Below are positions 1 through 64,000 of a stretch of 64,000 nt of DNA, in pieces (within the stretch, counting starts at the first letter, position 1; each line of letters starts with the position of its first letter). The DNA is from Acidisoma sp. L85 (GTDB taxonomy: Bacteria > Pseudomonadota > Alphaproteobacteria > Acetobacterales > Acetobacteraceae): positions 74,351 through 138,350 of the forward strand of contig NZ_LMUQ01000049.1 of the NCBI RefSeq assembly GCF_009765865.1, in the 5' to 3' direction. The translations under genes and the position numbers were made by a program. The notes below the pieces were generated by a model. That model had not been told where the DNA came from. It saw only the letters and a program-made list of their open reading frames with translations, and did no database searches.

Positions 1-407
1 CATGGACGCTGGGCAGTCCACACGGTGACGCCTCAATTTGCGGTAGCGTCTAGATTATCTGACCCTTGGAAACGCGCCAACTAGCCTCCGCGAAGTGCGG
101 GGGGCCAATACTCGGTGAAGGCACGTAGGCACCCAACCGCGGTGTCCGGATCTTTTGCATCGGGCCGTGAACCTCGGTGAGATCGTTGCCAACGAGAAGT
201 CGGGCTGGTGCGGCAACGTCCGTTGCGGATCCTAACGACAGTCGGGTGATAGGGTGGCGACTATCGACAGACAGGCATTCATATCGCAAATTGCGGTTGA
301 AACTCATGAAATGCAGTTTTAGACATCACTTCTTAGAGTTCGCGCTGACGCCTTAGCCGGCAAGACGTCTTCCCGCGCGAGCTAGGTCATCCCGAGGGGG
401 AAGGCGC
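1..407. other. Leader region without a supported gene
   Basis: I see no convincing gene in these first 407 bases. One minus-strand open frame (307 to 50, 85 codons) has no ribosome binding site in front of its ATG and matches nothing I recognise, so I do not call it. The last 20 bases carry a purine-rich run (gagggggaagg) that serves as the ribosome binding site of the following small regulator. Any promoter for the regulator and the Hyf-like genes would have to lie here. Confidence 0.5.
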
Positions 408-653
408 ATGATTACGGCGTCACAGATGCGAGCGGCGCGTGCCCTGCTGGGGATGGACCAGCGCGAGCTCGCTGAGAGCTCCGGCCTTTCACTGCCGACG
501 ATTCAGAGAATGGAGGCCAGTGATGGCGTCATCCGCGGGAACGTTGATTCCCTGATGAAGTTGATTACTGCGCTGGAGGTCGCTGGCGTCGTGCTGATCG
601 GCGAAGGTGTGCCAAGCGCTGGTGGCGGCCGTGGCGTGAGGCTGAAGACGTGA
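408..653 (+). CDS. Small XRE-family helix-turn-helix regulator
   Basis: The product is 81 residues, essentially one Cro/C1-type DNA-binding domain. Residues 5-60 show the helix-turn-helix pattern: ALLGMDQRELAESSGLS is helices 1-2, and SLPTIQRMEAS is the recognition helix region. The ATG sits about 5 bases after a strong GAGGGGGAAGG ribosome binding site. It ends 46 bases before the Hyf-like operon on the same strand, so it may be co-transcribed with and may regulate that operon; this is inferred from position only. No sensor domain is present. Stand-alone XRE proteins of this size with the LRAARALLG-type start are common in alphaproteobacteria, and their targets are mostly unknown. Confidence 0.8.
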   Translation: MITASQMRAARALLGMDQRELAESSGLSLPTIQRMEASDGVIRGNVDSLMKLITALEVAGVVLIGEGVPSAGGGRGVRLKT

Positions 654-699
654 CTTCGCGCATGGCACGAGTTGCTGCGCAAGCGATCGAGGGCCGCCG

Positions 700-2700
700 G
701 TGATCATCGGCATTCTCCTCTGCGTTGTCGCGCTGCTGGCCCTCGCCATGGCCGCGACCGCTCTGGTCCGGGGCAAGCTTGCGACTCCTGTTGTCTATTC
801 CGGCTGTCTGCTTCTGTCGCTCGTGCTCGCCACGCTTGCCGCGGTCTCGGTTGTTGCGGCGCCCACAACCACAATTTTGCCAATAGGATTGCCATGGGTC
901 GGGGCGCGGTTTCGCCTCGATGCGCTCGCCGCCGCCTTTCTGGCGATCATCAATATCGGCGCGGCGGGCGCGAGCGCCTTTGGTATCGGCTATGGGCGGC
1001 ACGAGACTACGCCGGGCCGGGTGTTGCCCTTCTTCCCAGCCTTCCTGGCCGCCATGAACCTCGTGGTGCTCGCGGCCGACGCCTATAGCTTCCTGTTTGC
1101 CTGGGAGCTCATGTCCCTGACCTCCTGGGCGCTTGTGATGTCGACGCAGCGCAGCCCGGGAACGGCGCGAGCGGGGTTCGTCTACCTGCTCATGGCGAGT
1201 CTCGGGACCTTCGCGCTATTGCTCGGCTTCGGGCTGCTGTCGGGCGGCGGAGGCTTCTATACCTTCGATGCGATGCGCACGCATCCTTTGCCGCCTGGTT
1301 TGGCGGCGCTGGCCTTGTTTCTCGTGTTGATCGGCGCTGGGTCGAAAGCGGGCCTCGTTCCGTTGCACATCTGGCTGCCGCTCGCGCATCCCGCGGCACC
1401 GAGCCATGTCTCCGCGCTGATGAGCGGGGTGATGACCAAGGTCGCCATCTACGCCTTCATTCGCATCACCTTCGACCTGCTCGGGCCGATGGTCTGGTGG
1501 TGGAGTGCGCCGGTCCTGATACTCGGCGGCTGCACGGCGGCGATGGGCGTGCTCCACGCGCTGATGGAGACCGACCTCAAACGCGTGCTCGCCTACAGCA
1601 CCATCGAGAATGTCGGCATCATCTTCGTGGCACTCGGACTCGCCATGGCATTCAAGGCGAGCGGCTTGGCGGGTGCGGCGGCGCTTGCCCTGACGGCGGC
1701 GCTGTTCCACGCGATGAACCACATGCTGTTCAAAGGCGTGCTGTTCTACGGCGCCGGCACGGTGATCGTGGCGACAGGCGAGCGCAGCCTTGAGCGGCTG
1801 GGCGGTCTGATCAAGCGCATGCCCGTTTCCTCGGCCGCAGTGCTGGTCGGTAGCATGGCGATTTCGGCGCTGCCGCCGTTCAACGGCTTCGCGTCGGAAT
1901 GGCTTATTTTCCAGAGCATTCTCGTCAGCCCGCAACTGCCGCAAATGGGGCTGAAGCTGCTGGTGCCGGCGATCGGCGTGTTGCTTGCTCTGGCGGCGGC
2001 GCTCGCGGCAGCCTGTTTCGTGCGGGCCTTTGGCACAACCTATCTTGGGCGTCCGAGGAGTGCGGCGGCCGAGGGAGCGGTTGAGGCCGATCGGTGGTCG
2101 ATCGGCGCGATGGTTGTCTTCGCCGCGCTGTGCTTGGCGGCGGGAATTTTCCCGACGATCGTCATTGATTGGTTGCAGCCGGTCTCGCGCCTTCTCGTCG
2201 GCGGGGCGATGCCGGCGCAAGGCGGCGGCAACTGGCTTTCCATCGTACCGGTGTCGGCTAGCCGCAGTTCCTATAATGGCTTTCTGGTTTTTGCTTTTGT
2301 GGTGGCTTCCGCAGGAATCGTGGCGACCGCGGTGCATCGGTTCGCGTCCCGCGCCGTGCGTCGCGCTCCGGCCTGGGATTGCGGCTATCCCGGCGCTGGC
2401 CCGGTCGCGCAGTATTCGGCGACGAGCCTGTCGCAACCTCTCCGGCGCGTTTTCGGCTCGGTCGTATTTGCGTCGCGCGAGCAGGTCGAGATGCCGCCGC
2501 CCGGCGATATGCGGCCCGCGCGGCTGCAAAGGATCCTCCGCGACCCTGTCTGGGATCTTGGCTACGCGCCGGTGGCGAGAAGCGTGAATGCCGCGGCGAC
2601 CGTGCTCAATCGCCTGCAGTTCCTGACGATCCGCCGTTATCTGGGGCTGGTGTTCCTGACGCTGGTTCTGCTGCTCGTGGCGCTTGCGCTGTGGGAGTAG
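700..2700 (+). CDS. hyfB: Hydrogenase-4 subunit B-like antiporter membrane subunit (Hyf/Ehr complex)
   Basis: This 666-residue hydrophobic protein belongs to the NuoL/MrpA antiporter family and is close in length to E. coli HyfB. The conserved proton-channel residues are present: Glu136 in the WELMS motif and Lys216 in GSKAGLVP, followed by HIWLPLAHPAAPSHVSA. Its C-terminus carries the HyfB-type soluble segment and final membrane helix (WDLGYAPVARS) rather than the long lateral helix of NuoL. The start is the GTG at 700; no better start lies nearby. It is the first gene of six packed Hyf-like genes. In such complexes this subunit is thought to move ions across the membrane, driven by redox chemistry in the peripheral arm. 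Here that chemistry is unclear because the large subunit lacks NiFe ligands. Confidence 0.88.
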   Translation: MIIGILLCVVALLALAMAATALVRGKLATPVVYSGCLLLSLVLATLAAVSVVAAPTTTILPIGLPWVGARFRLDALAAAFLAIINIGAAGASAFGIGYGRHETTPGRVLPFFPAFLAAMNLVVLAADAYSFLFAWELMSLTSWALVMSTQRSPGTARAGFVYLLMASLGTFALLLGFGLLSGGGGFYTFDAMRTHPLPPGLAALALFLVLIGAGSKAGLVPLHIWLPLAHPAAPSHVSALMSGVMTKVAIYAFIRITFDLLGPMVWWWSAPVLILGGCTAAMGVLHALMETDLKRVLAYSTIENVGIIFVALGLAMAFKASGLAGAAALALTAALFHAMNHMLFKGVLFYGAGTVIVATGERSLERLGGLIKRMPVSSAAVLVGSMAISALPPFNGFASEWLIFQSILVSPQLPQMGLKLLVPAIGVLLALAAALAAACFVRAFGTTYLGRPRSAAAEGAVEADRWSIGAMVVFAALCLAAGIFPTIVIDWLQPVSRLLVGGAMPAQGGGNWLSIVPVSASRSSYNGFLVFAFVVASAGIVATAVHRFASRAVRRAPAWDCGYPGAGPVAQYSATSLSQPLRRVFGSVVFASREQVEMPPPGDMRPARLQRILRDPVWDLGYAPVARSVNAAATVLNRLQFLTIRRYLGLVFLTLVLLLVALALWE

Positions 2701-2708
2701 CGGCCGGC

Positions 2709-3656
2709 ATGGTTGGGACGCTGGCGGCTCAGCTTCTGCAGATGCTGCTCGTGCTGGCTCTGGCGCCGGGCGTGACGGGGCTCGTCCGTAAGCTAAAGGC
2801 GAGGCTGCAGCGGCGAATCGGGCCGCCGGTATTGCAGCCCTATCGCGACTTGCGGCGCTTGCTTGGCAAAGAGGTCGTGCTGGCCGAGAGCACATCCTGG
2901 CTGTTCCGCGCCGCGCCGTATCTCATCTTCGCCACGACCTGGGTTTCGGCGGCGCTGGTGCCGACCTTCCAGGCAGGGCTGCTGTTCAGCTGGACCGGCG
3001 ATCTCATCGCCATTGTCGCACTGCTGGGTGCCGCACGGTTTCTGCAGGCGCTCGCGGCATTGGATGCCGGCACCAGCTTCGGCGGCATTGGCGCGAGCCG
3101 CGAAATGATGATCGCGTCGCTCGCCGAGCCGGCCATGATCATGGTGGTGTTCACTGTCGCGCTGGTTGCCGGTTCGACGCTGCTCTCCACTATCGCCGAA
3201 TTCATGGTGAACACCGGCGGGCTGCGCGTGTCACTCGGCATGGCGCTGATCGCCCTGGTCATCGTGGCACTGGCCGAGAATGCCCGCATCCCGGTCGATA
3301 ATCCGGCCACGCATCTCGAACTCACGATGGTGCATGAGGCGATGGTGCTGGAATATTCGGGCCGTCATCTGGCGATGATCGAGATGGCGGGGTCGCTGCG
3401 TCTGCTGCTCTATCTGTCGCTGATCGCCTGTATCTTCGCGCCTTTCGGACTGCTCACTCATGCCGCGGGATTGCTCGCGCATGCGGGAGCGCTCGCCGCC
3501 TATCTGCTCAAGATGGTCATCGGCTGCGTCTTGTTGGCGACGTTGGAAACCACGATCGCCAAGATGCGGGTGTTTCGCGTGCCCGACTTCCTGGGCATCG
3601 CGCTGATGCTGGGGCTTCTGGCGACGCTGCTGTTATTCGTCGCGGGGCATATGTGA
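2709..3656 (+). CDS. hyfC: Hydrogenase-4 subunit C-like membrane anchor (NuoH family)
   Basis: The 315-residue product is a NuoH/HyfC-type membrane protein. It holds the signature GPPVLQPYRDLRRLLGKE (the quinone-chamber-side loop of the NuoH family) and an acidic motif LAENARIPVDNPATHLELT typical of HycD/HyfC. I start at the ATG 2709 (MVGTLAAQLL), eight bases after the hyfB stop, because the open frame upstream of it overlaps hyfB. In complex I relatives this subunit joins the peripheral arm to the antiporter subunits and transmits redox-driven movement. It is tightly coupled to the next gene by a TGATG overlap. Confidence 0.88.
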   Translation: MVGTLAAQLLQMLLVLALAPGVTGLVRKLKARLQRRIGPPVLQPYRDLRRLLGKEVVLAESTSWLFRAAPYLIFATTWVSAALVPTFQAGLLFSWTGDLIAIVALLGAARFLQALAALDAGTSFGGIGASREMMIASLAEPAMIMVVFTVALVAGSTLLSTIAEFMVNTGGLRVSLGMALIALVIVALAENARIPVDNPATHLELTMVHEAMVLEYSGRHLAMIEMAGSLRLLLYLSLIACIFAPFGLLTHAAGLLAHAGALAAYLLKMVIGCVLLATLETTIAKMRVFRVPDFLGIALMLGLLATLLLFVAGHM

Positions 3657-4318
3657 TGACGCCCTTTGCCTTCGACGTCGCGCATATGTTTGCCGGCGGC
3701 CTGGTGCTGGTCAGTCTCATGATGCTGTACCAGGACCGGCTTTTGCCGCTGATCAATGTCCTCAGACTGCACTCGTTGCTGCTGACCCTGTCGGTCGCCT
3801 GGCAGGCGCATATCCAGCAATTGCCCGATCTTTATGTCACGGCGGTGATCGCCTTCGGCTTCAAGACCGTGGCAATTCCCATCGTGCTGCGCCGCATGGT
3901 GCTGCGGATGGGCATTCATCGCGAGATCGAGGTCGCGGTCTCGACCGGGTTGACCATGCTGGTGGGCATCGGCCTGATTGCCTTGTCGATGGATCTCATG
4001 CTGCGGGTGACGGCGCGCGCCGCATTGCTTGTGCGAGAGGATGTCGCGCTGTCGCTTTCCGTCGTGCTGCTCGGTCTGCTGATCATGGTGACGCGGCGCA
4101 ATGCCGTGAGTCAGATCATCGGCTTCATGTCGCTGGAGAATGGGCTGGTGCTGGCGGGGACCGGTGCGAGCGGGATGCCGCTGGTGGTGGAAATCAGCGT
4201 CGCCTTCTCGGTGCTCATCGCCTTCATCGTGATCGGCATTTTCCTGTTCCGTATTCGCGAGCGCTTCGACACGGTAGACGTGCAGGCGCTGGACCGCTTC
4301 CGCGGAGAGCGACAATGA
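3656..4318 (+). CDS. hyfE: Hydrogenase-4 subunit E-like membrane protein
   Basis: A 220-residue hydrophobic protein of the HyfE type. The C-terminal half resembles the NuoK fold (TRRNAVSQIIGFMSLENGL, where the SLENG motif carries the membrane glutamate shared with NuoK). The ATG at 3656 overlaps the hyfC stop as TGATG, which suggests translational coupling; a GTG at 3653 is an alternative that adds one residue. HyfE takes the place of NuoJ/NuoK in group 4 hydrogenase-like complexes and links HyfC to the antiporter subunits. Nothing here looks truncated. Confidence 0.85.
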   Translation: MTPFAFDVAHMFAGGLVLVSLMMLYQDRLLPLINVLRLHSLLLTLSVAWQAHIQQLPDLYVTAVIAFGFKTVAIPIVLRRMVLRMGIHREIEVAVSTGLTMLVGIGLIALSMDLMLRVTARAALLVREDVALSLSVVLLGLLIMVTRRNAVSQIIGFMSLENGLVLAGTGASGMPLVVEISVAFSVLIAFIVIGIFLFRIRERFDTVDVQALDRFRGERQ

Positions 4319-5763
4319 GCCTGCTGCCACTCAATCCGGTGAGCGCCTTGCTGCTCACGCCGCTGGTGGCCGCCGCCGTGCTGGCGCTGGTGCAGGATTA
4401 TCGTCTGTCGGCGCGGGTGAACATGGCGGCGAGCGCGATTGCGCTGCTCTTCGCGGTTGTGTTGCTCCGGGGCCATCCGCCGGTGACGCGCTTCTTCATC
4501 ATCGATGACCTCAACATTATTTTCATTCTGCTGAACACGCTGATCGGCCTCACCACCAGCATTTTCAGCGCGAGCTACATCGGCCATGAATTGGAGAGCG
4601 GGCGGCTGACGCCCGGCTATCTGCGTTTTTATCACGCGACCTTTCAACTCATGATGTTCGGCATGAACCTTGCGCTCACGGCCAATAATATCGGCCTGAT
4701 GTGGGTGGCGATCGAGCTTGCGACGCTCACCACGGTCATGATGGTGGGGATCTACCGAACGCATGAGGCGATCGAGGCGGCGTGGAAATACTTCATACTT
4801 GGCAGTGTCGGCATCGCGCTGGCGCTGTTCGGCACCATCCTCGTCTATCTCGCCGCGGTATCGGTGCTCGGGGAGGGTTTGGGTTCGATGGCCTGGAGCA
4901 ACCTGCTTCAGCATGCGACCGCCTTGGACCCGGCGCTGCTCAACGTCGCGCTGATCTTCCTGCTGCTGGGCTATGGCACGAAGGTCGGTCTGGTGCCGAT
5001 GCATGCCTGGTTGCCGGATGCGCATGCCGAGGGCCCGACGCCGGTTTCGGCCGTGCTGTCCGGATTGCTGCTGAACGTGGCGCTCTATGCGCTGCTGCGA
5101 TTCAAGATGTTGATCGAGGCGAGTCCGGGTGCCATCGCGTTTGGGCCGTTGCTGATTCTGCTCGGGCTCGTTTCGCTGCTTTTCGCCGCTTTCATGCTGT
5201 ATCGGCGCCGCGACATAAAGCGGCTGTTCGCTTATTCCTCGATCGAGCATATGGGCATCATCGCCTTCGCCTTCGGCATGGGCGGGCCATTGGGGAATTT
5301 TGCCGGGCTTTTGCAGATGGTCATGCATAGCCTCACAAAATCGGCGATTTTCTTCACGGTCGGGCATGTGGCGCAGGTCAAAGGCACGCAGCGGATCGAT
5401 GAAATCCGCGGGCTGACGACCAGCCATCCGGTGCTTGGCTGGACCCTGGTCGCCGGGGTCGTGGCAATAGCGGGACTACCGCCGTTCGGGATCTTCACGA
5501 GCGAGTTTCTTCTCATCACGTCCACTTTTGCCCGGGCGCCGGTGCTGGCTGTCATCGCCGTGATCGGGTTGCTGGTGGCTTTCGGCGCGCTGCTGTTCCA
5601 GATGAACCGCCTGGCCTTTGGCGAGCCGACCGGTAGCAATGCCGCGGTGCGGGCCTCCTATGTGCCGATCTTCGTTCATCTCGCTTTGGTTCTGGCGGCG
5701 GGGCTGTATTTGCCGAACGTGATGGTCGGCTGGTTTCAGAATGTCGCGGTGCTGCTGAAATGA
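4315..5763 (+). CDS. hyfF: Hydrogenase-4 subunit F-like antiporter membrane subunit
   Basis: A 482-residue antiporter-like membrane subunit of the NuoL/M/N superfamily. The channel residues are visible: Glu134 in WVAIELATLTT and Lys223 in GYGTKVGLVPMHAWLPDAH. Later comes the LFAYSSIEHMGIIAFAFG helix that is common to HyfF and Ehr proteins. The ATG overlaps the hyfE stop as ATGA. With HyfB this gives the complex two antiporter-like modules; no hyfD is present, so the membrane arm is shorter than in the full E. coli Hyf complex. Identity as a HyfF-type rather than NuoN-type subunit rests on neighbourhood and the SIEHMG motif. Confidence 0.86.
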   Translation: MSLLPLNPVSALLLTPLVAAAVLALVQDYRLSARVNMAASAIALLFAVVLLRGHPPVTRFFIIDDLNIIFILLNTLIGLTTSIFSASYIGHELESGRLTPGYLRFYHATFQLMMFGMNLALTANNIGLMWVAIELATLTTVMMVGIYRTHEAIEAAWKYFILGSVGIALALFGTILVYLAAVSVLGEGLGSMAWSNLLQHATALDPALLNVALIFLLLGYGTKVGLVPMHAWLPDAHAEGPTPVSAVLSGLLLNVALYALLRFKMLIEASPGAIAFGPLLILLGLVSLLFAAFMLYRRRDIKRLFAYSSIEHMGIIAFAFGMGGPLGNFAGLLQMVMHSLTKSAIFFTVGHVAQVKGTQRIDEIRGLTTSHPVLGWTLVAGVVAIAGLPPFGIFTSEFLLITSTFARAPVLAVIAVIGLLVAFGALLFQMNRLAFGEPTGSNAAVRASYVPIFVHLALVLAAGLYLPNVMVGWFQNVAVLLK

Positions 5764-7256
5764 TCGCTGAGGGCCCCACACTCGATCCCATGGCGCTGCC
5801 GGGCTGGGCTGTGGCCGGTCATTGGCCTTGGCCTCGGCTTGCGGTCTCGCCGGAGGTATGGGCGGAGGCGGCAGAACGTCTGGGTAATGGCGCGCTGGTG
5901 TTGCTCGGACTGTGGGGAGATTTCGGCGCGGTCCATATGGCGATCGCGGATGCGGTGGATCCGGCTCGCATTCTCGTGCTGAGTCTGCATTGTCCGGATG
6001 GAACCTACCCCTCCGTTGGGCGCGCTCATCCGCCGGCGATCCGGCTGGAGCGCGCCACACAGGATCTTTTCGGCACAAGCGCGATCGGTCTGCCGGATAG
6101 CCGGCCATGGCTTGATCACGGGCTATGGGACGAGCAGGCCAAGGCTGCGGCCTACGAGTTCCTCCCGGTTGAGGCTGAGGACGTCCACCAGATTCCGGTC
6201 GGGCCGGTGCATGCCGGCATCATCGAGCCCGGCCATTTTCGCTTCACCGCGGATGGCGAGACGATCGTGCGGCTCGAGGCGCGGCTTGGCTATACGCATC
6301 GCGGCATCGAGAATCGTCTGCAGGGCATGCCATTGGAGCAGGCGGCGCGGCTGGCGGGCCGGTGCTCGGGCGATTCGACCGTTGCCTATACGCTCGCTTT
6401 CTGCCGGGCGGCGGAGGCCGCGATGGGATGGGAGCCGCCGCGCCGGGCGGTTTGGTTGCGCGCACTGATGGCGGAGTTGGAGCGTCTCGCGAACCATCTC
6501 GGCGATATCGGCGCCATCTGCAACGATGCGGGTTTCGCCATCCTGCTCGCGCGGTGCGGCGTGCTGCGGGAGGATGTGCTGCGTATCGGCGCCGCATGTT
6601 TCGGACACCGGCTGATGATGGACCGGATCGTGCTCGGCGGTGTCGCGGTGGATCTGGATGCGACGGATTTTGCGCTCATCCGCGCGCTGGTGCCGGATGT
6701 GCGGAGCCATCTGAAGCCTTTGATGGCGCTATACGATAAAACCGCTTCGCTGCAGGATCGCACAGTTGGGACCGGTATTCTGCGACCAGCGCTGGCCGCG
6801 CAGTTCGGGGCTGGCGGATATGTCGGCCGCGCGTCCGGTCGCCGCTGCGATGCGCGGCGCTGGCCTGGCTATGCGCCGTATGACGAGCTCAACTTCGATA
6901 TTCCGGTTCTCACCAAGGGCGATGTCGATGCGCGGCTGCGCATCCGGATCCTAGAGGTGGAGCAATCCTTGCGGCTGGTCGAACAAATTGTGTTCCGCAT
7001 GCCCAATGGCGAGATCCAGGTGCCGGTGCCACCCGCCCATGGCGGCGAGGGTATGGCCATCGTCGAAGGCTTTCGCGGCGATATTCTGGTCTGGCTGCGG
7101 GTCGATACGGCCGGGCATGTCGCACGGTGCCATCTGCGTGACCCGTCCTGGTTCCAATGGCCTTTGCTGGAGGCGGTGGTCGAGGGCAACATCATCGCGG
7201 ATTTCCCGCTCTGCAATAAGTCGTTCAATTGTTCCTATGCGGGGCATGATCTCTGA
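5760..7256 (+). CDS. hyfG: Hyf-like large subunit (NuoC-NuoD fusion) lacking NiFe-binding cysteines
   Basis: The 498-residue protein fuses a NuoC-like domain (about residues 1-135, ending ERATQDLFGTSAIGLPDSRP) to a large-subunit domain. RLEARLGYTHRGIENRLQGM marks the start of the second part. In catalytic group 4 hydrogenases the N-terminal motif is RxCGxC and the C-terminal motif is DPCxxC. Here the N-terminal site reads GRCSGDSTVAYT, with a single cysteine (Cys202). The C-terminus reads LCNKSFNCSYAGHDL, with Cys485 and Cys491 separated by five residues and no DPC. Both bridging CxxC pairs are therefore missing and no NiFe site can be drawn. This matches the energy-converting hydrogenase-related (Ehr) proteins, whose reaction is unknown. 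The ATG overlaps the hyfF stop as ATGA. Confidence 0.85.
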   Translation: MIAEGPTLDPMALPGWAVAGHWPWPRLAVSPEVWAEAAERLGNGALVLLGLWGDFGAVHMAIADAVDPARILVLSLHCPDGTYPSVGRAHPPAIRLERATQDLFGTSAIGLPDSRPWLDHGLWDEQAKAAAYEFLPVEAEDVHQIPVGPVHAGIIEPGHFRFTADGETIVRLEARLGYTHRGIENRLQGMPLEQAARLAGRCSGDSTVAYTLAFCRAAEAAMGWEPPRRAVWLRALMAELERLANHLGDIGAICNDAGFAILLARCGVLREDVLRIGAACFGHRLMMDRIVLGGVAVDLDATDFALIRALVPDVRSHLKPLMALYDKTASLQDRTVGTGILRPALAAQFGAGGYVGRASGRRCDARRWPGYAPYDELNFDIPVLTKGDVDARLRIRILEVEQSLRLVEQIVFRMPNGEIQVPVPPAHGGEGMAIVEGFRGDILVWLRVDTAGHVARCHLRDPSWFQWPLLEAVVEGNIIADFPLCNKSFNCSYAGHDL

Positions 7257-7765
7257 TGCGCGGCACCCTGCTCGAAAGCCTGCTTCGCGGGCCTTTCACG
7301 GAGAAGGCGCCGCTGGGGGCTGACGGCGATATCGCGCGGATGGCGGCTGAACTCGATGTCTCGGCGCAGCGGCGTCTGGGCCGCAGCCTGTCATTGCGAT
7401 TGGTCGATGCGGGGTCCTGCAACGCATGCGAGCTGGAACTCAATGCGCTGAGCAATGCCTATTACGATCTGGAACGTTTTGGACTGCGCTTCGTCGCGTC
7501 GCCGCGTCATGCGGATGTGCTGCTCGTTACCGGGCCGGTCACCAAGAATATGCGGGAGGCGCTGTTGCGGACGCACGATGCAATGCCGAGCCCGAAATGG
7601 GTGGTGGCAGTGGGAGACTGCGCGACCTGCGGCGGGCTGCTGGGCGGTGGCTATGCCTGTCTGAACGGAGCGGGCGACGTGCTGCCGGTCGATCTTAGAA
7701 TTCCGGGATGCCCGCCGACGCCTACGCAGTTACTGCAAGGCCTGCTCGCGCTATTCGCGAAATAG
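7256..7765 (+). CDS. hyfI: Hyf-like small subunit with intact 4Fe-4S ligands (NuoB family)
   Basis: A 169-residue NuoB/HyfI-family protein. All four cluster ligands are present: Cys55 and Cys58 (SCNACELE), Cys122 (GDCATCGG) and Cys152 (GCPPTP). The CxxC spacing is that of group 4 hydrogenases, not the adjacent CC of true NuoB. The ATG overlaps the hyfG stop as TGATG. An iron-sulfur cluster next to a large subunit without a NiFe site implies that electron transfer, perhaps to quinone or another acceptor, is retained. It is the last gene of the set and lies tail to tail with the emrB-like gene, 22 bases away. Confidence 0.87.
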   Translation: MRGTLLESLLRGPFTEKAPLGADGDIARMAAELDVSAQRRLGRSLSLRLVDAGSCNACELELNALSNAYYDLERFGLRFVASPRHADVLLVTGPVTKNMREALLRTHDAMPSPKWVVAVGDCATCGGLLGGGYACLNGAGDVLPVDLRIPGCPPTPTQLLQGLLALFAK

Positions 7766-7787
7766 GCAGTGCTTTGGGCGCACGGCG

Positions 7788-9380
7788 TCAATGCGCGTCA
7801 GCCGGTGGAGCTTTCGGCCGGACGACCTTTTTCATCAGCGGCACCATCACCGTTGCGATGATGAAGCAGAGGGCAATGCTGAGGAAGGCGTCTGAGAAAG
7901 ACAGCGTCTGGGCCTCGTTCCACGTCAGCAGCCACAGGGATTTGAGTGCCATGGCGCCACCTTTCGCGGCATCGCCTCCAGCCAGAACCGTATCGTGGGC
8001 GGTGGTTCGCTGAAGCAACGCGGTCATCGCGGGATTTGCGGTGGTCAGATGTTCGGCGAGCCGCTCGAAATGCAGGTTGGTGCGGTTGTTCAGGATCGTC
8101 CCGCACGCGGCAATGCCGATGGCGCCGCCGAGATTTCGCATCAGGTTGAACAAGCCGGAGGCGAGCTTGAGGCGATTTGGTGCGAGGCCGCCCAAAGTCA
8201 GCGTCACCGTCGGCGCCACGGCGAATTGCTGCGCGAAGCCGCGGAAGGCTTGGGGCAGCAGCAATTGCCGCCATCCCCAGTCATGGGTGATCGGCGTGAA
8301 GAACCACATCGAGAGGGCGAAACAGCCGAGGCCGAACATCATCAGCCAGCGCAGGTCGATGCGTTTGGCGAGCACGGTGTAGACGGGAATCGCGCAGACC
8401 TGGAACAGGCCGGTCGAAAAGATCGCAAGGCCGATCTGCAGGGCGCTGAAGCCGCGCACGCCGCTGAGGAAGAGCGGCGTGAGGTAGATGGTCGCGAAGA
8501 TGCCGATGCCGGTGACGAAGGAGAAGAAACAGCCCAAGGCGAAGTTGCGGCTTTTGAGCGCGCGCAGATCGACCACTGGCTGCGCGATGGTAAGGCTGCG
8601 CCAGACAAAGGCGACCCCCGCGATGCCCGAGACCCAGGCAGCCGCGCGAATGCTGTCATCGCCGAACCAATCCCATCGCGGTCCTTCCTCCAGCGTATAT
8701 TCGAGGCAGCCGAGGAAGAGCGCCATCAGCACCATGCCGAGATAGTCGGCGCCTTTGAGAAGTGAGAGGTCGGCCTTGTCGATGCGGATGAGGATCGGGA
8801 CCACAACAGCGACGAAGATTCCAGGCACGAGGTTGATGAAGAACAGCCAGTGCCAGGAATAATTATCCGTGATCCAGCCGCCGACGGTCGGCCCCAAGGT
8901 CGGGGCCAGCGAGGACAGCGCGCCGATGGTCGCGGCGGCAAGGACGATCTGCGGGCCTGAGAAGAACGCGAAAGCCGTGGTGAAGACGGTCGGGATCATC
9001 GAGCCGCCAAGGAAGCCCTGCAGCGCGCGGAACGCGATCATGCTCTGGATGTTCCAGGCGGCGCCGCACAGCAGGCTGGCCAGGGTGAAACCGACGGCTG
9101 AGGCGCAGAACAGCCAGCGCGTCGACATCACGCGCGACAGCCAGCCGGAGAGCGGAATGACGATGATCTCGGCGATCAGGTAGCTGGTTTGCACCCAGGC
9201 GGTTTCGTCCGTGCCGGCCGACAGACCGCCGCCGATATCGCGCAGCGAAGCGGAGACGATCTGGATGTCGAGCAAAGCGATGAACATGCCGACGGCCATG
9301 GTGGCGAAGGCGAAAATCTTGCCGGTTTGCGTGAGGGTTCGTGGCGCGCCGGGCGCGGCCGCGACCGAGAAGGCGCTCAT
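7788..9380 (-). CDS. emrB: DHA2-family drug efflux permease, EmrB type
   Basis: A 530-residue major facilitator transporter with the 14-helix layout of the DHA2/EmrB family. The family's early motif is seen in LDIQIVSASLRDIGGGLSA followed by TDETAWVQTSYLIAE. The motif C-like stretch LGPTVGGWITDNYSWHWLF is also present. EmrB works with a periplasmic adaptor and an outer-membrane channel to expel hydrophobic compounds with proton exchange. The ATG overlaps the stop of the adaptor gene as ATGA, so the two are translationally coupled. No outer-membrane TolC-type gene is adjacent. The substrate is unknown. Confidence 0.92.
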   Translation of the reverse strand: MSAFSVAAAPGAPRTLTQTGKIFAFATMAVGMFIALLDIQIVSASLRDIGGGLSAGTDETAWVQTSYLIAEIIVIPLSGWLSRVMSTRWLFCASAVGFTLASLLCGAAWNIQSMIAFRALQGFLGGSMIPTVFTTAFAFFSGPQIVLAAATIGALSSLAPTLGPTVGGWITDNYSWHWLFFINLVPGIFVAVVVPILIRIDKADLSLLKGADYLGMVLMALFLGCLEYTLEEGPRWDWFGDDSIRAAAWVSGIAGVAFVWRSLTIAQPVVDLRALKSRNFALGCFFSFVTGIGIFATIYLTPLFLSGVRGFSALQIGLAIFSTGLFQVCAIPVYTVLAKRIDLRWLMMFGLGCFALSMWFFTPITHDWGWRQLLLPQAFRGFAQQFAVAPTVTLTLGGLAPNRLKLASGLFNLMRNLGGAIGIAACGTILNNRTNLHFERLAEHLTTANPAMTALLQRTTAHDTVLAGGDAAKGGAMALKSLWLLTWNEAQTLSFSDAFLSIALCFIIATVMVPLMKKVVRPKAPPADAH

Positions 9381-10504
9381 TGGCTGGGGGCGTCGCGATC
9401 CCGCTCGACGACCGAGGCGGTGACTGAGAGGCCGGGCCGCAGCCTTCCGAGTTCGGACGCGCCGTCATCGAGGCGAATGCGGACCGGGACGCGCTGCACG
9501 ATCTTGGTGAAGTTGCCGGTCGCGTTCTCGGCGGGCAAGACGCTGAACTCGGCGCCTGTGGCGGGTGCCAGACTGACGACATGGCCGTGGAAGACCTCGC
9601 CAGGGAGAACATCGGCGGTAATGTTCACCGGCTGTCCGGCCTTCATGCGGGCGAGCTGGCTTTCCTTGAAATTCGCATCCACCCAGAGGTCGTGCGCCGG
9701 GATGACGGAGAGAAGCTGCGCGCCGATCGCGGCGAAGGCGCCGAGTTGCGCGCTGCGGTTGCCGACGACGCCGTCCACGGGCGAGCGCAGGGAGGTATAG
9801 CCGAGATTGAGCCGGGCCGTGTCGCGGTCGGCAATCGAGGCGGCGAGCGAGGCTTGCGCCTGCTGGCTTTCCGTGTCGATCACGTCTAGCCGGCGGCGGG
9901 CTGCTTCTAGTCCGGCATGGGCCTTGGCGTCGGCGCCGACCGCCTCGGTATAGGTCGCGTTGGCTTGCTGGTAGCGTTGCAGCGACGCCCACTGATCCTT
10001 GGACAGGGATTGATAGCGGTCGGTGTCTTCCTTCGTGCGGATCGTCTCGGCATTGGTGGTGATGAGATCCGCCTGGGCCTGCGCGATGGTCGATTCTTGG
10101 AGGCGGCGGGTTGCGGCGATATTGGCGAGCGACGCCTGCTGCATGGCGACCGCGGCATCGGCCTTGGCGAGGGCGGCACGGTAGTCGCGGTCGTCGATCT
10201 GGAGGAGGAGTTGCCCCGCTTTCACGGTCTGGTTGTCCGCGATGGCGAGTTTCGTGATGAAGCCGCTGACCTGGGGGGCGATGACGGTGATGTCGCCACC
10301 AACATAGGCGTCATCGGTGCTTTCGATGAAGCGGCCGATTGTCCACCAGTCGTAGCCATACCAGCTGCCGCCCGTCGCGATGACCAGAGCCGTCGCGGCG
10401 AGCAGAAGTTTCCTACGGGAAAGACGAGCGGTTTTGACGGGTGCGGGAGCGAGGTCGCGCGGGATGACGGCGGCACCTTGTCTCTCAAGCACTTGGTCGC
10501 TCAT
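9377..10504 (-). CDS. emrA: EmrA/HlyD-type periplasmic adaptor of the efflux pump
   Basis: A 375-residue membrane fusion protein. After a short cytoplasmic N-terminus there is one membrane helix (LLLAATALVIATGGSWYGY), then a lipoyl-like half motif (DAYVGGDITVIAPQVSGFI), a long coiled-coil hairpin of about 130 residues, and the second lipoyl half plus beta-barrel (LRSPVDGVVGNRSAQLG). I start at the ATG 10504 because a GGAGGG ribosome binding site lies just upstream of it; a start 12 codons earlier would place that site inside the gene. It pairs with the EmrB permease and is divergent from the HxlR regulator, which probably controls it. Confidence 0.9.
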   Translation of the reverse strand: MSDQVLERQGAAVIPRDLAPAPVKTARLSRRKLLLAATALVIATGGSWYGYDWWTIGRFIESTDDAYVGGDITVIAPQVSGFITKLAIADNQTVKAGQLLLQIDDRDYRAALAKADAAVAMQQASLANIAATRRLQESTIAQAQADLITTNAETIRTKEDTDRYQSLSKDQWASLQRYQQANATYTEAVGADAKAHAGLEAARRRLDVIDTESQQAQASLAASIADRDTARLNLGYTSLRSPVDGVVGNRSAQLGAFAAIGAQLLSVIPAHDLWVDANFKESQLARMKAGQPVNITADVLPGEVFHGHVVSLAPATGAEFSVLPAENATGNFTKIVQRVPVRIRLDDGASELGRLRPGLSVTASVVERDRDAPSQ

Positions 10505-10561
10505 GAACGCCCTCCGGCCCCAGTGGCTTGCATGTTGCAATCAACCTGCGCTAGTCGATAG

Positions 10562-10648
10562 CATTGTGCAAGTGACTAGGTTGGTCGGCGGTGCATGGCT
10601 GACCTCAAGCAACCCCCGCACTGCATCGAGCGTGAGACTTGCATAATG
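10562..10648. promoter_or_regulatory. Mirrored motif between emrAB and the HxlR gene
   Basis: The 12-base word ACTTGCAyAATG occurs twice in opposite orientation: as ACTTGCATAATG on the plus strand (10637-10648) and as ACTTGCACAATG on the minus strand (10573-10562), 11 of 12 bases the same. Each copy contains a -10-like hexamer (CATAAT, CACAAT) pointing at its own gene, so the pair may be two divergent promoters, or the operator half-sites of the HxlR protein, or both. No good -35 box is visible for either. HxlR-family members usually bind inverted repeats in their own promoter region. Confidence 0.45.
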
Positions 10649-10673
10649 ATAGAGACATCCGGAGAATGGCGGG

Positions 10674-11255
10674 ATGCAACGTAAAAGCTTCGGCGACATG
10701 CAGTGCCCCATCGCTCGCAGCCTCGAGCGGGTAGGGGAGTGGTGGAGTATCCTCATCCTGCGTGACGCCTTCCACGGCCTCACGCGCTTCGATGAGTTCC
10801 AGAAGAGTCTGGATATCGCGCCCAATATTCTGACGCGCCGGCTGGCGGCGCTGGTTGAGAGCGGATTGCTGGAGCGTCGGCGCTATAGCGAGCGGCCACC
10901 GCGTGACGAGTACATTCTCACGGACCTCGGCCGCGATTTCCGGCCGGTGATGCAGGCGCTCCTCGGCTGGGGCAACCGGCACTTCGCGCCGGAAGGGTTG
11001 AGCGTCGTCTACGAGGATACCGATACCGGCACGATCGCGGAGCCGGTGATGGTCGATCGCCTCAGCGGCCAGCCGATGAATGATGCGCGCTTTCAACTTA
11101 CGGCGGGGCCGGCCGCTGGTGCGCGGGTGCAGGCGCGGATCGAGGCCGCCGCCAAGCGTCGGGCGCAGGCTCAAGCTCAGGCGTCTCGTCAGGCGGCGCC
11201 TCTCCGTGGCATGACGGCTTCGGGTCGGCGCGGCCGACGCGCGGGACAAATTTGA
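10674..11255 (+). CDS. HxlR-family transcriptional regulator
   Basis: The 193-residue protein begins with the HxlR winged-helix domain (residues 1-110). The typical Cys11 of this family is in FGDMQCPIARSLE, followed by VGEWWSILILRDAFHGLTRF and the recognition segment APNILTRRLAALVESGLLER. An extra 80-residue tail is rich in Ala, Arg and Gln and of unknown role. HxlR proteins are redox- or aldehyde-responsive repressors or activators. The gene is divergent from emrAB with 169 bases between, which suggests local control of the pump. The start ATG is preceded by GGAGAATGG. Confidence 0.9.
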   Translation: MQRKSFGDMQCPIARSLERVGEWWSILILRDAFHGLTRFDEFQKSLDIAPNILTRRLAALVESGLLERRRYSERPPRDEYILTDLGRDFRPVMQALLGWGNRHFAPEGLSVVYEDTDTGTIAEPVMVDRLSGQPMNDARFQLTAGPAAGARVQARIEAAAKRRAQAQAQASRQAAPLRGMTASGRRGRRAGQI

Positions 11256-11265
11256 ACGGGTGGGC

Positions 11266-12000
11266 ATGGACGGCCGTCTGCCGCGCTACATCGAGATCCG
11301 TCAGGCACTAGAGAGCCGTATCGTCTCCGGCGACTGGGCGCCGGGCCATCCCGTTCCCTCGGAACTGACGCTGGCGGCGCTGTACGGCTGCTCGCGCATG
11401 ACGGTGAACAAGGCGCTTTCGGCGCTGTCGGAGGCCGGGCTTATCGCTCGCAAGCGGCGATCTGGGTCGGTGGTTGCCGTGCCACGGTCAGAGGAGACGA
11501 TCCTCGAAATCCACGACATCAAGGCTGAGGTCGCGGCGAGCGGCAAACCTTACCGCCACGTTGTATTGAGCCGCGGGACGCGGCCGGCGCGTGCGGAGGA
11601 TGCGCGGCGGCTTGGGCTGCCACGGGGGAGCCCGGTGCTGGCGATCGCGGTGCGCCATTTGGCTGCGGGGCACCCCTTCGTCCATGAGGATCGGCTGCTG
11701 AACCTCGCCGCCGTGCCACAGGCGGAGGAGGAGGCTTTCGAGACGGCGCCGCCAGGGACTTGGCTGTTGCGGGAGATCCCTTGGACCGAGGCGGAGCACG
11801 CGATCCGCGCCGTCAGTGCTGATGCCGAGATCGCGACGTCTCTTGTGTTAGCCAGTGGTGCCGCCTGCCTGCAGGTGGAGCGGCGGACCTGGCAGGCGGG
11901 GACGCCGATCACGAGCGTTCGGCTGACCTATCCCGGAGATCGGCACGAGTTGGTTGCTCGGTTCAATCCTGCCGGCTCGCGGCCTCGGAGGATGGGCTGA
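11266..12000 (+). CDS. GntR-family regulator, HutC subfamily
   Basis: A 244-residue protein with an N-terminal GntR winged helix (residues 5-70, LPRYIEIRQALESRIVSGDW then PVPSELTLAALYGCSRMTVN) and a C-terminal UTRA ligand-binding domain (about 90-235). The subfamily is that of HutC, but no hut genes for histidine breakdown are near, so I do not name it hutC. An alternative GTG start lies two codons upstream at 11260. A perfect HutC-type operator word, GTATAGAC, lies 25 bases after its stop and before the ABC transporter genes. It is therefore the probable repressor of the downstream transport and dehydrogenase operon, with a substrate or intermediate as inducer. Confidence 0.88.
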   Translation: MDGRLPRYIEIRQALESRIVSGDWAPGHPVPSELTLAALYGCSRMTVNKALSALSEAGLIARKRRSGSVVAVPRSEETILEIHDIKAEVAASGKPYRHVVLSRGTRPARAEDARRLGLPRGSPVLAIAVRHLAAGHPFVHEDRLLNLAAVPQAEEEAFETAPPGTWLLREIPWTEAEHAIRAVSADAEIATSLVLASGAACLQVERRTWQAGTPITSVRLTYPGDRHELVARFNPAGSRPRRMG

Positions 12001-12022
12001 GCGCGGAGGGCGTAATTCTTAA

Positions 12023-12035
12023 TATGTATAGACAT
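12023..12035 (+). promoter_or_regulatory. Candidate HutC-type operator
   Basis: The sequence TATGTATAGACAT contains GTATAGAC, an exact match to the GTNTANAC consensus reported for the HutC subfamily of GntR regulators. The core ATGT...ACAT is symmetric. It lies between the regulator gene and the binding-protein gene, 140 bases before the latter's ATG. Its position makes it the likely control point of the 12.2-17.1 kb operon. It was found by eye, not by a matrix scan. Confidence 0.6.
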
Positions 12036-12174
12036 GTCGCCTTGACGCTCGTCCTGTCTTGGCGTGAGATTGCCTCGTGGCTGCCATGCGTGTGACGTTA
12101 GCCACGGACCGTGCGAGCGATGCGTCTTTGTGTGGGCGCAGGCGCGCCCAGATCATCTTCCAAGGGAAAAACCG

Positions 12175-13176
12175 ATGAGCCTATCGATCTGGAAGGGTGC
12201 CTGTCTCGCCGCCGCCGCCGCGATCAGCCTCGCGATACGCCCGGCTCTTGCGGCGGACAGCATTCCGACGAAGCCCGAACCGGGCACCTTCAAACTCGGC
12301 ACTGAGCCCTGGCTCGGCTACGGGCAATGGGATGTCGCGGCGAGCAAGGGCTTCTTCGCGAAGCGCGGGCTGAGCAAGGTCGAGCTCGTCAATTTCAGCG
12401 AGGATAAGGACCTCAACGCCGCGCTCGCCAGCGGTCAGTTGGACGGCGCCAATGTCGCGAGCCATACCGCGATGGTGATGGCGGCTGCTGGGCTACCGAT
12501 CAAGGTCATCATGCTACTCGATTTCAGCATGACGGCGGATGCGATCCTGTCGGGCAAGGACGTAAATACGGTTGAAGATCTCAAGGGCAAGAAGATTGCT
12601 TTCGAGCAAGGCACGACGAGCGACATTCTGCTGAACTACGCGCTGCAGTCCAAAGGCATGACGATCGCTGACGTGACGCCGGTGCCGATGCCGGCGGCTG
12701 ATGCGGGCAGCGCGCTAATCGCGGGGCGGGTCCCGGTGGCGGTGACCTATGAGCCGTATCTGACCGCGGCTCGGGCGCAGAACCATGACGTGAAGCTGCT
12801 GTTCAGCGCGGGCGTCGATCCTGGCTTGATCAGCGACGTTCTGGTGGTTCGGGATTCGGTGCTTAAGGAAAAGCCGGGCCAGGTTCTCGCCATGGTCGAG
12901 GCTTGGAACGATGCACTGACCGACTACAAAGCCAATACGGCGGAGGACCGCGGGATCATCGCCAAGGCAGTTGGATCAGACCTCGCCAGTCTCAACACTG
13001 CGTTCGATGGCGTGCGTTTCTATTCGCTCGCGGAGAACAAGCAGGTGCTGCAGGGGAGTTACGCTCAGAAGACCTTCCTTGACGTGGAACAGGCGGCTAC
13101 CAAGGCGGGGATTCTATCGTCGAAGGTCGACGCGAAGGATCTTATCGATCCGAGCTTTGTCGAGGCCGCGCAGTAG
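12175..13176 (+). CDS. NitT/TauT-family ABC transporter substrate-binding protein
   Basis: A 333-residue exported protein. Residues 1-25 form a signal peptide ending at PALAADS. The mature part has the NMT1/SsuA-like start FKLGTEPWLGYGQWDVAASKG, then LNAALASGQLDGANVASHTA, typical of binding proteins for nitrate, sulfonates, taurine and pyrimidine precursors. The ATG at 12175 follows an AAGGGA ribosome binding site; the longer open frame upstream is not needed. It starts the transport part of the operon and is followed by a permease and an ATPase. The ligand is unknown; the downstream dehydrogenases suggest a hydroxylated organic compound, possibly a sulfonate. Confidence 0.87.
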   Translation: MSLSIWKGACLAAAAAISLAIRPALAADSIPTKPEPGTFKLGTEPWLGYGQWDVAASKGFFAKRGLSKVELVNFSEDKDLNAALASGQLDGANVASHTAMVMAAAGLPIKVIMLLDFSMTADAILSGKDVNTVEDLKGKKIAFEQGTTSDILLNYALQSKGMTIADVTPVPMPAADAGSALIAGRVPVAVTYEPYLTAARAQNHDVKLLFSAGVDPGLISDVLVVRDSVLKEKPGQVLAMVEAWNDALTDYKANTAEDRGIIAKAVGSDLASLNTAFDGVRFYSLAENKQVLQGSYAQKTFLDVEQAATKAGILSSKVDAKDLIDPSFVEAAQ

Positions 13177-13211
13177 ATTGTGGCTACTTGCTTGATCACT
13201 GAGTCCGTTTG

Positions 13212-14012
13212 ATGCGCCGCCGTCCCCGATTTTTCGTCATTGGCGCGCGCATCGACCGGACGTTGTTCGTCGCCATCGCCGTTGTCGTGTTTCTGCTGCT
13301 CGGCCTGATCTGGTGGGTTGCGACGGCGGGGGGCTTCGTGACGGCGATTTTCTTGCCGTCGCCGGCTGGCGTGTGGAACCAGATGGTGAAGCTCGCGGCG
13401 AATGGCACGCTGTGGGATGACGCGCGTATCAGCTTCTATCGCATCGTCATCGGCTTCCTGATCGCCTCGGCGATGTCGATCCCGATCGGCGTGCTGATCG
13501 GCTGCTTCCGGGTATGGGAAGCGGCAATCGAACCGCTGGTGGATTTCGTGCGCTACATGCCGGTAGTTGCCTTCGTGCCGCTGACGATCCTCTGGGCTGG
13601 CACGGGCGATACGCAGAAATTCCTCATCATCTGGATCGGCACCTTCTTCCAGCAGGTGCTCATGGTGATGGATAATGTGAAGCGCGTGCCGGAGGATTTC
13701 GTCGGTCTTGGGCGCACGTTGGGGTTGCCGGAGCGCAAGATTCTCATGCGCATCGTGGTGCCCTCGGCGCTGCCTGGCATCTGGGACACACTGCGCATCA
13801 GCTTGGGATGGGCCTGGACTTGGCTCGTGCTGGCGGAGCTGGTGGCGGCTACTTCCGGGCTCGGCTATCGCATCACCGTGTCGCAGCGCTATTTCCAGAC
13901 CAATACGATCATCGGCTATATCCTGCTGCTCGGCATCTTCGGCCTCATCACGGACCAGGCGATGAAGGCGATGGAGAAGGTGCTGTTCCGTTATGCGGCG
14001 CGGGCACAATGA
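13212..14012 (+). CDS. NitT/TauT-family ABC transporter permease
   Basis: A 266-residue inner-membrane permease of the SsuC/TauC type with about six membrane helices. The ATPase-coupling EAA loop is seen in ERKILMRIVVPSALPGIWDT. The ATG at 13212 is preferred over the in-frame TTG three bases upstream. The stop overlaps the ATPase start as ATGA. It forms an importer with the binding protein before it and the ATPase after it. Confidence 0.9.
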   Translation: MRRRPRFFVIGARIDRTLFVAIAVVVFLLLGLIWWVATAGGFVTAIFLPSPAGVWNQMVKLAANGTLWDDARISFYRIVIGFLIASAMSIPIGVLIGCFRVWEAAIEPLVDFVRYMPVVAFVPLTILWAGTGDTQKFLIIWIGTFFQQVLMVMDNVKRVPEDFVGLGRTLGLPERKILMRIVVPSALPGIWDTLRISLGWAWTWLVLAELVAATSGLGYRITVSQRYFQTNTIIGYILLLGIFGLITDQAMKAMEKVLFRYAARAQ

Positions 14013-14791
14013 GCGTTCCGAAGCTCCAGATCGGTGGGCTCAACAAATCCTTTGGCAAAGGCGCCAAGCGGGTGCAGGCGCTGTTCGACATCGATCTCAG
14101 TTTGGCAGATCGCGAGTTTGTGTCCCTGGTCGGGACTTCAGGCTGCGGGAAGAGCACGTTGCTTTCGATTGTCGCGGGGCTGATGGATTTCGATTCCGGG
14201 ACGCTGCTGGTGGATGGCGAGCCCGTGACGGGGCCGGGGCTCGATCGTGGCGTGGTGTTTCAGACCTACACGCTGCTGCCCTGGCTGACGGCACAGCAGA
14301 ATGTGGAGTTCGCGCTGAAGGCCGCCGGCTACAAGGGCCGCGAGCGGCGGGAGATCGCGCGCGAGCATATCGAATTGGTGCGGCTTACCCGTTTCGCGAA
14401 CGCTTATCCGAATGAGCTTTCCGGCGGCATGAAGCAGCGCGTGGCGATCGCGCGGGCGCTGTCCTACCGGCCCAAAATGTTGCTGATGGACGAGCCTTTT
14501 GGCGCGTTGGATGCCCTGACGCGGCGACAGATGCAGGAGTTGTTGACGCGCATCTGGGAGGAGCATCGGCTCACCGTGCTGTTCGTCACGCATGACGTGG
14601 AGGAGGCGGTTTTCCTGTCCGACCGCGTTGTTGTCATGGGGATCGCGCCGGGCTGCATCAAGCGGACATTCGATGTGGGTGTTGGGCGGCCGCGCGACGA
14701 GGATAGCATTTCCAGTCCGCAGGCGGTGGCCCTGCAGCGAGAAGTGCTGCGTTCGATCCGCGAGGAGTCGCTCAAGATGGAGGCTGCATGA
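14009..14791 (+). CDS. NitT/TauT-family ABC transporter ATPase
   Basis: A 260-residue ATP-binding subunit with all expected motifs: Walker A GTSGCGKST (near residue 42), Q-loop VFQTYTLLPWLT, signature LSGGMKQRVAIARA, Walker B LLMDEPFGALD and the switch histidine in FVTHDVEEA. The start ATG overlaps the permease stop, and its stop overlaps the hisD-like start as ATGA. This shows that transport and the first enzyme are made from one coupled message. It is of the SsuB/TauB type. Confidence 0.93.
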   Translation: MSVPKLQIGGLNKSFGKGAKRVQALFDIDLSLADREFVSLVGTSGCGKSTLLSIVAGLMDFDSGTLLVDGEPVTGPGLDRGVVFQTYTLLPWLTAQQNVEFALKAAGYKGRERREIAREHIELVRLTRFANAYPNELSGGMKQRVAIARALSYRPKMLLMDEPFGALDALTRRQMQELLTRIWEEHRLTVLFVTHDVEEAVFLSDRVVVMGIAPGCIKRTFDVGVGRPRDEDSISSPQAVALQREVLRSIREESLKMEAA

Positions 14792-16107
14792 CCGCCGTTC
14801 CGAATCTCCACGATCTGACCGCGGCGGACCAGACGCCGCCAGCGTTGTTCGCTCGCACCGAAGCGGATCTGACCGTCTTCATGGATCGCGCGAAGCCGAT
14901 CATCGAGGCAGTGCGGCGGGAAGGTGACGCGGCGTTGCGGCGCTTCGCTCATGAGTTCGATCATGCGCCGGCTGATCTGTCCTTGCGCGTGACCGAGGCC
15001 GAATTCGACGCGGCCGCAAAGGCCGTCAGCGCGGAGGTGCGCGCCGCGCTGGAATTCGCGATCGACAATATCCGCCGCTTCCACGAGGCGCAGAAGCCCG
15101 AAGACATGTGGCTGAAAGAAATCCAGCCCGGTGTCTTCGCGGGCGACCGCTTCCTGCCGATCGAGTCCATCGCCTGCTACGTGCCGCGCGGAAAAGGCTC
15201 GTTCCCGAGCGTCTTCATGATGACGACGATCCCCGGCAAGGTCGCGGGTGTGCCGCGCCTGATCGTGCTGACGCCTCCGGGACCGGATGGCACGGTGGAT
15301 GCGGCGACGTTGGTGGCGGCGAGGCTGATTGGCGTGACGGAAGTGTACAAATGCGGCGGCGCGCAGGGCGTCTCGGCGGTGGCCTTTGGCACCGAGACCG
15401 TGCCGAAATGCCTCAAGATCGTGGGACCTGGCAGCCCTTGGGTGGTCGCGGCCAAGCGGCTGCTGTCCGATCACATCGATCCCGGAACGCCGGCGGGGCC
15501 GAGCGAGGCGATTGTTTTGGCAGATGGTGCCGCAAACGGTGCTTTGGCGGCGCTGGACCTCATTATCGAGTCTGAGCATGGCCCGGATTCCTCCGCCTAT
15601 CTCGTCACCAGCAGCCGCCGCGTGGCGGAAGAGGCGCGGGCAGCGCTGCCTAAGTATTGGGCGGAGATGGAGGAGGGCAGGGCGAAGTTCTCGCAGGCGG
15701 TGCTGTGCGGCCCGCATGGTGGGATCGTGCTGACGAAGGATTTCGACGCAGCCATCGCCTTCGTCAATGACTATGCGCCGGAGCATTTGGAGATCCTGGC
15801 GGCCGAGCCGCTTGCCGTGATGGGGCGGATCAAGAATGCGGGCGAGATCCTGCTCGGTGAGTATACACCGATGACGATCGGCAATTTCGTGCTCGGACCG
15901 AATGCTGTTTTGCCGACCGGGGCGGCGGCCAAAACGGCTTCGCCGCTTTCCGTGTTCGACTACATGAAGCGGTCGTCTATCGGCTATGTCACCAAGACCG
16001 GCTTTCCGCCGCTCGCGAAACATGCCGAAGTTCTGGCGCGGTACGAGGGTTTCGACGGCCATGCGCGCGCTGTTTCATCGCTTCGCGCCAAAATCCAAGC
16101 CGGCTGA
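14788..16107 (+). CDS. Histidinol-dehydrogenase-family enzyme (catabolic HisD paralogue)
   Basis: A 439-residue HisD-family protein. The catalytic pair is kept: Glu332-His333 in YAPEHLE, as in E326/H327 of enteric HisD. Two zinc-ligand positions differ. The QAEH motif reads ESEH (Glu261, His264), so Gln becomes Glu. The GDY aspartate reads GNF (Asn366). The last ligand His425 is kept in GHARAV. The substrate-side NHVLPT motif reads NAVLPT (Ala373). HisD enzymes carry out NAD-linked four-electron oxidation of a primary alcohol to an acid. These changes and the setting (transporter, HutC-type regulator, other dehydrogenases; no his genes) point to another alcohol as substrate. The HisD-like dihydroxypropanesulfonate 3-dehydrogenase (HpsN) is one precedent. 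Confidence 0.85.
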   Translation: MTAVPNLHDLTAADQTPPALFARTEADLTVFMDRAKPIIEAVRREGDAALRRFAHEFDHAPADLSLRVTEAEFDAAAKAVSAEVRAALEFAIDNIRRFHEAQKPEDMWLKEIQPGVFAGDRFLPIESIACYVPRGKGSFPSVFMMTTIPGKVAGVPRLIVLTPPGPDGTVDAATLVAARLIGVTEVYKCGGAQGVSAVAFGTETVPKCLKIVGPGSPWVVAAKRLLSDHIDPGTPAGPSEAIVLADGAANGALAALDLIIESEHGPDSSAYLVTSSRRVAEEARAALPKYWAEMEEGRAKFSQAVLCGPHGGIVLTKDFDAAIAFVNDYAPEHLEILAAEPLAVMGRIKNAGEILLGEYTPMTIGNFVLGPNAVLPTGAAAKTASPLSVFDYMKRSSIGYVTKTGFPPLAKHAEVLARYEGFDGHARAVSSLRAKIQAG

Positions 16108-16109
16108 CA

Positions 16110-17117
16110 GTGCGGGCGGTTCGCTTTCACAAGCCGGGTGATTTGCGGGTCGAGGACATTCCGCGTCCGGGCGCGCTGTTGCCTGATCAGGTGCGGATTC
16201 GCGTTCGCGCTGCGGGTATCTGCGGTTCCGATGTCCATAATTTTCGCACCGGGATGTGGCTGGCGCAGCTTCCGGTGACGCCGGGGCATGAATTCTCGGG
16301 CGAGGTTGTTGAAGTCGGCGCGGATGTTCTTGGGTTCAGCGTGGGCGATCTCGTTGTCGCTGATTCTCGTGTGCCTTGCGGGCGGTGTCCGCATTGTCTC
16401 GCTGGGCGTGCCAATCTTTGCATCTCGCTTGGCTTCGTCGGCGAGGTGTGCGACGGGGGCTTCGCCGAAGAGGTGTTGTTGCCGGCGCGGGGTCTGCTGC
16501 GCGTGGCGTCCGACATAGCGCCCGAGATCGCGGCGCTATGCGAGCCACTGGCGGTGGCATTGCATGCGATCCGGCGCCTCGATCCGATACCTGGCGAGCC
16601 GGTGCTGGTGGCGGGGGGCGGGCCGATCGGCGGTCTCGCGGCGCTGCTGCTGAGCAGCTTCGGTTTCGGCCCGGTGCTGCTGGCGGAGCGGAATGCGCGG
16701 CGTTCAGCGCTGCTCGAGGAAGTCGCGGGGGCCGAGCCTATTGCGCTCGATCCGGTGGTGATTGGCGCACGCTGTGGCGGCATCGGCCCGCGTTTCTGCC
16801 TTGAGGCGACGGGCTCCTTGGATGTGCTGCGAGTGCTGTTGCGCTCCGTGTCGGGTGGCGGGCGCATCGCCATGGTCGGGATCTTCCATGGCGAGGGCAT
16901 GCTTGACCCGAATCTCATTGTGGAGCGGGAGATCGACTTGCGCGGTTGCAGCGTGTTCGGCGGCGAGCAGGCCGAGGCTTTGGGTTTGTTGCCGGCACTC
17001 GCCCCGAAGCTGGCGCGGCTGACCGAGGATCCCATCGGGCTCGCGGATGTCCCGGCGGCTTACGATCGGCTTATTCGCGGCGAGACCTCGAAGCTGAAGA
17101 CCCTGATCCGGCCATGA
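16110..17117 (+). CDS. Zinc-dependent medium-chain alcohol dehydrogenase
   Basis: A 335-residue MDR-family enzyme. The catalytic zinc region is GICGSDVHNF and GHEFSGEV. The structural zinc site is a four-cysteine lobe, VPCGRCPHCLAGRANLC. The NAD-binding Rossmann motif is GGGPIGG. Its overall look is that of sorbitol/threonine-type dehydrogenases that oxidise a secondary alcohol. The GTG start at 16110 is two bases after the hisD-like stop. It is the last plus-strand gene of this operon and lies tail to tail with an SDR gene (five bases between). It probably acts on the same imported diol or polyol as its neighbour; the exact substrate is unknown. Confidence 0.88.
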   Translation: MRAVRFHKPGDLRVEDIPRPGALLPDQVRIRVRAAGICGSDVHNFRTGMWLAQLPVTPGHEFSGEVVEVGADVLGFSVGDLVVADSRVPCGRCPHCLAGRANLCISLGFVGEVCDGGFAEEVLLPARGLLRVASDIAPEIAALCEPLAVALHAIRRLDPIPGEPVLVAGGGPIGGLAALLLSSFGFGPVLLAERNARRSALLEEVAGAEPIALDPVVIGARCGGIGPRFCLEATGSLDVLRVLLRSVSGGGRIAMVGIFHGEGMLDPNLIVEREIDLRGCSVFGGEQAEALGLLPALAPKLARLTEDPIGLADVPAAYDRLIRGETSKLKTLIRP

Positions 17118-17122
17118 GGCTT

Positions 17123-17908
17123 TCAGATCGAGGCGAGGAAGCCGCCGTCGACATAGAGCACCTGGCCGGTGACATAGGCGGCGGCGGGCGAGGACAGGAA
17201 CACCGCCGCGCCCATCAGATCCTCCATGCGGCCAAAGCGGGCAAGCGGGATCTTGGCGAGCATGTCCGTTTGCCATGCCTCATTCCCGTAGAAGACTTCG
17301 GTGAGCGCGGTGCGGAAATAGCCGGGGCCGATGCCATTCACGCGGATGCCGAGCGGCGCCCATTCGGTGGCGAGCGCGCGTGTCATGCCGAGCAGGCCGG
17401 TTTTGGAGGCGCCATAGGGGACCGCCGTGGGGATGCCGACCTCGGAGGTCAGCGAACAAAGATTGAGGATCGCGCCGCCTTGTCCCGCCTTGCTCATCAG
17501 CCGGGCCGCCGCCTGGGCGCAGAAGAAGGCGCCCTTGAGATTGGTGTCGAGCAGGCTATCCCACAACGCCTCATCGATTTCGAGCGATGGTTTCACCTGC
17601 TCGATCCCCGCATTGTTGATGAGGATGTCGATCCCGCCGATGGTTTCGGTGATCGTGGCGAAAGCCGCGCCGATGCTGGCGACGTCGGAAACATCAAGTC
17701 GCTGCACAAAGGCTTTCCTGCCGAGCGCGCGTATGGCGTCGGCGGTCTCCTCCAGGGTTTTGGGCTCGCGTCCGGCGAGCACCAGCTCCGCCCCCGCCTG
17801 TGCGAGCGCGACCGCAAGAGCCTGGCCGATGCCGCGTGATGCACCGGTGACGAGGGCCGTCTGTCCGGTGAGGCCGAAATCGACGGGATCGAAGTGTGGA
17901 ACGGTCAT
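17123..17908 (-). CDS. SDR-family oxidoreductase, gluconate/2-deoxygluconate dehydrogenase-like
   Basis: A 261-residue classical short-chain dehydrogenase: cofactor motif TGASRGIGQ, NNAG motif ILINNAGIEQ, catalytic Ser plus YGASK (Tyr-x-x-x-Lys), and the PGYFRT and FLSSPAAAYVTGQVLYVDGG tail. The tail is typical of gluconate 5-dehydrogenase and 2-deoxy-D-gluconate 3-dehydrogenase relatives. It faces the zinc alcohol dehydrogenase and is divergent from lutA, with an inverted repeat in the gap. It likely belongs to the same catabolic block, giving it three different alcohol dehydrogenase families. Confidence 0.88.
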   Translation of the reverse strand: MTVPHFDPVDFGLTGQTALVTGASRGIGQALAVALAQAGAELVLAGREPKTLEETADAIRALGRKAFVQRLDVSDVASIGAAFATITETIGGIDILINNAGIEQVKPSLEIDEALWDSLLDTNLKGAFFCAQAAARLMSKAGQGGAILNLCSLTSEVGIPTAVPYGASKTGLLGMTRALATEWAPLGIRVNGIGPGYFRTALTEVFYGNEAWQTDMLAKIPLARFGRMEDLMGAAVFLSSPAAAYVTGQVLYVDGGFLASI

Positions 17909-17940
17909 CTCGGTATCGCCTGCGGGCTGGATTTGGAGCG

Positions 17941-17961
17941 CTCGCGATGATTACACGCGAG
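17941..17961. promoter_or_regulatory. Inverted repeat between SDR and lut genes
   Basis: CTCGCG, nine bases, then CGCGAG: a perfect 6-base inverted repeat, 33 bases upstream of the SDR start and about 185 bases before lutA. The spacer contains GATTACAC, whose complement GTGTAATC is one base away from the HutC-type consensus. It may be an operator for one or both divergent units. The function is inferred from position and symmetry only. Confidence 0.35.
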
Positions 17962-18145
17962 AACTCATGCGGAACAGACATGGACGCCGTCGCGCGTTAG
18001 AAGGCCGCGGCGAAATACGTGGACGGGACTCTGGTCGTCGCGACAGACTAGTTGTCACGGCTGCGGCAAGCCTTCCAGGACATCGAGGCCACATGACGGT
18101 GGCGCCCGCTGCTGGGGAGATGCGGATCATGAGTTGCTTCCAAAG

Positions 18146-18919
18146 GTGACCGGCGAGGTACCCCTGCGGGTCGGGCTGTTTCCGACTTGTCTGGTCGATC
18201 TTTTCCGGCCGGTTGTGGGTTTCGCCGCCGCTCAGCTTTTAACAAGAGCCGGTTGCGAGGTTAGCCTTCCCGAGGGGCTCACCTGCTGCGGCCAGCCCTC
18301 ATATAATTCCGGAGACAGGCGTAGCGCGCAGCGACTGGCGCGGCAGGTTATCTCTGCCTGCGAGGGCTTCGACTATATCGTCATCCCCTCGGGTTCCTGT
18401 GGCGGTATGCTTCGTCATCACTATCCGGAGTTGCTGGCGGATGATGCGCTTTGGGCGCCGCGTGCGCGGCAGCTCGCCGAGAGGTCCTACGAGCTGCTGT
18501 CTTTCCTCGTCGATGTGCTGAAGCTGGAGGGCGTCGATACAGCCTTCCCCGGGACAGCGACGTATCACGATTCTTGCTCGGGGCTGCGGGAACTCGGGGT
18601 TAAAACGCAGCCGCGAAAGCTGCTGGCCAGCGTCGAGGGGTTGGCGCTGACCGAGATGCCGGGTGCGGAAACCTGCTGTGGGTTTGGCGGAACGTTTTGC
18701 GTGAAATATCCCGCGATCTCGAACCGGATGGTTTCCGACAAATGCACGGAGGCGCAGGCGACCGGGGCGAAGCTGCTGCTGGCGGGCGATCTCGGTTGCC
18801 TCATGAACATCGCGGGCAAGCTGTCACGCCTCGGGTCGCCGATTGAGGTGCGGCATGTGGCGGAGGTTCTCGCGGGGCGGCTGGAGGTTCCGGCGCTTTG
18901 CGGGAGGGCGGATCCATGA
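18146..18919 (+). CDS. lutA: Lactate utilization protein A (CCG-domain iron-sulfur subunit)
   Basis: A 257-residue protein with two CCG domains. The first has LTCCGQPSYNSG, the second AETCCGFGGTFCVKY; CLVDLFRP near the N-terminus is a LutA hallmark. LutABC oxidises L-lactate (or a similar 2-hydroxyacid) to the 2-oxoacid through iron-sulfur clusters. The start is uncertain. The GTG 18146 overlaps (GTGA) the end of a six-codon open frame that has a better ribosome binding site; an in-frame TTG lies at 18134. The stop overlaps lutB as ATGA. Confidence 0.88.
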   Translation: MTGEVPLRVGLFPTCLVDLFRPVVGFAAAQLLTRAGCEVSLPEGLTCCGQPSYNSGDRRSAQRLARQVISACEGFDYIVIPSGSCGGMLRHHYPELLADDALWAPRARQLAERSYELLSFLVDVLKLEGVDTAFPGTATYHDSCSGLRELGVKTQPRKLLASVEGLALTEMPGAETCCGFGGTFCVKYPAISNRMVSDKCTEAQATGAKLLLAGDLGCLMNIAGKLSRLGSPIEVRHVAEVLAGRLEVPALCGRADP

Positions 18920-20331
18920 AACCGCAAAGCCACGCGTTCAAGTCCGAGTCGGCCAAGGCACTTGAGGATCCGGCGCTGCAGCATGCGCTGTCGCAAATTC
19001 AGGGTCTCTTGGTGAACGGCCGCCGTGCGGCAGTGGACGCGCTGCCAGAGTTCCAGGCGCTGCGGGAGGCCGGGCGGGCGATCAAGGACCACACGCTGGA
19101 CCATCTCGACCTCTACCTGGAGCATTTCGCCAGCCAAGTGGAGGCGCGGGGCGGGCAAGTACACTTCGCCGCCACGGCCGAGGAGGCTTGCGCCGCCGTG
19201 CTGGCGATCTGCCGGGACGCCGGCGCCGAGCGGGTGATCAAGAGCAAGTCGATGGTGACGGAGGAGATCGGCCTCAACGCCGCTCTAGAGGCGGCGAGCA
19301 TTCGGCCAGTAGAGACGGATCTGGGCGAATACATCATCCAGCTACGCGACGAACCGCCGAGCCATATCATCGCCCCGGCGGTCCATCTCGGCCGCCGCCA
19401 GGTCGAGGAGGCGTTTCGCGCCAATCACACCTCGCTGCCGGTGAGCCGGAAAATCGATGAGCCGGCGGAGCTGCTGGCTGAGGCGCGGCATGTGCTGCGC
19501 TCGCAGTTCGTGTCGGCAGATGTCGGCATTACTGGCGCCAATTTCCTGGTGGCCGAGACGGGTTCGGCGGTGGTGGTCACGAATGAGGGCAACGCCGACC
19601 TCACGATGACGCTGCCGCGCGTGCATATCGTGCTGACGGGCATCGAGAAGGTGGTGCCGACACTGGAGGATGCGCTGGTTCTGCTGCGGCTGCTGGTCCG
19701 CTCGGCGACCGGCCAATCCGCGACGGGCTACACGACGATCGCCAGCGGCAAGCGCGAGGCTCGGGATCTGGACGGACCGGACGCCTTCCATGTGGTGCTG
19801 GTGGACAATGGCCGCTCGAAGCTGCTGGGGTCGCGTAACCGGGAGATGCTTCGCTGCATCCGCTGCGGCGCCTGCATGAACCACTGCCCGGTCTATGGCG
19901 CAGTGGGCGGCCATGCCTATGGCTGGGTCTATCCGGGGCCGATGGGCGCGGTGCTCACGCCGAATTTCGTCGGGCTGCATGAGGCGAAAGACCTTCCCAA
20001 CGCCTCCACCTTTTGTGGGCGCTGCGAGAGTGTGTGTCCCGTGATGATCCCGCTGCCAAAGCTGATGCGGAACCTGCGGGAGGAGCAGTTCGATGCGCGG
20101 GACGTGGCGAGGTCCCAGCGATGGGCGCTTGGGCTCTGGGCGACCGTTGCGGCGCATCCGACTCTCTATCGTTTTGCAAGTCGGCTGGGCGCCCGCGTTT
20201 TGGCGAGGCTGGGCGGCCGGCGTGGCAAGCTGGCGCGGTTGCCATTGGCGCGCGGTTGGACCGGCCATCGCGATCTGCCCGCGCCGACGGGTTCGACTTT
20301 CACCGATCTCTGGAAGGGCGGCGCGCGGTGA
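18916..20331 (+). CDS. lutB: Lactate utilization protein B (LUD domain plus 2x4Fe-4S)
   Basis: A 471-residue LutB. An N-terminal LUD domain (about 40-300) is followed by two ferredoxin-type motifs, CIRCGACMNHCPVY and CGRCESVCPVMIPLPK, and a C-terminal LutB tail. The ATG at 18916 has a GGGAGGGCGGATCC leader and overlaps the lutA stop. LutB is the electron-carrying core of the LutABC lactate oxidase. Its adjacency to the HisD-like operon suggests that the 2-hydroxyacid it oxidises may be a product of that pathway. Confidence 0.93.
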   Translation: MKPQSHAFKSESAKALEDPALQHALSQIQGLLVNGRRAAVDALPEFQALREAGRAIKDHTLDHLDLYLEHFASQVEARGGQVHFAATAEEACAAVLAICRDAGAERVIKSKSMVTEEIGLNAALEAASIRPVETDLGEYIIQLRDEPPSHIIAPAVHLGRRQVEEAFRANHTSLPVSRKIDEPAELLAEARHVLRSQFVSADVGITGANFLVAETGSAVVVTNEGNADLTMTLPRVHIVLTGIEKVVPTLEDALVLLRLLVRSATGQSATGYTTIASGKREARDLDGPDAFHVVLVDNGRSKLLGSRNREMLRCIRCGACMNHCPVYGAVGGHAYGWVYPGPMGAVLTPNFVGLHEAKDLPNASTFCGRCESVCPVMIPLPKLMRNLREEQFDARDVARSQRWALGLWATVAAHPTLYRFASRLGARVLARLGGRRGKLARLPLARGWTGHRDLPAPTGSTFTDLWKGGAR

Positions 20332-21005
20332 GTGGCGGCCGCGAGACGGTACTGTCCTCGCTGCGGCGTGCCTTGGGTGTCACCGGCGACGATACCGTGC
20401 GTCGCGCGGGAGTGGCTGCGCGGCTGGAGGGCGCGGGCGGCCCTTCTCTGGCATTGGGCCGCCTCAGCGGTGATGCGGCGGTGCAGGCTTTCGTCACGCG
20501 GGCGCAGGGGCTTTCGGCGAGTGTCGAGCATGTCGCGGAGATCGAGGGTTTGGGCTCGGCGGCGGCGCGGGTCATTCGGCGCTTGGGGTTGCCGCCTCGT
20601 GTGGTGATGGCGTCCGACCCTTTGCTGCTGCGGGGTATGTCGGGATTCGCGGTACAGGGAATCGCCACGCGCTCGGGGGCCGCCGAAGCGGCCGACTCGG
20701 TCGGCGTGAACGTGGCGGCGGCTGCGGTGGCAGAGACTGGGGTGGTGATGATGACGTCTCGCCCGGAGACGCCGACGAGCCTCAACCTGCTGCCCGAACT
20801 CTGGATCTGCGCGGTGCCGCGTTCGCGCATCGTCGGGAGTTACGAGGAGGCTCTTGCGCTCCTACGGCGTGACTATGGTCTTCGTCTGCCGCGGGCAGTG
20901 AATTTCATCGGCGGGCCATCCCGGACCGGCGACATCGAGGAGATCCTGCAACTTGGCGCGCACGGGCCGAAGACGGTTCACCTTGTGATCATCGATGCGC
21001 TTTAG
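20328..21005 (+). CDS. lutC: Lactate utilization protein C (LUD domain)
   Basis: A 225-residue LUD-domain protein of the LutC/YkgG type, with the family stretch GVNVAAAAVAETGVVMM and the C-terminal PRSRIVGSYEEAL and SRTGDIEEILQLGAHGP. The GTG start overlaps the lutB stop as GTGA; the longer open frame upstream lies inside lutB. It completes the LutABC set. It lies tail to tail with the next SDR gene. Confidence 0.92.
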   Translation: MSGGRETVLSSLRRALGVTGDDTVRRAGVAARLEGAGGPSLALGRLSGDAAVQAFVTRAQGLSASVEHVAEIEGLGSAAARVIRRLGLPPRVVMASDPLLLRGMSGFAVQGIATRSGAAEAADSVGVNVAAAAVAETGVVMMTSRPETPTSLNLLPELWICAVPRSRIVGSYEEALALLRRDYGLRLPRAVNFIGGPSRTGDIEEILQLGAHGPKTVHLVIIDAL

Positions 21006-21027
21006 CCGGTGGAGCTAGGCGCCGCGC

Positions 21028-21783
21028 TCAGCCGCCTTCCTTGATGACCTTGAGGCCGCCGAAGGCCTGGCAGACGGGCATGATCTCGATTGTGTTGACG
21101 TTGAAGTGCTTTGGGAGGGAAACGACCCAATGCACTGTTTCGGCAACATCTTCGGCCGTGAGCGGTGTAGTGCCCTCATAAATTTTATCTGCGCGCCCTT
21201 GATCGCCATCGAAGCGCACGGCGGAGAATTCCGTGCCGCCGACGAGGCCGGGCTCGATGTTGGTGACCCTCAGCTGGGTGCCTGCAAGATCGGTGCGGAG
21301 ATTGAGCGAGAAGTTGCGCACGAAGGCCTTGGTCGCGCCGTACACGTTGCCGCCCAGATAGGGCCAGGTGCCTGCGACCGAGCCCATATTGATGATGTGC
21401 CCGCGGTCGCGCGCCACCATTCCTGGCAGCACGGCATGGGTGAGATAGACGACGCCGCCGATATTGGTGTCGATCATCGCCTGCCAATTATCGAGCTTCG
21501 CCTCCTGCGCCTTGTCGATGCCGCGGGCGAGGCCGGCATTGTTCACCAGCACATCGATCTCAGCCCAGTCGGCGGGCAGGGAGGCGATGGCCGCTACGAC
21601 CGCCGCGCGATCGGTCACGTCCAGTGGCAGGGCGAGCACGCGGTCCGCGCCGACTTCCTGTCGCAGCGCCTCCAGCCGATCGGCGCGGCGGCCGACAGCG
21701 ATGATGCGGTGTCCGCTGTTGGCGAGGCGATGGGCGATCGCGGCTCCGAAGCCAGCGCTGGCGCCGGTGATGAGGGCGGTCAT
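21028..21783 (-). CDS. SDR-family oxidoreductase, YdfG-like 3-hydroxyacid dehydrogenase
   Basis: A 251-residue short-chain dehydrogenase: TGASAGFGAAIA cofactor motif, LVNNAGLARG, catalytic YGATK, and the YdfG-type tail TAEDVAETVHWVVSLPKHFN with EIMPVCQ. Relatives are NADP-dependent enzymes that oxidise 3-hydroxyacids such as serine, allo-threonine and 3-hydroxypropionate. The ATG at 21783 overlaps the stop of the DUF305 gene as ATGA; the longer frame upstream lies inside that gene. The link to lut is positional (tail to tail) and may not be functional. Confidence 0.88.
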   Translation of the reverse strand: MTALITGASAGFGAAIAHRLANSGHRIIAVGRRADRLEALRQEVGADRVLALPLDVTDRAAVVAAIASLPADWAEIDVLVNNAGLARGIDKAQEAKLDNWQAMIDTNIGGVVYLTHAVLPGMVARDRGHIINMGSVAGTWPYLGGNVYGATKAFVRNFSLNLRTDLAGTQLRVTNIEPGLVGGTEFSAVRFDGDQGRADKIYEGTTPLTAEDVAETVHWVVSLPKHFNVNTIEIMPVCQAFGGLKVIKEGG

Positions 21784-22172
21784 TGGGCGGCGCCCGCATG
21801 AATGGGGTGCCGTGTCTGCCATGCTTTCATATCCGCGATCTCGTGCCTTTGAGCTGTGATGATGTCGCGCGCGAGGCGGCGTAGGAAGGGGTCATGACCG
21901 TATTTCAATTCGACTTCGGCCATGTCGATCGCGCCCTCATGGTGGGGGATCATCGCGGCGACGAAATCCTGATCGGGATTTCCGGTCATCGGTGCATCCG
22001 CCATCTGCCGTTGCATCTCCTTCATCCCGTGAGCGAAGGCGCTATCTGCTGAAGACGCGGCCGGCATGGACATTGCGCCACTCTGCTGAGCTGTCGCCGG
22101 GAGTGATCCGGCTAGGGCGAGAGTGAAAATGCCGAGTGTAAGGCCGCTGATATGATGCCAGGCCGCGGTCAT
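21780..22172 (-). CDS. Exported DUF305 protein
   Basis: A 130-residue protein with an N-terminal signal peptide (hydrophobic core LTLGIFTLALAGSLPATAQ) and one DUF305 domain. The family hallmark is MIPHHEGAIDMAEVEL, with paired histidines, and several Met and His residues follow. Some DUF305 members bind copper in the periplasm; no copper genes are adjacent here. It is translationally coupled to the downstream SDR by an ATGA overlap and is divergent from the NAD(P)HX repair gene. Confidence 0.85.
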   Translation of the reverse strand: MTAAWHHISGLTLGIFTLALAGSLPATAQQSGAMSMPAASSADSAFAHGMKEMQRQMADAPMTGNPDQDFVAAMIPHHEGAIDMAEVELKYGHDPFLRRLARDIITAQRHEIADMKAWQTRHPIHAGAAQ

Positions 22173-22322
22173 GAGGGGTCTCCATTGAGCCTACTCGATT
22201 GAGGATAGGCGGGAGCGCAGCGCAACGACACCCCTGCGCCGGCTTGCGCCGCTTAGTGCGTGGATCATTTGATCGGTAAGGCCCAGTGGCATTCGTCGAG
22301 CCTCACCTTTGGGAGACGTTTC

Positions 22323-23756
22323 ATGCATCAGCCAGCCGATCTTCTGACGCCCGACCAAATGGCGGCGGTGGATCGCGCGGCACCGGGCGCTGGGGTGCCC
22401 GGACTGACGCTCATGGAAAATGCCGGCCGGGCGGTCACGCGGGCGATCAGGCAGCACTACCGGCCTTGCCGCGTGCTGGTTCTGTGTGGTCCGGGAAATA
22501 ATGGCGGCGACGGCTATGTGGTGGCGCGATTGCTCGCGCAGGAGGGCTGGCCGGTGACGGTGGCGGCGCTTGCCGAGCCCCGTGCCGCGAGCGACGCGGC
22601 GGTCATGCGGCGCAGATGGACGGGATCGATGCGAGGCTTTGTCGCCGCGGAAGCCGCCCGGGCCGAGTTGGTGGTCGATGCGGTCTTCGGTGCCGGGCTG
22701 GGCCGCGATATCGCGCCAGAGGTCGCCGAAGTGTTGCGCGCGGCGGGGCGGGTGGTGGCGGTCGATACACCCTCCGGCGTCGATGGCGCGACGGGTGCGG
22801 TGCGTGGCTATGCGCCCCAGGCGGAGATGACGGTGACCTTCGTCCGCCTCAAGCCGGCCCATTTGCTGCTTCCGGGGCGAGACCTCTGCGGCAAACGTAT
22901 CCTCGCGGATATCGGCATGCCCGACGCTGCCTTGAGGGCCGTGGAGGCGAAGACCTTTGCCAATGGGCCGGGGCTCTGGCAGTTGCCGGCGCTCGAAGCG
23001 CAGGGACAGAAGTATACCCGTGGCATGCTCACCATTCTCGCCGGAAGCGAAATGGCCGGGGCTTCCCGGCTCGCCTCGATGGGCGCGCGGCGCGTGGGCG
23101 CTGGCCTCCTGACGCTTGCAGTGGTCGGGAGCGGCGACGTGCTGCGGTCCACGGAACCAGGTCTGATCGTGAGCGAGAAGCCGCTCGACGAGCTGCTCAG
23201 GGACGACCGGCGCAAGACTTGGCTATGCGGGCCGGGGCTCGGGTTGGAGCGTGCTCGAGAGGCTTTGCCCAAGCTCATCGCGGCGGGGCGTAGGATCGTT
23301 GCCGATGCCGATGCGCTCGGGGCTTGCGCCGGGGCGCCCGAAAAGCTGCGCGGCGTTACCGCTATCACGCCGCATGGCGGCGAGTTCTCGAAGCTGTTCG
23401 GGCCGCTGGGTAAGGACAAGCCGGGTGCGGCGCGGGATGCGGCGGCGCGGATCGGGGCCGTGGTGGTCCTGAAGGGTTCCGACACCGTGGTCGCCTCGCC
23501 GGATGGGCGGGTCGCGATCAATCACAACGCACCGCCCAGTCTGGCAACGGCCGGTTCGGGGGATGTGCTGGCGGGCATAATCGCGGGGTTGCTCACGCAG
23601 GGCATGGAGGCATGGGAAGCGGCGTCGGCGGGCGTTTGGCTGCATGGGGAAGCGGCGCGGCAGGCCGGGGGAGCCACCGGCGCGGGCTTGATCGCAGAGG
23701 ATCTGGCGGATGGGCTGGTGCGCGCATTGGCGGCACTTCGTTCCGGCTCTGGCTGA
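22323..23756 (+). CDS. nnr: Bifunctional NAD(P)HX epimerase / ADP-dependent dehydratase
   Basis: A 477-residue YjeF-type fusion. The N-terminal epimerase domain (1-200) has LMENAGRAVTRAI and the GPGNNGGDGYVVARLL loop. The C-terminal dehydratase domain (215-475) has TPHGGEFSKLFG, VLKGSDTVVA and the ATP/ADP-binding LATAGSGDVLAGIIAGLL. The enzyme repairs hydrated NADH and NADPH. The ATG 22323 is chosen because GGGAGACG lies at the right distance; the frame upstream has no such site. It lies just before tRNA-Leu and tig. Confidence 0.93.
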   Translation: MHQPADLLTPDQMAAVDRAAPGAGVPGLTLMENAGRAVTRAIRQHYRPCRVLVLCGPGNNGGDGYVVARLLAQEGWPVTVAALAEPRAASDAAVMRRRWTGSMRGFVAAEAARAELVVDAVFGAGLGRDIAPEVAEVLRAAGRVVAVDTPSGVDGATGAVRGYAPQAEMTVTFVRLKPAHLLLPGRDLCGKRILADIGMPDAALRAVEAKTFANGPGLWQLPALEAQGQKYTRGMLTILAGSEMAGASRLASMGARRVGAGLLTLAVVGSGDVLRSTEPGLIVSEKPLDELLRDDRRKTWLCGPGLGLERAREALPKLIAAGRRIVADADALGACAGAPEKLRGVTAITPHGGEFSKLFGPLGKDKPGAARDAAARIGAVVVLKGSDTVVASPDGRVAINHNAPPSLATAGSGDVLAGIIAGLLTQGMEAWEAASAGVWLHGEAARQAGGATGAGLIAEDLADGLVRALAALRSGSG

Positions 23757-23815
23757 TCCCGCTTGTGGGGATGTGGCTAGTGCTGTACAGCGCCCCCCCT
23801 GCGGCCTGAGGGCCT

Positions 23816-23900
<85 letters not shown>

Positions 23901-23989
23901 CTCGGCCCGATCTTCTGGCCGACTTCCGCTTGCCTGCTTCTCCCTCGATCCGCCTGTTCTTATGACTCTACCCGGAGTGCCGAGCCCTC

Positions 23990-25324
23990 ATGCAGATCAC
24001 CGAGACCCAGTCAGACGGGCTTAAGCACGCCTTTACTATCGTGCTGCCAGCCGCCGATCTGCAGCAAAAGCGCCAGGCGAAGCTCGATGAACTGGGCCGA
24101 ACCATGCGGATGCCCGGCTTCCGGCCCGGCAAGGTTCCGATGACGGTGCTGCGCAAGCGCTACGGGAACGCGGTGGCCGCGGAGGTCGCCGATGAATCCA
24201 TGAACGAGGCGACCCGGCAGCTGCTCTCCGAGCGTGGCCTGCGGCCCGCGACGCAGCCGAAGGTCGATTTCGTCTCTGACATGATGGCTGAGGCGAATGA
24301 CCTCGAGTTCAAGCTCGAGCTGGAAGTGCTGCCCGACATCACGATCCCGGACCTGTCGCAAATCAACCTCACGCGGTTGAAGACCGAGCCGAATGATGAG
24401 GCGGTTGGCGCGGGCCTCGCCAATATCGCCCGGAGCCGCCGCAAGGAGGTCGAGATCACCGAGGAGCGCGGCGCCGAGGCTGGCGACGCTGTCGTCGTCG
24501 ATTTCCTTGGCCGCATCGCGGGCGTCCCCTTCGAGGGTGGTGCGGCGCAGGATGTGCCGGTGGAGATCGGCGGCTCAGGCTTCATTCCGGGCTTTGCCGA
24601 GCAGCTCGAAGGACTGAAATCCGGCGAGACGCGGACCATCAACGTGACCTTCCCCGCCGATTACGGCGCGGTTGAGCTCGCTGGCAAGGATGCGGAGTTC
24701 GAGGTCACCGCCAAGGGGCTCAAGCGTTTCGAGACGCCGGAGCTCGACGATGCGATCGCGGCCGAGCTGGGCTTCGAGGATCTCGAGGACCTCAAGAAGT
24801 TTGTGCGTGACCGGTTGCAGCGGGAGCTGGATGCGGGAGCACGGCAGAACCTGAAGCGCCAGCTGCTCGACGCCCTCGCCGAAACCAGCGACTTCCCGGT
24901 GCCGCCGAGCCTGACGGAGGGCGAGTTCAAGCAGATCTGGGATCGGCTTGAGGAGGAACGCAAAGCCGGCCGGCTGGACGAAGAGGACAAGGCGAAGGAC
25001 GAGGAGACGCTGCGGACCGAGTATCAGGCGATCGCCGACCGGCGGGTGCGACTCGGGCTGCTGCTCGCCGAGATCGGCCAGCGCAACGGCATCACGGTCT
25101 CCAACGAGGAGATGAACCGCGCGGTTTTCCAGCACGCCATGCAATATGGCGCGCGCCAGAAGGAGGCTTTGGATCTCTTCCGCAAGAACCCGCAGGCGGC
25201 GGAATTCCTGCGGGGGCCAATCTTCGAGGAGAAGGTCGTCGATTATATCCTTGAACTGGCTCAGGTCTCCGATAAGCAAGTGACGCCTGAAGAGCTGGCG
25301 GCCGCTGTCGACGCCGAAAGCTGA
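23990..25324 (+). CDS. tig: Trigger factor, ribosome-bound chaperone and prolyl isomerase
   Basis: A 444-residue trigger factor. The N-terminal ribosome-binding domain holds the GFRPGKVPM signature (residues 40-50). The FKBP-type isomerase domain covers about 155-245 (VVVDFLGRIAGVPFEGG, then IGGSGFIPGFAEQLEG). The remainder is the helical chaperone domain. It meets nascent chains at the ribosome exit. It leads the tig-clpP-clpX-lon protein quality cluster, a common arrangement in bacteria. A hairpin follows its stop. Confidence 0.97.
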   Translation: MQITETQSDGLKHAFTIVLPAADLQQKRQAKLDELGRTMRMPGFRPGKVPMTVLRKRYGNAVAAEVADESMNEATRQLLSERGLRPATQPKVDFVSDMMAEANDLEFKLELEVLPDITIPDLSQINLTRLKTEPNDEAVGAGLANIARSRRKEVEITEERGAEAGDAVVVDFLGRIAGVPFEGGAAQDVPVEIGGSGFIPGFAEQLEGLKSGETRTINVTFPADYGAVELAGKDAEFEVTAKGLKRFETPELDDAIAAELGFEDLEDLKKFVRDRLQRELDAGARQNLKRQLLDALAETSDFPVPPSLTEGEFKQIWDRLEEERKAGRLDEEDKAKDEETLRTEYQAIADRRVRLGLLLAEIGQRNGITVSNEEMNRAVFQHAMQYGARQKEALDLFRKNPQAAEFLRGPIFEEKVVDYILELAQVSDKQVTPEELAAAVDAES

Positions 25325-25358
25325 GAACGGCAGACCACCCCTTCCATTTCAATCGGAG

Positions 25359-25382
25359 CGGCCTCACATAGCGGTGAGGCCG
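25359..25382 (+). terminator. Hairpin after tig
   Basis: A perfect 9-base stem (CGGCCTCAC with GTGAGGCCG, 6-base loop) lies 35 bases after the tig stop and about 150 bases before clpP. No T-run follows, so it may be a weak terminator, a transcript-end stabiliser or an attenuator. Confidence 0.45.
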
Positions 25383-25533
25383 ATGTCCGCTACGCCAAGG
25401 CTGCCCGCGATGGGGGCCGGTGATGGCGGGTCAGAACCTCACGCGTAGCTGCTTGCGGTGAGGCTGGCTTAGTGGAGAATTGCCCAAACCGGGGCTGCCA
25501 AACGGAGCCTCCGGGGCAAGGAAAGGACAAGCT

Positions 25534-26178
25534 ATGAGGGATCGGGATCCGATCGACGTCTACATGAACACGCTCGTTCCGATGGTCGTCGAGCAGACGT
25601 CGCGAGGGGAACGCTCGTACGACATCTACTCCCGGCTCCTCAAGGAGCGGATCATCTTCCTGACCGGCCAGGTCTTCGACGAGATGAGCGCCCTGGTCTG
25701 CGCCCAGCTGCTGTTCCTGGAGAGCGAGAACCCTTCCAAGGATATTTCTTTCTATATCAATAGCCCAGGCGGCGTCGTGACCTCCGGTCTCGCGATCTAC
25801 GACACCATGCAATACATCCGGTCGCCGGTGAGCACCGTATGTATCGGGCAAGCGGCCTCGATGGGCAGCCTGTTGCTGGCAGCCGGTGCGGCCGGCAAAC
25901 GGTTCGCCCTGCCCAATGCGAGGATCATGGTTCACCAGCCTTCCGGCGGTGCTCAGGGCCAGGCGACCGATATCGAGATCCAGGCGCGGGAGATCCTCCG
26001 GATTCGCCAGCGGCTGAATGAGATTTATGTCCGGCATACCGGGCAGACGCTGGAGAAGATCGAGAGCAAGCTCGAGCGCGACAGCTTCATGTCCGCCCAG
26101 GAGGCGCTGGAGTTCGGCCTTATCGATCTGGTCGTTGAGAATCGACCTGTCGTTGCCGAAGACGGCAAGGTCCTCTGA
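25534..26178 (+). CDS. clpP: ATP-dependent Clp protease proteolytic subunit
   Basis: A 214-residue ClpP with a complete catalytic triad: Ser109 (GQAASMGS), His134 (MVHQPSGG) and Asp183 (ERDSF). Length and the [16 protein letters not shown] start are standard. The ATG 25534 has a GAAAGGA ribosome binding site; the upstream extension of the frame is not needed. It forms the barrel protease that works with ClpX, whose gene follows 133 bases downstream. Confidence 0.98.
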
Positions 26179-26311
26179 CGATACCGCCATTGCCAGAGCC
26201 TGGGCCGGATTTGGGAATACCCGGCCGGTGTCAAGCGCCTTGTTCGATTAAGCGTTCGCGGCGTAGTCTGAATTTTGGTGGCCCCGGCGCGGTCCGGGGA
26301 AGGAGCCTGTT

Positions 26312-27565
26312 GTGAGCAAATCCGGCGAGTCTAAGAACACCCTCTACTGCTCGTTCTGCGGCAAGTCCCAGCACGAAGTTCGCAAGCTCATCGCCGGCCC
26401 GACCGTCTTCATCTGCGATGAATGCGTCGAACTGTGCATGGACATCATCCGCGAGGAGAACAAGACCCACCTCGTGAAGTCGCGGGACGGGGTGCCCACC
26501 CCGCGCGAGATCTGCAAGGTCCTGGACGATTACGTTATTGGCCAGGAACATGCCAAGAAGGTCCTGAGCGTCGCGGTTCATAATCATTACAAGCGCTTGG
26601 CCCATGGCCAGAAGCATAATGACGTTGAAATCGCGAAGTCCAACATCCTGCTGATCGGGCCCACCGGCTCGGGCAAGACGCTGCTGGCCCAGACCTTGGC
26701 CCGCATGCTGGACGTGCCCTTCACGATGGCCGATGCGACGACCCTCACCGAGGCTGGCTATGTCGGTGAGGATGTCGAGAACATCATCCTCAAGCTGCTC
26801 CAGTCGGCTGACTACAACGTCGAGCGGGCGCAGCGCGGCATCGTGTATATCGACGAGGTCGATAAGATCAGCCGCAAGTCGGACAACCCCTCGATCACCC
26901 GCGATGTGAGCGGCGAGGGTGTCCAGCAGGCTTTGCTGAAGATCATGGAGGGCACCGTCGCCTCCGTGCCGCCGCAAGGCGGGCGCAAGCATCCCCAGCA
27001 GGAGTTCCTGCAGGTCGACACGACGAATATCCTCTTCATCTGCGGCGGCGCTTTCGCCGGGTTGGAGAAGATCATCGGCGCGCGGGGCAAGGGCTCGGGC
27101 ATCGGCTACGGCGCGACCGTGCAGTCTCCGGAGGAGCGGCGGACGGGCGAGGTGCTGCGCGCGGTCGAGCCCGAGGATTTATTGCGATTCGGCCTTATCC
27201 CGGAATTCATTGGTCGTCTGCCAGTAGTAGCGACCTTGGAAGATCTGGACGAGCCGGCGCTCATCGAGATTCTGACGAAGCCGAAAAACGCCTTGGTTAA
27301 GCAGTATGGCCGCCTGTTCGAAATGGAAGGCGTAAAGCTTTCGTTCACCGAAGACGCCATGAAGTCCGTCGCGGCGCGTGCCATTCAGCGCCGAACGGGT
27401 GCCCGCGGATTACGCTCGATCATGGAGCAGATACTCCTCGGGACAATGTTCGAACTGCCGGGCCTCGGGAACGTCGAGGAGGTGGTAATCAATCGCGAGG
27501 TGGCTGAGAATCGCGCTGCCCCGCTATTCACCTACGGTAAGGAAAGGGCCGAGGAGAGCGCGTAA
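26312..27565 (+). CDS. clpX: ATP-dependent Clp protease ATP-binding subunit ClpX
   Basis: A 417-residue ClpX. The N-terminal zinc-binding domain has four cysteines (CSFCG and CDECVELC). The AAA+ core has Walker A GPTGSGKT, the pore loop GYVGED, Walker [10 protein letters not shown] and sensor 2 [10 protein letters not shown]. The GTG start has an AAGGAG site. ClpX unfolds tagged substrates for ClpP. In alphaproteobacteria ClpXP also degrades cell-cycle regulators such as CtrA; a CtrA-like gene lies at 50.1 kb, though the link is general knowledge only. Confidence 0.98.
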
Positions 27566-27628
27566 GACGGCTAACGCTCAACGCTTCGGTCCTGCGGTCT
27601 AGTCACCGCTGCCGCGCTTAACTTGATC

Positions 27629-27646
27629 GGGGGGCTTCGGCCGCCC
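27629..27646 (+). terminator. UUCG-loop hairpin between clpX and lon
   Basis: GGGGGGC-TTCG-GCCGCCC forms a 7-pair stem with one mismatch and a stable UUCG loop, 63 bases after the clpX stop. There is no T-run. It may end clpX transcription or set apart the lon message. It is weaker than the hairpin after lon. Confidence 0.35.
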
Positions 27647-27725
27647 AGCTAGAATTACAGCTCTCGATGAGGGTGCCGAGTCTTCGGGCCCGCTTCAGAG
27701 GCGACTGTCCTTGAAGGAGGTCATC

Positions 27726-30149
<2,424 letters not shown>

Positions 30150-30181
30150 GGTTGGGCTGAAGGTTTAGGTATTTCCAGAAG

Positions 30182-30212
30182 AGCGCGCGGGCTTCGGTCC
30201 GCGCGCTTTTTT
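30182..30212 (+). terminator. Rho-independent terminator after lon
   Basis: The stem AGCGCGCGGGC pairs with GTCCGCGCGCT (one G-T wobble) around a UUCG tetraloop, directly followed by a run of six T (30207-30212). It lies 33 bases after the lon stop. This is the clearest intrinsic terminator in the window and closes the protein-quality cluster. Confidence 0.93.
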
Positions 30213-30294
30213 GTCGCCCGCTCGGCGCGCTTGTGCTTAGAGCGTCGCGTTGCCCCAAGGGTGCGGGTTCACGGCACCGCAAAGGGTCTGGCTG

Positions 30295-30369
30295 GGGCGG
30301 TTAGCTCAGCGGTAGAGCGTCTCGTTTACACCGAGAGGGTCGGCGGTTCGAAACCGTCACCGCCCACCA
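30295..30369 (+). tRNA. tRNA-Val (anticodon UAC)
   Basis: The 75-base gene has acceptor GGGCGGT paired with ACCGCCC, discriminator A and encoded CCA. The anticodon arm is TCTCG-TTTACAC-CGAGA with anticodon TAC, and the T loop is TTCGAAA. It stands after the lon terminator and before tRNA-Asp. Confidence 0.96.
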
Positions 30370-30528
30370 GCCACTAGACAAGTCGAAAAACCCTGGAACG
30401 CGCGGCTTGCGCATAGTCGCCTCCGCCGCCGCGCTTTCAGCTCTGCAAGCGCTGTCTCACGCAGGGTCCTCGCGCGCATGCCGCCGCTTGACGCTGCCGC
30501 GCCGCCGCTTTAACACCCGCCCGTCGCT

Positions 30529-30605
<77 letters not shown>

Positions 30606-30683
30606 GCGGCGAAGTCCAAGCTCCTCCGCCAATCCTTGTCATCCAGACGCCTCGCGGCACACCGCGGGGTGATGGGTCGCCCT

Positions 30684-30711
30684 CTGGCAAGGCGGCTCTT
30701 TGGGGTATAGG
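30684..30711 (+). promoter_or_regulatory. Possible nuo operon promoter
   Basis: A -10-like TATAGG (30706-30711) with CTGGCA (30684-30689) 16 bases upstream resembles a housekeeping promoter about 80 bases before nuoA. The -35 match is weak. It is the best candidate in the gap between tRNA-Asp and nuoA. Confidence 0.3.
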
Positions 30712-30793
30712 TTCCGTTAGCAGTTGCGGCGGAAGGCAAGGCGCGGTGAGACGCGGCTGTGCCGATCGCCGCTTGGTTCATGAGGAGGTCAGG

Positions 30794-31159
30794 GTGCAGC
30801 CCATCCTTGCGCAGTATTGGCCGATCCTCGTTTTCCTGGGCGTCGCCGGCTTTATCGCCGCGGCCATGGTGGGCGGCTCGCTACTGGCGGCGCGGCAGAA
30901 GCCCTATGCGGAGAAGCTTTCCGCTTACGAATGCGGCTTCGATGCCTTCGACGACGCCCGTAGGCGCTTCGATGTCCGTTTTTATCTCGTTTGCCTGCTT
31001 TTCATTATCTTTGACCTTGAGGTGGCCTTCCTGTTTCCCTGGGCGGTCAGCCTCTCCCATATCGGATTGTTTGGTTTCTTCACGATGTTGGGCTTTCTCG
31101 CGATCCTGACGGTTGGTTTTATCTACGAGTGGCGCAAGGGCGCCCTGGACTGGGAGTGA
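30794..31159 (+). CDS. nuoA: NADH-quinone oxidoreductase subunit A
   Basis: A 121-residue, three-helix membrane subunit of complex I, with the conserved [20 protein letters not shown] loop and [11 protein letters not shown]. The GTG 30794 is chosen because GAGGAGG lies eight bases before it; starting further upstream would place this site inside the gene. It is the first of fourteen nuo genes. Its stop overlaps the nuoB start as GTGA. Confidence 0.97.
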
Positions 31160-31740
31160 GCGTCGTGGACCTGCCGCATCCCACCGAAGGCGCGCCGCTG
31201 CCCGTCGCTTGGAACCGCGAGATGCTGCCGCCTGGTCCCGACCAGGAGGACGTCATCCGCAGCATTACCGGCGAGATCGCCGGGCGCGGTTTCGTGGTCG
31301 GCAATATCGACAAGCTGGTGAACTGGGCGCGCACCGGCAGCCTGTGGCCGATGACCTTCGGCTTGGCCTGCTGCGCCGTCGAGATGATCCACGCCTATAT
31401 GCCGCGCTACGACCTCGACCGCATGGGCATTATCCCGCGCGCGAGCCCGCGTCAGAGCGACGTCATGATCGTGTCCGGCACCCTGACCAACAAGATGGCG
31501 CCGGCTCTGCGGAAACTCTACGACCAGATGCCCGAGCCGCGCTGGGTCATCTCGATGGGCAGTTGCGCCAATGGTGGCGGCTACTATCACTACTCCTATT
31601 CGGTGGTGCGCGGCTGCGACCGGATCGTGCCGGTCGATATCTACGTGCCGGGCTGCCCGCCGACGGCTGAAGCGCTGGTCTACGGCATCATGCAGCTACA
31701 GAAGAAGATCCGCCGCACAGGGACGATCCTCCGTGGCTGA
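31156..31740 (+). CDS. nuoB: NADH-quinone oxidoreductase subunit B
   Basis: A 194-residue NuoB carrying cluster N2 ligands: the adjacent cysteines in [10 protein letters not shown], then GSCANGG and GCPPTAE. The adjacent CC marks it as true complex I, in contrast to the CxxC of the Hyf-like protein at 7.3 kb. The start is GTG 31156 by overlap with nuoA; GTG 31165 is an alternative. Confidence 0.97.
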
Positions 31741-32380
31741 GGCGCCGTCGCCCGCCCCGGCCGAAGAGGCGCTTCCGATTCCCCCGACACCGATCCAGCA
31801 GCTTACCGCAAACGTGGGCGCGCTGCCGCGCGTGATGAGGGCTTCCGTCGAGATCGGCGAGGTGGTGATCCATACCGATCGCGACTCGCTGCTCGGACTG
31901 TTGGAGACCCTGCGGGACGACCCGCGCTTCGCCTTCGAGCAGCTCATGGATATTTGCGGTGTCGACTGGCCGCAGCGGGCGGAGCGCTTCGACGTTGTTT
32001 ACAACCTGCTCTCCGTCTCCCTGAACCATCGCATCCGGGTCATCGTGACGACTGACGAGGCCTCGGCTGTGCCCTCCGTCTGTGGTGTGTGGCCCTGCGC
32101 GACCTGGTGGGAGCGGGAGGCTTACGACCTGTTCGGCATCACCTTCTCGGGGCAAGCCGATCTGCGCCGCATCCTCACCGATTACGGCTTCGTCGGGCAT
32201 CCGCTGCGCAAGGACTTTCCCCTCACCGGCTATGTCGAGGTGCGATACGACGAGGAGCGGCGCCAGGTCATCTATGAGCCGGTGAAGCTGACGCAGGATT
32301 ATCGCCGGTTCGATTTCATCTCGCCTTGGGAGGGCATGACGACGCTCCCCGGAGACGAGAAAGCGCATCGCGAGGGCTGA
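31733..32380 (+). CDS. nuoC: NADH-quinone oxidoreductase subunit C
   Basis: A 215-residue NuoC, separate from NuoD as in most alphaproteobacteria. The family block [16 protein letters not shown] followed by [19 protein letters not shown] is intact. About 25 Pro/Ala-rich residues precede the folded domain. The GTG start lies inside the end of nuoB, an eight-base overlap. It is part of the peripheral arm. Confidence 0.96.
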
Positions 32381-32383
32381 GAG

Positions 32384-33592
32384 ATGAGCGATACGGCAAT
32401 TCGCGAGAAGACGACCAAGACGGTCGAGATCGATAGCCATGCGATGAATTTCGGGCCGCAGCATCCTGCGGCCCATGGCGTGTTGCGGCTCATCCTCGAG
32501 ATGGATGGCGAGGTTGTGGAACGTGCCGATCCGCATATCGGCCTGCTCCATCGCGGCACCGAGAAGCTGATGGAGTATCGGACGTATCTGCAGAACGTCC
32601 CGTATTTCGACCGGCTCGACTACGTGAGCCCGATGGCGCAGGAGCACTGCTACTCGATGGCGGTCGAGAAGCTGCTGGGCATCACCGTGCCAGAGCGCGC
32701 AGAATGGATCCGCACGATGTTCTGCGAGATCACGCGCATTCTCAACCATCTGCTGAACGTGACATCCTTTGCGCTCGATGCCGGCGCGCTCACGCCGAGC
32801 CTTTGGGGCTATGAGGAGCGCGAGAAGCTCATGGAGTTCCATGAGGCGGCGTCCGGCGCACGCATGCACGCCAATTACGTGAGGCCGGGCGGCGTGAATC
32901 GCGATTTGCCTGCCGGTCTCGATGAGCGGATCCTCGCCTGGTGCGACGACTTCCCGAATTATCTCAACGATCTCGAAGGGCTGCTGACGAACAACAGAAT
33001 CTGGAAGCAGCGCACCGTCAACATTGGCGTCGTTTCCGCTGAAGAGGCGCTCGCCTGGGGCTTTAGTGGCCCGAACTTGCGAGCTTCGGGCGTGCCATGG
33101 GATCTGCGTCGCGCACAGCCCTACGCGAAATACAATGATGTCGCCTTTCAGGTGCCGGTAAGCCGCAATGGCGATTGCTACGACCGCTACCTCATGCGCG
33201 TCGCCGAGATGCGTGAGAGCGTGAAGATTATCCAGCAGTGTATTGCGAAGATGAAGCCCGGGCCGGTGCGAATTCAGGATAACAAGTTCACGCCACCGAA
33301 ACGCGCTGAAATGAAGCGTTCGATGGAAGCGCTGATCCATCACTTCAAGCTCTTTACCGAAGGCTTCCATGTTCCGGCCGGCGCCACCTACACGACGGTT
33401 GAGGCGCCCAAGGGCGAGTTTGGGGTCTATCTGATCGCCGACGGCACGAACCGGCCCTATCGCTGCAAGATCCGGGCGACGGGGTTCTCGCATTTGCAGG
33501 CCATGGACAAGATGGCTCATGGGCACATGCTGGCCGATGCGGTCGCGATCATCGGCTCCATCGACCTCGTTTTCGGCGAAATCGACAGGTAA
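32384..33592 (+). CDS. nuoD: NADH-quinone oxidoreductase subunit D
   Basis: A 402-residue subunit forming the quinone site with NuoB. It has [15 protein letters not shown] at the N-terminus, with the quinone-binding His in the HPAAHG loop, and the family C-terminus [13 protein letters not shown]. It is homologous to the large subunit of NiFe hydrogenases but has no metal cysteines, as expected. The ATG follows nuoC by three bases. Confidence 0.97.
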
Positions 33593-33594
33593 TC

Positions 33595-34335
33595 ATGAGC
33601 GAAACGAGCATCGCCGCCGCCGCCGAGCCCACCAGCTTCGCGTTCGATCCGCTCAGCGATGAGCAGATCGCCATCATTCTCAAGCGCTACCCGCCGGGAC
33701 GGCAGGCGAGCGCCGTCATTCCCGTCTTGTATGTCGTGCAGAAGCAGATGGGCCGCCTGACCGGCAGCGCGTGGGTGCCGCGCGTCGCGATGGATGCGGT
33801 GGCCGCGTTGCTGGAGATGCCGCCGATCCGCGTCTATGAGGTCGCGACCTTTTACCTCATGTTCAACACCAAGCCGATCGGGCGTTTCCATCTCCAGGTT
33901 TGCACCACGACGCCATGCTGGTTGCGCGGCTCGGATGATGTGGTCGCGGCCTGCAAGCGCGCGACGGGCATCCAGCACATGGGCGAGACGAGCGTCGATG
34001 GGCTCTTCACCATGACCGAGGTCGAGTGTCTTGGCGCCTGCGTGAATGCGCCGATGATGCAGATCAACGACGACTACTATGAGGACCTGGACGGGCCGCG
34101 AACCGAGGCGCTGCTCGCCGCGTTTCGCCGGGGCGAGACGCCGCCGATTGGTTCGACGATCGGGCGCGAGGGTTCCATGAGCGTGGGCGGTCCGACGACG
34201 CTGACGGATGAGGCGGCGCTGTGGAACCCGGAACATTATGCGGCGGAACGCCGCGCACGCGCCGAGGCGGAGGCTGCCGCAGCGGCGGCCGCCGCGGCAC
34301 CGCCGCCGGCCGCACCGCCGCCGGCTGGGGAGTGA
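33595..34335 (+). CDS. nuoE: NADH-quinone oxidoreductase subunit E
   Basis: A 246-residue NuoE. The thioredoxin-like 2Fe-2S domain has its ligands in CTTTPCW and CLGACVN. The protein ends in an unusual tail of about 35 residues, low in complexity and made of Ala, Glu, Arg, then Pro. This makes it longer than the roughly 160-220 residues usual for the family. The tail likely lies on the surface; its role is unknown. Confidence 0.96.
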
Positions 34336-34339
34336 GGTC

Positions 34340-35656
34340 ATGCTGAAAGACCACGACCGCATCTTCACCAACCTGTATGGCCAGCACGACTGGCACCTCG
34401 ATGGCGCGCGTGCTCAAGGCGATTGGGATGGCACGGCGGATTTGCTGGCGCGTGGACGAGACGCCATCGTCAACGAAATCAAGGCTTCCGGCTTGCGCGG
34501 CCGTGGCGGCGCCGGCTTTCCGGCGGGGCTCAAGTGGAGCTTCATGCCGAAGGATCGCGGCAACAAGCCGGCCTATCTGCTCGTCAACTGCGACGAGAGC
34601 GAGCCCGGCACGTGCAAGGATCGCGAAATCCTCCGCTTTCATCCGCATAAGCTGGTGGAGGGCTGCCTTGTCGCGGGCTTCGCGATGGGGGCGACCGCTG
34701 CCTACTGCTACATTCGTGGCGAATATTACAACGAATATGTTCATCTCCAGACGGCGGTCGAGGAAGCCTACACGGCTGGACTTCTTGGGCCTGACGCCTG
34801 CGGCTCGGGTTACGCCTTCGATGTCTTCGTTCATCGCGGCGCGGGGGCCTATATTTGCGGCGAAGAGACGGCGCTGATCGAGAGCCTTGAGGGCAAGAAG
34901 GGCATGCCGCGCTCCAAGCCGCCATTCCCGGCGGCGATGGGGCTCTATGGTTGCCCTAGCACTGTCACCAATTGCGAGACGGTGGCAGTGGCGCCGACCA
35001 TTATGCGGCGCGGCGCCAAATGGTTCGCGGGCTTTGGGCGCGATAAGAACCAGGGCACGAAACTCTTCTGCATTTCCGGGCATGTGAACCGTCCTTGCAC
35101 CGTCGAGGAATCGATGAGCGTTCCGCTGCGGGAGCTCATCGAGGTTCATGCGGGCGGGGTGCGCGGCGGCTGGGACAATCTGCTGGCCGTCATTCCCGGC
35201 GGCGTCTCGGTGCCGATGATCACGAAGGAAATGGCCGAAACCGCTCTGATGGATTTCGACAGCCTGCGCGAATTCCGCAGCGGTCTCGGAACGGGCGCCG
35301 TTATCGTCATGGACAAGTCCACTGACGTCATCAAGGCGATCGCGCGGATCTCGGCCTTTTACAAGCACGAGAGCTGTGGCCAGTGCACGCCTTGCCGTGA
35401 AGGCACTGGCTGGATGATGCGGATCATGAATCGCATGGTCGAGGGTCGCGCCGAGGTCGAGGAGATCGATATGCTCGACCAGATGTCGCGGCAGATCGAA
35501 GGCCATACGATTTGCGCACTGGGCGACGCGGCGGCCTGGCCGATCCAGGGCTTGATACGCCATTTCCGCCCGGTTCTGGAGGAGCGGATCGCCCAGTATA
35601 AGCGCGACCTTCTGGCGAAACGGCCGCCGATGCCAATGCCGATCGCGGCGGAGTAG
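34340..35656 (+). CDS. nuoF: NADH-quinone oxidoreductase subunit F
   Basis: A 438-residue NADH- and FMN-binding subunit. [18 protein letters not shown] is the FMN/NADH site, and cluster N3 ligands lie in [10 protein letters not shown] plus a later cysteine in HTICALGD. The ATG 34340 is chosen; the longer frame upstream lies in nuoE. It is the NADH entry point of complex I. Confidence 0.97.
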
Positions 35657-35661
35657 GCGGG

Positions 35662-37749
35662 ATGTCAGAAGCCCAGACGTTCATCAAGCCGACCAAGCTC
35701 ACCATCGACGGCGTCGAGATCGTGGTCGAGGCCGGGACCTCTGTGTTGCAGGCGGCGGAGCAGGCGGGGAAAGAGATCCCGCGCTTCTGTTTCCACGACC
35801 GGCTTTCGGTCGCCGCCAATTGCCGCATGTGTCTGGTCGAGGTCGAGAAAGCGCCGAAGCCTGTTGCGTCCTGCGCTTTCCCGGTGGGCGAGGGCATGGT
35901 GGTGAAGACCGATAGTCCGCTGGTGCGCAAGGCGCGTCGCGGGGTGATGGAATTCCTGCTCATCAACCATCCGCTGGATTGCCCGATCTGCGACCAGGGC
36001 GGCGAATGCGATTTGCAGGACCAGGCCATGGCCTATGGCGCGGATCATACGCGCTATCATGAGAATAAGCGGACGGTGCGGGACAAGGATCTCGGTCCGC
36101 TGGTCAAGACCAATATGACGCGCTGCATCCAATGCAGCCGCTGCATCCGTTTCTCGACTGAAATCGCTGGTGTTCCGGAATTGGGTGGCACCTCGCGCGG
36201 CGAGATGATGGAGATCACGACCTATGTCGAGAAGGCGCTGACCTCGGAGCTTTCCGGCAACCTGGTCGATATCTGCCCGGTAGGTGCGCTGACCTCGAAG
36301 CCCTACGCCTATCATGCGCGGCCCTGGGAGCTGAAGAAGACCGACAGCATCGATGTGCTGGATGCTGTCGGCACCAATATCCGCGTCGATGCGCGCGGCC
36401 CGCAGGTGATGCGCGTACTGCCGCGACTGAACGAGGACATCAACGAGGAGTGGATGGCGGATAAGTCGCGCCATTCGATTGACGGGCTCATGCGCCGCCG
36501 CCTGGACAAGCCCTGGCTGCGCCTTGCCGGAAAGCTCCAGCCAGCGACATGGCCGGAGGCGTTTCAAGCCATCGCCACCCGTCTCGCGGGCGTGCCGGGC
36601 GGCCGCATCGGAGCCTTGGCGGGTGATCTCGCGGATGCCGAGAGCATGCTGGCGCTTAAGGATCTCATGGCAGCGCTCGGTAGCGAGAACATCGATTGCC
36701 GTCAGGGTGGCGCTCGGTTCAACACGAGCCGCCGGGACTATTACCTGTTCAATACGACCATCGCCGGGATCGAGCAGGCCGACGCGATCCTGCTGATCGG
36801 CACCAATCCTCGCCATGAGGCGCCGATCCTGAACGCGCGCATCCGCAAGCGTTGGCTGATGAACCGGTTGCCGGTCGGCGTGATCGGCTCGGCGACCGAT
36901 CTGACCTATCCCTCGACGATCCTTGGCGACGGTGCGGCAGCCTTGGACGGGCTGGCCGATGGCAGCCACGACTTCGCCAAGGTACTGGCGAAGGCCGAAC
37001 GGCCGATGATCGTGATCGGGGAAGCGGCCCTCGCCGGAGCGGACGGCGCAGCCCTACTGGCGGCGGCTTGGTCGCTTGCCGGAAAGGTTGGCGGACTCGG
37101 CGCCGATTGGCACGGATTCAACGTGCTTCACCGCGCGGCGGCGCGCGTCGGCGCCTTGGATCTCGGCTTCCTGCCGGGCGAGGGCGGGCAGGATTGGCAG
37201 GGCATGGTGCGCGGGGGCGTCGATCTGCTCTGGCTGCTCGGTGCCGATGAGTTCGATGCGGCGCAGATCAGCCCGGAGACCTTCGTCATCTACCAGGGAC
37301 ACCACGGCGACCGCGGCGCGGCGCGTGCCGACGTGGTGCTGCCGGGTGCCGCCTATACCGAGAAGAGCGGAACCTATGTGAACATGGAAGGCCGCGTCCA
37401 GCGCACCGCGCTCGCCGTCTTCCCGCCAGGAGAGGCGAAGGAGGATTGGCGCATTCTCCGCGCCTTCAGTGCCGTGATCGGCAAGACGCTGCCCTATGAC
37501 ACGCTTGAGGCGCTACGCACACGCCTGGTTGAGGTCAATCCGGTCTTCGGCACGATCGGCAGTTTCCGCCGCATGGCGACGGGTGATGCCGGAGGGCCCA
37601 CGGCCCCGGCAGCCGGCGGAATGCGCACGGAGCATTTCGCGCCGGCCATCACCGACTACTATCAGACCGATCCGATCAGCCGTGCGAGCCCGACCATGCG
37701 AGTCTGCACCGAGACGTATAGCGCGCCTCTCATGCAGGCGGCGGAGTAG
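35662..37749 (+). CDS. nuoG: NADH-quinone oxidoreductase subunit G
   Basis: A 695-residue iron-sulfur subunit. The N-terminal 2Fe-2S domain has CFHDRLSVAANCRMC. HPLDCPICDQGGECDLQDQ and CIQCSRCIRF with CPVGAL bind 4Fe-4S clusters. The rest is a molybdopterin-oxidoreductase-like domain without catalytic function. The length is normal for alphaproteobacteria. Confidence 0.97.
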   Translation: MSEAQTFIKPTKLTIDGVEIVVEAGTSVLQAAEQAGKEIPRFCFHDRLSVAANCRMCLVEVEKAPKPVASCAFPVGEGMVVKTDSPLVRKARRGVMEFLLINHPLDCPICDQGGECDLQDQAMAYGADHTRYHENKRTVRDKDLGPLVKTNMTRCIQCSRCIRFSTEIAGVPELGGTSRGEMMEITTYVEKALTSELSGNLVDICPVGALTSKPYAYHARPWELKKTDSIDVLDAVGTNIRVDARGPQVMRVLPRLNEDINEEWMADKSRHSIDGLMRRRLDKPWLRLAGKLQPATWPEAFQAIATRLAGVPGGRIGALAGDLADAESMLALKDLMAALGSENIDCRQGGARFNTSRRDYYLFNTTIAGIEQADAILLIGTNPRHEAPILNARIRKRWLMNRLPVGVIGSATDLTYPSTILGDGAAALDGLADGSHDFAKVLAKAERPMIVIGEAALAGADGAALLAAAWSLAGKVGGLGADWHGFNVLHRAAARVGALDLGFLPGEGGQDWQGMVRGGVDLLWLLGADEFDAAQISPETFVIYQGHHGDRGAARADVVLPGAAYTEKSGTYVNMEGRVQRTALAVFPPGEAKEDWRILRAFSAVIGKTLPYDTLEALRTRLVEVNPVFGTIGSFRRMATGDAGGPTAPAAGGMRTEHFAPAITDYYQTDPISRASPTMRVCTETYSAPLMQAAE

Positions 37750-37758
37750 GGCAGGGCG

Positions 37759-38769
37759 ATGGGCTTCTTCACGACAATCCTCGGCCAGATCATCCTGCGC
37801 CTGCTGGAGACTTTGGCCGTACTCGTGCCGCTACTGATTCTGGTCGCCTATGCGACCTACGCCGAACGTAAGGCCCTTGCCGCCATCCAGTTGCGGAAGG
37901 GGCCGAACGTGGTGGGTCCCTTCGGTCTGTGGCAGCCCTTCGCGGATGCCATCAAGATGGTCATGAAGGAGACGATCATTCCGACCGGCGCCAATCGCGC
38001 GCTGTTCATCATGGCCCCGATGATTACCTTCGGCCTAGCGATGACCGCCTGGGCGGTGGTGCCGACCGGCAACCATCTCGCTGTCGCCGATATCAATGTC
38101 GGCATTCTTTATCTGTTCGCGATCAGCTCGCTAGGTGTCTACGGCATTATCATCGCGGGCTGGGCGAGCAATTCGAAATACGCTTTCCTCGGCGCCCTTC
38201 GCTCGGCGGCGCAGATGGTGAGTTACGAGGTCTCGATCGGCTTCGTGATGGTCTCGGTGCTGCTCTGTGTCGGCAGCCTGAATCTCAATGACATCGTGCT
38301 GGCGCAGAACGGGCTGTGGTTCTGCATCCCGCTGTTTCCGATGTTCATAGTCTTCTTCATCTCCGGTCTCGCCGAGTGCAACCGCGCCCCCTTCGATCTG
38401 CCAGAAGGCGAGAGCGAGATCGTGGCCGGCTTCTTCGTCGAATACAGCGCGATGAGCTTCGCGATGTTCTTCCTCGGCGAATACGCCAACATGATCCTGA
38501 TGAGCGGGATGACGACGATCCTGTTCCTCGGCGGCTGGATGTCTCCGCTGCCCTTCGTGCCGTTCACGCTCATTCCCGGGCCGATCTGGTTTATCGCGAA
38601 AATCTGCTTCGTGATGTTCATGTTCTTCTGGGTGCGCGCCACCTTCCCGCGCTTCCGCTACGACCAGCTTATGCGCCTCGGCTGGAAGGTCTTTCTGCCG
38701 CTGTCGCTGCTCTGGATGGTGATCACCGCGGGCGCGCTCGTCGCCTTCGGCTGGCTTCCCCACGCGTAA
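37759..38769 (+). CDS. nuoH: NADH-quinone oxidoreductase subunit H
   Basis: A 336-residue membrane subunit of about eight helices. It has [19 protein letters not shown] near the N-terminus and the acidic loop [18 protein letters not shown], which lines the quinone chamber. It couples the peripheral and membrane arms. Compare the shorter, more divergent HyfC-like protein at 2.7 kb. Confidence 0.97.
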
Positions 38770-38784
38770 GAGGATCTTCGTCGC

Positions 38785-39273
38785 ATGGCCTTCCTCGACC
38801 GCACCGCGCGCAGCCTGCTTCTGACCGAGCTTCTCGGCGGCATGTATGTGACCTTTAAATACATCTTCAAGCCGAAGGTCACGATCAACTACCCCTTCGA
38901 GAAGGGGCCGATCAGCCCGCGCTTCAAAGGCGAACACGCGCTTCGCCGCTATCCCAATGGCGAGGAGCGCTGCATCGCCTGCAAGCTATGCGAGGCGATC
39001 TGCCCGGCACAGGCCATCACCATCGAGGCCGAACCGCGCGAAGATGGCAGCCGCCGGACCACGCGTTACGACATCGACATGGTGAAATGCATCTATTGCG
39101 GCTTGTGCGAGGAAGCCTGCCCGGTCGATGCCATCGTCGAGGGTCCGAACTTCGAATTCGCGGTCGAGACGCGGGAGGAGCTGCTTTACGACAAGGAGAA
39201 GCTGCTCTCGAACGGTGACCGCTGGGAGCCGGAGCTGGCGCGTCGTCTTGAACTCGATGCACCCTACCGTTAA
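38785..39273 (+). CDS. nuoI: NADH-quinone oxidoreductase subunit I
   Basis: A 162-residue ferredoxin-like subunit with two 4Fe-4S motifs, [14 protein letters not shown] and [14 protein letters not shown] (clusters N6a and N6b). The N-terminal amphipathic helices anchor it to the membrane arm. No equivalent (hyfH/hyfA) accompanies the Hyf-like genes at the start of the window. Confidence 0.97.
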
Positions 39274-39282
39274 GGCGGCGTC

Positions 39283-40011
39283 ATGATCTTCGACCAGATC
39301 TTTTTCTACCTGTTCTCGGCGGTGCTGGTCGCGGCGGCGGTCATGGTGGTGACCTCGCGCAACCCGGTGCATTCCGTTCTGTTCCTGATCCTGTGCTTCT
39401 TCAACGCGGCCGCATTGTTCCTGATCGCCGGAGCCGAGTTCCTCGCGATGATTCTGCTGATCGTCTATATCGGCGCCGTCGCGGTCCTGTTCCTGTTCGT
39501 CGTCATGATGCTGGATATCGACTTCAGCCAGCTTCGGGCCGGGGTGCAGCGCTATGCCCCGATCGGCGCGGTTATCGGTGTCATTCTGTTGCTCGAACTG
39601 GTTCTGGTGGTGGGCGGCTGGCGTTTCTCCGCGAGCGCCCCGGCCTTGCGGCTCAACCCCGCCGTCGCGGGTATCTCCAATACGGATGCGCTGGGGCGGG
39701 TGCTCTATACGCAATACGCCTTCCTCTTCGAGACGGCGGCGCTTGTGCTGATGGTGGCGATGATCGGCGCGATCGTGCTCACCCATCGCGACCGGCGCCG
39801 TTCGCGCTACCAGAATATCGCCGAGCAGATCGCGCGGCAGCCTGCCGATACTATGACGATGCTCGATCTGCCGATCGGCGTTGGCGTGAAGCAACTCGGC
39901 ATTCTGCGGCCAAAGCCCAAGCTAGCGGCGTTGCCGGCTCCGGCTGAGGCGCCGGTTCAGCTTGCCAGCGATCATCGCGTTCCCGAGCCGATCACACGTG
40001 TGGAGGGCTGA
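39283..40011 (+). CDS. nuoJ: NADH-quinone oxidoreductase subunit J
   Basis: A 242-residue membrane subunit with five helices and the ILLIVYIGAVAVLFLFVVMM helix typical of NuoJ. A cytosolic tail of about 60 residues (from about residue 180) rich in Pro and Ala follows the last helix. It makes the protein somewhat longer than the E. coli form; such tails are seen in alphaproteobacteria. Confidence 0.96.
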   Translation: MIFDQIFFYLFSAVLVAAAVMVVTSRNPVHSVLFLILCFFNAAALFLIAGAEFLAMILLIVYIGAVAVLFLFVVMMLDIDFSQLRAGVQRYAPIGAVIGVILLLELVLVVGGWRFSASAPALRLNPAVAGISNTDALGRVLYTQYAFLFETAALVLMVAMIGAIVLTHRDRRRSRYQNIAEQIARQPADTMTMLDLPIGVGVKQLGILRPKPKLAALPAPAEAPVQLASDHRVPEPITRVEG

Positions 40012-40014
40012 GGG

Positions 40015-40323
40015 ATGCCTCTGAGCGTCAGCCATTACCTCGTCGTATCCGCCATCCTGCTGGTCATTGGCATCTTCGGCATCTTCATGAACCGCAAGAA
40101 CGTCATCACCATCATGATGTCGATCGAGCTCATGCTGCTCGCCGTCAACCTCAACCTGGTCGCCTTCTCGGGCGCGCTGGGCGATCTCACCGGCCAGGTC
40201 TTTACCATGTTCGTGCTGACGGTCGCCGCCGCCGAGGCGGCGATCGGTCTCGCCATTGTCGTCACCTACTTCCGCAACCGCGGTTCTATCGCGGTCGAGG
40301 ATGTTAATCTGATGAAGGGCTGA
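40015..40323 (+). CDS. nuoK: NADH-quinone oxidoreductase subunit K
   Basis: A 102-residue, three-helix subunit. The membrane glutamates of the proton path are in [16 protein letters not shown] and [13 protein letters not shown]. The length is exactly that of the family. It is four bases from nuoJ and five from nuoL. Confidence 0.97.
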
Positions 40324-40327
40324 GACC

Positions 40328-42250
40328 GTGATCTTCGCCATCGCCGTCTTCGCGCCGCTCTTCGGCTCCCTGATCTCCGGCTTGTTCGGCCGCTGGCTGG
40401 GCGACCGCGGCGCGATGGGCGTGAGCCTTCTCTTCATGGTGATCGCGGCTGCCGCCGGCATCTTCACCGGCGGCCAGATTCTGACGGGCCTGGTTCCCGC
40501 CAGCACCGTCTCGATCGGCGATTGGCTGCATGTCGGGAGCTTCCAGGCAAATTGGGAGCTTCGCTACGACAGCCTTGCCGCCGTCATGGTGGTGATGGTG
40601 ACGGTCGTCTCCACGCTTATCCACCTGTACTCGGTGGGCTATATGCACGGCGACCGCTCGGTGCCGCGCTTCTTCGCCTACCTGTCTCTGTTCACCTTCG
40701 CCATGCTGATGCTGGTGACGGCGAACGACCTGCTGCAACTGTTCTTTGGCTGGGAAGGCGTGGGCCTCGTCAGCTATCTGCTGATCGGCTTCTGGTACGA
40801 CAAGCCGAGCGCGAATGCGGCGGCGATCAAAGCCTTCATCATGAACCGTGTAGGTGACCTGGGGTTCGCCCTGGGCATCGCGCTGGTGTTTTTCCTCTTC
40901 GGCTCGATCCAGCTCGACACGATTTTCGCCGACGCGCCGCTGCACAACGCGGCCACCTACCGCCTGTTTGGCACCAATATGCATGCCTATGACGTGATCG
41001 GCGTGCTGCTGTTCATCGGTGCCATGGGCAAGTCGGCGCAGATCGGGCTGCACACCTGGCTCGCGGATGCCATGGAAGGGCCGACGCCGGTTTCTGCCCT
41101 CATCCATGCGGCGACCATGGTGACGGCTGGTGTCTTCCTGATGGCGCGGATGTCGCCGCTGCTGGAATACGCGCCCTTCGCGCTGACGGTCGTGACCATC
41201 ATCGGCGGCACGACGGCGCTTTTCGCGGCGACCATCGGCTGCGCGCAGACGGACATCAAACGGGTCATCGCCTATTCGACCTGCTCGCAGCTCGGCTACA
41301 TGTTCGTGGCGATCGGCGTCGGCGCCTATCAGGCCTCGATGTTCCATCTCATCTGCCATGCCTGCTTCAAGGCGCTGCTCTTCCTCACCGCCGGCTCGGT
41401 CATCCATGCGATGTCGGGCGAGCAGGATATGCGGAAGATGGGCGGCCTCGCCCGGCGCATTCCCTATACCTATGTTATGATGTGGATCGGCAGCCTGGCC
41501 ATTGCCGGTATCCCGGTCCTGTCGGGCTTCTACTCAAAGGACGCCATCCTCGACGCCGCCTATTTCGGGCGCGGCGGCGGCTATGGCTTCATCTGCGGCG
41601 AACTCGCGACCTTCCTAACCGCCTTCTATTCCTGGCGCCTCATCTTCCTAACCTTCCATGGACCGTCGCATGTCGCGCCGGAGGTCGAGCACCATGTCCA
41701 TGAGAGCCCGCTGGTAATGACGGGGCCGCTTGCTGTGCTGGCGCTCGGCGCGATTTTCGCGGGCATGACGCTGCGCTACAGCTTCATCGGCGGCGGGCAG
41801 GGGCTATTCTGGGCGGGATCGATTTCCGACATCCACCACCCCAATCTGCTGACGCAGATCGAGCACACACCGCTGTTCATCGAATTGCTGCCGTCGCTTC
41901 TTGGCCTGCTCGGCATCCTGACCGCTTTCGTGATGTATATCGCGATGCCTGGGCTGCCCGCGCGGATGGCGCAGATGTTCGGGCCGATTTACCGGCTGTT
42001 TCTCAACAAGTGGTATTTCGACGAGCTGTATGACGCGGTCTTCGTGCGGCCCTACCACGCCGTCGCCCGCGTGCTTTGGCACGTCGGCGATGAGGGCATT
42101 ATCGACGGTATTCCGCGTGGCGGCGCGGCCCTGGTGCGCGGCTCGTCGGGCGGGGTTGTCCGGCTGCAAACGGGCTCGTTGGCGGGCTACGCTTTCGTCA
42201 TGCTGATCGGCCTCGTAGTGCTGATCACCGTGTTTCTGATTTTCCGGTGA
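40328..42250 (+). CDS. nuoL: NADH-quinone oxidoreductase subunit L
   Basis: A 640-residue antiporter-like subunit. The conserved channel motifs are FFGWEGVGLVSYLLIGFW (Glu) and GKSAQIGLHTWLADAMEGP (Lys). The C-terminal region includes the long lateral helix. The GTG start at 40328 fits family length. Its stop overlaps a GTG that could also start nuoM. Confidence 0.97.
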   Translation: MIFAIAVFAPLFGSLISGLFGRWLGDRGAMGVSLLFMVIAAAAGIFTGGQILTGLVPASTVSIGDWLHVGSFQANWELRYDSLAAVMVVMVTVVSTLIHLYSVGYMHGDRSVPRFFAYLSLFTFAMLMLVTANDLLQLFFGWEGVGLVSYLLIGFWYDKPSANAAAIKAFIMNRVGDLGFALGIALVFFLFGSIQLDTIFADAPLHNAATYRLFGTNMHAYDVIGVLLFIGAMGKSAQIGLHTWLADAMEGPTPVSALIHAATMVTAGVFLMARMSPLLEYAPFALTVVTIIGGTTALFAATIGCAQTDIKRVIAYSTCSQLGYMFVAIGVGAYQASMFHLICHACFKALLFLTAGSVIHAMSGEQDMRKMGGLARRIPYTYVMMWIGSLAIAGIPVLSGFYSKDAILDAAYFGRGGGYGFICGELATFLTAFYSWRLIFLTFHGPSHVAPEVEHHVHESPLVMTGPLAVLALGAIFAGMTLRYSFIGGGQGLFWAGSISDIHHPNLLTQIEHTPLFIELLPSLLGLLGILTAFVMYIAMPGLPARMAQMFGPIYRLFLNKWYFDELYDAVFVRPYHAVARVLWHVGDEGIIDGIPRGGAALVRGSSGGVVRLQTGSLAGYAFVMLIGLVVLITVFLIFR

Positions 42251-42255
42251 GCGTG

Positions 42256-43791
42256 ATGAACCAAGCCGGATTCCCGCTGCTCTCATTGCTCACCTTCCTG
42301 CCGCTGGTCGGCTGCCTGGTGATCCTGACCGTGCGCGGCGACGAGGCGACGGTCGCCTCCAATGCGCGCTGGGCGGCGCTATGGACCAGCCTGATCGTCT
42401 TCGTGCTCAGCCTGGTGCTGTGGTTCGAATTCGACCGCGGTCAGGCGGGCTTTCAGTTCACGGAGCGGCTGAGCTGGCTGCCGACCTATGGCATCGATTA
42501 CCGTATGGGCATCGACGGCATCAGCGTATTGTTCGTGCTGATAACGACAGCGCTTACGCCCATCGCGATCCTGTCGAGCTGGACGGCGAAGGTCCGGGTG
42601 CGGGAATACATGCTGGCCTTCCTGTTCATGGAAACCACCATGATCGGGCTCTTCTGCTCGCTCGACTTCGTGATGTTCTTCATTTTCTTCGAGGCCGTGC
42701 TGATCCCCATGTTTCTCATCATCGGGGTCTGGGGCGGCGAGAAGCGGCTCTATGCTGCGATCAAGTTCTTCCTCTACATGTTCACCGGCTCGATGGTGAT
42801 GCTGCTTGGCATCCTGGCCCTATGGTTCCATGCGGGAACGACGAGCATCCCGGTGCTGTTGCAGACGCCATTGTCGCGCGACATGCAGTTCTGGCTTTTC
42901 CTCGCTTTCCTCGCCGCCTTCGCGGTCAAGATCCCTATCTGGCCAGTGCATACCTGGTTGATCGACGCGCATCGGGAGGCACCGATCGCGGGTTCAGTGT
43001 TGCTCGCGGGTGTGCTCGCCAATATGGGCGGCTATGGCTTCCTGCGCTTTTCCGTGCCGATGCTGCCCAATGCCGCCGAGTATTTCGCGCCGCTGATGTT
43101 CGCGCTGGGGGTGATCGCGATCATCTACACCTCGGTCGTGGCGCTGGTGCAGCGGGATATGCTCAAGCTCGTCGCCTATTCCTCAGTTGGGCATATGGCG
43201 ATCGCGGTGGTCGGCATCTTCACCTTCACGGTGCAGGGGATCGAGGGCTCGCTGTTCCGCATGCTGAGCCACGGCTTCATCACCGCCGCCCTCTTCCTGT
43301 GTGTCGGCGTACTGATGGACCGCACGCGTAGCCAGAGCATGGACGGCTTCGGCGGCGTCGTGCATCGCATGCCCTTCTTCGCGTTGCTCTTTATGATCTT
43401 CGCCATGGGCACCGTGGGGCTGCCTGGAACCGCCGGCTTTATCGGCGAGATCCTGGTGATCGTCGGCGCGCTGAAAGTGAATTTCTGGGTGGCCTTCCTG
43501 ACCGCCATCACGCTGATCATCAGCGCGGTCTACACCCTGGTCTGGTATCGGCGGATCATCTTCGGCGCCTTGGTTCGGCCGGACCTCAAGGCGCTGGTTG
43601 ACCTGAACGGTCGCGAGATGGCGATGCTGATACCATTGGTCGCGCTGACCCTGTGGATGGGCCTCTACCCCTCCAGCTTCTCGGTGTTTTTCGACGCGAC
43701 GGTGGGCGCCATGGCGCAGCAGCATGTGGCGGCCATTGCCGGGACGACGCATCTCGCCGCAGCCTTGCCGATGGCGGGAGTGATCCGATGA
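42256..43791 (+). CDS. nuoM: NADH-quinone oxidoreductase subunit M
   Basis: A 511-residue antiporter-like subunit with FFIFFEAVLIPMFLIIG (channel Glu) and FAVKIPIWPVHTWLIDAH (Lys). I prefer the ATG 42256 (MNQAGFPLL); a GTG at 42247 would overlap the nuoL stop as GTGA and add three residues. Its stop overlaps nuoN as ATGA. Confidence 0.96.
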   Translation: MNQAGFPLLSLLTFLPLVGCLVILTVRGDEATVASNARWAALWTSLIVFVLSLVLWFEFDRGQAGFQFTERLSWLPTYGIDYRMGIDGISVLFVLITTALTPIAILSSWTAKVRVREYMLAFLFMETTMIGLFCSLDFVMFFIFFEAVLIPMFLIIGVWGGEKRLYAAIKFFLYMFTGSMVMLLGILALWFHAGTTSIPVLLQTPLSRDMQFWLFLAFLAAFAVKIPIWPVHTWLIDAHREAPIAGSVLLAGVLANMGGYGFLRFSVPMLPNAAEYFAPLMFALGVIAIIYTSVVALVQRDMLKLVAYSSVGHMAIAVVGIFTFTVQGIEGSLFRMLSHGFITAALFLCVGVLMDRTRSQSMDGFGGVVHRMPFFALLFMIFAMGTVGLPGTAGFIGEILVIVGALKVNFWVAFLTAITLIISAVYTLVWYRRIIFGALVRPDLKALVDLNGREMAMLIPLVALTLWMGLYPSSFSVFFDATVGAMAQQHVAAIAGTTHLAAALPMAGVIR

Positions 43792-45212
43792 ACTGGCTCG
43801 TCGCGCTGCCGGAGATCGCGCTCGCGATCCTCGCGATGGCGATTTTGCTGGTGGGAGCTTTCGCACCGAAGCCCGGCGCCTTCCGGCTCGCCAGCATGCT
43901 GTCGCTCGGCGCCTTGCTTATCACCACGGGACTGGTTGCCGTAGCACCTCAGGGCATCGGCTATGGCGGCCTGTTCGTCGCCGACGCCTTCAGCCGTTTC
44001 GTCAAAGTGGTCATTCTCGCTTCTGCCGCGCTCGCGATCATCCTCTCGCTCGACTTCAACGAGCGGGAAGACGAGATGGCCAGGTTCGAGTTTCCGGTCC
44101 TGATCCTGTTCGCCTCCGCGGGCATGCTGATCATGGTCTCGGCCAATAACCTGATGACGCTGTATCTGGGGCTGGAGCTGCAATCGCTTGCCCTCTACGT
44201 CATCGCCGCCTTCGCGCGGGACACGCTGCGTTCCGCCGAGGCGGGGCTGAAATACTTCGTGCTGGGCTCGCTCGCCTCGGGTCTGCTGCTCTATGGCATC
44301 TCGCTGGTCTACGGCTTCTCCGGCAGCATGGATTTCTCGCGGATCGCGACGGCGCTGCTGGCACCCAAGCCTTCCGCAGGCCTGATCGTCGGCATGATCT
44401 TCGTGCTCACTGGTCTCAGCTTCAAGATCGCCGCCGTGCCGTTCCATATGTGGTCGCCTGACGTCTACGAGGGGTCGCCGACCTCGGTGACGGCACTGCT
44501 CGGTTCCGCGCCGAAGGTTGCCGGCATCGCCTTGCTGTTGCGGGTCATGCTCGTGCCGTTCGGCCATCTGTTGCCGCAGTGGCAGTTGCTGATCGAGATC
44601 GTCTCGATTGCGTCGATGGTGCTCGGCTCGCTCGCGCCGATCATGCAGACCAACGTCAAGCGGTTGCTCGCCTATTCCGCCATCGGCCATGTCGGCTACG
44701 CCCTGATGGGTCTGGCGGCGGGCAACGCAAACGGCGTGACGGACACGCTGGTTTACCTGGCGACCTATGCTTTCATGGCGCTCGGCTCCTTCGCCGTCAT
44801 CATAGCGATGCGGCGTCAGGGAAGGCCGGTGGAGACTATCGCCGATCTCAGCGGTCTTGGACGCAACGACGGTGCCCTCGCCTTGGTGCTCGCTGTGTTC
44901 TTGCTGAGCATGGCCGGGCTGCCGCCCTTCTCGGGCTTCTTCGCCAAGCTTTATGTGTTCCTCGCGGCGGTCCATAGCGGGCTCTGGACGCTCGCTGCCT
45001 TCGGCATCATCACCAGCATTTTTGGCCTCTATTATTACCTGCGGATCGTGAAGGTGATGTATTTCGACGCCCCCGCCGGGGTGTTCGATCACCGCGCGCC
45101 ATCACTCTCTTTCGTCATCGCGGCGACCGGTATCGTGACGACATTCTTCATCGTCGTGCTGGGTCCGGTGACTGCGGCGGCGCAAGCAGCGGCGCAGGCG
45201 TTGCTGGGTTGA
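43788..45212 (+). CDS. nuoN: NADH-quinone oxidoreductase subunit N
   Basis: A 474-residue antiporter-like subunit: LMTLYLGLELQSLALYV (Glu) and SFKIAAVPFHMWSPDVYEG (Lys) are typical. The ATG overlaps the nuoM stop; the longer frame upstream lies inside nuoM. It is the last nuo gene. The stop overlaps the biotin ligase start as TTGA, so the downstream genes are probably in the same transcript. Confidence 0.97.
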   Translation: MNWLVALPEIALAILAMAILLVGAFAPKPGAFRLASMLSLGALLITTGLVAVAPQGIGYGGLFVADAFSRFVKVVILASAALAIILSLDFNEREDEMARFEFPVLILFASAGMLIMVSANNLMTLYLGLELQSLALYVIAAFARDTLRSAEAGLKYFVLGSLASGLLLYGISLVYGFSGSMDFSRIATALLAPKPSAGLIVGMIFVLTGLSFKIAAVPFHMWSPDVYEGSPTSVTALLGSAPKVAGIALLLRVMLVPFGHLLPQWQLLIEIVSIASMVLGSLAPIMQTNVKRLLAYSAIGHVGYALMGLAAGNANGVTDTLVYLATYAFMALGSFAVIIAMRRQGRPVETIADLSGLGRNDGALALVLAVFLLSMAGLPPFSGFFAKLYVFLAAVHSGLWTLAAFGIITSIFGLYYYLRIVKVMYFDAPAGVFDHRAPSLSFVIAATGIVTTFFIVVLGPVTAAAQAAAQALLG

Positions 45213-45997
45213 GCCTTGGGCTAGCCGCCACCGCCCCGGACCAGATAGACGGCTTTCGGTTGGAGAAAGTCGGGGTCGTTTCCTCGACCTCCGACATTTG
45301 CCTCGCACGCGCCCGGCTCGGCGCGCCCGATGGGCTGAGCATATTGGCGGAGGCGCAAAGCGCCGGGCGCGGCAGTCGCGGACGCGCCTGGAGTTCGCCG
45401 GTCGGCAACCTCTACCTTTCGGTTCTCCAGCGCCCGGCACGGACCACCGCTTCGCCTGCCGACGTCATCGGCGGATGGTCGCTGCTGTCGGGTCTTGCGC
45501 TACTGGAAGCGCTGGAGGATTGCGGCGCGGAAGAGGCCCAGCTTTCGCTTAAATGGCCGAACGACATCCTCAGCCGTGGCGCCAAGCTCGCGGGCGTGCT
45601 GGTGGAAGGTGCGATCGGCACGACCGTCGACTGGCTGGTGATCGGTTTCGGCGCCAATCTTGCTGTCGCGCCAGAGCTTCCCGGCCGAGAGACGGCGGCC
45701 TTGGCTGCCCCGGCGCCGACTCCGGGCGACGTCACGCGGGCGCTGCTGCCGAGGCTCGCCATCTGGCGCCGGCGACTGGAAGCGAAGGGTCTGGAGCCGA
45801 TACGCGAGGCTTGGCTGGCGCGAGCGCATCCACTCGGCACGGCAATCCGCGTACAGTATGGCGGTGGCGAGGCGCGGGAAGGCTTCTTCGCCGGCCTCTC
45901 ACCAGAGGGCAAACTTTTGTTGCAGTGCGGCGACAATCTTCACGTCGTCTCCACCGGGGATGTGCTTCTGTCAGGGCAGGGGAATCCTAAGCCATGA
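45209..45997 (+). CDS. birA: Biotin-[acetyl-CoA-carboxylase] ligase
   Basis: A 262-residue catalytic-only biotin protein ligase without the DNA-binding domain of E. coli BirA. The biotin/ATP site is seen in [20 protein letters not shown] and LKWPNDIL. It attaches biotin to carboxylase carrier proteins. The TTG start by overlap with nuoN is the most likely but not certain. Its presence between nuoN and coaX is a common alphaproteobacterial order. Confidence 0.93.
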
Positions 45998-46803
45998 TGC
46001 TCGTGGTCGATGCCGGCAATACCAACATCGTCATGGCGGTGCATGACGGTGCCCGCTGGCGGGGTATCTGGCGCATATCAACCGACGCGCAGCGCACCTC
46101 AGACGAATACGCGGTATGGTTGCTGACTCTTTTGCAGCATAACGGTCTCAAGCGGGCCGGCATAAGCCGCGCCGTGATCGGCACCGTGGTGCCGGCCGCG
46201 CTCTATCACCTACGCCGTCTTTGCCGGGAGTGGTTCGAGGTCGAGCCGCTTATCGCCTCGTCCGGACTGGATTGGGGCTTCGAGATACGCATAGATCACC
46301 CCGCGGAGGTGGGGGCCGATCGTCTATTGAATACGCTGGCCGCCCATCAGATCTATGGAGGGCCGCTGGTGGTGATTGATTTCGGCACCGCGACAAATTT
46401 CGATGTTGTCGGTGACGATGGCGCCTTCCTCGGCGGGATTATCGCCCCTGGCGTGAACCTCTCGATCGAGGCGCTGCATCGCGCGGCGGCGCGGTTACCA
46501 CGGATCGCAATCGGGCGGCCGCAGGCGGTGATTGGGCGCTCGACGGTCCCGGCGATGCGCTCGGGGATTTTCTGGGGCTATGTCGGCATGGTCGAAGGCT
46601 TGGTGGAGCGGGTTCGCAAGGAGATCGACGCCCCCATCAAGGTTATCGCGACCGGCGGCCTAGCTCCGCTGTTTGCCGAAGGCACCACGATTTTTGACCA
46701 CATTGACCAAGACATCACGCTGGAGGGGATGCGTTTGTTGGCGTTGCGCAACCCTGCACCCAGCTTGCCGAGAGACTGGAAGCGCCAGCCCACAGGAGAC
46801 TGA
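45994..46803 (+). CDS. coaX: Type III pantothenate kinase
   Basis: A 269-residue CoaX. The N-terminal phosphate motif is [13 protein letters not shown], with [11 protein letters not shown] and [11 protein letters not shown] typical of the family. It makes phosphopantothenate, the first step to coenzyme A, without feedback by CoA. The ATG overlaps the birA stop as ATGA. Confidence 0.95.
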
Positions 46804-46822
46804 CCACAAGGACTGACCGACT

Positions 46823-48475
46823 ATGGATATTGATGAGAACGACCTCGCCTTCCTTCCTTTGGGAGGGACGGGCGAGATCGGCATGAATTTGAACCTGTAC
46901 CGTTGTAATGGGCAGTGGCTGGCGATTGATTGCGGCCTCGGCTTTGGCGGCCCCGAGCATCCGGAGGCCGAGATCATGGTTCCGGATCCGAGCTTCATCG
47001 CCGAGCGCCGGCAGAAACTCGTTGGCCTGATCATCACTCACGCCCATGAGGATCACATCGGCGCCGTCGCCTGGCTATGGCGCCAGCTGCGCTGCCCGGT
47101 CTATGCGACGCCCTTCACCGCCGCCGTACTGCGCCGGAAGCTCGGGGAGGCAGGGCTGCTGTCGGAGGTGCCGCTCAAGGTGGTGCAGCCGGGGCAGACG
47201 CTTGATCTCGGCACGTTCCACGTCGAGTTCATCCCGATGACGCACTCCGTTCCGGAGGCGCAGGCTTTGGCGATCACCACACCCTATGGTCTGGTCCTGC
47301 ATAGCGGCGACTGGAAGCTCGATCCCGATCCGCTGGTCGGGCCGCTCTCCGACGAGCCGGCGCTGAAGGCGCTGGGCGATCGTGGCGTGCTGGCGATGAT
47401 CGGTGATTCCACCAATGCCTTGGTGGAGGGGCATTCCGGCTCGGAGTCCGAGGTCCGGCGTGCGCTGCCGGCGCTGATTCGCGGGCTGAGCGGGCGTATC
47501 GCGGTAACATGCTTCGCGAGCAATGTCGCACGGGTGGAGACAATTGCGCTTGCCGCTCAGGCGGTAGGCCGTCGCGTAGCGGTGGCGGGTCGCAGCCTTC
47601 GCAATTTGGAGCAGGCCGCGCGCGAATGCGGCTATCTCTCGACGGTGCCGCCCTTCCTGAGCGAGGACGCGGCAGCCGACATTCCCGACGACAACCTACT
47701 GCTCATTGTCTCGGGCAGCCAGGGCGAGGCGCGTAGCGCCATGTCCCGCATCGCGGCCGACAGCCACCCGCGCATTGCGCTGGGCGAAGGCGACACGGTG
47801 ATCTTCTCAAGCCGGGTCATCCCGGGCAACGAGCGCGCTATCAGCACCGTGCAGGACAATCTGGCTCGCCGCGGCGTGCATCTGATGACCGACGACGACC
47901 ACATGGTCCACGTCTCCGGCCACCCGGCGCGCGACGAACTCCGTCGTATCTATGAGTTGGTGCGGCCGACCCACGCCGTGCCGGTCCATGGCGAGTGGCG
48001 CCATCTTGCCGCCCACGCCGCATTGGCGCGGGAAGAGGGGTCGCGACCCTATATGCTGGAAGATGGCGACATCCTGCGGCTGGCTCCGGGGCAGCCGCGC
48101 GTCGTCGATAGCGCTCCGGTCGGACGGCTTGTGGTCGATGGCAATCGGCTGGTGCCGGTTTCCGGCGGCCTCATGGCGGCACGGCGGCGCATGTTGTTCA
48201 ATGGCGTCGTCATCGGCAGCCTGATGGTCGATTCCAATGGGCGGGTCCGGGGTGAAGCGCAGATCAGCGCACCTGGGCTACTCGACTCGGAAGACCCCGA
48301 GACCGCGCGCATGGCGGCGGAGTTCGCGGCCGCGGTGGATGATCTGCCAGGTGCGATGAGGCAAGATGATGTGACGCTCGCCGAGTCTGCGCGGGCTTCG
48401 CTCCGCCGCACGGTGGGCCGCAGGCTGCAGAAGCGGCCCTTGGTGGATGTGCATCTGATGCGAATCGCGGTCTAA
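46823..48475 (+). CDS. rnj: Ribonuclease J
   Basis: A 550-residue metallo-beta-lactamase/beta-CASP ribonuclease. The zinc motif is ITHAHEDHIGAVAWLW; PLGGTGEIGMNLNLY opens the protein; VSGHPARDELRRIYELVRP and PVHGEWRHLAAHA are beta-CASP and motif C. It acts on RNA 5' ends as exonuclease and also cuts internally; in alphaproteobacteria it matures rRNA. It is 20 bases after coaX. Confidence 0.95.
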   Translation: MDIDENDLAFLPLGGTGEIGMNLNLYRCNGQWLAIDCGLGFGGPEHPEAEIMVPDPSFIAERRQKLVGLIITHAHEDHIGAVAWLWRQLRCPVYATPFTAAVLRRKLGEAGLLSEVPLKVVQPGQTLDLGTFHVEFIPMTHSVPEAQALAITTPYGLVLHSGDWKLDPDPLVGPLSDEPALKALGDRGVLAMIGDSTNALVEGHSGSESEVRRALPALIRGLSGRIAVTCFASNVARVETIALAAQAVGRRVAVAGRSLRNLEQAARECGYLSTVPPFLSEDAAADIPDDNLLLIVSGSQGEARSAMSRIAADSHPRIALGEGDTVIFSSRVIPGNERAISTVQDNLARRGVHLMTDDDHMVHVSGHPARDELRRIYELVRPTHAVPVHGEWRHLAAHAALAREEGSRPYMLEDGDILRLAPGQPRVVDSAPVGRLVVDGNRLVPVSGGLMAARRRMLFNGVVIGSLMVDSNGRVRGEAQISAPGLLDSEDPETARMAAEFAAAVDDLPGAMRQDDVTLAESARASLRRTVGRRLQKRPLVDVHLMRIAV

Positions 48476-48503
48476 ACCGTACCAAGCCTGAAAGGTCGCG
48501 AAA

Positions 48504-48770
48504 ATGGCGTGGTTCACCGGCGTGGTGCTCTACGTTCTCATTTGGTGGTCCCTGCTTTTCGCTGTGCTGCCCTTCAGCAGTCCGGCGACGAGCGAGGCCG
48601 ATCCGGTTTCCGGCTGGCGGGGAACGCCGACCCGCCCCTTCATCAAGCGCACGATCCTGCGCACGACGGTCATCACGACGATTGTGTGGCTTTGCGTATG
48701 GGCCCTGATCCATAGCGGCTGGATCAGTTTCCACCATGGTTGGTTCGCCATGACGGAGGACCAAGGGTGA
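48504..48770 (+). CDS. DUF1467 family small membrane protein
   Basis: An 88-residue protein with two membrane helices (WFTGVVLYVLIWWSLLFAVL and TTVITTIVWLCVWALIHSG) joined by a polar loop. This is the pattern of the DUF1467 family, found next to rnj or proS in many alphaproteobacteria. Function unknown. It lies 28 bases after rnj, probably in the same transcript. Confidence 0.85.
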   Translation: MAWFTGVVLYVLIWWSLLFAVLPFSSPATSEADPVSGWRGTPTRPFIKRTILRTTVITTIVWLCVWALIHSGWISFHHGWFAMTEDQG

Positions 48771-48800
48771 CACGGCGGCAGGCTCTTGCGGCGGCCGTGT
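48770..48800 (+). terminator. Hairpin after the DUF1467 gene
   Basis: ACACGGC pairs with GCCGTGT around a 17-base loop, starting at the last base of the DUF1467 stop. There is no T-run. It could end the long nuo-to-DUF1467 transcript before tRNA-Val. Confidence 0.3.
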
Positions 48801-48833
48801 GCAGCGGCTAGGAAGTCGCCGCATCGGGTTCGT

Positions 48834-48908
48834 GGGCGCATAGCTCAGCGGGAGAGCACCACCTTGACACGGTGGGGGTCACAGGTTCAATCCCTGTTGC
48901 GCCCACCA
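48834..48908 (+). tRNA. tRNA-Val (anticodon GAC)
   Basis: The 75-base gene has acceptor GGGCGCA with TGCGCCC, discriminator A and encoded CCA. The anticodon arm is CCACC-TTGACAC-GGTGG with anticodon GAC, and the T loop is TTCAATC. It is the second valine tRNA of the window; with the UAC one it covers all valine codons. Confidence 0.96.
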
Positions 48909-48959
48909 CGAACCGACCGGCAGCCATCCGAAGCCTTTAGCGCTTTCGCGAAGCGAGGC

Positions 48960-49958
48960 ATGCCCTGTCCCCCGGACCCTCCCATTAGCCCCCCTCAGTC
49001 TGACCATTTCGACGGCCGGCGCTTCCGCAATCCCGGGACCTCGTCACGGTCGGGTGGGTTGCTGGCGGTGCTGAAATGGCAGATGCGGCGCGACCGTGTA
49101 CGATGGCCGGACAGCATCGTCGATCCTCGCTACAATCCACCTCCGGAGCCCAACTCGCCTAGGGATATCGTTGCGACCTACATCGGCCATTCGACGTTCC
49201 TGCTCCGCCTCGGCGGCCTCACGATCCTGACCGACCCGATCTTCAGCCTTCGCTGCTCGCCTGTTTCCTGGGCAGGCCCCAAGCGTGTTCGGCCTCCCGG
49301 ACTGGCGCTCGCCGATCTTCCGCCCATCGACCTGATCCTGCTGTCTCACAATCACTATGATCATATGGACCTACCGAGCCTTCGCGCCCTTCGCAGCCGA
49401 GGGGACACGGTCGTCGTCACGACACTGGGCAATGGGCCACGCCTGAGGCGGCTGGGCTTCACGCGCGTGGAGGCCTTGGATTGGTGGGGCAGTACCCAGA
49501 TCGGTGACGCAAGGGTAACAGCGACGCCGGCGCGTCATTTCGCCGCCCGCACGCTTTGGGATCGCAATCGAACACTGTGGTCCGGCTTCATGATAGAGGC
49601 CGCAGAGCGACGATTGCTCTTCGCGGGCGACTCAGGTGCAGGCGGACATTGGGCCGAGATCGGGAAAAGATTGGGGCCACCCGATTTGGCCCTCTTGCCG
49701 ATCGGAGCTTATGAGCCCCGTTGGATGATGGCCCCCGTGCATATGAACCCGCACGAGGCCGTGCAGGCTCATCAGGCACTTGGGGCACAGCGTTCGATTG
49801 GGATGCATTTTGGGACGTTTCGGCTCACGGACGAAGCGGTCGATGCCCCCGTTCAGACGCTCTCCGTTGCACTGAAGGCGGCTGCAATAGAGCCGTCCCA
49901 ATTCTCAACCCTGGGCTTCGGTCAAAGCATGGTTGCAATAAAAGATGACGCCGACTGA
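48960..49958 (+). CDS. Metallo-beta-lactamase-fold hydrolase, NAPE-PLD/UlaG-like
   Basis: A 332-residue enzyme of the beta-lactamase domain 2 type. The metal motif is SHNHYDHMD, with an N-terminal ATYIGHSTFLLRLGGL stretch and later ATPARHFAAR and FAGDSGAG. This is the layout of NAPE-PLD and RomA-like proteins. The substrate is unknown. I start at ATG 48960 since the frame upstream runs through tRNA-Val. There is no obvious operon partner. Confidence 0.87.
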   Translation: MPCPPDPPISPPQSDHFDGRRFRNPGTSSRSGGLLAVLKWQMRRDRVRWPDSIVDPRYNPPPEPNSPRDIVATYIGHSTFLLRLGGLTILTDPIFSLRCSPVSWAGPKRVRPPGLALADLPPIDLILLSHNHYDHMDLPSLRALRSRGDTVVVTTLGNGPRLRRLGFTRVEALDWWGSTQIGDARVTATPARHFAARTLWDRNRTLWSGFMIEAAERRLLFAGDSGAGGHWAEIGKRLGPPDLALLPIGAYEPRWMMAPVHMNPHEAVQAHQALGAQRSIGMHFGTFRLTDEAVDAPVQTLSVALKAAAIEPSQFSTLGFGQSMVAIKDDAD

Positions 49959-50134
49959 GACAAAGCTAATTTCCTAAAGGTATCGTTCCGCAAGAATTTG
50001 CTTGCGGAGACGATTCATTGATAAATCGGACGAAAATTTCTAACAGTATATTTTTTAATACATTTCAATTTATTTTCGTCGTTGACCGGCACACGCGGAA
50101 GTAGCACTCTCTTCACAACCTAGGAGTGCACCCC
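49959..50134 (+). promoter_or_regulatory. AT-rich leader of the CtrA-like gene
   Basis: This 176-base gap is far richer in A and T than its surroundings (for example 50021-50080). It holds a perfect inverted repeat TCCGCAAG-N6-CTTGCGGA (49987-50008), directly followed by a GATTC site (50012-50016) of the GANTC type methylated by CcrM in alphaproteobacteria. A TAGGAG ribosome binding site precedes the gene. Promoter boxes cannot be fixed by eye. Confidence 0.45.
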
Positions 50135-50845
50135 ATGCGCATCGTCTTGGTCGAAGATGAACCAAATTCAGTCGCGGCCGTCATGCTGGCTCTCAAATCC
50201 ACGGGGGCGGTCGTCGAACACGTCGAAACAGGGGAAGAAGCCCTGCTTCTCGCGAAACGATACGATTATGACCTAATGATCCTGGATCTTATGCTTCCAG
50301 ACATGGAAGGTTATGAGGTCATCCGGCGGCTACGCTGGGCGCGCCTTGATCTCCCAATCCTTGTCTTGTCAGGCCTTACCCGGCCGCAAGCGAAGGTGAA
50401 GGGGTTCTCGCTGGGTGCCGATGATTTCCTGGCGAAGCCGTTCGATCAGACTGAGTTGCATGCCCGCGTGCAAGCGCTCGTACGCCGCTCCAAGGGCCTC
50501 AGCCATTCCAAGATTCAGATCGGTCCCGTCGTCCTCGATATGGACGGTCACGGTGTCACCGTGAACGACCAGGACGTGCATCTCACCGAGAAGGAATATG
50601 CGATTCTCGAGCTGATGTTCCTTCGCAGCGGAACGATTATCGCGAAGGAATCGTTTCTTAACCATCTCTACGGCGGCAACGATGAGCCAGATATCAAGAT
50701 CATCGACGTTTTCGTTTGCAAGCTGAGGAAAAAACTTCAGGCCGCGGGAGCCTCCAGCGTCATCTCCACCGTCTGGGGAAGAGGCTACATCGTCAAGGAG
50801 AATTCCGAAAGAATGCCCGAACGCGGCGAGGTTGTCGCGGCCTAA
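50135..50845 (+). CDS. ctrA: CtrA-type response regulator
   Basis: A 236-residue two-component regulator. The receiver domain has the phosphate acceptor Asp51 (LMILDLMLPDMEGYE) and Lys in FLAKPFDQTEL. The OmpR-type winged helix ends FLNHLYGGNDEPDIKIIDVF and STVWGRGYIV. The HLYGG-DEP-KIIDVF-CKLRKKL block and the D51 position match CtrA, the alphaproteobacterial cell-cycle and motility regulator. Several receiver positions differ, so it may be a second, CtrA-like copy. The ATG 50135 is preferred over a GTG three codons upstream. Confidence 0.85.
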   Translation: MRIVLVEDEPNSVAAVMLALKSTGAVVEHVETGEEALLLAKRYDYDLMILDLMLPDMEGYEVIRRLRWARLDLPILVLSGLTRPQAKVKGFSLGADDFLAKPFDQTELHARVQALVRRSKGLSHSKIQIGPVVLDMDGHGVTVNDQDVHLTEKEYAILELMFLRSGTIIAKESFLNHLYGGNDEPDIKIIDVFVCKLRKKLQAAGASSVISTVWGRGYIVKENSERMPERGEVVAA

Positions 50846-50869
50846 CCGCTCACATTAGCGGCTGCTTTT
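50846..50869 (+). terminator. Short hairpin after the ctrA-like gene
   Basis: CCGCT-CACATT-AGCGG starts at the base after the stop codon and is followed by ctgctttt. The stem has only five pairs, so this is a weak intrinsic terminator candidate. Confidence 0.4.
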
Positions 50870-50925
50870 CAACGACGGAAATGCGTTCTATTTTATCTTC
50901 GCGGCCGCCGGACCGGCCGTCGCGG

Positions 50926-51015
50926 GGATGGGTGGCCGAGTGGTTTAAGGCAGCGGTCTTGAAAACCGCCGTGCGTGCAAGCGTACCGTGGGTTCGAATC
51001 CCACCCCATCCGCCA
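50926..51015 (+). tRNA. tRNA-Ser (anticodon UGA)
   Basis: The 90-base class II tRNA has acceptor GGATGGG with CCCATCC, discriminator G and encoded CCA. The anticodon arm is GCGGT-CTTGAAA-ACCGC with anticodon TGA. A long variable arm and the T arm GTGGG-TTCGAAT-CCCAC follow. Poorly coding sequence lies downstream. Confidence 0.96.
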
Positions 51016-51693
51016 GAGTCTATGTGTCCGACCTTGAGACTTAGGTAACGGATCGTTCCTGAGACATGGCTGACAACCTCGAGTGGAGGCGATTGTCTCA
51101 TAGAGCAGCAAGCACTCGAAGCTTGGTCGGTGACATTGAGCGGGCAGCAGCATTGGCCGTCACCGAGCCTGAACTCGCCCTTGAAGTCGGCACGCAGAGA
51201 TCGTCGCAAAAGGGTTTGGTCATCGATCCCCAGTTGTTCCGCGTCGTCCCGGTCGCTCCAAAATCTCATAGGGTCGGGTACGGAAAATGCGTCCATCGGA
51301 GTTCGATTTTCTACACGACATCGAAACGAAAACTGCTACCGCCGCGCTCCCGCGGAGAGCCCCCACACGAACTTCGAGTTCGCTTACGAGCACCGCTGGG
51401 CAACGCGCGGAGATGCCTGCCGCGATGCGCAAGCCCCACGCCGAAGACCTGTCACAATCGACTATAGATGCGTTCATGCGGGACTGTGGAAAGCCAATGC
51501 ACAAGTCTCCAGCCACGTTCCTCGCCGGCGAGTGCCGCACCATTGCAAACGTGCATCGGTGGAAATTCCAGGAAACCCCGGAAATTCCAGTCGCGGCGTT
51601 TGCGGATCGTAGTTTGGCTCTGCTAACGAAGAGCGGGATCATCTTGTAGGAAGGCACCACGTTGAGATTTGCCAAAACGTAACGTCCTCGACA
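51016..51693. other. Poorly coding stretch after tRNA-Ser
   Basis: No gene here is convincing. The best frame (51287-51649, plus strand, 120 codons, ATG after CGGAAA) has no recognisable domain and a composition unlike its neighbours. Several frames overlap with none dominant, as in decayed or non-coding DNA. No transposase and no matching terminal inverted repeats were found by eye. I see no copy of the tRNA 3' end downstream that would mark an integrated element. Confidence 0.4.
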
Positions 51694-52080
51694 TTGTCGC
51701 GATGTGCGCCGACGATTACGCTACCTACACACAAGCATAAGCGGGATTTGTGGCCGGTGTTTGAACAGTCGTCGTTTCACGTTCTTCGATATCGGCAGGC
51801 GGAACCTCATCCGGACGGAACCAGAAACCGCAACTCTTATTTTGTCGAAGTCGAGATTGGCGGCGTTGTGTACGAGGTAGGGATTGTGCGGGCCAACGGC
51901 CGTGCGCAAGTGCCCGAAAAGCTAAAGGGCCATCCGTTAGCCCAAGACATCAAGGGAGCCGCATTGGAGTTTGTGCTGCAAGATCTTCAAGCCAAGCTGA
52001 CGGCGACTTGGCCTCGCCGCATGGGGGAGCGATTGGCGCGCGGGGTGCCCCGCGTCAACGAACCCCGCTTGGGTGAATGA
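51694..52080 (+). CDS. Hypothetical protein
   Basis: A frame of up to 128 residues. The middle (SYFVEVEIGGVVYEVGIVRANGRAQVPE, shown here as SYFVEVEIGGVVYEV) has the even pattern of beta strands of a real protein. The end (KGAALEFVLQDLQAKL) looks like a helix. The start is unsure: the TTG at 51694 has no ribosome binding site, and no ATG is available in the first half. It may be a decayed or horizontally acquired gene. Function unknown. Confidence 0.4.
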   Translation: MSRCAPTITLPTHKHKRDLWPVFEQSSFHVLRYRQAEPHPDGTRNRNSYFVEVEIGGVVYEVGIVRANGRAQVPEKLKGHPLAQDIKGAALEFVLQDLQAKLTATWPRRMGERLARGVPRVNEPRLGE

Positions 52081-52607
52081 CATTCACGTGTCTTGCCGCC
52101 TCTACGCGCCGCATGCCTTCTAGCGGGCTATACCCAAGCTCAATTGCATTTTTTTGGACGCGGACGGAAGCCGCGCTGCGTCAAGGGCGAGGCTGCGATA
52201 CCTGCAGTCTTAGGTTGCAATGACGTTTCGGCACTCGCCGCAGACTTCGGGTCGCGGCAGCGGATGCAGCGACGTATAACATCATGCGGCAATGTAAGGC
52301 CGCCGCCGTGGAGCATGCCGGTGTCGCACCGGGCCTCAATGTCCCGAGAAAATCCTGCGTCCTCGCGCTACCCTATGCAACCATGGCGGGAATGCTGCGC
52401 TGCGTCAAGAAATTCAGTCGCTCGCGGACTACTGGCGGCCGGCAGGCGATATATCACCGATCGGCCCGGCCCGTCTCGGGGGTCGCGTGTTGCCGCCGAC
52501 CGGATTGTCACTGCAGAGTTCGGTTGAGGTGTGTAGGGCTTTCAGGCGGGGTGCGGTTAACCTGCCCGAGCTTAGACCGCCCGCCTGGGGTCATTCTGGA
52601 GTGGAAG
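52081..52607. other. Gap without a supported gene
   Basis: About 530 bases before the SDR gene contain only overlapping, low-quality frames (for example 52093-52527). None has a ribosome binding site or a recognisable domain. The frame that reads into the SDR from 52284 is an upstream extension of that gene, not a real N-terminus. The promoter of the SDR and possibly of the Liv genes should be here. Confidence 0.45.
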
Positions 52608-53372
52608 ATGGATTTGCAGCTTGCCGGCAAACGCGTCGTTATTACTGGAGGCTCGAAGGGCATCGGCCGAGCGGCTGCGGAGACGCTTGCCGCGGAAGGA
52701 TGCGAGTTGCTACTCGTCGCGCGTGATCCGGCTGCTCTGAACGAGACTGCAGCCGGGATCCGGGAGCGCTTTCAGGTGGCTGTCTCCACATTTGCGATTG
52801 ATCTTTCCAGCGATGCGGCGGCACGCGCTGTCGCTGAGACGGCTGGGGACTTCGATATATTGGTGAACAATGCGGGCGCGATACCGCCGGGGACGCTCAC
52901 TGCCGTGGATGACGCCACTTGGCGCAAGGCCTGGGACCTGAAGGTGTTCGGCTTCATCTCCCTCAGCCGGGCGGTGTATCCCATGTTGGCGAAGCGAGGC
53001 GGCGGGGTGATCGTCAATGTGATTGGCTCGGCCGGGGAACGATTCGATCCTGCCTATATCACGGGCTCGGCCGGCAATGCCGCGCTGATGGGTTTTACGC
53101 GGGCCTTGGCCGGCGGCAGCCATAAGGATGGTATTCGGGCGGTTGGCATCAATCCTGGGCCAGTTCTAACCAAGCGGCTGGAGATGCTGCAGCGTGCGCG
53201 GGCCGAGCGCGAATTCGGGGATGCGGAGCGCTGGCCGGAACTGCTGAAGGGCATGCCCTTCGGTCGCCCAGCTTCCCCCGAGGAAATCGGCGCCGCCGTG
53301 GCATTCCTGGCGAGCCCGAGATCGGCCTATACCTCGGGCACGATTCTCACGATTGACGGCGGCGGCCGATAG
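52608..53372 (+). CDS. SDR-family oxidoreductase
   Basis: A 254-residue short-chain dehydrogenase: GGSKGIGRAAAETLA cofactor motif, ILVNNAGAIPPG, catalytic Ser in VNVIGSAGE, and the tail FLASPRSAYTSGTILTIDGG. At the usual YxxxK position it reads YITGSAGNAALMGF: Tyr is present, but the fourth residue on is Ser, so the catalytic lysine is not where expected. This matches an atypical SDR subgroup with altered active site; activity should be doubted. It lies 90 bases before the Liv transporter on the same strand and may share its substrate pathway. Confidence 0.8.
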   Translation: MDLQLAGKRVVITGGSKGIGRAAAETLAAEGCELLLVARDPAALNETAAGIRERFQVAVSTFAIDLSSDAAARAVAETAGDFDILVNNAGAIPPGTLTAVDDATWRKAWDLKVFGFISLSRAVYPMLAKRGGGVIVNVIGSAGERFDPAYITGSAGNAALMGFTRALAGGSHKDGIRAVGINPGPVLTKRLEMLQRARAEREFGDAERWPELLKGMPFGRPASPEEIGAAVAFLASPRSAYTSGTILTIDGGGR

Positions 53373-53462
53373 GGCGGGACTAGATCGTCTCCGTGGATTG
53401 CGCCTCTCGGGGGTCTATGCGACTTATTTTGGTAAGGCACCGACAACGCGGGAAGAGACAAT

Positions 53463-54215
53463 TTGGCCGAAGCGATCCTGGAGACGGCCGGTCTGAGCAA
53501 GGTCTTTGGCGGCTTCTCGGCGGTCAGTGATGTCAAGTTACGGATTGAAACGAATAGTATTCACGCGCTGATCGGACCCAACGGCGCCGGCAAAACCACT
53601 TGCTTCAATCTGCTCACGAAATTTCTTCAGCCCAGCGCGGGCACGATCCATTTTCAAGGCGAGGATATCACGAGGTTGAAACCCGCCGACATCGCTCGTC
53701 GCGGTCTGGTTCGCAGTTTTCAAATCTCCGCGGTGTTTGGCCACCTAACAGCCGCTGAGAATATTCGCATCGCGCTTCAGCGGAAACGAGGGCGGAGCTT
53801 TGACTTCTGGCGGTCGGATGCCGTGCTTCGCCGGTACAATGATCGCGCGCATGAACTGCTTTTCGATGTCGGGCTAGCGGATGCCGCGGCAACCCCGGCG
53901 GCGGAACTCTCGTACGGTCGCAAGCGCGCGCTGGAGATAGCGACGACGCTCGCATTGGATCCGGTTCTAATGCTGCTGGATGAGCCAACGGCGGGCATGA
54001 CGGAGGCGGACGTTCTCCGCATCGTGGCGCTGATCGGCCGCATCAGGGCCGGTCGCAGTATCCTTATGGTGGAACACAATCTCTCGGTCGTCTCCGGTCT
54101 CTCGGACCGAATCACCGTGCTGACGCGTGGGAGAATTTTGGCGGAAGGGGACTACCAGACAGTTGCCAATAACCGTGACGTGATCACGGCATATCTGGGA
54201 ACCGACTATGCTTGA
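53463..54215 (+). CDS. livG: Branched-chain amino acid-type ABC transporter ATPase LivG-like
   Basis: A 250-residue ATPase: Walker A GPNGAGKTT, signature ELSYGRKRALEIA (a LivG-type variant of LSGGQ), Walker B LMLLDEPTAGM and HNLSVVSGLSDRI. The TTG start at 53463 follows GGAAGAGAC; no ATG is better placed. LivG-type systems import hydrophobic amino acids, amides, urea or aromatic acids. Its end overlaps livF. Confidence 0.9.
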   Translation: MAEAILETAGLSKVFGGFSAVSDVKLRIETNSIHALIGPNGAGKTTCFNLLTKFLQPSAGTIHFQGEDITRLKPADIARRGLVRSFQISAVFGHLTAAENIRIALQRKRGRSFDFWRSDAVLRRYNDRAHELLFDVGLADAAATPAAELSYGRKRALEIATTLALDPVLMLLDEPTAGMTEADVLRIVALIGRIRAGRSILMVEHNLSVVSGLSDRITVLTRGRILAEGDYQTVANNRDVITAYLGTDYA

Positions 54216-54900
54216 GGTCCAAGGCCTCAACGCCTGGTACGACGAGAGCCACGTTCTCCACGGGCTGGATTTCGAGGTGCGTGAAGGCGAGGTGGTCACT
54301 CTGCTTGGCCGAAATGGCGCGGGCAAGAGTACAACGCTGAAGTCGATCATGGGTCTGGTGCCGCGCCGGGAAGGCAGTATCAAGTTTCGCGGCGAGGAAC
54401 TCGTTAATGCGCGGCCCGATATCGTCGGCCGGCGCGGCATCGGATTTTGCCCTGAGAATCGCGGCATTTTCGCGGGTCTGAGCGTCACGGAGAATCTGCT
54501 GCTTCCCCCCATTGTCGCCCCAGGCGGGATGACGATTGACGAGATCCATACCCTCTTCCCAAACCTGAAGGAGCGTGCCCGTAGTCCGGGTACGAAACTT
54601 TCCGGCGGCGAGCAGCAGATGCTTGCGATCGCCCGCATTCTTCGCACGGGCGCGAAGCTTCTTTTGCTTGATGAACCAACGGAAGGTCTCGCCCCCGTCA
54701 TTGTACAACAGATCGGTTTAATGATCGCTGAGATCAAACGCCGTGGCTTCACTGTGCTTCTGGTCGAGCAGAATTTTCGCTTTGCATCCAAACTCGCTGA
54801 TCGCCATTACGTCATCGAGCTCGGCCAGGTCGTCGATATGATACCGAACCACGAACTCGGAGCCCGCATGGGCGAGCTGCAAAAGAGGCTCGGCGTCTGA
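54208..54900 (+). CDS. livF: Branched-chain amino acid-type ABC transporter ATPase LivF-like
   Basis: A 230-residue ATPase: Walker A GRNGAGKST, signature LSGGEQQMLAIARI, Walker B LLLLDEPTEGLAP and the LivF-type switch VEQNFRFA. Its ATG overlaps the livG stop by eight bases. Pairs with livG to drive the importer. Confidence 0.92.
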   Translation: MLEVQGLNAWYDESHVLHGLDFEVREGEVVTLLGRNGAGKSTTLKSIMGLVPRREGSIKFRGEELVNARPDIVGRRGIGFCPENRGIFAGLSVTENLLLPPIVAPGGMTIDEIHTLFPNLKERARSPGTKLSGGEQQMLAIARILRTGAKLLLLDEPTEGLAPVIVQQIGLMIAEIKRRGFTVLLVEQNFRFASKLADRHYVIELGQVVDMIPNHELGARMGELQKRLGV

Positions 54901-54942
54901 CGAGCCGCTGACGTCGCGTTGAATAGCAAGGGAGAAGTCAAA

Positions 54943-56175
54943 ATGGACGTAACAAGACGCACGATCCTCGGCAGTGCCGCGGCGGCTACGGCCGCCAGCT
55001 TGCCGATTCTAAAGGCCCGCGCTGCCGGAAAGTTCCTGACGATCGGCGTTTGCAGCGATTTCTCCGGCACCTATAGCGATGTTGGCGGCGAGACATCCGT
55101 CGCCTGCGTGCGGCAGGCATTGGAGGACTATGGCGCCACCGCCAAAGGCTATAACGTCAAGGTCATCAAGGGTGATCACCAGAACAAGCCCGATGTCGGC
55201 GCTGGGCTGGCGCGTCAGTGGTTCGATAGCGGCGTCGATCTGCTCATCGATGTTCCCAATTCCGCCGTCGGACTGGCGATCGCGGGCGTCGCGGCAGCCA
55301 AGAACAAAGCCTATATCAACTCGAACGCGGCCACTTCTGCCCTGACCGGGCCTAAATGCAACGCGAATACGATTCACTGGACCTATGACACCTATATGCT
55401 CTCGCATTCCACCGGCGGGGCAATGGTGGCGGCTGGCGGCAAGAGCTGGTACTTCATAACCGCCAACTATGCCTTCGGGCAGCTGCTGCGCGACCAGACC
55501 TCGGCGGTGATCAAAGCGGCTGGCGGCACGGTTGTCGGTGGTGTCGCCTACCCATTTCCGCAGACGACGGATTTCTCGTCTTTCCTGGTGCAAGCGCAGT
55601 CCTCGGGGGCGCAGGTTCTTGGGCTTGCGAATGCCGGCAAGGATACGGTGAACTCGATCAAGCAGGCGCATCAGTTTGGCATCACGCAAAGCGGGATGAA
55701 GATCGCCGGTTTGCTGATCTACCTGAACGATGTGCATGGCATGGGCCTGGACATCGCGCAGGGTCTTGTCCTGACCGAGAGCTTCTACTGGAATATGAAC
55801 GACAAGACGCGGGCCTTCACCAAGCGCGTCCTGCCGAAGACGCCGAACAACTATCCCTCCATGGCGCAGGCTGGCTGCTATAGTGGTACGCTGCATTTTA
55901 TGAAGGCGGTCGATGCGATCGGCATTGACGCGGCCAATAAGAGCGGTATCGCGATTGTCGAGCAGATGAAAAAGATGCCCACGGATGACGATGCCTTCGG
56001 ACATTGCTCGGTGCGCGAGGACGGGAGGTTCATGTGTCCATCCTATCTCTTCCGCGTGAAGAAGCCCGGCGAGAGCAATATCCCCTGGGATTACTACGAT
56101 CTGCTGCACACAACGCCGGCGGACCAGACCTTCGCCCCACTGGCGACTGAAGGCTGTCCTCTTGTGAAAGCCTGA
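54943..56175 (+). CDS. Liv-type ABC transporter substrate-binding protein
   Basis: A 410-residue exported binding protein of the periplasmic-binding-protein type I (LivJ-like) fold. The N-terminus has a twin-arginine signal (VTRRTILGSAAAATAAS), so it may be exported folded. KFLTIGVCSDFSGTYSDVGG opens the mature domain. Large binding proteins of this group (about 400 residues) often bind amides, urea or aromatic acids rather than leucine. The ATG 54943 has an AGGGAGAA site. It lies between the ATPases and permeases. Confidence 0.88.
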   Translation: MDVTRRTILGSAAAATAASLPILKARAAGKFLTIGVCSDFSGTYSDVGGETSVACVRQALEDYGATAKGYNVKVIKGDHQNKPDVGAGLARQWFDSGVDLLIDVPNSAVGLAIAGVAAAKNKAYINSNAATSALTGPKCNANTIHWTYDTYMLSHSTGGAMVAAGGKSWYFITANYAFGQLLRDQTSAVIKAAGGTVVGGVAYPFPQTTDFSSFLVQAQSSGAQVLGLANAGKDTVNSIKQAHQFGITQSGMKIAGLLIYLNDVHGMGLDIAQGLVLTESFYWNMNDKTRAFTKRVLPKTPNNYPSMAQAGCYSGTLHFMKAVDAIGIDAANKSGIAIVEQMKKMPTDDDAFGHCSVREDGRFMCPSYLFRVKKPGESNIPWDYYDLLHTTPADQTFAPLATEGCPLVKA

Positions 56176-56189
56176 GGGCAGCGCCCGCC

Positions 56190-57077
56190 ATGGTGATGAT
56201 CTTCGGCAAGCCGCTGCCGTTGTTGTTCGGGCAGCTCCTGCTCGGCATCATCAACGGCTCATTCTACGCGATGCTTTCGATGGGGCTCGCGATCATCTTC
56301 GGCTTGCTGAACATCATCAACTTTGCCCATGGCGCGATGTTCATGGTGGGCGCTTTCGTTGCCTGGGGGCTGTTCACCTATCTGGGTATCGGCTTCTGGG
56401 CGGCGCTGGTCTGCGCCCCCATTATTGTGGGCGTTTTCGGCTTGCTTCTGGAGCGGGCTTTCATCAGGCGGATCTACAAGCTCGATATTCTCTACGGCCT
56501 TCTGCTGACCTTTGGCATGGCTCAGGTGCTGCAAGGTCTGGCCACAAACTACTTCGGCAGCTCTGGGGTTAGCTACAATGCGCCGAACGCCCTTTCGGGC
56601 GTGCTGAAGCTCGGCTTCATGTATCTGCCGGTCTATCGCGGCTTTGTGGTGGTTGCCGCAATCATCATCTGCTTCGTGACCTGGTTCGCGGTCGAGAAAA
56701 CGCGGCTCGGGGCTTTGCTGCGCGCGGCCACCGAAAACCCGTCGCTCGTGCAATCCTTCGGTGTGAACGTGCCACGTCTCATCGCACTCACCTTCGGCGC
56801 CGGTGTCGCCCTCGCGGCCCTTGCGGGCGTGCTTGCGGCGCCGCTCTATTCGGTCAATCCGGATATGGGCGCTCAACTTATCGACACCGTTTTCGCGGTC
56901 GTCGTCATCGGCGGGATGGGCTCGATCGGTGGAGCGATCCTCACGGGATTCGGGCTTGGCATCATCGAGGGTTTTACCGACGTGTTTTATCCGCAAGGCT
57001 CGGCGGTCGTTGTGTTCGTGGTGATGGCGATCGTGCTGCTGGCCCGGCCCGCCGGCCTTTTTGGCAAGGTCGCCTGA
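56190..57077 (+). CDS. livH: Liv-type ABC transporter permease LivH-like
   Basis: A 295-residue permease with the LivH start LLLGIINGSFYAMLSMGLAI, FGLLNIINFAHGAMFM and the coupling loop TRLGALLRAATENPSLVQSF. Its stop is directly followed by the livM ATG with no gap. Confidence 0.92.
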   Translation: MVMIFGKPLPLLFGQLLLGIINGSFYAMLSMGLAIIFGLLNIINFAHGAMFMVGAFVAWGLFTYLGIGFWAALVCAPIIVGVFGLLLERAFIRRIYKLDILYGLLLTFGMAQVLQGLATNYFGSSGVSYNAPNALSGVLKLGFMYLPVYRGFVVVAAIIICFVTWFAVEKTRLGALLRAATENPSLVQSFGVNVPRLIALTFGAGVALAALAGVLAAPLYSVNPDMGAQLIDTVFAVVVIGGMGSIGGAILTGFGLGIIEGFTDVFYPQGSAVVVFVVMAIVLLARPAGLFGKVA

Positions 57078-58013
57078 ATGTTTGGCCTGACGCGACACCA
57101 GTTGCTGGGTTTCGCCGTCCTCGTCGTCGTGGTGATCGCGGCGCCCTTTGTCCTGTATCCGATCGTGGTCATGCAGGTGATGTGCTACGCGATCTTCGCC
57201 ATGGGAACGAATCTCCTGATGGGCTCGGTGGGGCTGCTGTCGCTGGGACAGGCGGCCTATTTCGGTCTGGGCGGCTACGTCGCCGGCTACCTTGTGGAAT
57301 CCCTTGGTCTGACGCCGGAGGTTGGGATCATCGCGGGCGCTCTCGCGGGGGCCGCGCTTGGCACGGTTTTCGGCTGGCTCTCGATCCGTCGGCAGACAAT
57401 CTATTTCGCGATGATCACGCTGGCCTTGGCGCAGATCATTTATTTCTTCGCCGTGCAGCTGACCGATTTCACCGGTGGCGAGAACGGCATTCAAGGCATC
57501 CCGCGCGGCAAGCTTTTCGATGTCTTCCCGCTGACCAGAGATCTCGCGATCTATGTCGTCGTCGCGGTCATTTTTCTCGCCGCGTTTCTATTCGTCTATC
57601 GTGTGGTGCATTCGCCCTTTGGCCAGGTCGTTAAAGCGATCCGGGACAATGAGCCGCGCGCCATTTCGCTCGGCTACAAAGCGACGAACTATAAGTGGGT
57701 CATCTTCATCCTCGCCGCGACCCTTGCCGGTATCGCGGGGGGAACGAAGGCCATGGTCATGGGCATACAAACACTTTCGGATGTGGGCACCAGCGTCTCG
57801 GGGCTAGTCGTGCTTATGGTTCTGCTGGGCGGGATCGGGACTATTTTCGGACCGATCATCGGCGCTTTGATCGTCGTCGCGATGCAGTATTATCTGGCGC
57901 CCTTCGGGGCTTGGGTCGTGGTGATCCAGGGCGCTATCTTCATGATCTGCGTGCTGGTTTTCCGCAGAGGTATCATCGGCGAGCTGGCCTATCGGTTGCG
58001 CGCCGAATTATGA
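57078..58013 (+). CDS. livM: Liv-type ABC transporter permease LivM-like
   Basis: A 311-residue permease with LLMGSVGLLSLGQAAYFGLGGY and the coupling loop SPFGQVVKAIRDNEPRAISLG, both typical of LivM. It ends the transporter set, tail to tail with the sugar-type permease 12 bases away. Confidence 0.92.
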   Translation: MFGLTRHQLLGFAVLVVVVIAAPFVLYPIVVMQVMCYAIFAMGTNLLMGSVGLLSLGQAAYFGLGGYVAGYLVESLGLTPEVGIIAGALAGAALGTVFGWLSIRRQTIYFAMITLALAQIIYFFAVQLTDFTGGENGIQGIPRGKLFDVFPLTRDLAIYVVVAVIFLAAFLFVYRVVHSPFGQVVKAIRDNEPRAISLGYKATNYKWVIFILAATLAGIAGGTKAMVMGIQTLSDVGTSVSGLVVLMVLLGGIGTIFGPIIGALIVVAMQYYLAPFGAWVVVIQGAIFMICVLVFRRGIIGELAYRLRAEL

Positions 58014-58025
58014 CGCGCTGCCGGA

Positions 58026-59057
58026 CTACCGCTCCGCGTCTTCTCGCCCGTACAGCAACAACAGCACGAGAATGATCACGCCGTAGATGATGCTGCGCCC
58101 GTATTCGGGCATGTTCATCGCCATAAGCACGCTGACCAGCGTCACCAGGCTGATCGCGCCGGCGGCACTGCCGATATAATTTCCCCGCCCGCCCAGGATC
58201 GACGCCCCACCGATCACCACGGCGGCGATCGATTGGAAAAGATAGGGGTCGCCCATGCCGAGCGCCGCCTGTCCGCCATAACCGACCAGCACGATGCCGG
58301 CCAGGGCGGAGAAGAGGCCGCTCAACGCATAGAGTCCGATCGTGCAGGTCGTGACATCGACGCCCGCGAGGAAACTGGCGCGGGGGCTGTTGCCGATCGC
58401 GTAGGTCCGGCGGCCGAAGGTGGTCATGCTCAGGACGACCGAGACGAGCACGATCACCACCAACCACAGCAGCAGCGCGGTCGGGATGCCGAAGAGCGAG
58501 TCATGCACCGCCGCTTGAACCACCGGCGGCGCGTAGGAGCCACAAGCGGCGCAGGTCATCCCGCCGCTGAAGCCGAGCGTGAGGCCCTCCATGATGCCGT
58601 TCATGGCAAGGGTCATCACCACCGCCGGCACACCGAGCAGGACGATGCCGGCCCCATTCAGCATGCCGACCAAAGTCCCCATGCCGAGAGTCAGTAGCAA
58701 AGCGGGAATGGCGCGGGCGTTACTCCCCAACGAGGAGGTCACCATGAGGATGGAGGCGCCGTTCAGAACCCAAGGCACTGAAAGGTCGATACCGCCGATC
58801 AGGATGACGAAGGTTTGCCCTGCCGCCACGAGACCGACGAAAGAGGCGATCGTCAGCACGGCGCGAATACCAGAGGGGCTCGCGAAACCCGGCCGCACCG
58901 CCTGGCCGATCGCGAACAGCACAATGGACGCCAAGAGCGCGTAGAGGATGCGGCGCCGCGTGGGTGAGCCGAGGAGGCGCAGAAGCAGAGGCGCGTCTTG
59001 GCCTGTTGGCACGGGAGTTTCGGGTCCCGGCATTACGGGCTCCGCTGATGACGCCAT
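58026..59057 (-). CDS. Ribose/galactose-type ABC transporter permease (RbsC family), copy 2
   Basis: A 343-residue permease of the BPD_transp_2 type. FVILIGGIDLSVPWVLNGAS and GRRTYAIGNSPRASFLAGVD are RbsC-family blocks; GGASILGGRGNYIGSAAGA is the conserved C-terminal region. Its ATG overlaps the stop of the first permease as TAATG. Two different permeases suggest a heterodimeric channel. Confidence 0.9.
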   Translation of the reverse strand: MASSAEPVMPGPETPVPTGQDAPLLLRLLGSPTRRRILYALLASIVLFAIGQAVRPGFASPSGIRAVLTIASFVGLVAAGQTFVILIGGIDLSVPWVLNGASILMVTSSLGSNARAIPALLLTLGMGTLVGMLNGAGIVLLGVPAVVMTLAMNGIMEGLTLGFSGGMTCAACGSYAPPVVQAAVHDSLFGIPTALLLWLVVIVLVSVVLSMTTFGRRTYAIGNSPRASFLAGVDVTTCTIGLYALSGLFSALAGIVLVGYGGQAALGMGDPYLFQSIAAVVIGGASILGGRGNYIGSAAGAISLVTLVSVLMAMNMPEYGRSIIYGVIILVLLLLYGREDAER

Positions 59058-60130
59058 TAGTAGCGCCTCCGCAATAGATGGCCGATGCCACCGACCAGCA
59101 CGACGGCCGCGATCAGGAAAACGCCCTCGTAGAAGCTTTGATACAGGGGGTCGATATGCGCGAAGAACAGAATGTTCACGATCATGCTGCTGACGAAAGC
59201 GCCGAAGATCGCGCCGATACCGCTGCCGCGCCCGCCGAATAGGCTGACGCCGCCCAACACAGCCGCGACGATCGAGGTCAGCGTATAAGTATTGCCGGCG
59301 GTGGCGTCTCCGGCGGTCGCGGTCGCCGCGAGAAACAGCCCGGCCGCGCCGGAGCAGACGCCGCCCAGCACGTAAGCCAGGATACGGACCGACGCGACTG
59401 GCACGCCAATGGCGGCGGCGCCGGCGGCGTCATTGCCGATCGCGTAGACGCCGACCCCGAAACGCGTGCGGCGGAACATCCACCACATGACGGCCAAGGC
59501 GACGAGCCACAATACGGAGGTCGGCCAATTCGGATTGGCGAGCAGGTTGGTGTAGCCCTGCGGCACCGCACCTCCCGGTTGGGGCAGGACCCGAATCGCT
59601 ATGCCCTGGAAGATCGAGAGTGTGGCGAGCGTCACGAGGATCGGCTGCAGCCGCCCGAGCGTCACGAGAAGGCCGTTGATCAACCCGCAGACTCCGCCGA
59701 CAGCCAGCACCAGAAGGGAGCCCAGGATCATCGTGCCGATCGAGCCAGTTCCCGGCTGCCCGGCATGTCCCCAGGCGGAGCCGTCGAGCGTGATCGCGGC
59801 GAGCCCATTGGTGAGGTCAATCACGCCGCCGACGGACAAGTCGATGCCGCGTGTCAGCACAACCAGAGTTTGGGCAACGGCCGCCAATACCAGCGGCAAG
59901 GTGGAGTTCACGGTCGAGGTCAGCTCGAAACCGCCGGGCAGATGGCGCTGCGCGATCAGAAAGACCACACAGTAAAGAATGACCGCGATGCCGAGCATGG
60001 TCGCCGCGAGGAAAAGCCCGGCCTCCTGCGCTAGCCGGTGAACCCAGCGCGGCCTTCTATTGTCCGACACGGCGCGGGGCTCAGGTGGCAATTCGATCAC
60101 GCACGGCGGCCGAGACGATAATTTCGGCAT
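59057..60130 (-). CDS. Ribose/galactose-type ABC transporter permease (RbsC family), copy 1
   Basis: A 357-residue RbsC-family permease: TLVVLTRGIDLSVGGVIDLT, FGVGVYAIGNDAAGAAAIGV, and GGVSLFGGRGSGIGAIFGA. From ATG 60130 it overlaps the ATPase gene by 50 bases; a GTG at 60070 would remove the overlap but has no ribosome binding site. It lies between the ATPase and the second permease. Confidence 0.89.
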   Translation of the reverse strand: MPKLSSRPPCVIELPPEPRAVSDNRRPRWVHRLAQEAGLFLAATMLGIAVILYCVVFLIAQRHLPGGFELTSTVNSTLPLVLAAVAQTLVVLTRGIDLSVGGVIDLTNGLAAITLDGSAWGHAGQPGTGSIGTMILGSLLVLAVGGVCGLINGLLVTLGRLQPILVTLATLSIFQGIAIRVLPQPGGAVPQGYTNLLANPNWPTSVLWLVALAVMWWMFRRTRFGVGVYAIGNDAAGAAAIGVPVASVRILAYVLGGVCSGAAGLFLAATATAGDATAGNTYTLTSIVAAVLGGVSLFGGRGSGIGAIFGAFVSSMIVNILFFAHIDPLYQSFYEGVFLIAAVVLVGGIGHLLRRRY

Positions 60131-61598
60131 CGAGTTCCGCGCCGCTCAACTCGGCGGCGATCCGGCCTTCGCGCATCACCAGCACGCGGTGAGACAAATG
60201 CGCCAATTCCTCGGCGTCGGAGGAATAGAGCATGATCGCGCGGCCTTCCTTCGCAAGTCTCATAATAAGTTCGTATATTTCATGCTTGGTCGCGACATCG
60301 ACCCCGCGCGTGACATCGTAGAGCAGGAAGATGTTCGGCTCCGCGAGCAGCCAGCGGCCGAGCAAAACCTTCTGCTGGTTGCCGCCACTCAGCGCGCCTA
60401 CGGGGTTCGATAGTCCGGGCGTTCGCACCCGCAGCCGGTCGATCAAACCTTGCGCGAGTTGCCTTTCCCGCACATGCCGCAAGATCGAGAAGCGCGCCAG
60501 GCGGCGCAGCACGGCGAGGGTCGCATTGTCCCGCACGCTCATCGCGAGGAGCAGCCCTTCGGTCTTGCGGTCCTCAGGCACCAGCGCGATTCCGTGGCGC
60601 ATCGCCTCCCGCGGATTTCGGATGCGAACCGCTTTGCCGCCGACCTCGACAGTGCCCGCTATCATCTTCTCAGCGCCGAAAAGACTAAAGAAGAGTTCGC
60701 GATGACCGTGCCCGGCTAAGCCCCCAAGCCCGAGGATTTCACCTTTGCGCAGCTCCAGCGAGACATCACGCACGCCACGCGCATTGTATGACTTGAGGGC
60801 CAGTGCGGGAACGGCCGGCGGCGGCGGCGGGCGCTGGGGATAGAGCGCCTCAAGCCGGCGGCCGGTCATGAGCGTGACCGCGTCATCCTCGGGCAATTCC
60901 TTGAAGGTCCCGACATTGCGCCCGCTGCGAAAGACTGTGATGCGGTCGGCGATGTCGCGGATTTCGTTCCAGCGGTGGGAGGTAAAGACCAGGGCCGTGC
61001 CACGGTCGCGCAGCCGCCTGATCTGGCCGAAGAGCCACACGACCTCGCGCTCGACGAGGGAGGATGTCGGTTCGTCGAGGAACAGGATGTCCGGTTCGTA
61101 GCTGATGGCGCGTACGATCTCGACAGTCTGGCGCTGAGAGAGAGGGATGTCCTCGACCAAGGCGAGCGGATCGATGTGCTCCGCCCCGAGAGCCGCCAGG
61201 GTGTCTTCCGCTCGCCGTTCCATGCCGCGGCGGTCGATCAGACCTAGGCGCGACCGTGGTTCGCGGCCGATCATGAGGTTCTCGGCGACGGACATCCAGG
61301 GCAGCAGCGTCAGTTCCTGGAAGACCGTCCAGACGCCGAGGCGATGGGCGGCGTCCGGACCTGCGAATTTTACCTCCCGGCCGCCGACACTAACGGTTCC
61401 GGTATCGGCGCGCGTTCGGCCGCCCAATATCTTGATGAGCGTGCTTTTGCCCGCGCCGTTTTCGCCGACCAGCGCATGCACCTCACCCGCGACCGCCGAC
61501 ATCGAAGCGTCATTCAGCGCATGGACGCCGCCATAGGAGCGGCTGAGCCCGCGACCCTCGATCGCGGGCTCAGCCTGAACGCCGTCTAACTCAGCCAT
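60081..61598 (-). CDS. Sugar ABC transporter ATPase with two nucleotide-binding domains (RbsA/MglA family)
   Basis: A 505-residue tandem ATPase. The first domain has Walker A GENGAGKST and Walker B ILFLDEPTSSL, with a weak signature (PLSQRQTVEI). The second domain has a good signature (LSGGNQQKVLLGR), but its Walker B reads FLLYDVTRGVDV instead of LDEPTRGVD, so the Walker B Asp and the catalytic Glu are changed. In this family one site is often degenerate. The second domain also has the usual RbsA-type divergent P-loop (GGLAGHGHRELF). It supplies energy to the two permeases that follow. Confidence 0.9.
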   Translation of the reverse strand: MAELDGVQAEPAIEGRGLSRSYGGVHALNDASMSAVAGEVHALVGENGAGKSTLIKILGGRTRADTGTVSVGGREVKFAGPDAAHRLGVWTVFQELTLLPWMSVAENLMIGREPRSRLGLIDRRGMERRAEDTLAALGAEHIDPLALVEDIPLSQRQTVEIVRAISYEPDILFLDEPTSSLVEREVVWLFGQIRRLRDRGTALVFTSHRWNEIRDIADRITVFRSGRNVGTFKELPEDDAVTLMTGRRLEALYPQRPPPPPAVPALALKSYNARGVRDVSLELRKGEILGLGGLAGHGHRELFFSLFGAEKMIAGTVEVGGKAVRIRNPREAMRHGIALVPEDRKTEGLLLAMSVRDNATLAVLRRLARFSILRHVRERQLAQGLIDRLRVRTPGLSNPVGALSGGNQQKVLLGRWLLAEPNIFLLYDVTRGVDVATKHEIYELIMRLAKEGRAIMLYSSDAEELAHLSHRVLVMREGRIAAELSGAELDAEIIVSAAVRDRIAT

Positions 61599-61631
61599 CC
61601 CGATCCTGCTCGCGGGTCGCGGCCTCGGGCG

Positions 61632-62732
61632 CTATGCGGCCGGAAGGTTGACGTTGAGGGTACCGGGGCAGGGCGTTCCGGAAAGCGCCGCCTCGATGCA
61701 GAGCTTGACGATGGCGTTCGGGCCGGAATCGGTGAAGTCGTCAAAGAAGCTGTCCGGCTGGTCGGGGAATACCGTCTCGCCGACTTTCACGGTTTCGTCG
61801 GTCACGATGGCGAGCGGCAGATCGATGCTCTTCTTCGGGTATTGGCCGGCCAGAATACGGCGTGCGAGTTCCAGAGAGACAACGGACATAAAGGGCGGTG
61901 AGCCGATCGAGATGCCTTTGATTTTCTGGCCCTGATAGCCGATCATGAATTTGCGGAAGCCGTTCTCGCATTCACCGGCGGTTGGCGGCAGCGGGGTCCG
62001 CCCGGCGGAGATAAACGCCTTAAGCACGCCATCCGTGCCGCCCTGGCACCAGATGCCATCGATCTTGGGTAGCGAGGGCAATACGGCGGCGGTGTTCCGT
62101 TCGGCCGTCGAACTGTCCCACATGCCCGTATAACGGTTGACCACCTTGATGTTCGGATATTGCGCCCAGACGCTATCGGCGCCCTTGTTGCGATCGAGAT
62201 CCACCTGAGTTCCGGCGACACCCGTCACCATGATGACATTGCCGGTGCCGTTCATTTGCTTGGCCAGCCACGCGGCAAGGGTCTTCCCGAGGTCGAATTG
62301 GCTGACATTGACCGAGAGCACGCCAGGCGCCGTCACGAGATTATCGAAAGCGATGACCACGATACCGCGTGACACTGCCTGGTGCAGGATTCCGTTCAGA
62401 CCCGTAGGGGATGCCGCATCGATGATGATCGCATCGACTTCCTGCGCAATCAGGTTCGAGAGCTGTTGCGACTGCGTACTAACGCTGTTGCCCGAATTGA
62501 ACCATGTGCCCTTCACATCCGACTTGAAGGGCTCCATCTGGAGCGCGGCCTTGAAGACGTTCTCCATTTCGAGGCGCCATTTATTGCCGATATAGGAATT
62601 CGAGAGCGCGATCTTATATGGCTTTGTGGCGGCTGCCAGGGCTGGGGTGGACAATCGTCCGCCCAGGCCCAAACCCAGGAGACCGGCACTACCAAGTTGG
62701 ACGACAGAGCGGCGCGCGAGTAGTTTACTCAC
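61632..62732 (-). CDS. Sugar-type ABC transporter substrate-binding protein
   Basis: A 366-residue exported protein of the RbsB-like type I binding fold. A signal sequence spans about residues 1-33 (ARRSVVQLGSAGLLGLGLGG), with mature PYKIALSNSYIGNKWRLEME; QEVDAIIIDAASPTGLNGIL and VVIAFDN are family blocks. The GTG 62732 is chosen for its GGGGGAAACG ribosome binding site rather than the ATG 60 bases upstream. First gene of the minus-strand importer operon; divergent from the aldolase gene. The sugar is unknown. Confidence 0.9.
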   Translation of the reverse strand: MSKLLARRSVVQLGSAGLLGLGLGGRLSTPALAAATKPYKIALSNSYIGNKWRLEMENVFKAALQMEPFKSDVKGTWFNSGNSVSTQSQQLSNLIAQEVDAIIIDAASPTGLNGILHQAVSRGIVVIAFDNLVTAPGVLSVNVSQFDLGKTLAAWLAKQMNGTGNVIMVTGVAGTQVDLDRNKGADSVWAQYPNIKVVNRYTGMWDSSTAERNTAAVLPSLPKIDGIWCQGGTDGVLKAFISAGRTPLPPTAGECENGFRKFMIGYQGQKIKGISIGSPPFMSVVSLELARRILAGQYPKKSIDLPLAIVTDETVKVGETVFPDQPDSFFDDFTDSGPNAIVKLCIEAALSGTPCPGTLNVNLPAA

Positions 62733-62887
62733 TTCGTTTCCCCCAATAAACCTGCATTTTCGCGCACTATCAACCAATCGCATCGACCTCACAACTCCCC
62801 AATTCGCGTCGGAGAGCGATCTTGACGGCTCGCCTTTCGCGCAATCGTCACTAAGGTCGGTCCGGCAATTTCGAGGCGATCGCTGTC

Positions 62888-63646
62888 ATGCCAAACAAGC
62901 TGAAGCAGATCTGGGCCAGCGGTGGCGCGGCCATCAATGGCTGGCTTGCCATCCCAAATGGCTTCTCGGCCGAGGTGCTGGCGCAATGCGGCTGGGACAG
63001 CGTGACCGTGGACCTGCAACACGGCGTGCAGGATTACCTTTCCATGGTCACCTGCTTCCAGGCCATCCAGGTGCATCCGGTAATGCCCATGGTCCGACTG
63101 CCCTGGAACGAGCCCGGCATCATCGGCAAGGTGCTCGATGCCGGCGCCTACGGCGTGATTTGTCCGATGGTCAATACGGCCGAACAGGCGCGGGCCTTCG
63201 TCGCGGCTGCCCTCTATCCGCCCGCCGGAACGCGCTCCAACGGTCCGATCCGCGCCGGGATTTACGGCGTTACGACGGGCTACCAGAAGACCGCGAATGT
63301 CGAGACCTTGCGCATCCCGATGATCGAGACCGGCGAGGCGGTTTCCAATCTGGAAGCGATCCTGGACGTCGCGGGCGTGGATGCCGTCTATATCGGTCCG
63401 TCCGACCTCGGCTTCTCGCTTGGCCTTGTGCCGGTGCTGGACCGCGAGGAAAAGCAGATCCTCGATATCTACGAAAAAGTGGTGCGTGAAACCGCGAAGC
63501 GCGGCCTGGCCGCCGGAGTTCACTGCGGCACGGCCGCTTATGCGAAACGGGCGATCGGCATGGGTTTCAAGCTCGTCACGATCGGAAGCGACAGCGTTTT
63601 CATTGGGGCGGGGTCACGCCAGGCGATCGCAGAAGTTCGCGGCTGA
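62888..63646 (+). CDS. HpcH/HpaI-family class II aldolase
   Basis: A 252-residue aldolase with its catalytic residues at family positions: His45 (DLQHG), Arg70 (MVRLPW), Glu147 (PMIETGE) and Asp173 (GPSDLGFSLG); the last two bind the metal. Enzymes of this family split 4-hydroxy-2-oxo acids into pyruvate and an aldehyde, e.g. 2-keto-3-deoxy-rhamnonate or 4-hydroxy-2-oxoheptanedioate. Divergence from the sugar-type importer suggests a role in breaking down its substrate; this is inference. Confidence 0.9.
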   Translation: MPNKLKQIWASGGAAINGWLAIPNGFSAEVLAQCGWDSVTVDLQHGVQDYLSMVTCFQAIQVHPVMPMVRLPWNEPGIIGKVLDAGAYGVICPMVNTAEQARAFVAAALYPPAGTRSNGPIRAGIYGVTTGYQKTANVETLRIPMIETGEAVSNLEAILDVAGVDAVYIGPSDLGFSLGLVPVLDREEKQILDIYEKVVRETAKRGLAAGVHCGTAAYAKRAIGMGFKLVTIGSDSVFIGAGSRQAIAEVRG

Positions 63647-63704
63647 GGTTTGTGCTGACCGGCCAAAAGCCGTTTTCAACGCCTCTGGCCATCAGGCGGC
63701 TCGA

Positions 63705-63736
63705 CCGGTGCCCTGCTGTTAGCGGCATGGCACCGG
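63705..63736. terminator. Strong hairpin between convergent genes
   Basis: CCGGTGCC pairs perfectly with GGCACCGG, and the loop holds a further stem TGCTG-TTAG-CGGCA. It lies in the 120-base gap between the convergent aldolase and NIPSNAP genes. There is no T-run on the plus strand. A small CGGC-N5-GCCG hairpin followed by TTTT lies at 63660-63676. Together they fit a two-way terminator zone. Confidence 0.5.
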
Positions 63737-63766
63737 CGAGAGGCCGCCCCGGCTTTAGGAGTTCGG

Positions 63767-64000
63767 CTATTTCACGGACGAAAAGCTGGTCGGCGCGAGG
63801 AATTCGTTCACGATATTGCTGACGAGCGCGCCGTCCTTCTCCGTCTCCGCGCGCTTGGCGATCCAATCCGCGTCGCTCTGGAACGCCGTCCATTTCGTTT
63901 CCCGCTCCGCCATGCTCTCCCATGCCAGCAGATAGGTCAGCGACTGATTTGAGGATCCTACCAAAGTCGTCCAGAAGCCGGCTTGCCGGATTCCATGGCG
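63767..64000 (-). CDS. NIPSNAP family protein (partial, cut by the window end)
   Basis: The last 77 codons of a minus-strand gene. The frame is open to the window end and reads RHGIRQAGFWTTLVGSSNQS, then LTYLLAWESMAERE and WTAFQSDADWIAKRA. This is the C-terminal half of NIPSNAP domain proteins, small alpha-beta barrels of about 105-110 residues of unclear role. The codons upstream of 63964 in the same frame belong to it. It converges on the aldolase gene. Confidence 0.85.
   Translation of the reverse strand, partial: RHGIRQAGFWTTLVGSSNQSLTYLLAWESMAERETKWTAFQSDADWIAKRAETEKDGALVSNIVNEFLAPTSFSSVK

Follow-up and report, generated by a model that had tools for sequence, protein, structure and literature searches.

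A hydrogenase-4-like operon of the Ehr type, lacking NiFe ligands, in Acidisoma sp. L85

Operon organization and gene identities

The 64,000-nt window from Acidisoma sp. L85 (the whole stretch of DNA analyzed) holds, at positions 700–7765, six same-strand open reading frames, none with an internal stop, that make up an intact Hyf-like operon (Table 1). Neighboring frames overlap by 1 or 4 bases throughout, the exception being an 8-base gap between the hyfB-like and hyfC-like genes. The six hydrogenase-4-like genes recognized here in a first-pass annotation are borne out by these frames and by Pfam and NCBIfam, which assign all six to complex I or hydrogenase-4 families, the HyfE-like frame scoring under the curated cut-off in both. 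The channel glutamates and lysines that had been attributed to the two antiporter subunits are likewise present, and are highly conserved among relatives (Table 1). The TM5-6 loop of the HyfC-like subunit, DNPxTHLELTMxHEA, is common to other Ehr and differs from that of HycD and NuoH.

Table 1. Features of the Ehr-type operon and its upstream region, in window coordinates.
Feature	Position	Strand	Remarks
Candidate operator TGATG-N7-CATCA	312..328	+	2 mismatches in the Acidisoma genome; weak by itself
Small XRE-type helix-turn-helix regulator	408..653	+	81 aa; Pfam HTH_3 1.2e-6
HyfB/EhrA-like antiporter subunit	700..2700	+	666 aa, GTG start; NF005086 4e-249; E136, K216 and E400 conserved (>=97 per cent, n = 68 aligned)
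HyfC/NuoH/EhrB-like membrane anchor	2709..3656	+	315 aa; Pfam NADHdh 1e-38 (frame started 15 bases earlier)
HyfE/EhrC-like membrane subunit	3653..4318	+	221 aa, GTG start; NF008556 9e-21, below curated cut-off
HyfF/EhrD-like antiporter subunit	4315..5763	+	482 aa; NF005043 6e-246; E134, K223, K342 and E397 conserved (>=97 per cent, n = 78 aligned)
EhrL, large subunit of the HyfG/HycE/NuoCD kind, NiFe ligands absent	5760..7256	+	498 aa; C-terminal extension absent
EhrS, small subunit of the HyfI/HycG/NuoB kind with a single 4Fe-4S site of CxxC type	7256..7765	+	169 aa; Pfam Oxidored_q6 5.5e-32

Metal ligands and the emptied pocket

Both cysteine pairs of the NiFe center had been read as lost from the large subunit, and alignment of EhrL with HycE of E. 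coli (7z0s_E, E 2.9e-50), Pantoea and Klebsiella agrees. The CGIC of HycE aligns with S203-G204-D205-S206, and the C-terminal DPCYSC aligns with N490-C-S-Y-A-G, where the second CxxC falls on S492 and G495; the DPCxxC motif is indeed absent. EhrL has cysteines at 78, 202, 215, 254, 266, 280, 363, 457, 485 and 491, and a scan along its full length found no CxxC, so the pairs do not lie elsewhere in the protein. The single Cys202 that the first-pass annotation had placed in the N-terminal site fares differently from the loss of the pair at that site, which stands: it aligns with the residue preceding CGIC and is Cys in just 3 of 81 rows, the others having T (24), I (16), V (29), A (4) or L (5), and is rejected as a leftover NiFe ligand. 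The best PDB match of the EhrL AlphaFold model is 7z0s_E (TM 0.87). Its pLDDT is below 50 at 136–174, 478–486 and 491–498, which are the pocket loops; these were too uncertain for ligands to be placed in the model, and the pocket is therefore drawn from alignment only.

Equivalents of HycE E193, H284, E437, R395 and R478 are present in 40 of 40 rows of the EhrL alignment, the roles of the hydrogenase proton-relay residues being those given in an available excerpt (PMC9474812). At the position of the canopy aspartate, equivalent to HycE D529, all 40 proteobacterial rows have Asn, and some outliers have D or G. His38 and Tyr87 of Nqo4, the quinone-site residues of complex I, align with EhrL I155 and G204, and the site that is His in both NuoD proteins of the Acidisoma genome is M or L in the EhrL alignment. 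A quinone-like pocket in place of the NiFe site, raised in the first-pass annotation, finds no support, given the replaced His and Tyr, the canopy Asn and the CxxC, instead of a tandem CC, in EhrS. The emptied pocket of the window's group carries the signature S-G-D-[ST], N-K-S-F-N and a C-terminal G-x-D-L, and we infer a polar site that would be lined by R201, S203, D205, H246, R439, K487, N490, Y493 and D497-L498.

The small subunit retains the four 4Fe-4S cysteines expected of it, positions 55, 58, 122 and 152 each being C in 78 of 78 rows. Its motif is the CxxC of HycG, of the same length, and not the tandem CC of complex I. The residue map of EhrL and EhrS shows which hydrogenase and complex I wiring survives and which is gone.

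A linked regulator and candidate operator

An XRE homologue was matched in 49 of 80 loci overall; of the 65 loci with enough sequence, 40 have it on the same strand as hyfB and no more than 900 bp upstream. Azospirillum brasilense (locus L114) and Rhizobium johnstonii (locus L083) are among the species with an Ehr operon, and in A. brasilense, perhaps also elsewhere, the XRE gene does not adjoin it. In 41 regions upstream of the regulator, TGATG-N7-CATCA occurs exactly in 8 (expected 0.03), with up to one mismatch in 16 (expected 0.53) and with up to two in 26 (expected 5.3); the motif was spotted by eye in these same regions, several of which come from close relatives, so its excess is no independent test. 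Upstream of hyfB genes with no adjacent regulator it is exact in 1 of 26 regions (expected 0.03) and found with one mismatch in 4 of 26 (expected 0.50). Control of the Ehr operon probably lies with the small XRE regulator encoded beside it. FNR/FixK-like sites with up to two mismatches are also in roughly threefold excess in the 41 regions (7 versus 2.2 expected); oxygen may be linked to control of the operon. Counts there for relaxed FNR (4 versus 1.8 expected), CRP (6 versus 3.4), NifA (2 versus 1.7) and sigma54 sites (6 versus 8.4) complete the comparison.

Relatives and genomic context

At least 576 relatives were confirmed, and the six-gene order is kept in 68 of 80 loci. Ehr-like large subunits were found in 19 of 190 sampled alphaproteobacterial genomes and, in a sample of Pseudomonadota, in 62 of 349 genomes, a single family accounting for 31 of these 62. 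They are common, and the cited literature, in the parts available, assigns them no reaction. In relatives of the alphaproteobacterial group, purifying selection acts on all six ehr genes, with dN/dS of 0.026–0.413 across 72 gene-pair estimates. In an EhrL tree built without the Ehr of Geobacter, M. tuberculosis and Nitrospira, and with the divergent rows G026 and G158 excluded, 20 NiFe-less rows group together, apart from HycE and NuoD, with support 100/99. In an earlier tree, holding the Ehr rows together without G026 and G158 was rejected (p 0.036) because these two fell inside the Ehr group.

HypD is absent from the Acidisoma genome, which is 99.5 per cent complete, and from 14 of the 19 Ehr-bearing genomes (3 of the 14 being less than 90 per cent complete); two genomes with a CGIC motif carry it. 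Co-occurrence was examined in 72 genomes of at least 3 Mb and 90 per cent completeness from the 190-genome sample, 14 with and 58 without Ehr, a rule that dropped 5 of the 19 Ehr-bearing genomes. There HypD occurs in 5 of 14 versus 6 of 58, Ehr being if anything commoner where HypD is present, and 9 of the 14 have no HypD. A formate partner was rejected, since FDH-alpha (TIGR01591) scores over cut-off in 11 of 14 genomes with Ehr versus 45 of 58 without and shows no association; in one Ehr-bearing genome (G043) its match is weak only (2.6e-16). A link to autotrophy was likewise discarded, with RuBisCO over cut-off in 4 of 14 versus 11 of 58, the family used taking in RuBisCO-like proteins as well. 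Co-occurrence of FDH-alpha and RuBisCO in this set thus yielded no electron donor. Nor does the neighborhood of the operon hold a recurrent gene for electron input: a ferredoxin motif (sought by a crude pattern) occurs in 2 of 80 loci and near the operon in 1. Clustering of neighbor genes in the 80 loci, which rested on a crude choice of reading frames, returned the six genes, the helix-turn-helix gene, opposite-strand shadow frames and a methyltransferase-fold gene. The last of these, spermidine-synthase-like by eye, lies near the operon in 7 of 80 loci.

The fit to the energy-converting hydrogenase-related (Ehr) group suggested in the first-pass annotation holds. The six-gene set, the lost ligands, the tree and the missing HypD identify 700–7765, at the level of sequence and against published descriptions of Ehr, as an Ehr complex, a kind already known. 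Available excerpts describe Ehr (ehrABCDLS) as having no NiFe ligands and assign it no reaction (PMC6688271, PMC10284858, PMC12342949, PMC7894505), the Geobacter gene composition being taken from two of them (PMC6688271, PMC7894505). A search for literature on hyf or Hyd-4 of Rhizobium, Bradyrhizobium or Azospirillum found nothing. A nuo operon, read from open reading frames, also lies in the window and the genome holds a second NuoD, so the proposal that Ehr is a second ion-pumping complex of this cell is plausible, although the pumping itself we infer.

Relatives without a cluster and fluoride riboswitches

The operons of Allomeiothermus and Mycobacterium branderi have no NiFe ligands and have lost all four proximal-cluster cysteines; the wider group thus includes members that can do without electron transfer. 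HyfF keeps 9 of 10 checked positions in each, and HyfB keeps 10 of 11 in Allomeiothermus and 6 of 11 in M. branderi, where HyfC keeps just 5 of 11. Placing both in a single clade is rejected in the EhrL tree (p 0.001), which suggests two separate losses; in the EhrS tree a common origin of the loss is not rejected (p 0.116). These two distant relatives suggest that the family may concern ion movement rather than hydrogen handling.

Fluoride riboswitches precede three operons that form a sister clade in the EhrL tree and are also NiFe-less; their pocket reads SGVD in two cases and EGIA in M. branderi, and all three share EASFG. For these three at least, it becomes questionable whether "formate hydrogenlyase" genes linked to a riboswitch signal a metabolic shift. 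That fluoride also controls the group to which the window belongs was rejected: RF01734 is absent from the window, the Acidisoma genome, 12 further alphaproteobacterial loci and loci L115, L116, L117 and L162. Its matches in 6 of the 19 Ehr-bearing genomes (5 over cut-off) lie on contigs other than that of Ehr, or 1.6 Mb away in G066.

Possible function

We tentatively favor, at a little short of an even bet, a functional, ion-translocating member of the complex I/group 4 hydrogenase superfamily whose single 4Fe-4S cluster hands electrons to an acceptor in the emptied pocket. A soluble donor would supply electrons to the lone EhrS cluster, which would pass them to a protonatable acceptor where NiFe once sat; protons would enter via E156, the Glu retained in the beta1-beta2 loop, and the H246/E399/R357 relay, and the resulting charge movement would drive H+ or Na+ through HyfC, E, F and B across the membrane. 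Neither H+ nor a quinone bound in the manner of complex I is a probable acceptor. Against this redox mechanism stand the lack of a recurrent gene for electron input beside the operon, the co-occurrence counts, which point to no donor, and the two relatives without proximal-cluster cysteines.

The chief rival, doubtful though far from negligible, is an Mrp-like antiporter assembly for ion and pH homeostasis that could work without redox turnover, the old hydrogenase arm forming a cap with a structural or sensing role. In the window's group the EhrS cluster would then serve as a redox sensor or stabilize the structure. The pair lacking both NiFe and cluster ligands with HyfF largely intact speaks for it, as does the hint of two losses in the EhrL tree, while the small number of such cases, the eroded HyfC of M. 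branderi and the EhrS tree weaken the point. Fluoride stress demands pH and Na+/H+ homeostasis according to the portion available of one report (PMC11139923), a point in favor in view of the three riboswitch operons, and an excerpt on Methylacidiphilum has its authors proposing pH homeostasis for Ehr (PMC6688271). The four invariant cysteines and the invariant proton relay of the window's group would be unexpected in a passive cap. A simplified complex I, reducing quinone with electrons from a soluble donor, appears improbable: EhrL does match the NuoD profile (3.4e-64, under its cut-off), and a carrier such as quinone has been proposed as acceptor for FDH-Ehr (PMC6349859, in part), but the quinone His and Tyr and the tandem Cys are missing, the NuoD His position holds M or L, and Asn has replaced the canopy Asp, non-protonatable canopy mutants impairing complex I in the excerpt available (PMC9474812).

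Sulfane-type reduction at the proximal cluster, as in MBS, is more improbable still. MBS, too, has lost some of its NiFe ligands and operates with neither NiFe nor quinone; however, its cluster motif is three residues shorter, leaving one non-cysteinyl iron, it keeps two old ligand Cys and it has no proton path (PMC7684303, all from the part available), whereas the EhrS motif has HycG length, EhrL keeps none of those Cys and its proton path is present. That Ehr is a decaying, non-functional hydrogenase relic, a reading stated for Geobacter (PMC13194489, in part), would agree with the fact that no hydrogenase can be assembled and with the lack of an Ehr phenotype in the literature excerpts, but it is hardly credible given at least 576 relatives and a linked regulator and operator, and for the alphaproteobacterial group the dN/dS values in all six genes contradict it. 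Least probable of all is a hydrogenase that persists with another metal or other ligands. In its favor are the general homology with formate hydrogenlyase and hydrogenase-4 and the somewhat higher frequency of HypD in genomes with Ehr; against it stand the missing ligand Cys, HypD and C-terminal maturation extension, and Nitrospira Ehr was not induced by H2 in the excerpt available (PMC12342949).

A broader proposal, unlikely as a whole but worth stating, is that Ehr left both hydrogen and quinone chemistry for a common task in stress-linked ion and pH homeostasis through its antiporter modules. The polar pocket and canopy Asn would fit such a departure; Allomeiothermus and M. branderi would have shed the last core cluster, leaving no core redox path, and the fluoride-riboswitch "formate hydrogenlyase" genes would belong, at least partly, to the same branch. 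The cluster-less relatives and the riboswitch clade make the question of Ehr function concrete: is the cluster needed, and are ions transported? Should coupling run without any redox chemistry, this would bear on how complex I ties electron transfer to pumping.

Comparison with known systems

With Ehr (Ech/energy-converting hydrogenase-related) as described in the available excerpts, the operon shares the subunit kinds and the absence of NiFe ligands, and adds a linked XRE regulator and palindromic operator that those descriptions do not mention. The Ehr type itself is already known; the present analysis adds the residue map, the regulator with its operator, the cluster-less relatives and the riboswitch clade. 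Formate hydrogenlyase and hydrogenase-4 (HycE, HyfG) have the proton relay and NuoC-NuoD fusion in common with EhrL and supply its best solved match (7z0s_E), but EhrL has neither CGIC, DPCxxC nor the C-terminal extension, its canopy Asp is Asn, the operon has no ferredoxin or formate dehydrogenase genes, and HypD of the Hyp maturation machinery is missing from the Acidisoma genome. Complex I (NuoD/NuoB) is alike in fold and membrane subunits, whereas the quinone His and Tyr, the tandem Cys (cluster N2), the canopy Asp and an NADH module in the operon are all lacking. MBS/Mbx likewise lost NiFe and kept the antiporter modules, and the operon differs from MBS, which has two retained old Cys, an opened cluster site and no proton path (PMC7684303, in the part available). 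The three fluoride-riboswitch "formate hydrogenlyase" operons examined are likewise NiFe-less and form a sister clade in the EhrL tree; they differ in riboswitch control, a ferredoxin-fused small subunit and another pocket signature.

Identity of the operon

Pfam and NCBIfam place the six products of the operon in the HyfB, NuoH/HyfC, HyfE, HyfF, NuoD and NuoB families, the HyfE match falling below cut-off, and its identity as an energy-converting hydrogenase-related (Ehr) complex is nearly certain. The first-pass annotation had proposed that the large subunit lacks both NiFe cysteine pairs, and alignment bears this out: the ligand columns of HycE (E. coli 7z0s_E, Pantoea and Klebsiella) hold S203, S206, S492 and G495 in the window's large subunit (EhrL, 498 aa), whose ten cysteines form no CxxC anywhere. 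Its Cys202, suggested as a leftover ligand, lies one residue ahead of the motif and is cysteine in just 3 of 81 rows, a point on which the proposal is corrected; its other facts stand. C485 (81/81) and C491 (78/81) are cysteine throughout or nearly so in these rows, which were chosen by similarity; C485 is replaced in divergent Ehr members and C491 is leucine in 8 of 40 Ehr rows. EhrL ends in GHDL at the column where HycE runs on into its C-terminal extension, at which HycE is cleaved.

The window complex is almost certainly not a hydrogenase. HypD, required for NiFe centre assembly, is missing from the strain's own genome (99.5 per cent complete). Among the 19 genomes that carry Ehr, 14 lack it, and completeness is below 90 per cent in three of these 14; HypD is present in two sampled genomes, G021 and G153, both with a CGIC-type group 4 large subunit. 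Nitrospira Ehr showed no induction by H2, according to PMC12342949.

Features of the Ehr locus, its surroundings and related loci (L-numbers)
Feature	Location	Strand or placement	Basis or remark
Ehr operon, six genes	window 700-7765	one strand	ORF reading, Pfam/NCBIfam
XRE regulator, 81 residues	window 408-653	ahead of Ehr operon	
Candidate operator TGATG-N7-CATCA	window 312-328		two mismatches; weak alone
LutABC-type lactate utilisation operon look-alike	window 18134-21005		ORF reading
nuo (complex I) operon	window 31129-45212		ORF reading; second NuoD on contig C66
Cluster-less EhrS-like small subunit, Allomeiothermus silvanus	L117:10269-11141		
Cluster-less EhrS-like small subunit, Mycobacterium branderi	L159:6848-7642		
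EhrS-like protein, Streptomyces	L161:8833-9357		first cluster Cys replaced by R; no EhrL match in 18 kb fetched
HyfF-like protein, Rhodococcus sp. ZPP	L162:13090-14607		other residues at E134, K223, K302, E397 places
Fluoride riboswitch, Caballeronia	L119:5167-5237	same strand as operon	Rfam
Fluoride riboswitch, Burkholderia multivorans	L163:3857-3927	same strand as operon	Rfam
Fluoride riboswitch, M. branderi	L159:1600-1673	same strand as operon	Rfam

Spread and selection

At least 576 relatives of the locus were confirmed, and the locus comparisons concern the best 80 of them, picked, like the 81-row alignment, by similarity and two peptide patterns (PVHAG.IE and RD.SWF.W); conservation near these patterns is biased upwards because the rows were picked by them. 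Gene order B-C-E-F-G-I holds in 68 of the 80; a contig end interrupts 11 of the others, and L091 has no small-subunit match. Ehr-like large subunits occur in 19 of 190 alphaproteobacterial genomes, two of which (G056 and G087) have a second copy at 60 and 58 per cent identity to the window's. The Pseudomonadota sample of 349 gave 69 matches, 62 Ehr-like (43–72 per cent identity, 31 from one family) and 7 HycE-like (28–31 per cent). Two loci titled Terriglobia (L071) and Candidimonas (L036) carry Ehr close to the alphaproteobacterial form, reflecting gene transfer or mis-binned contigs.

Ehr is called non-functional in PMC13194489. The NG86 dN/dS values of 0.026–0.413 across the six genes (12 locus pairs each, hand-picked close relatives other than the window) speak against that statement, at least in the window's group.

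Regulation and neighbours

Of the 65 loci with enough sequence, 40 have a same-strand XRE homologue no more than 900 bp ahead of the operon (49/80 matched overall, 6 of them downstream). Upstream of the regulator, TGATG-N7-CATCA is exact in 8 of 41 regions (0.03 expected), and 16 regions have it with one mismatch or none (0.53 expected). Because the palindrome was discovered in these same regions, some from close relatives, the excess lends support without testing the motif independently. The strict form TGATGNNTNAAACATCA occurs in 5 of 16 genomes searched, at a single place in each, and by coordinate arithmetic all five places lie upstream of the Ehr regulator; the strain's own genome has none. 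We infer that the XRE protein acts locally as an autoregulator. Ahead of its gene (window 157-407 and 40 regions), FNR/FixK-like sites run about threefold above chance (7/41 against 2.2).

Each fluoride riboswitch lies shortly upstream of an Ehr-like operon lacking the NiFe ligands, with a NUDIX gene intervening in M. branderi; Rfam found none in L115, L116, L117, L162, the window or 12 alphaproteobacterial loci. In the annotation, the B. multivorans neighbours are DUF190, pyrophosphatase and crcB, and those in M. branderi are DUF190, a universal stress protein and enolase; the Caballeronia locus carries no annotation. PMC2864571 and PMC11139923 list 'formate hydrogen lyase' as riboswitch-linked, the latter counting it among metabolic changes.

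No recurrent electron-input gene appeared among the neighbour clusters of the 80 loci, which comprise the six Ehr genes, the HTH gene, shadow ORFs and a methyltransferase-fold gene (7/80); a crude ferredoxin pattern matched in 2/80. The methyltransferase-fold gene (L040, L041, L044, L061, L066, L047 and L069) is by eye spermidine-synthase-like; it matches neither the MFS/spermidine synthase fusion annotated in L116 nor that protein's L115 homologue. An FDH-Ehr hypothesis is put forward in PMC6349859, and PMC7894505 gives Geobacter Ehr as more abundant on formate than under hydrogen-containing conditions. A 72-genome comparison gave no association of Ehr with formate dehydrogenase or the RuBisCO family.

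Pocket, clusters and mechanism

Substrate protons in HycE are handled, according to PMC9474812, by E193 (beta1-beta2 loop), by R478, D529 and S283 (canopy, its Asp being strictly conserved) and by a path of H284, E437 and R395. In the HMMER alignment (HycE numbered as chain number minus 12, an inferred offset agreeing with the residues named there) these residues correspond to E156, R439, N490, N245, H246, E399 and R357 of EhrL. The residue counts come from 40 Ehr rows, comprising the window, 7 alphaproteobacteria, Cupriavidus, Paraburkholderia and 30 of the 62 Ehr-like Pseudomonadota matches. In these rows E156, H246, E399, R357 and R439 are each invariant, as are D205, K487, Y493, G495 and D497; the canopy Asp position is Asn in all 40, and S203 and S206 are kept in 37 and 29. 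Beyond these rows the canopy position is Asn in Rhodococcus, Asp in Allomeiothermus and Gly in Caballeronia, B. multivorans, M. branderi and the genomes G026 and G158. The last two, small genomes of the window's family, encode divergent Ehr-like large subunits (L026, L027) without NiFe ligands and with altered loop Glu and H246 equivalents; their small subunit retains the cluster Cys. A literature search, with most subscription papers outside its reach, found no paper joining Ehr, canopy and hydrogenase. An AlphaFold model of EhrL from 80 rows (pLDDT 83, pTM 0.87) best matches 7z0s_E (TM 0.87) and next complex I NuoCD; confidence below 50 at the pocket loops ruled out ligand modelling.

In two relatives the C55, C58, C122 and C152 places of the small subunit (EhrS) are T/D/E/S (Allomeiothermus) and N/D/D/A (M. 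branderi), and the ferredoxin-like N-terminal part of both, by eye a CxxCxxC alone, looks degenerate. Reading frames are intact in both operons, and checked positions are kept, in Allomeiothermus and M. branderi respectively, at 9/10 and 9/10 (HyfF-like), 10/11 and 6/11 (HyfB-like) and 10/11 and 5/11 (HyfC-like). In the EhrL tree M. branderi groups with Caballeronia and B. multivorans (100/99), and Allomeiothermus joins the main clade (98/94). Two independent losses are likely, though the cases number just two: a single clade is rejected on the EhrL tree (p 0.001) but not on that of EhrS (p 0.116). The EhrL and EhrS of Rhodococcus sp. ZPP retain the pocket signature and the full set of cluster Cys.

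The leading, still tentative reading of the mechanism is a redox-driven ion pump with some electron acceptor. Ion or pH homeostasis without any need for redox is the main alternative and somewhat less likely. Redox is favoured in the window's group by the invariance of the cluster and of the proton relay, but the wider group shows that it can be lost. The remaining probability is divided among quinone, sulfur, relic, hydrogenase and unlisted readings. The complex I quinone residues His38 and Tyr87 of Nqo4 align with I155 and G204 of EhrL.

EhrS has the CxxC also present in HycG of formate hydrogenlyase, whereas NuoB of the strain's own complex I has a tandem CC instead. HycD and NuoH are both unlike Ehr HyfC in the TM5-6 loop, which in four Ehr sequences has the common, slightly variable form DNPxTHLELTMxHEA.
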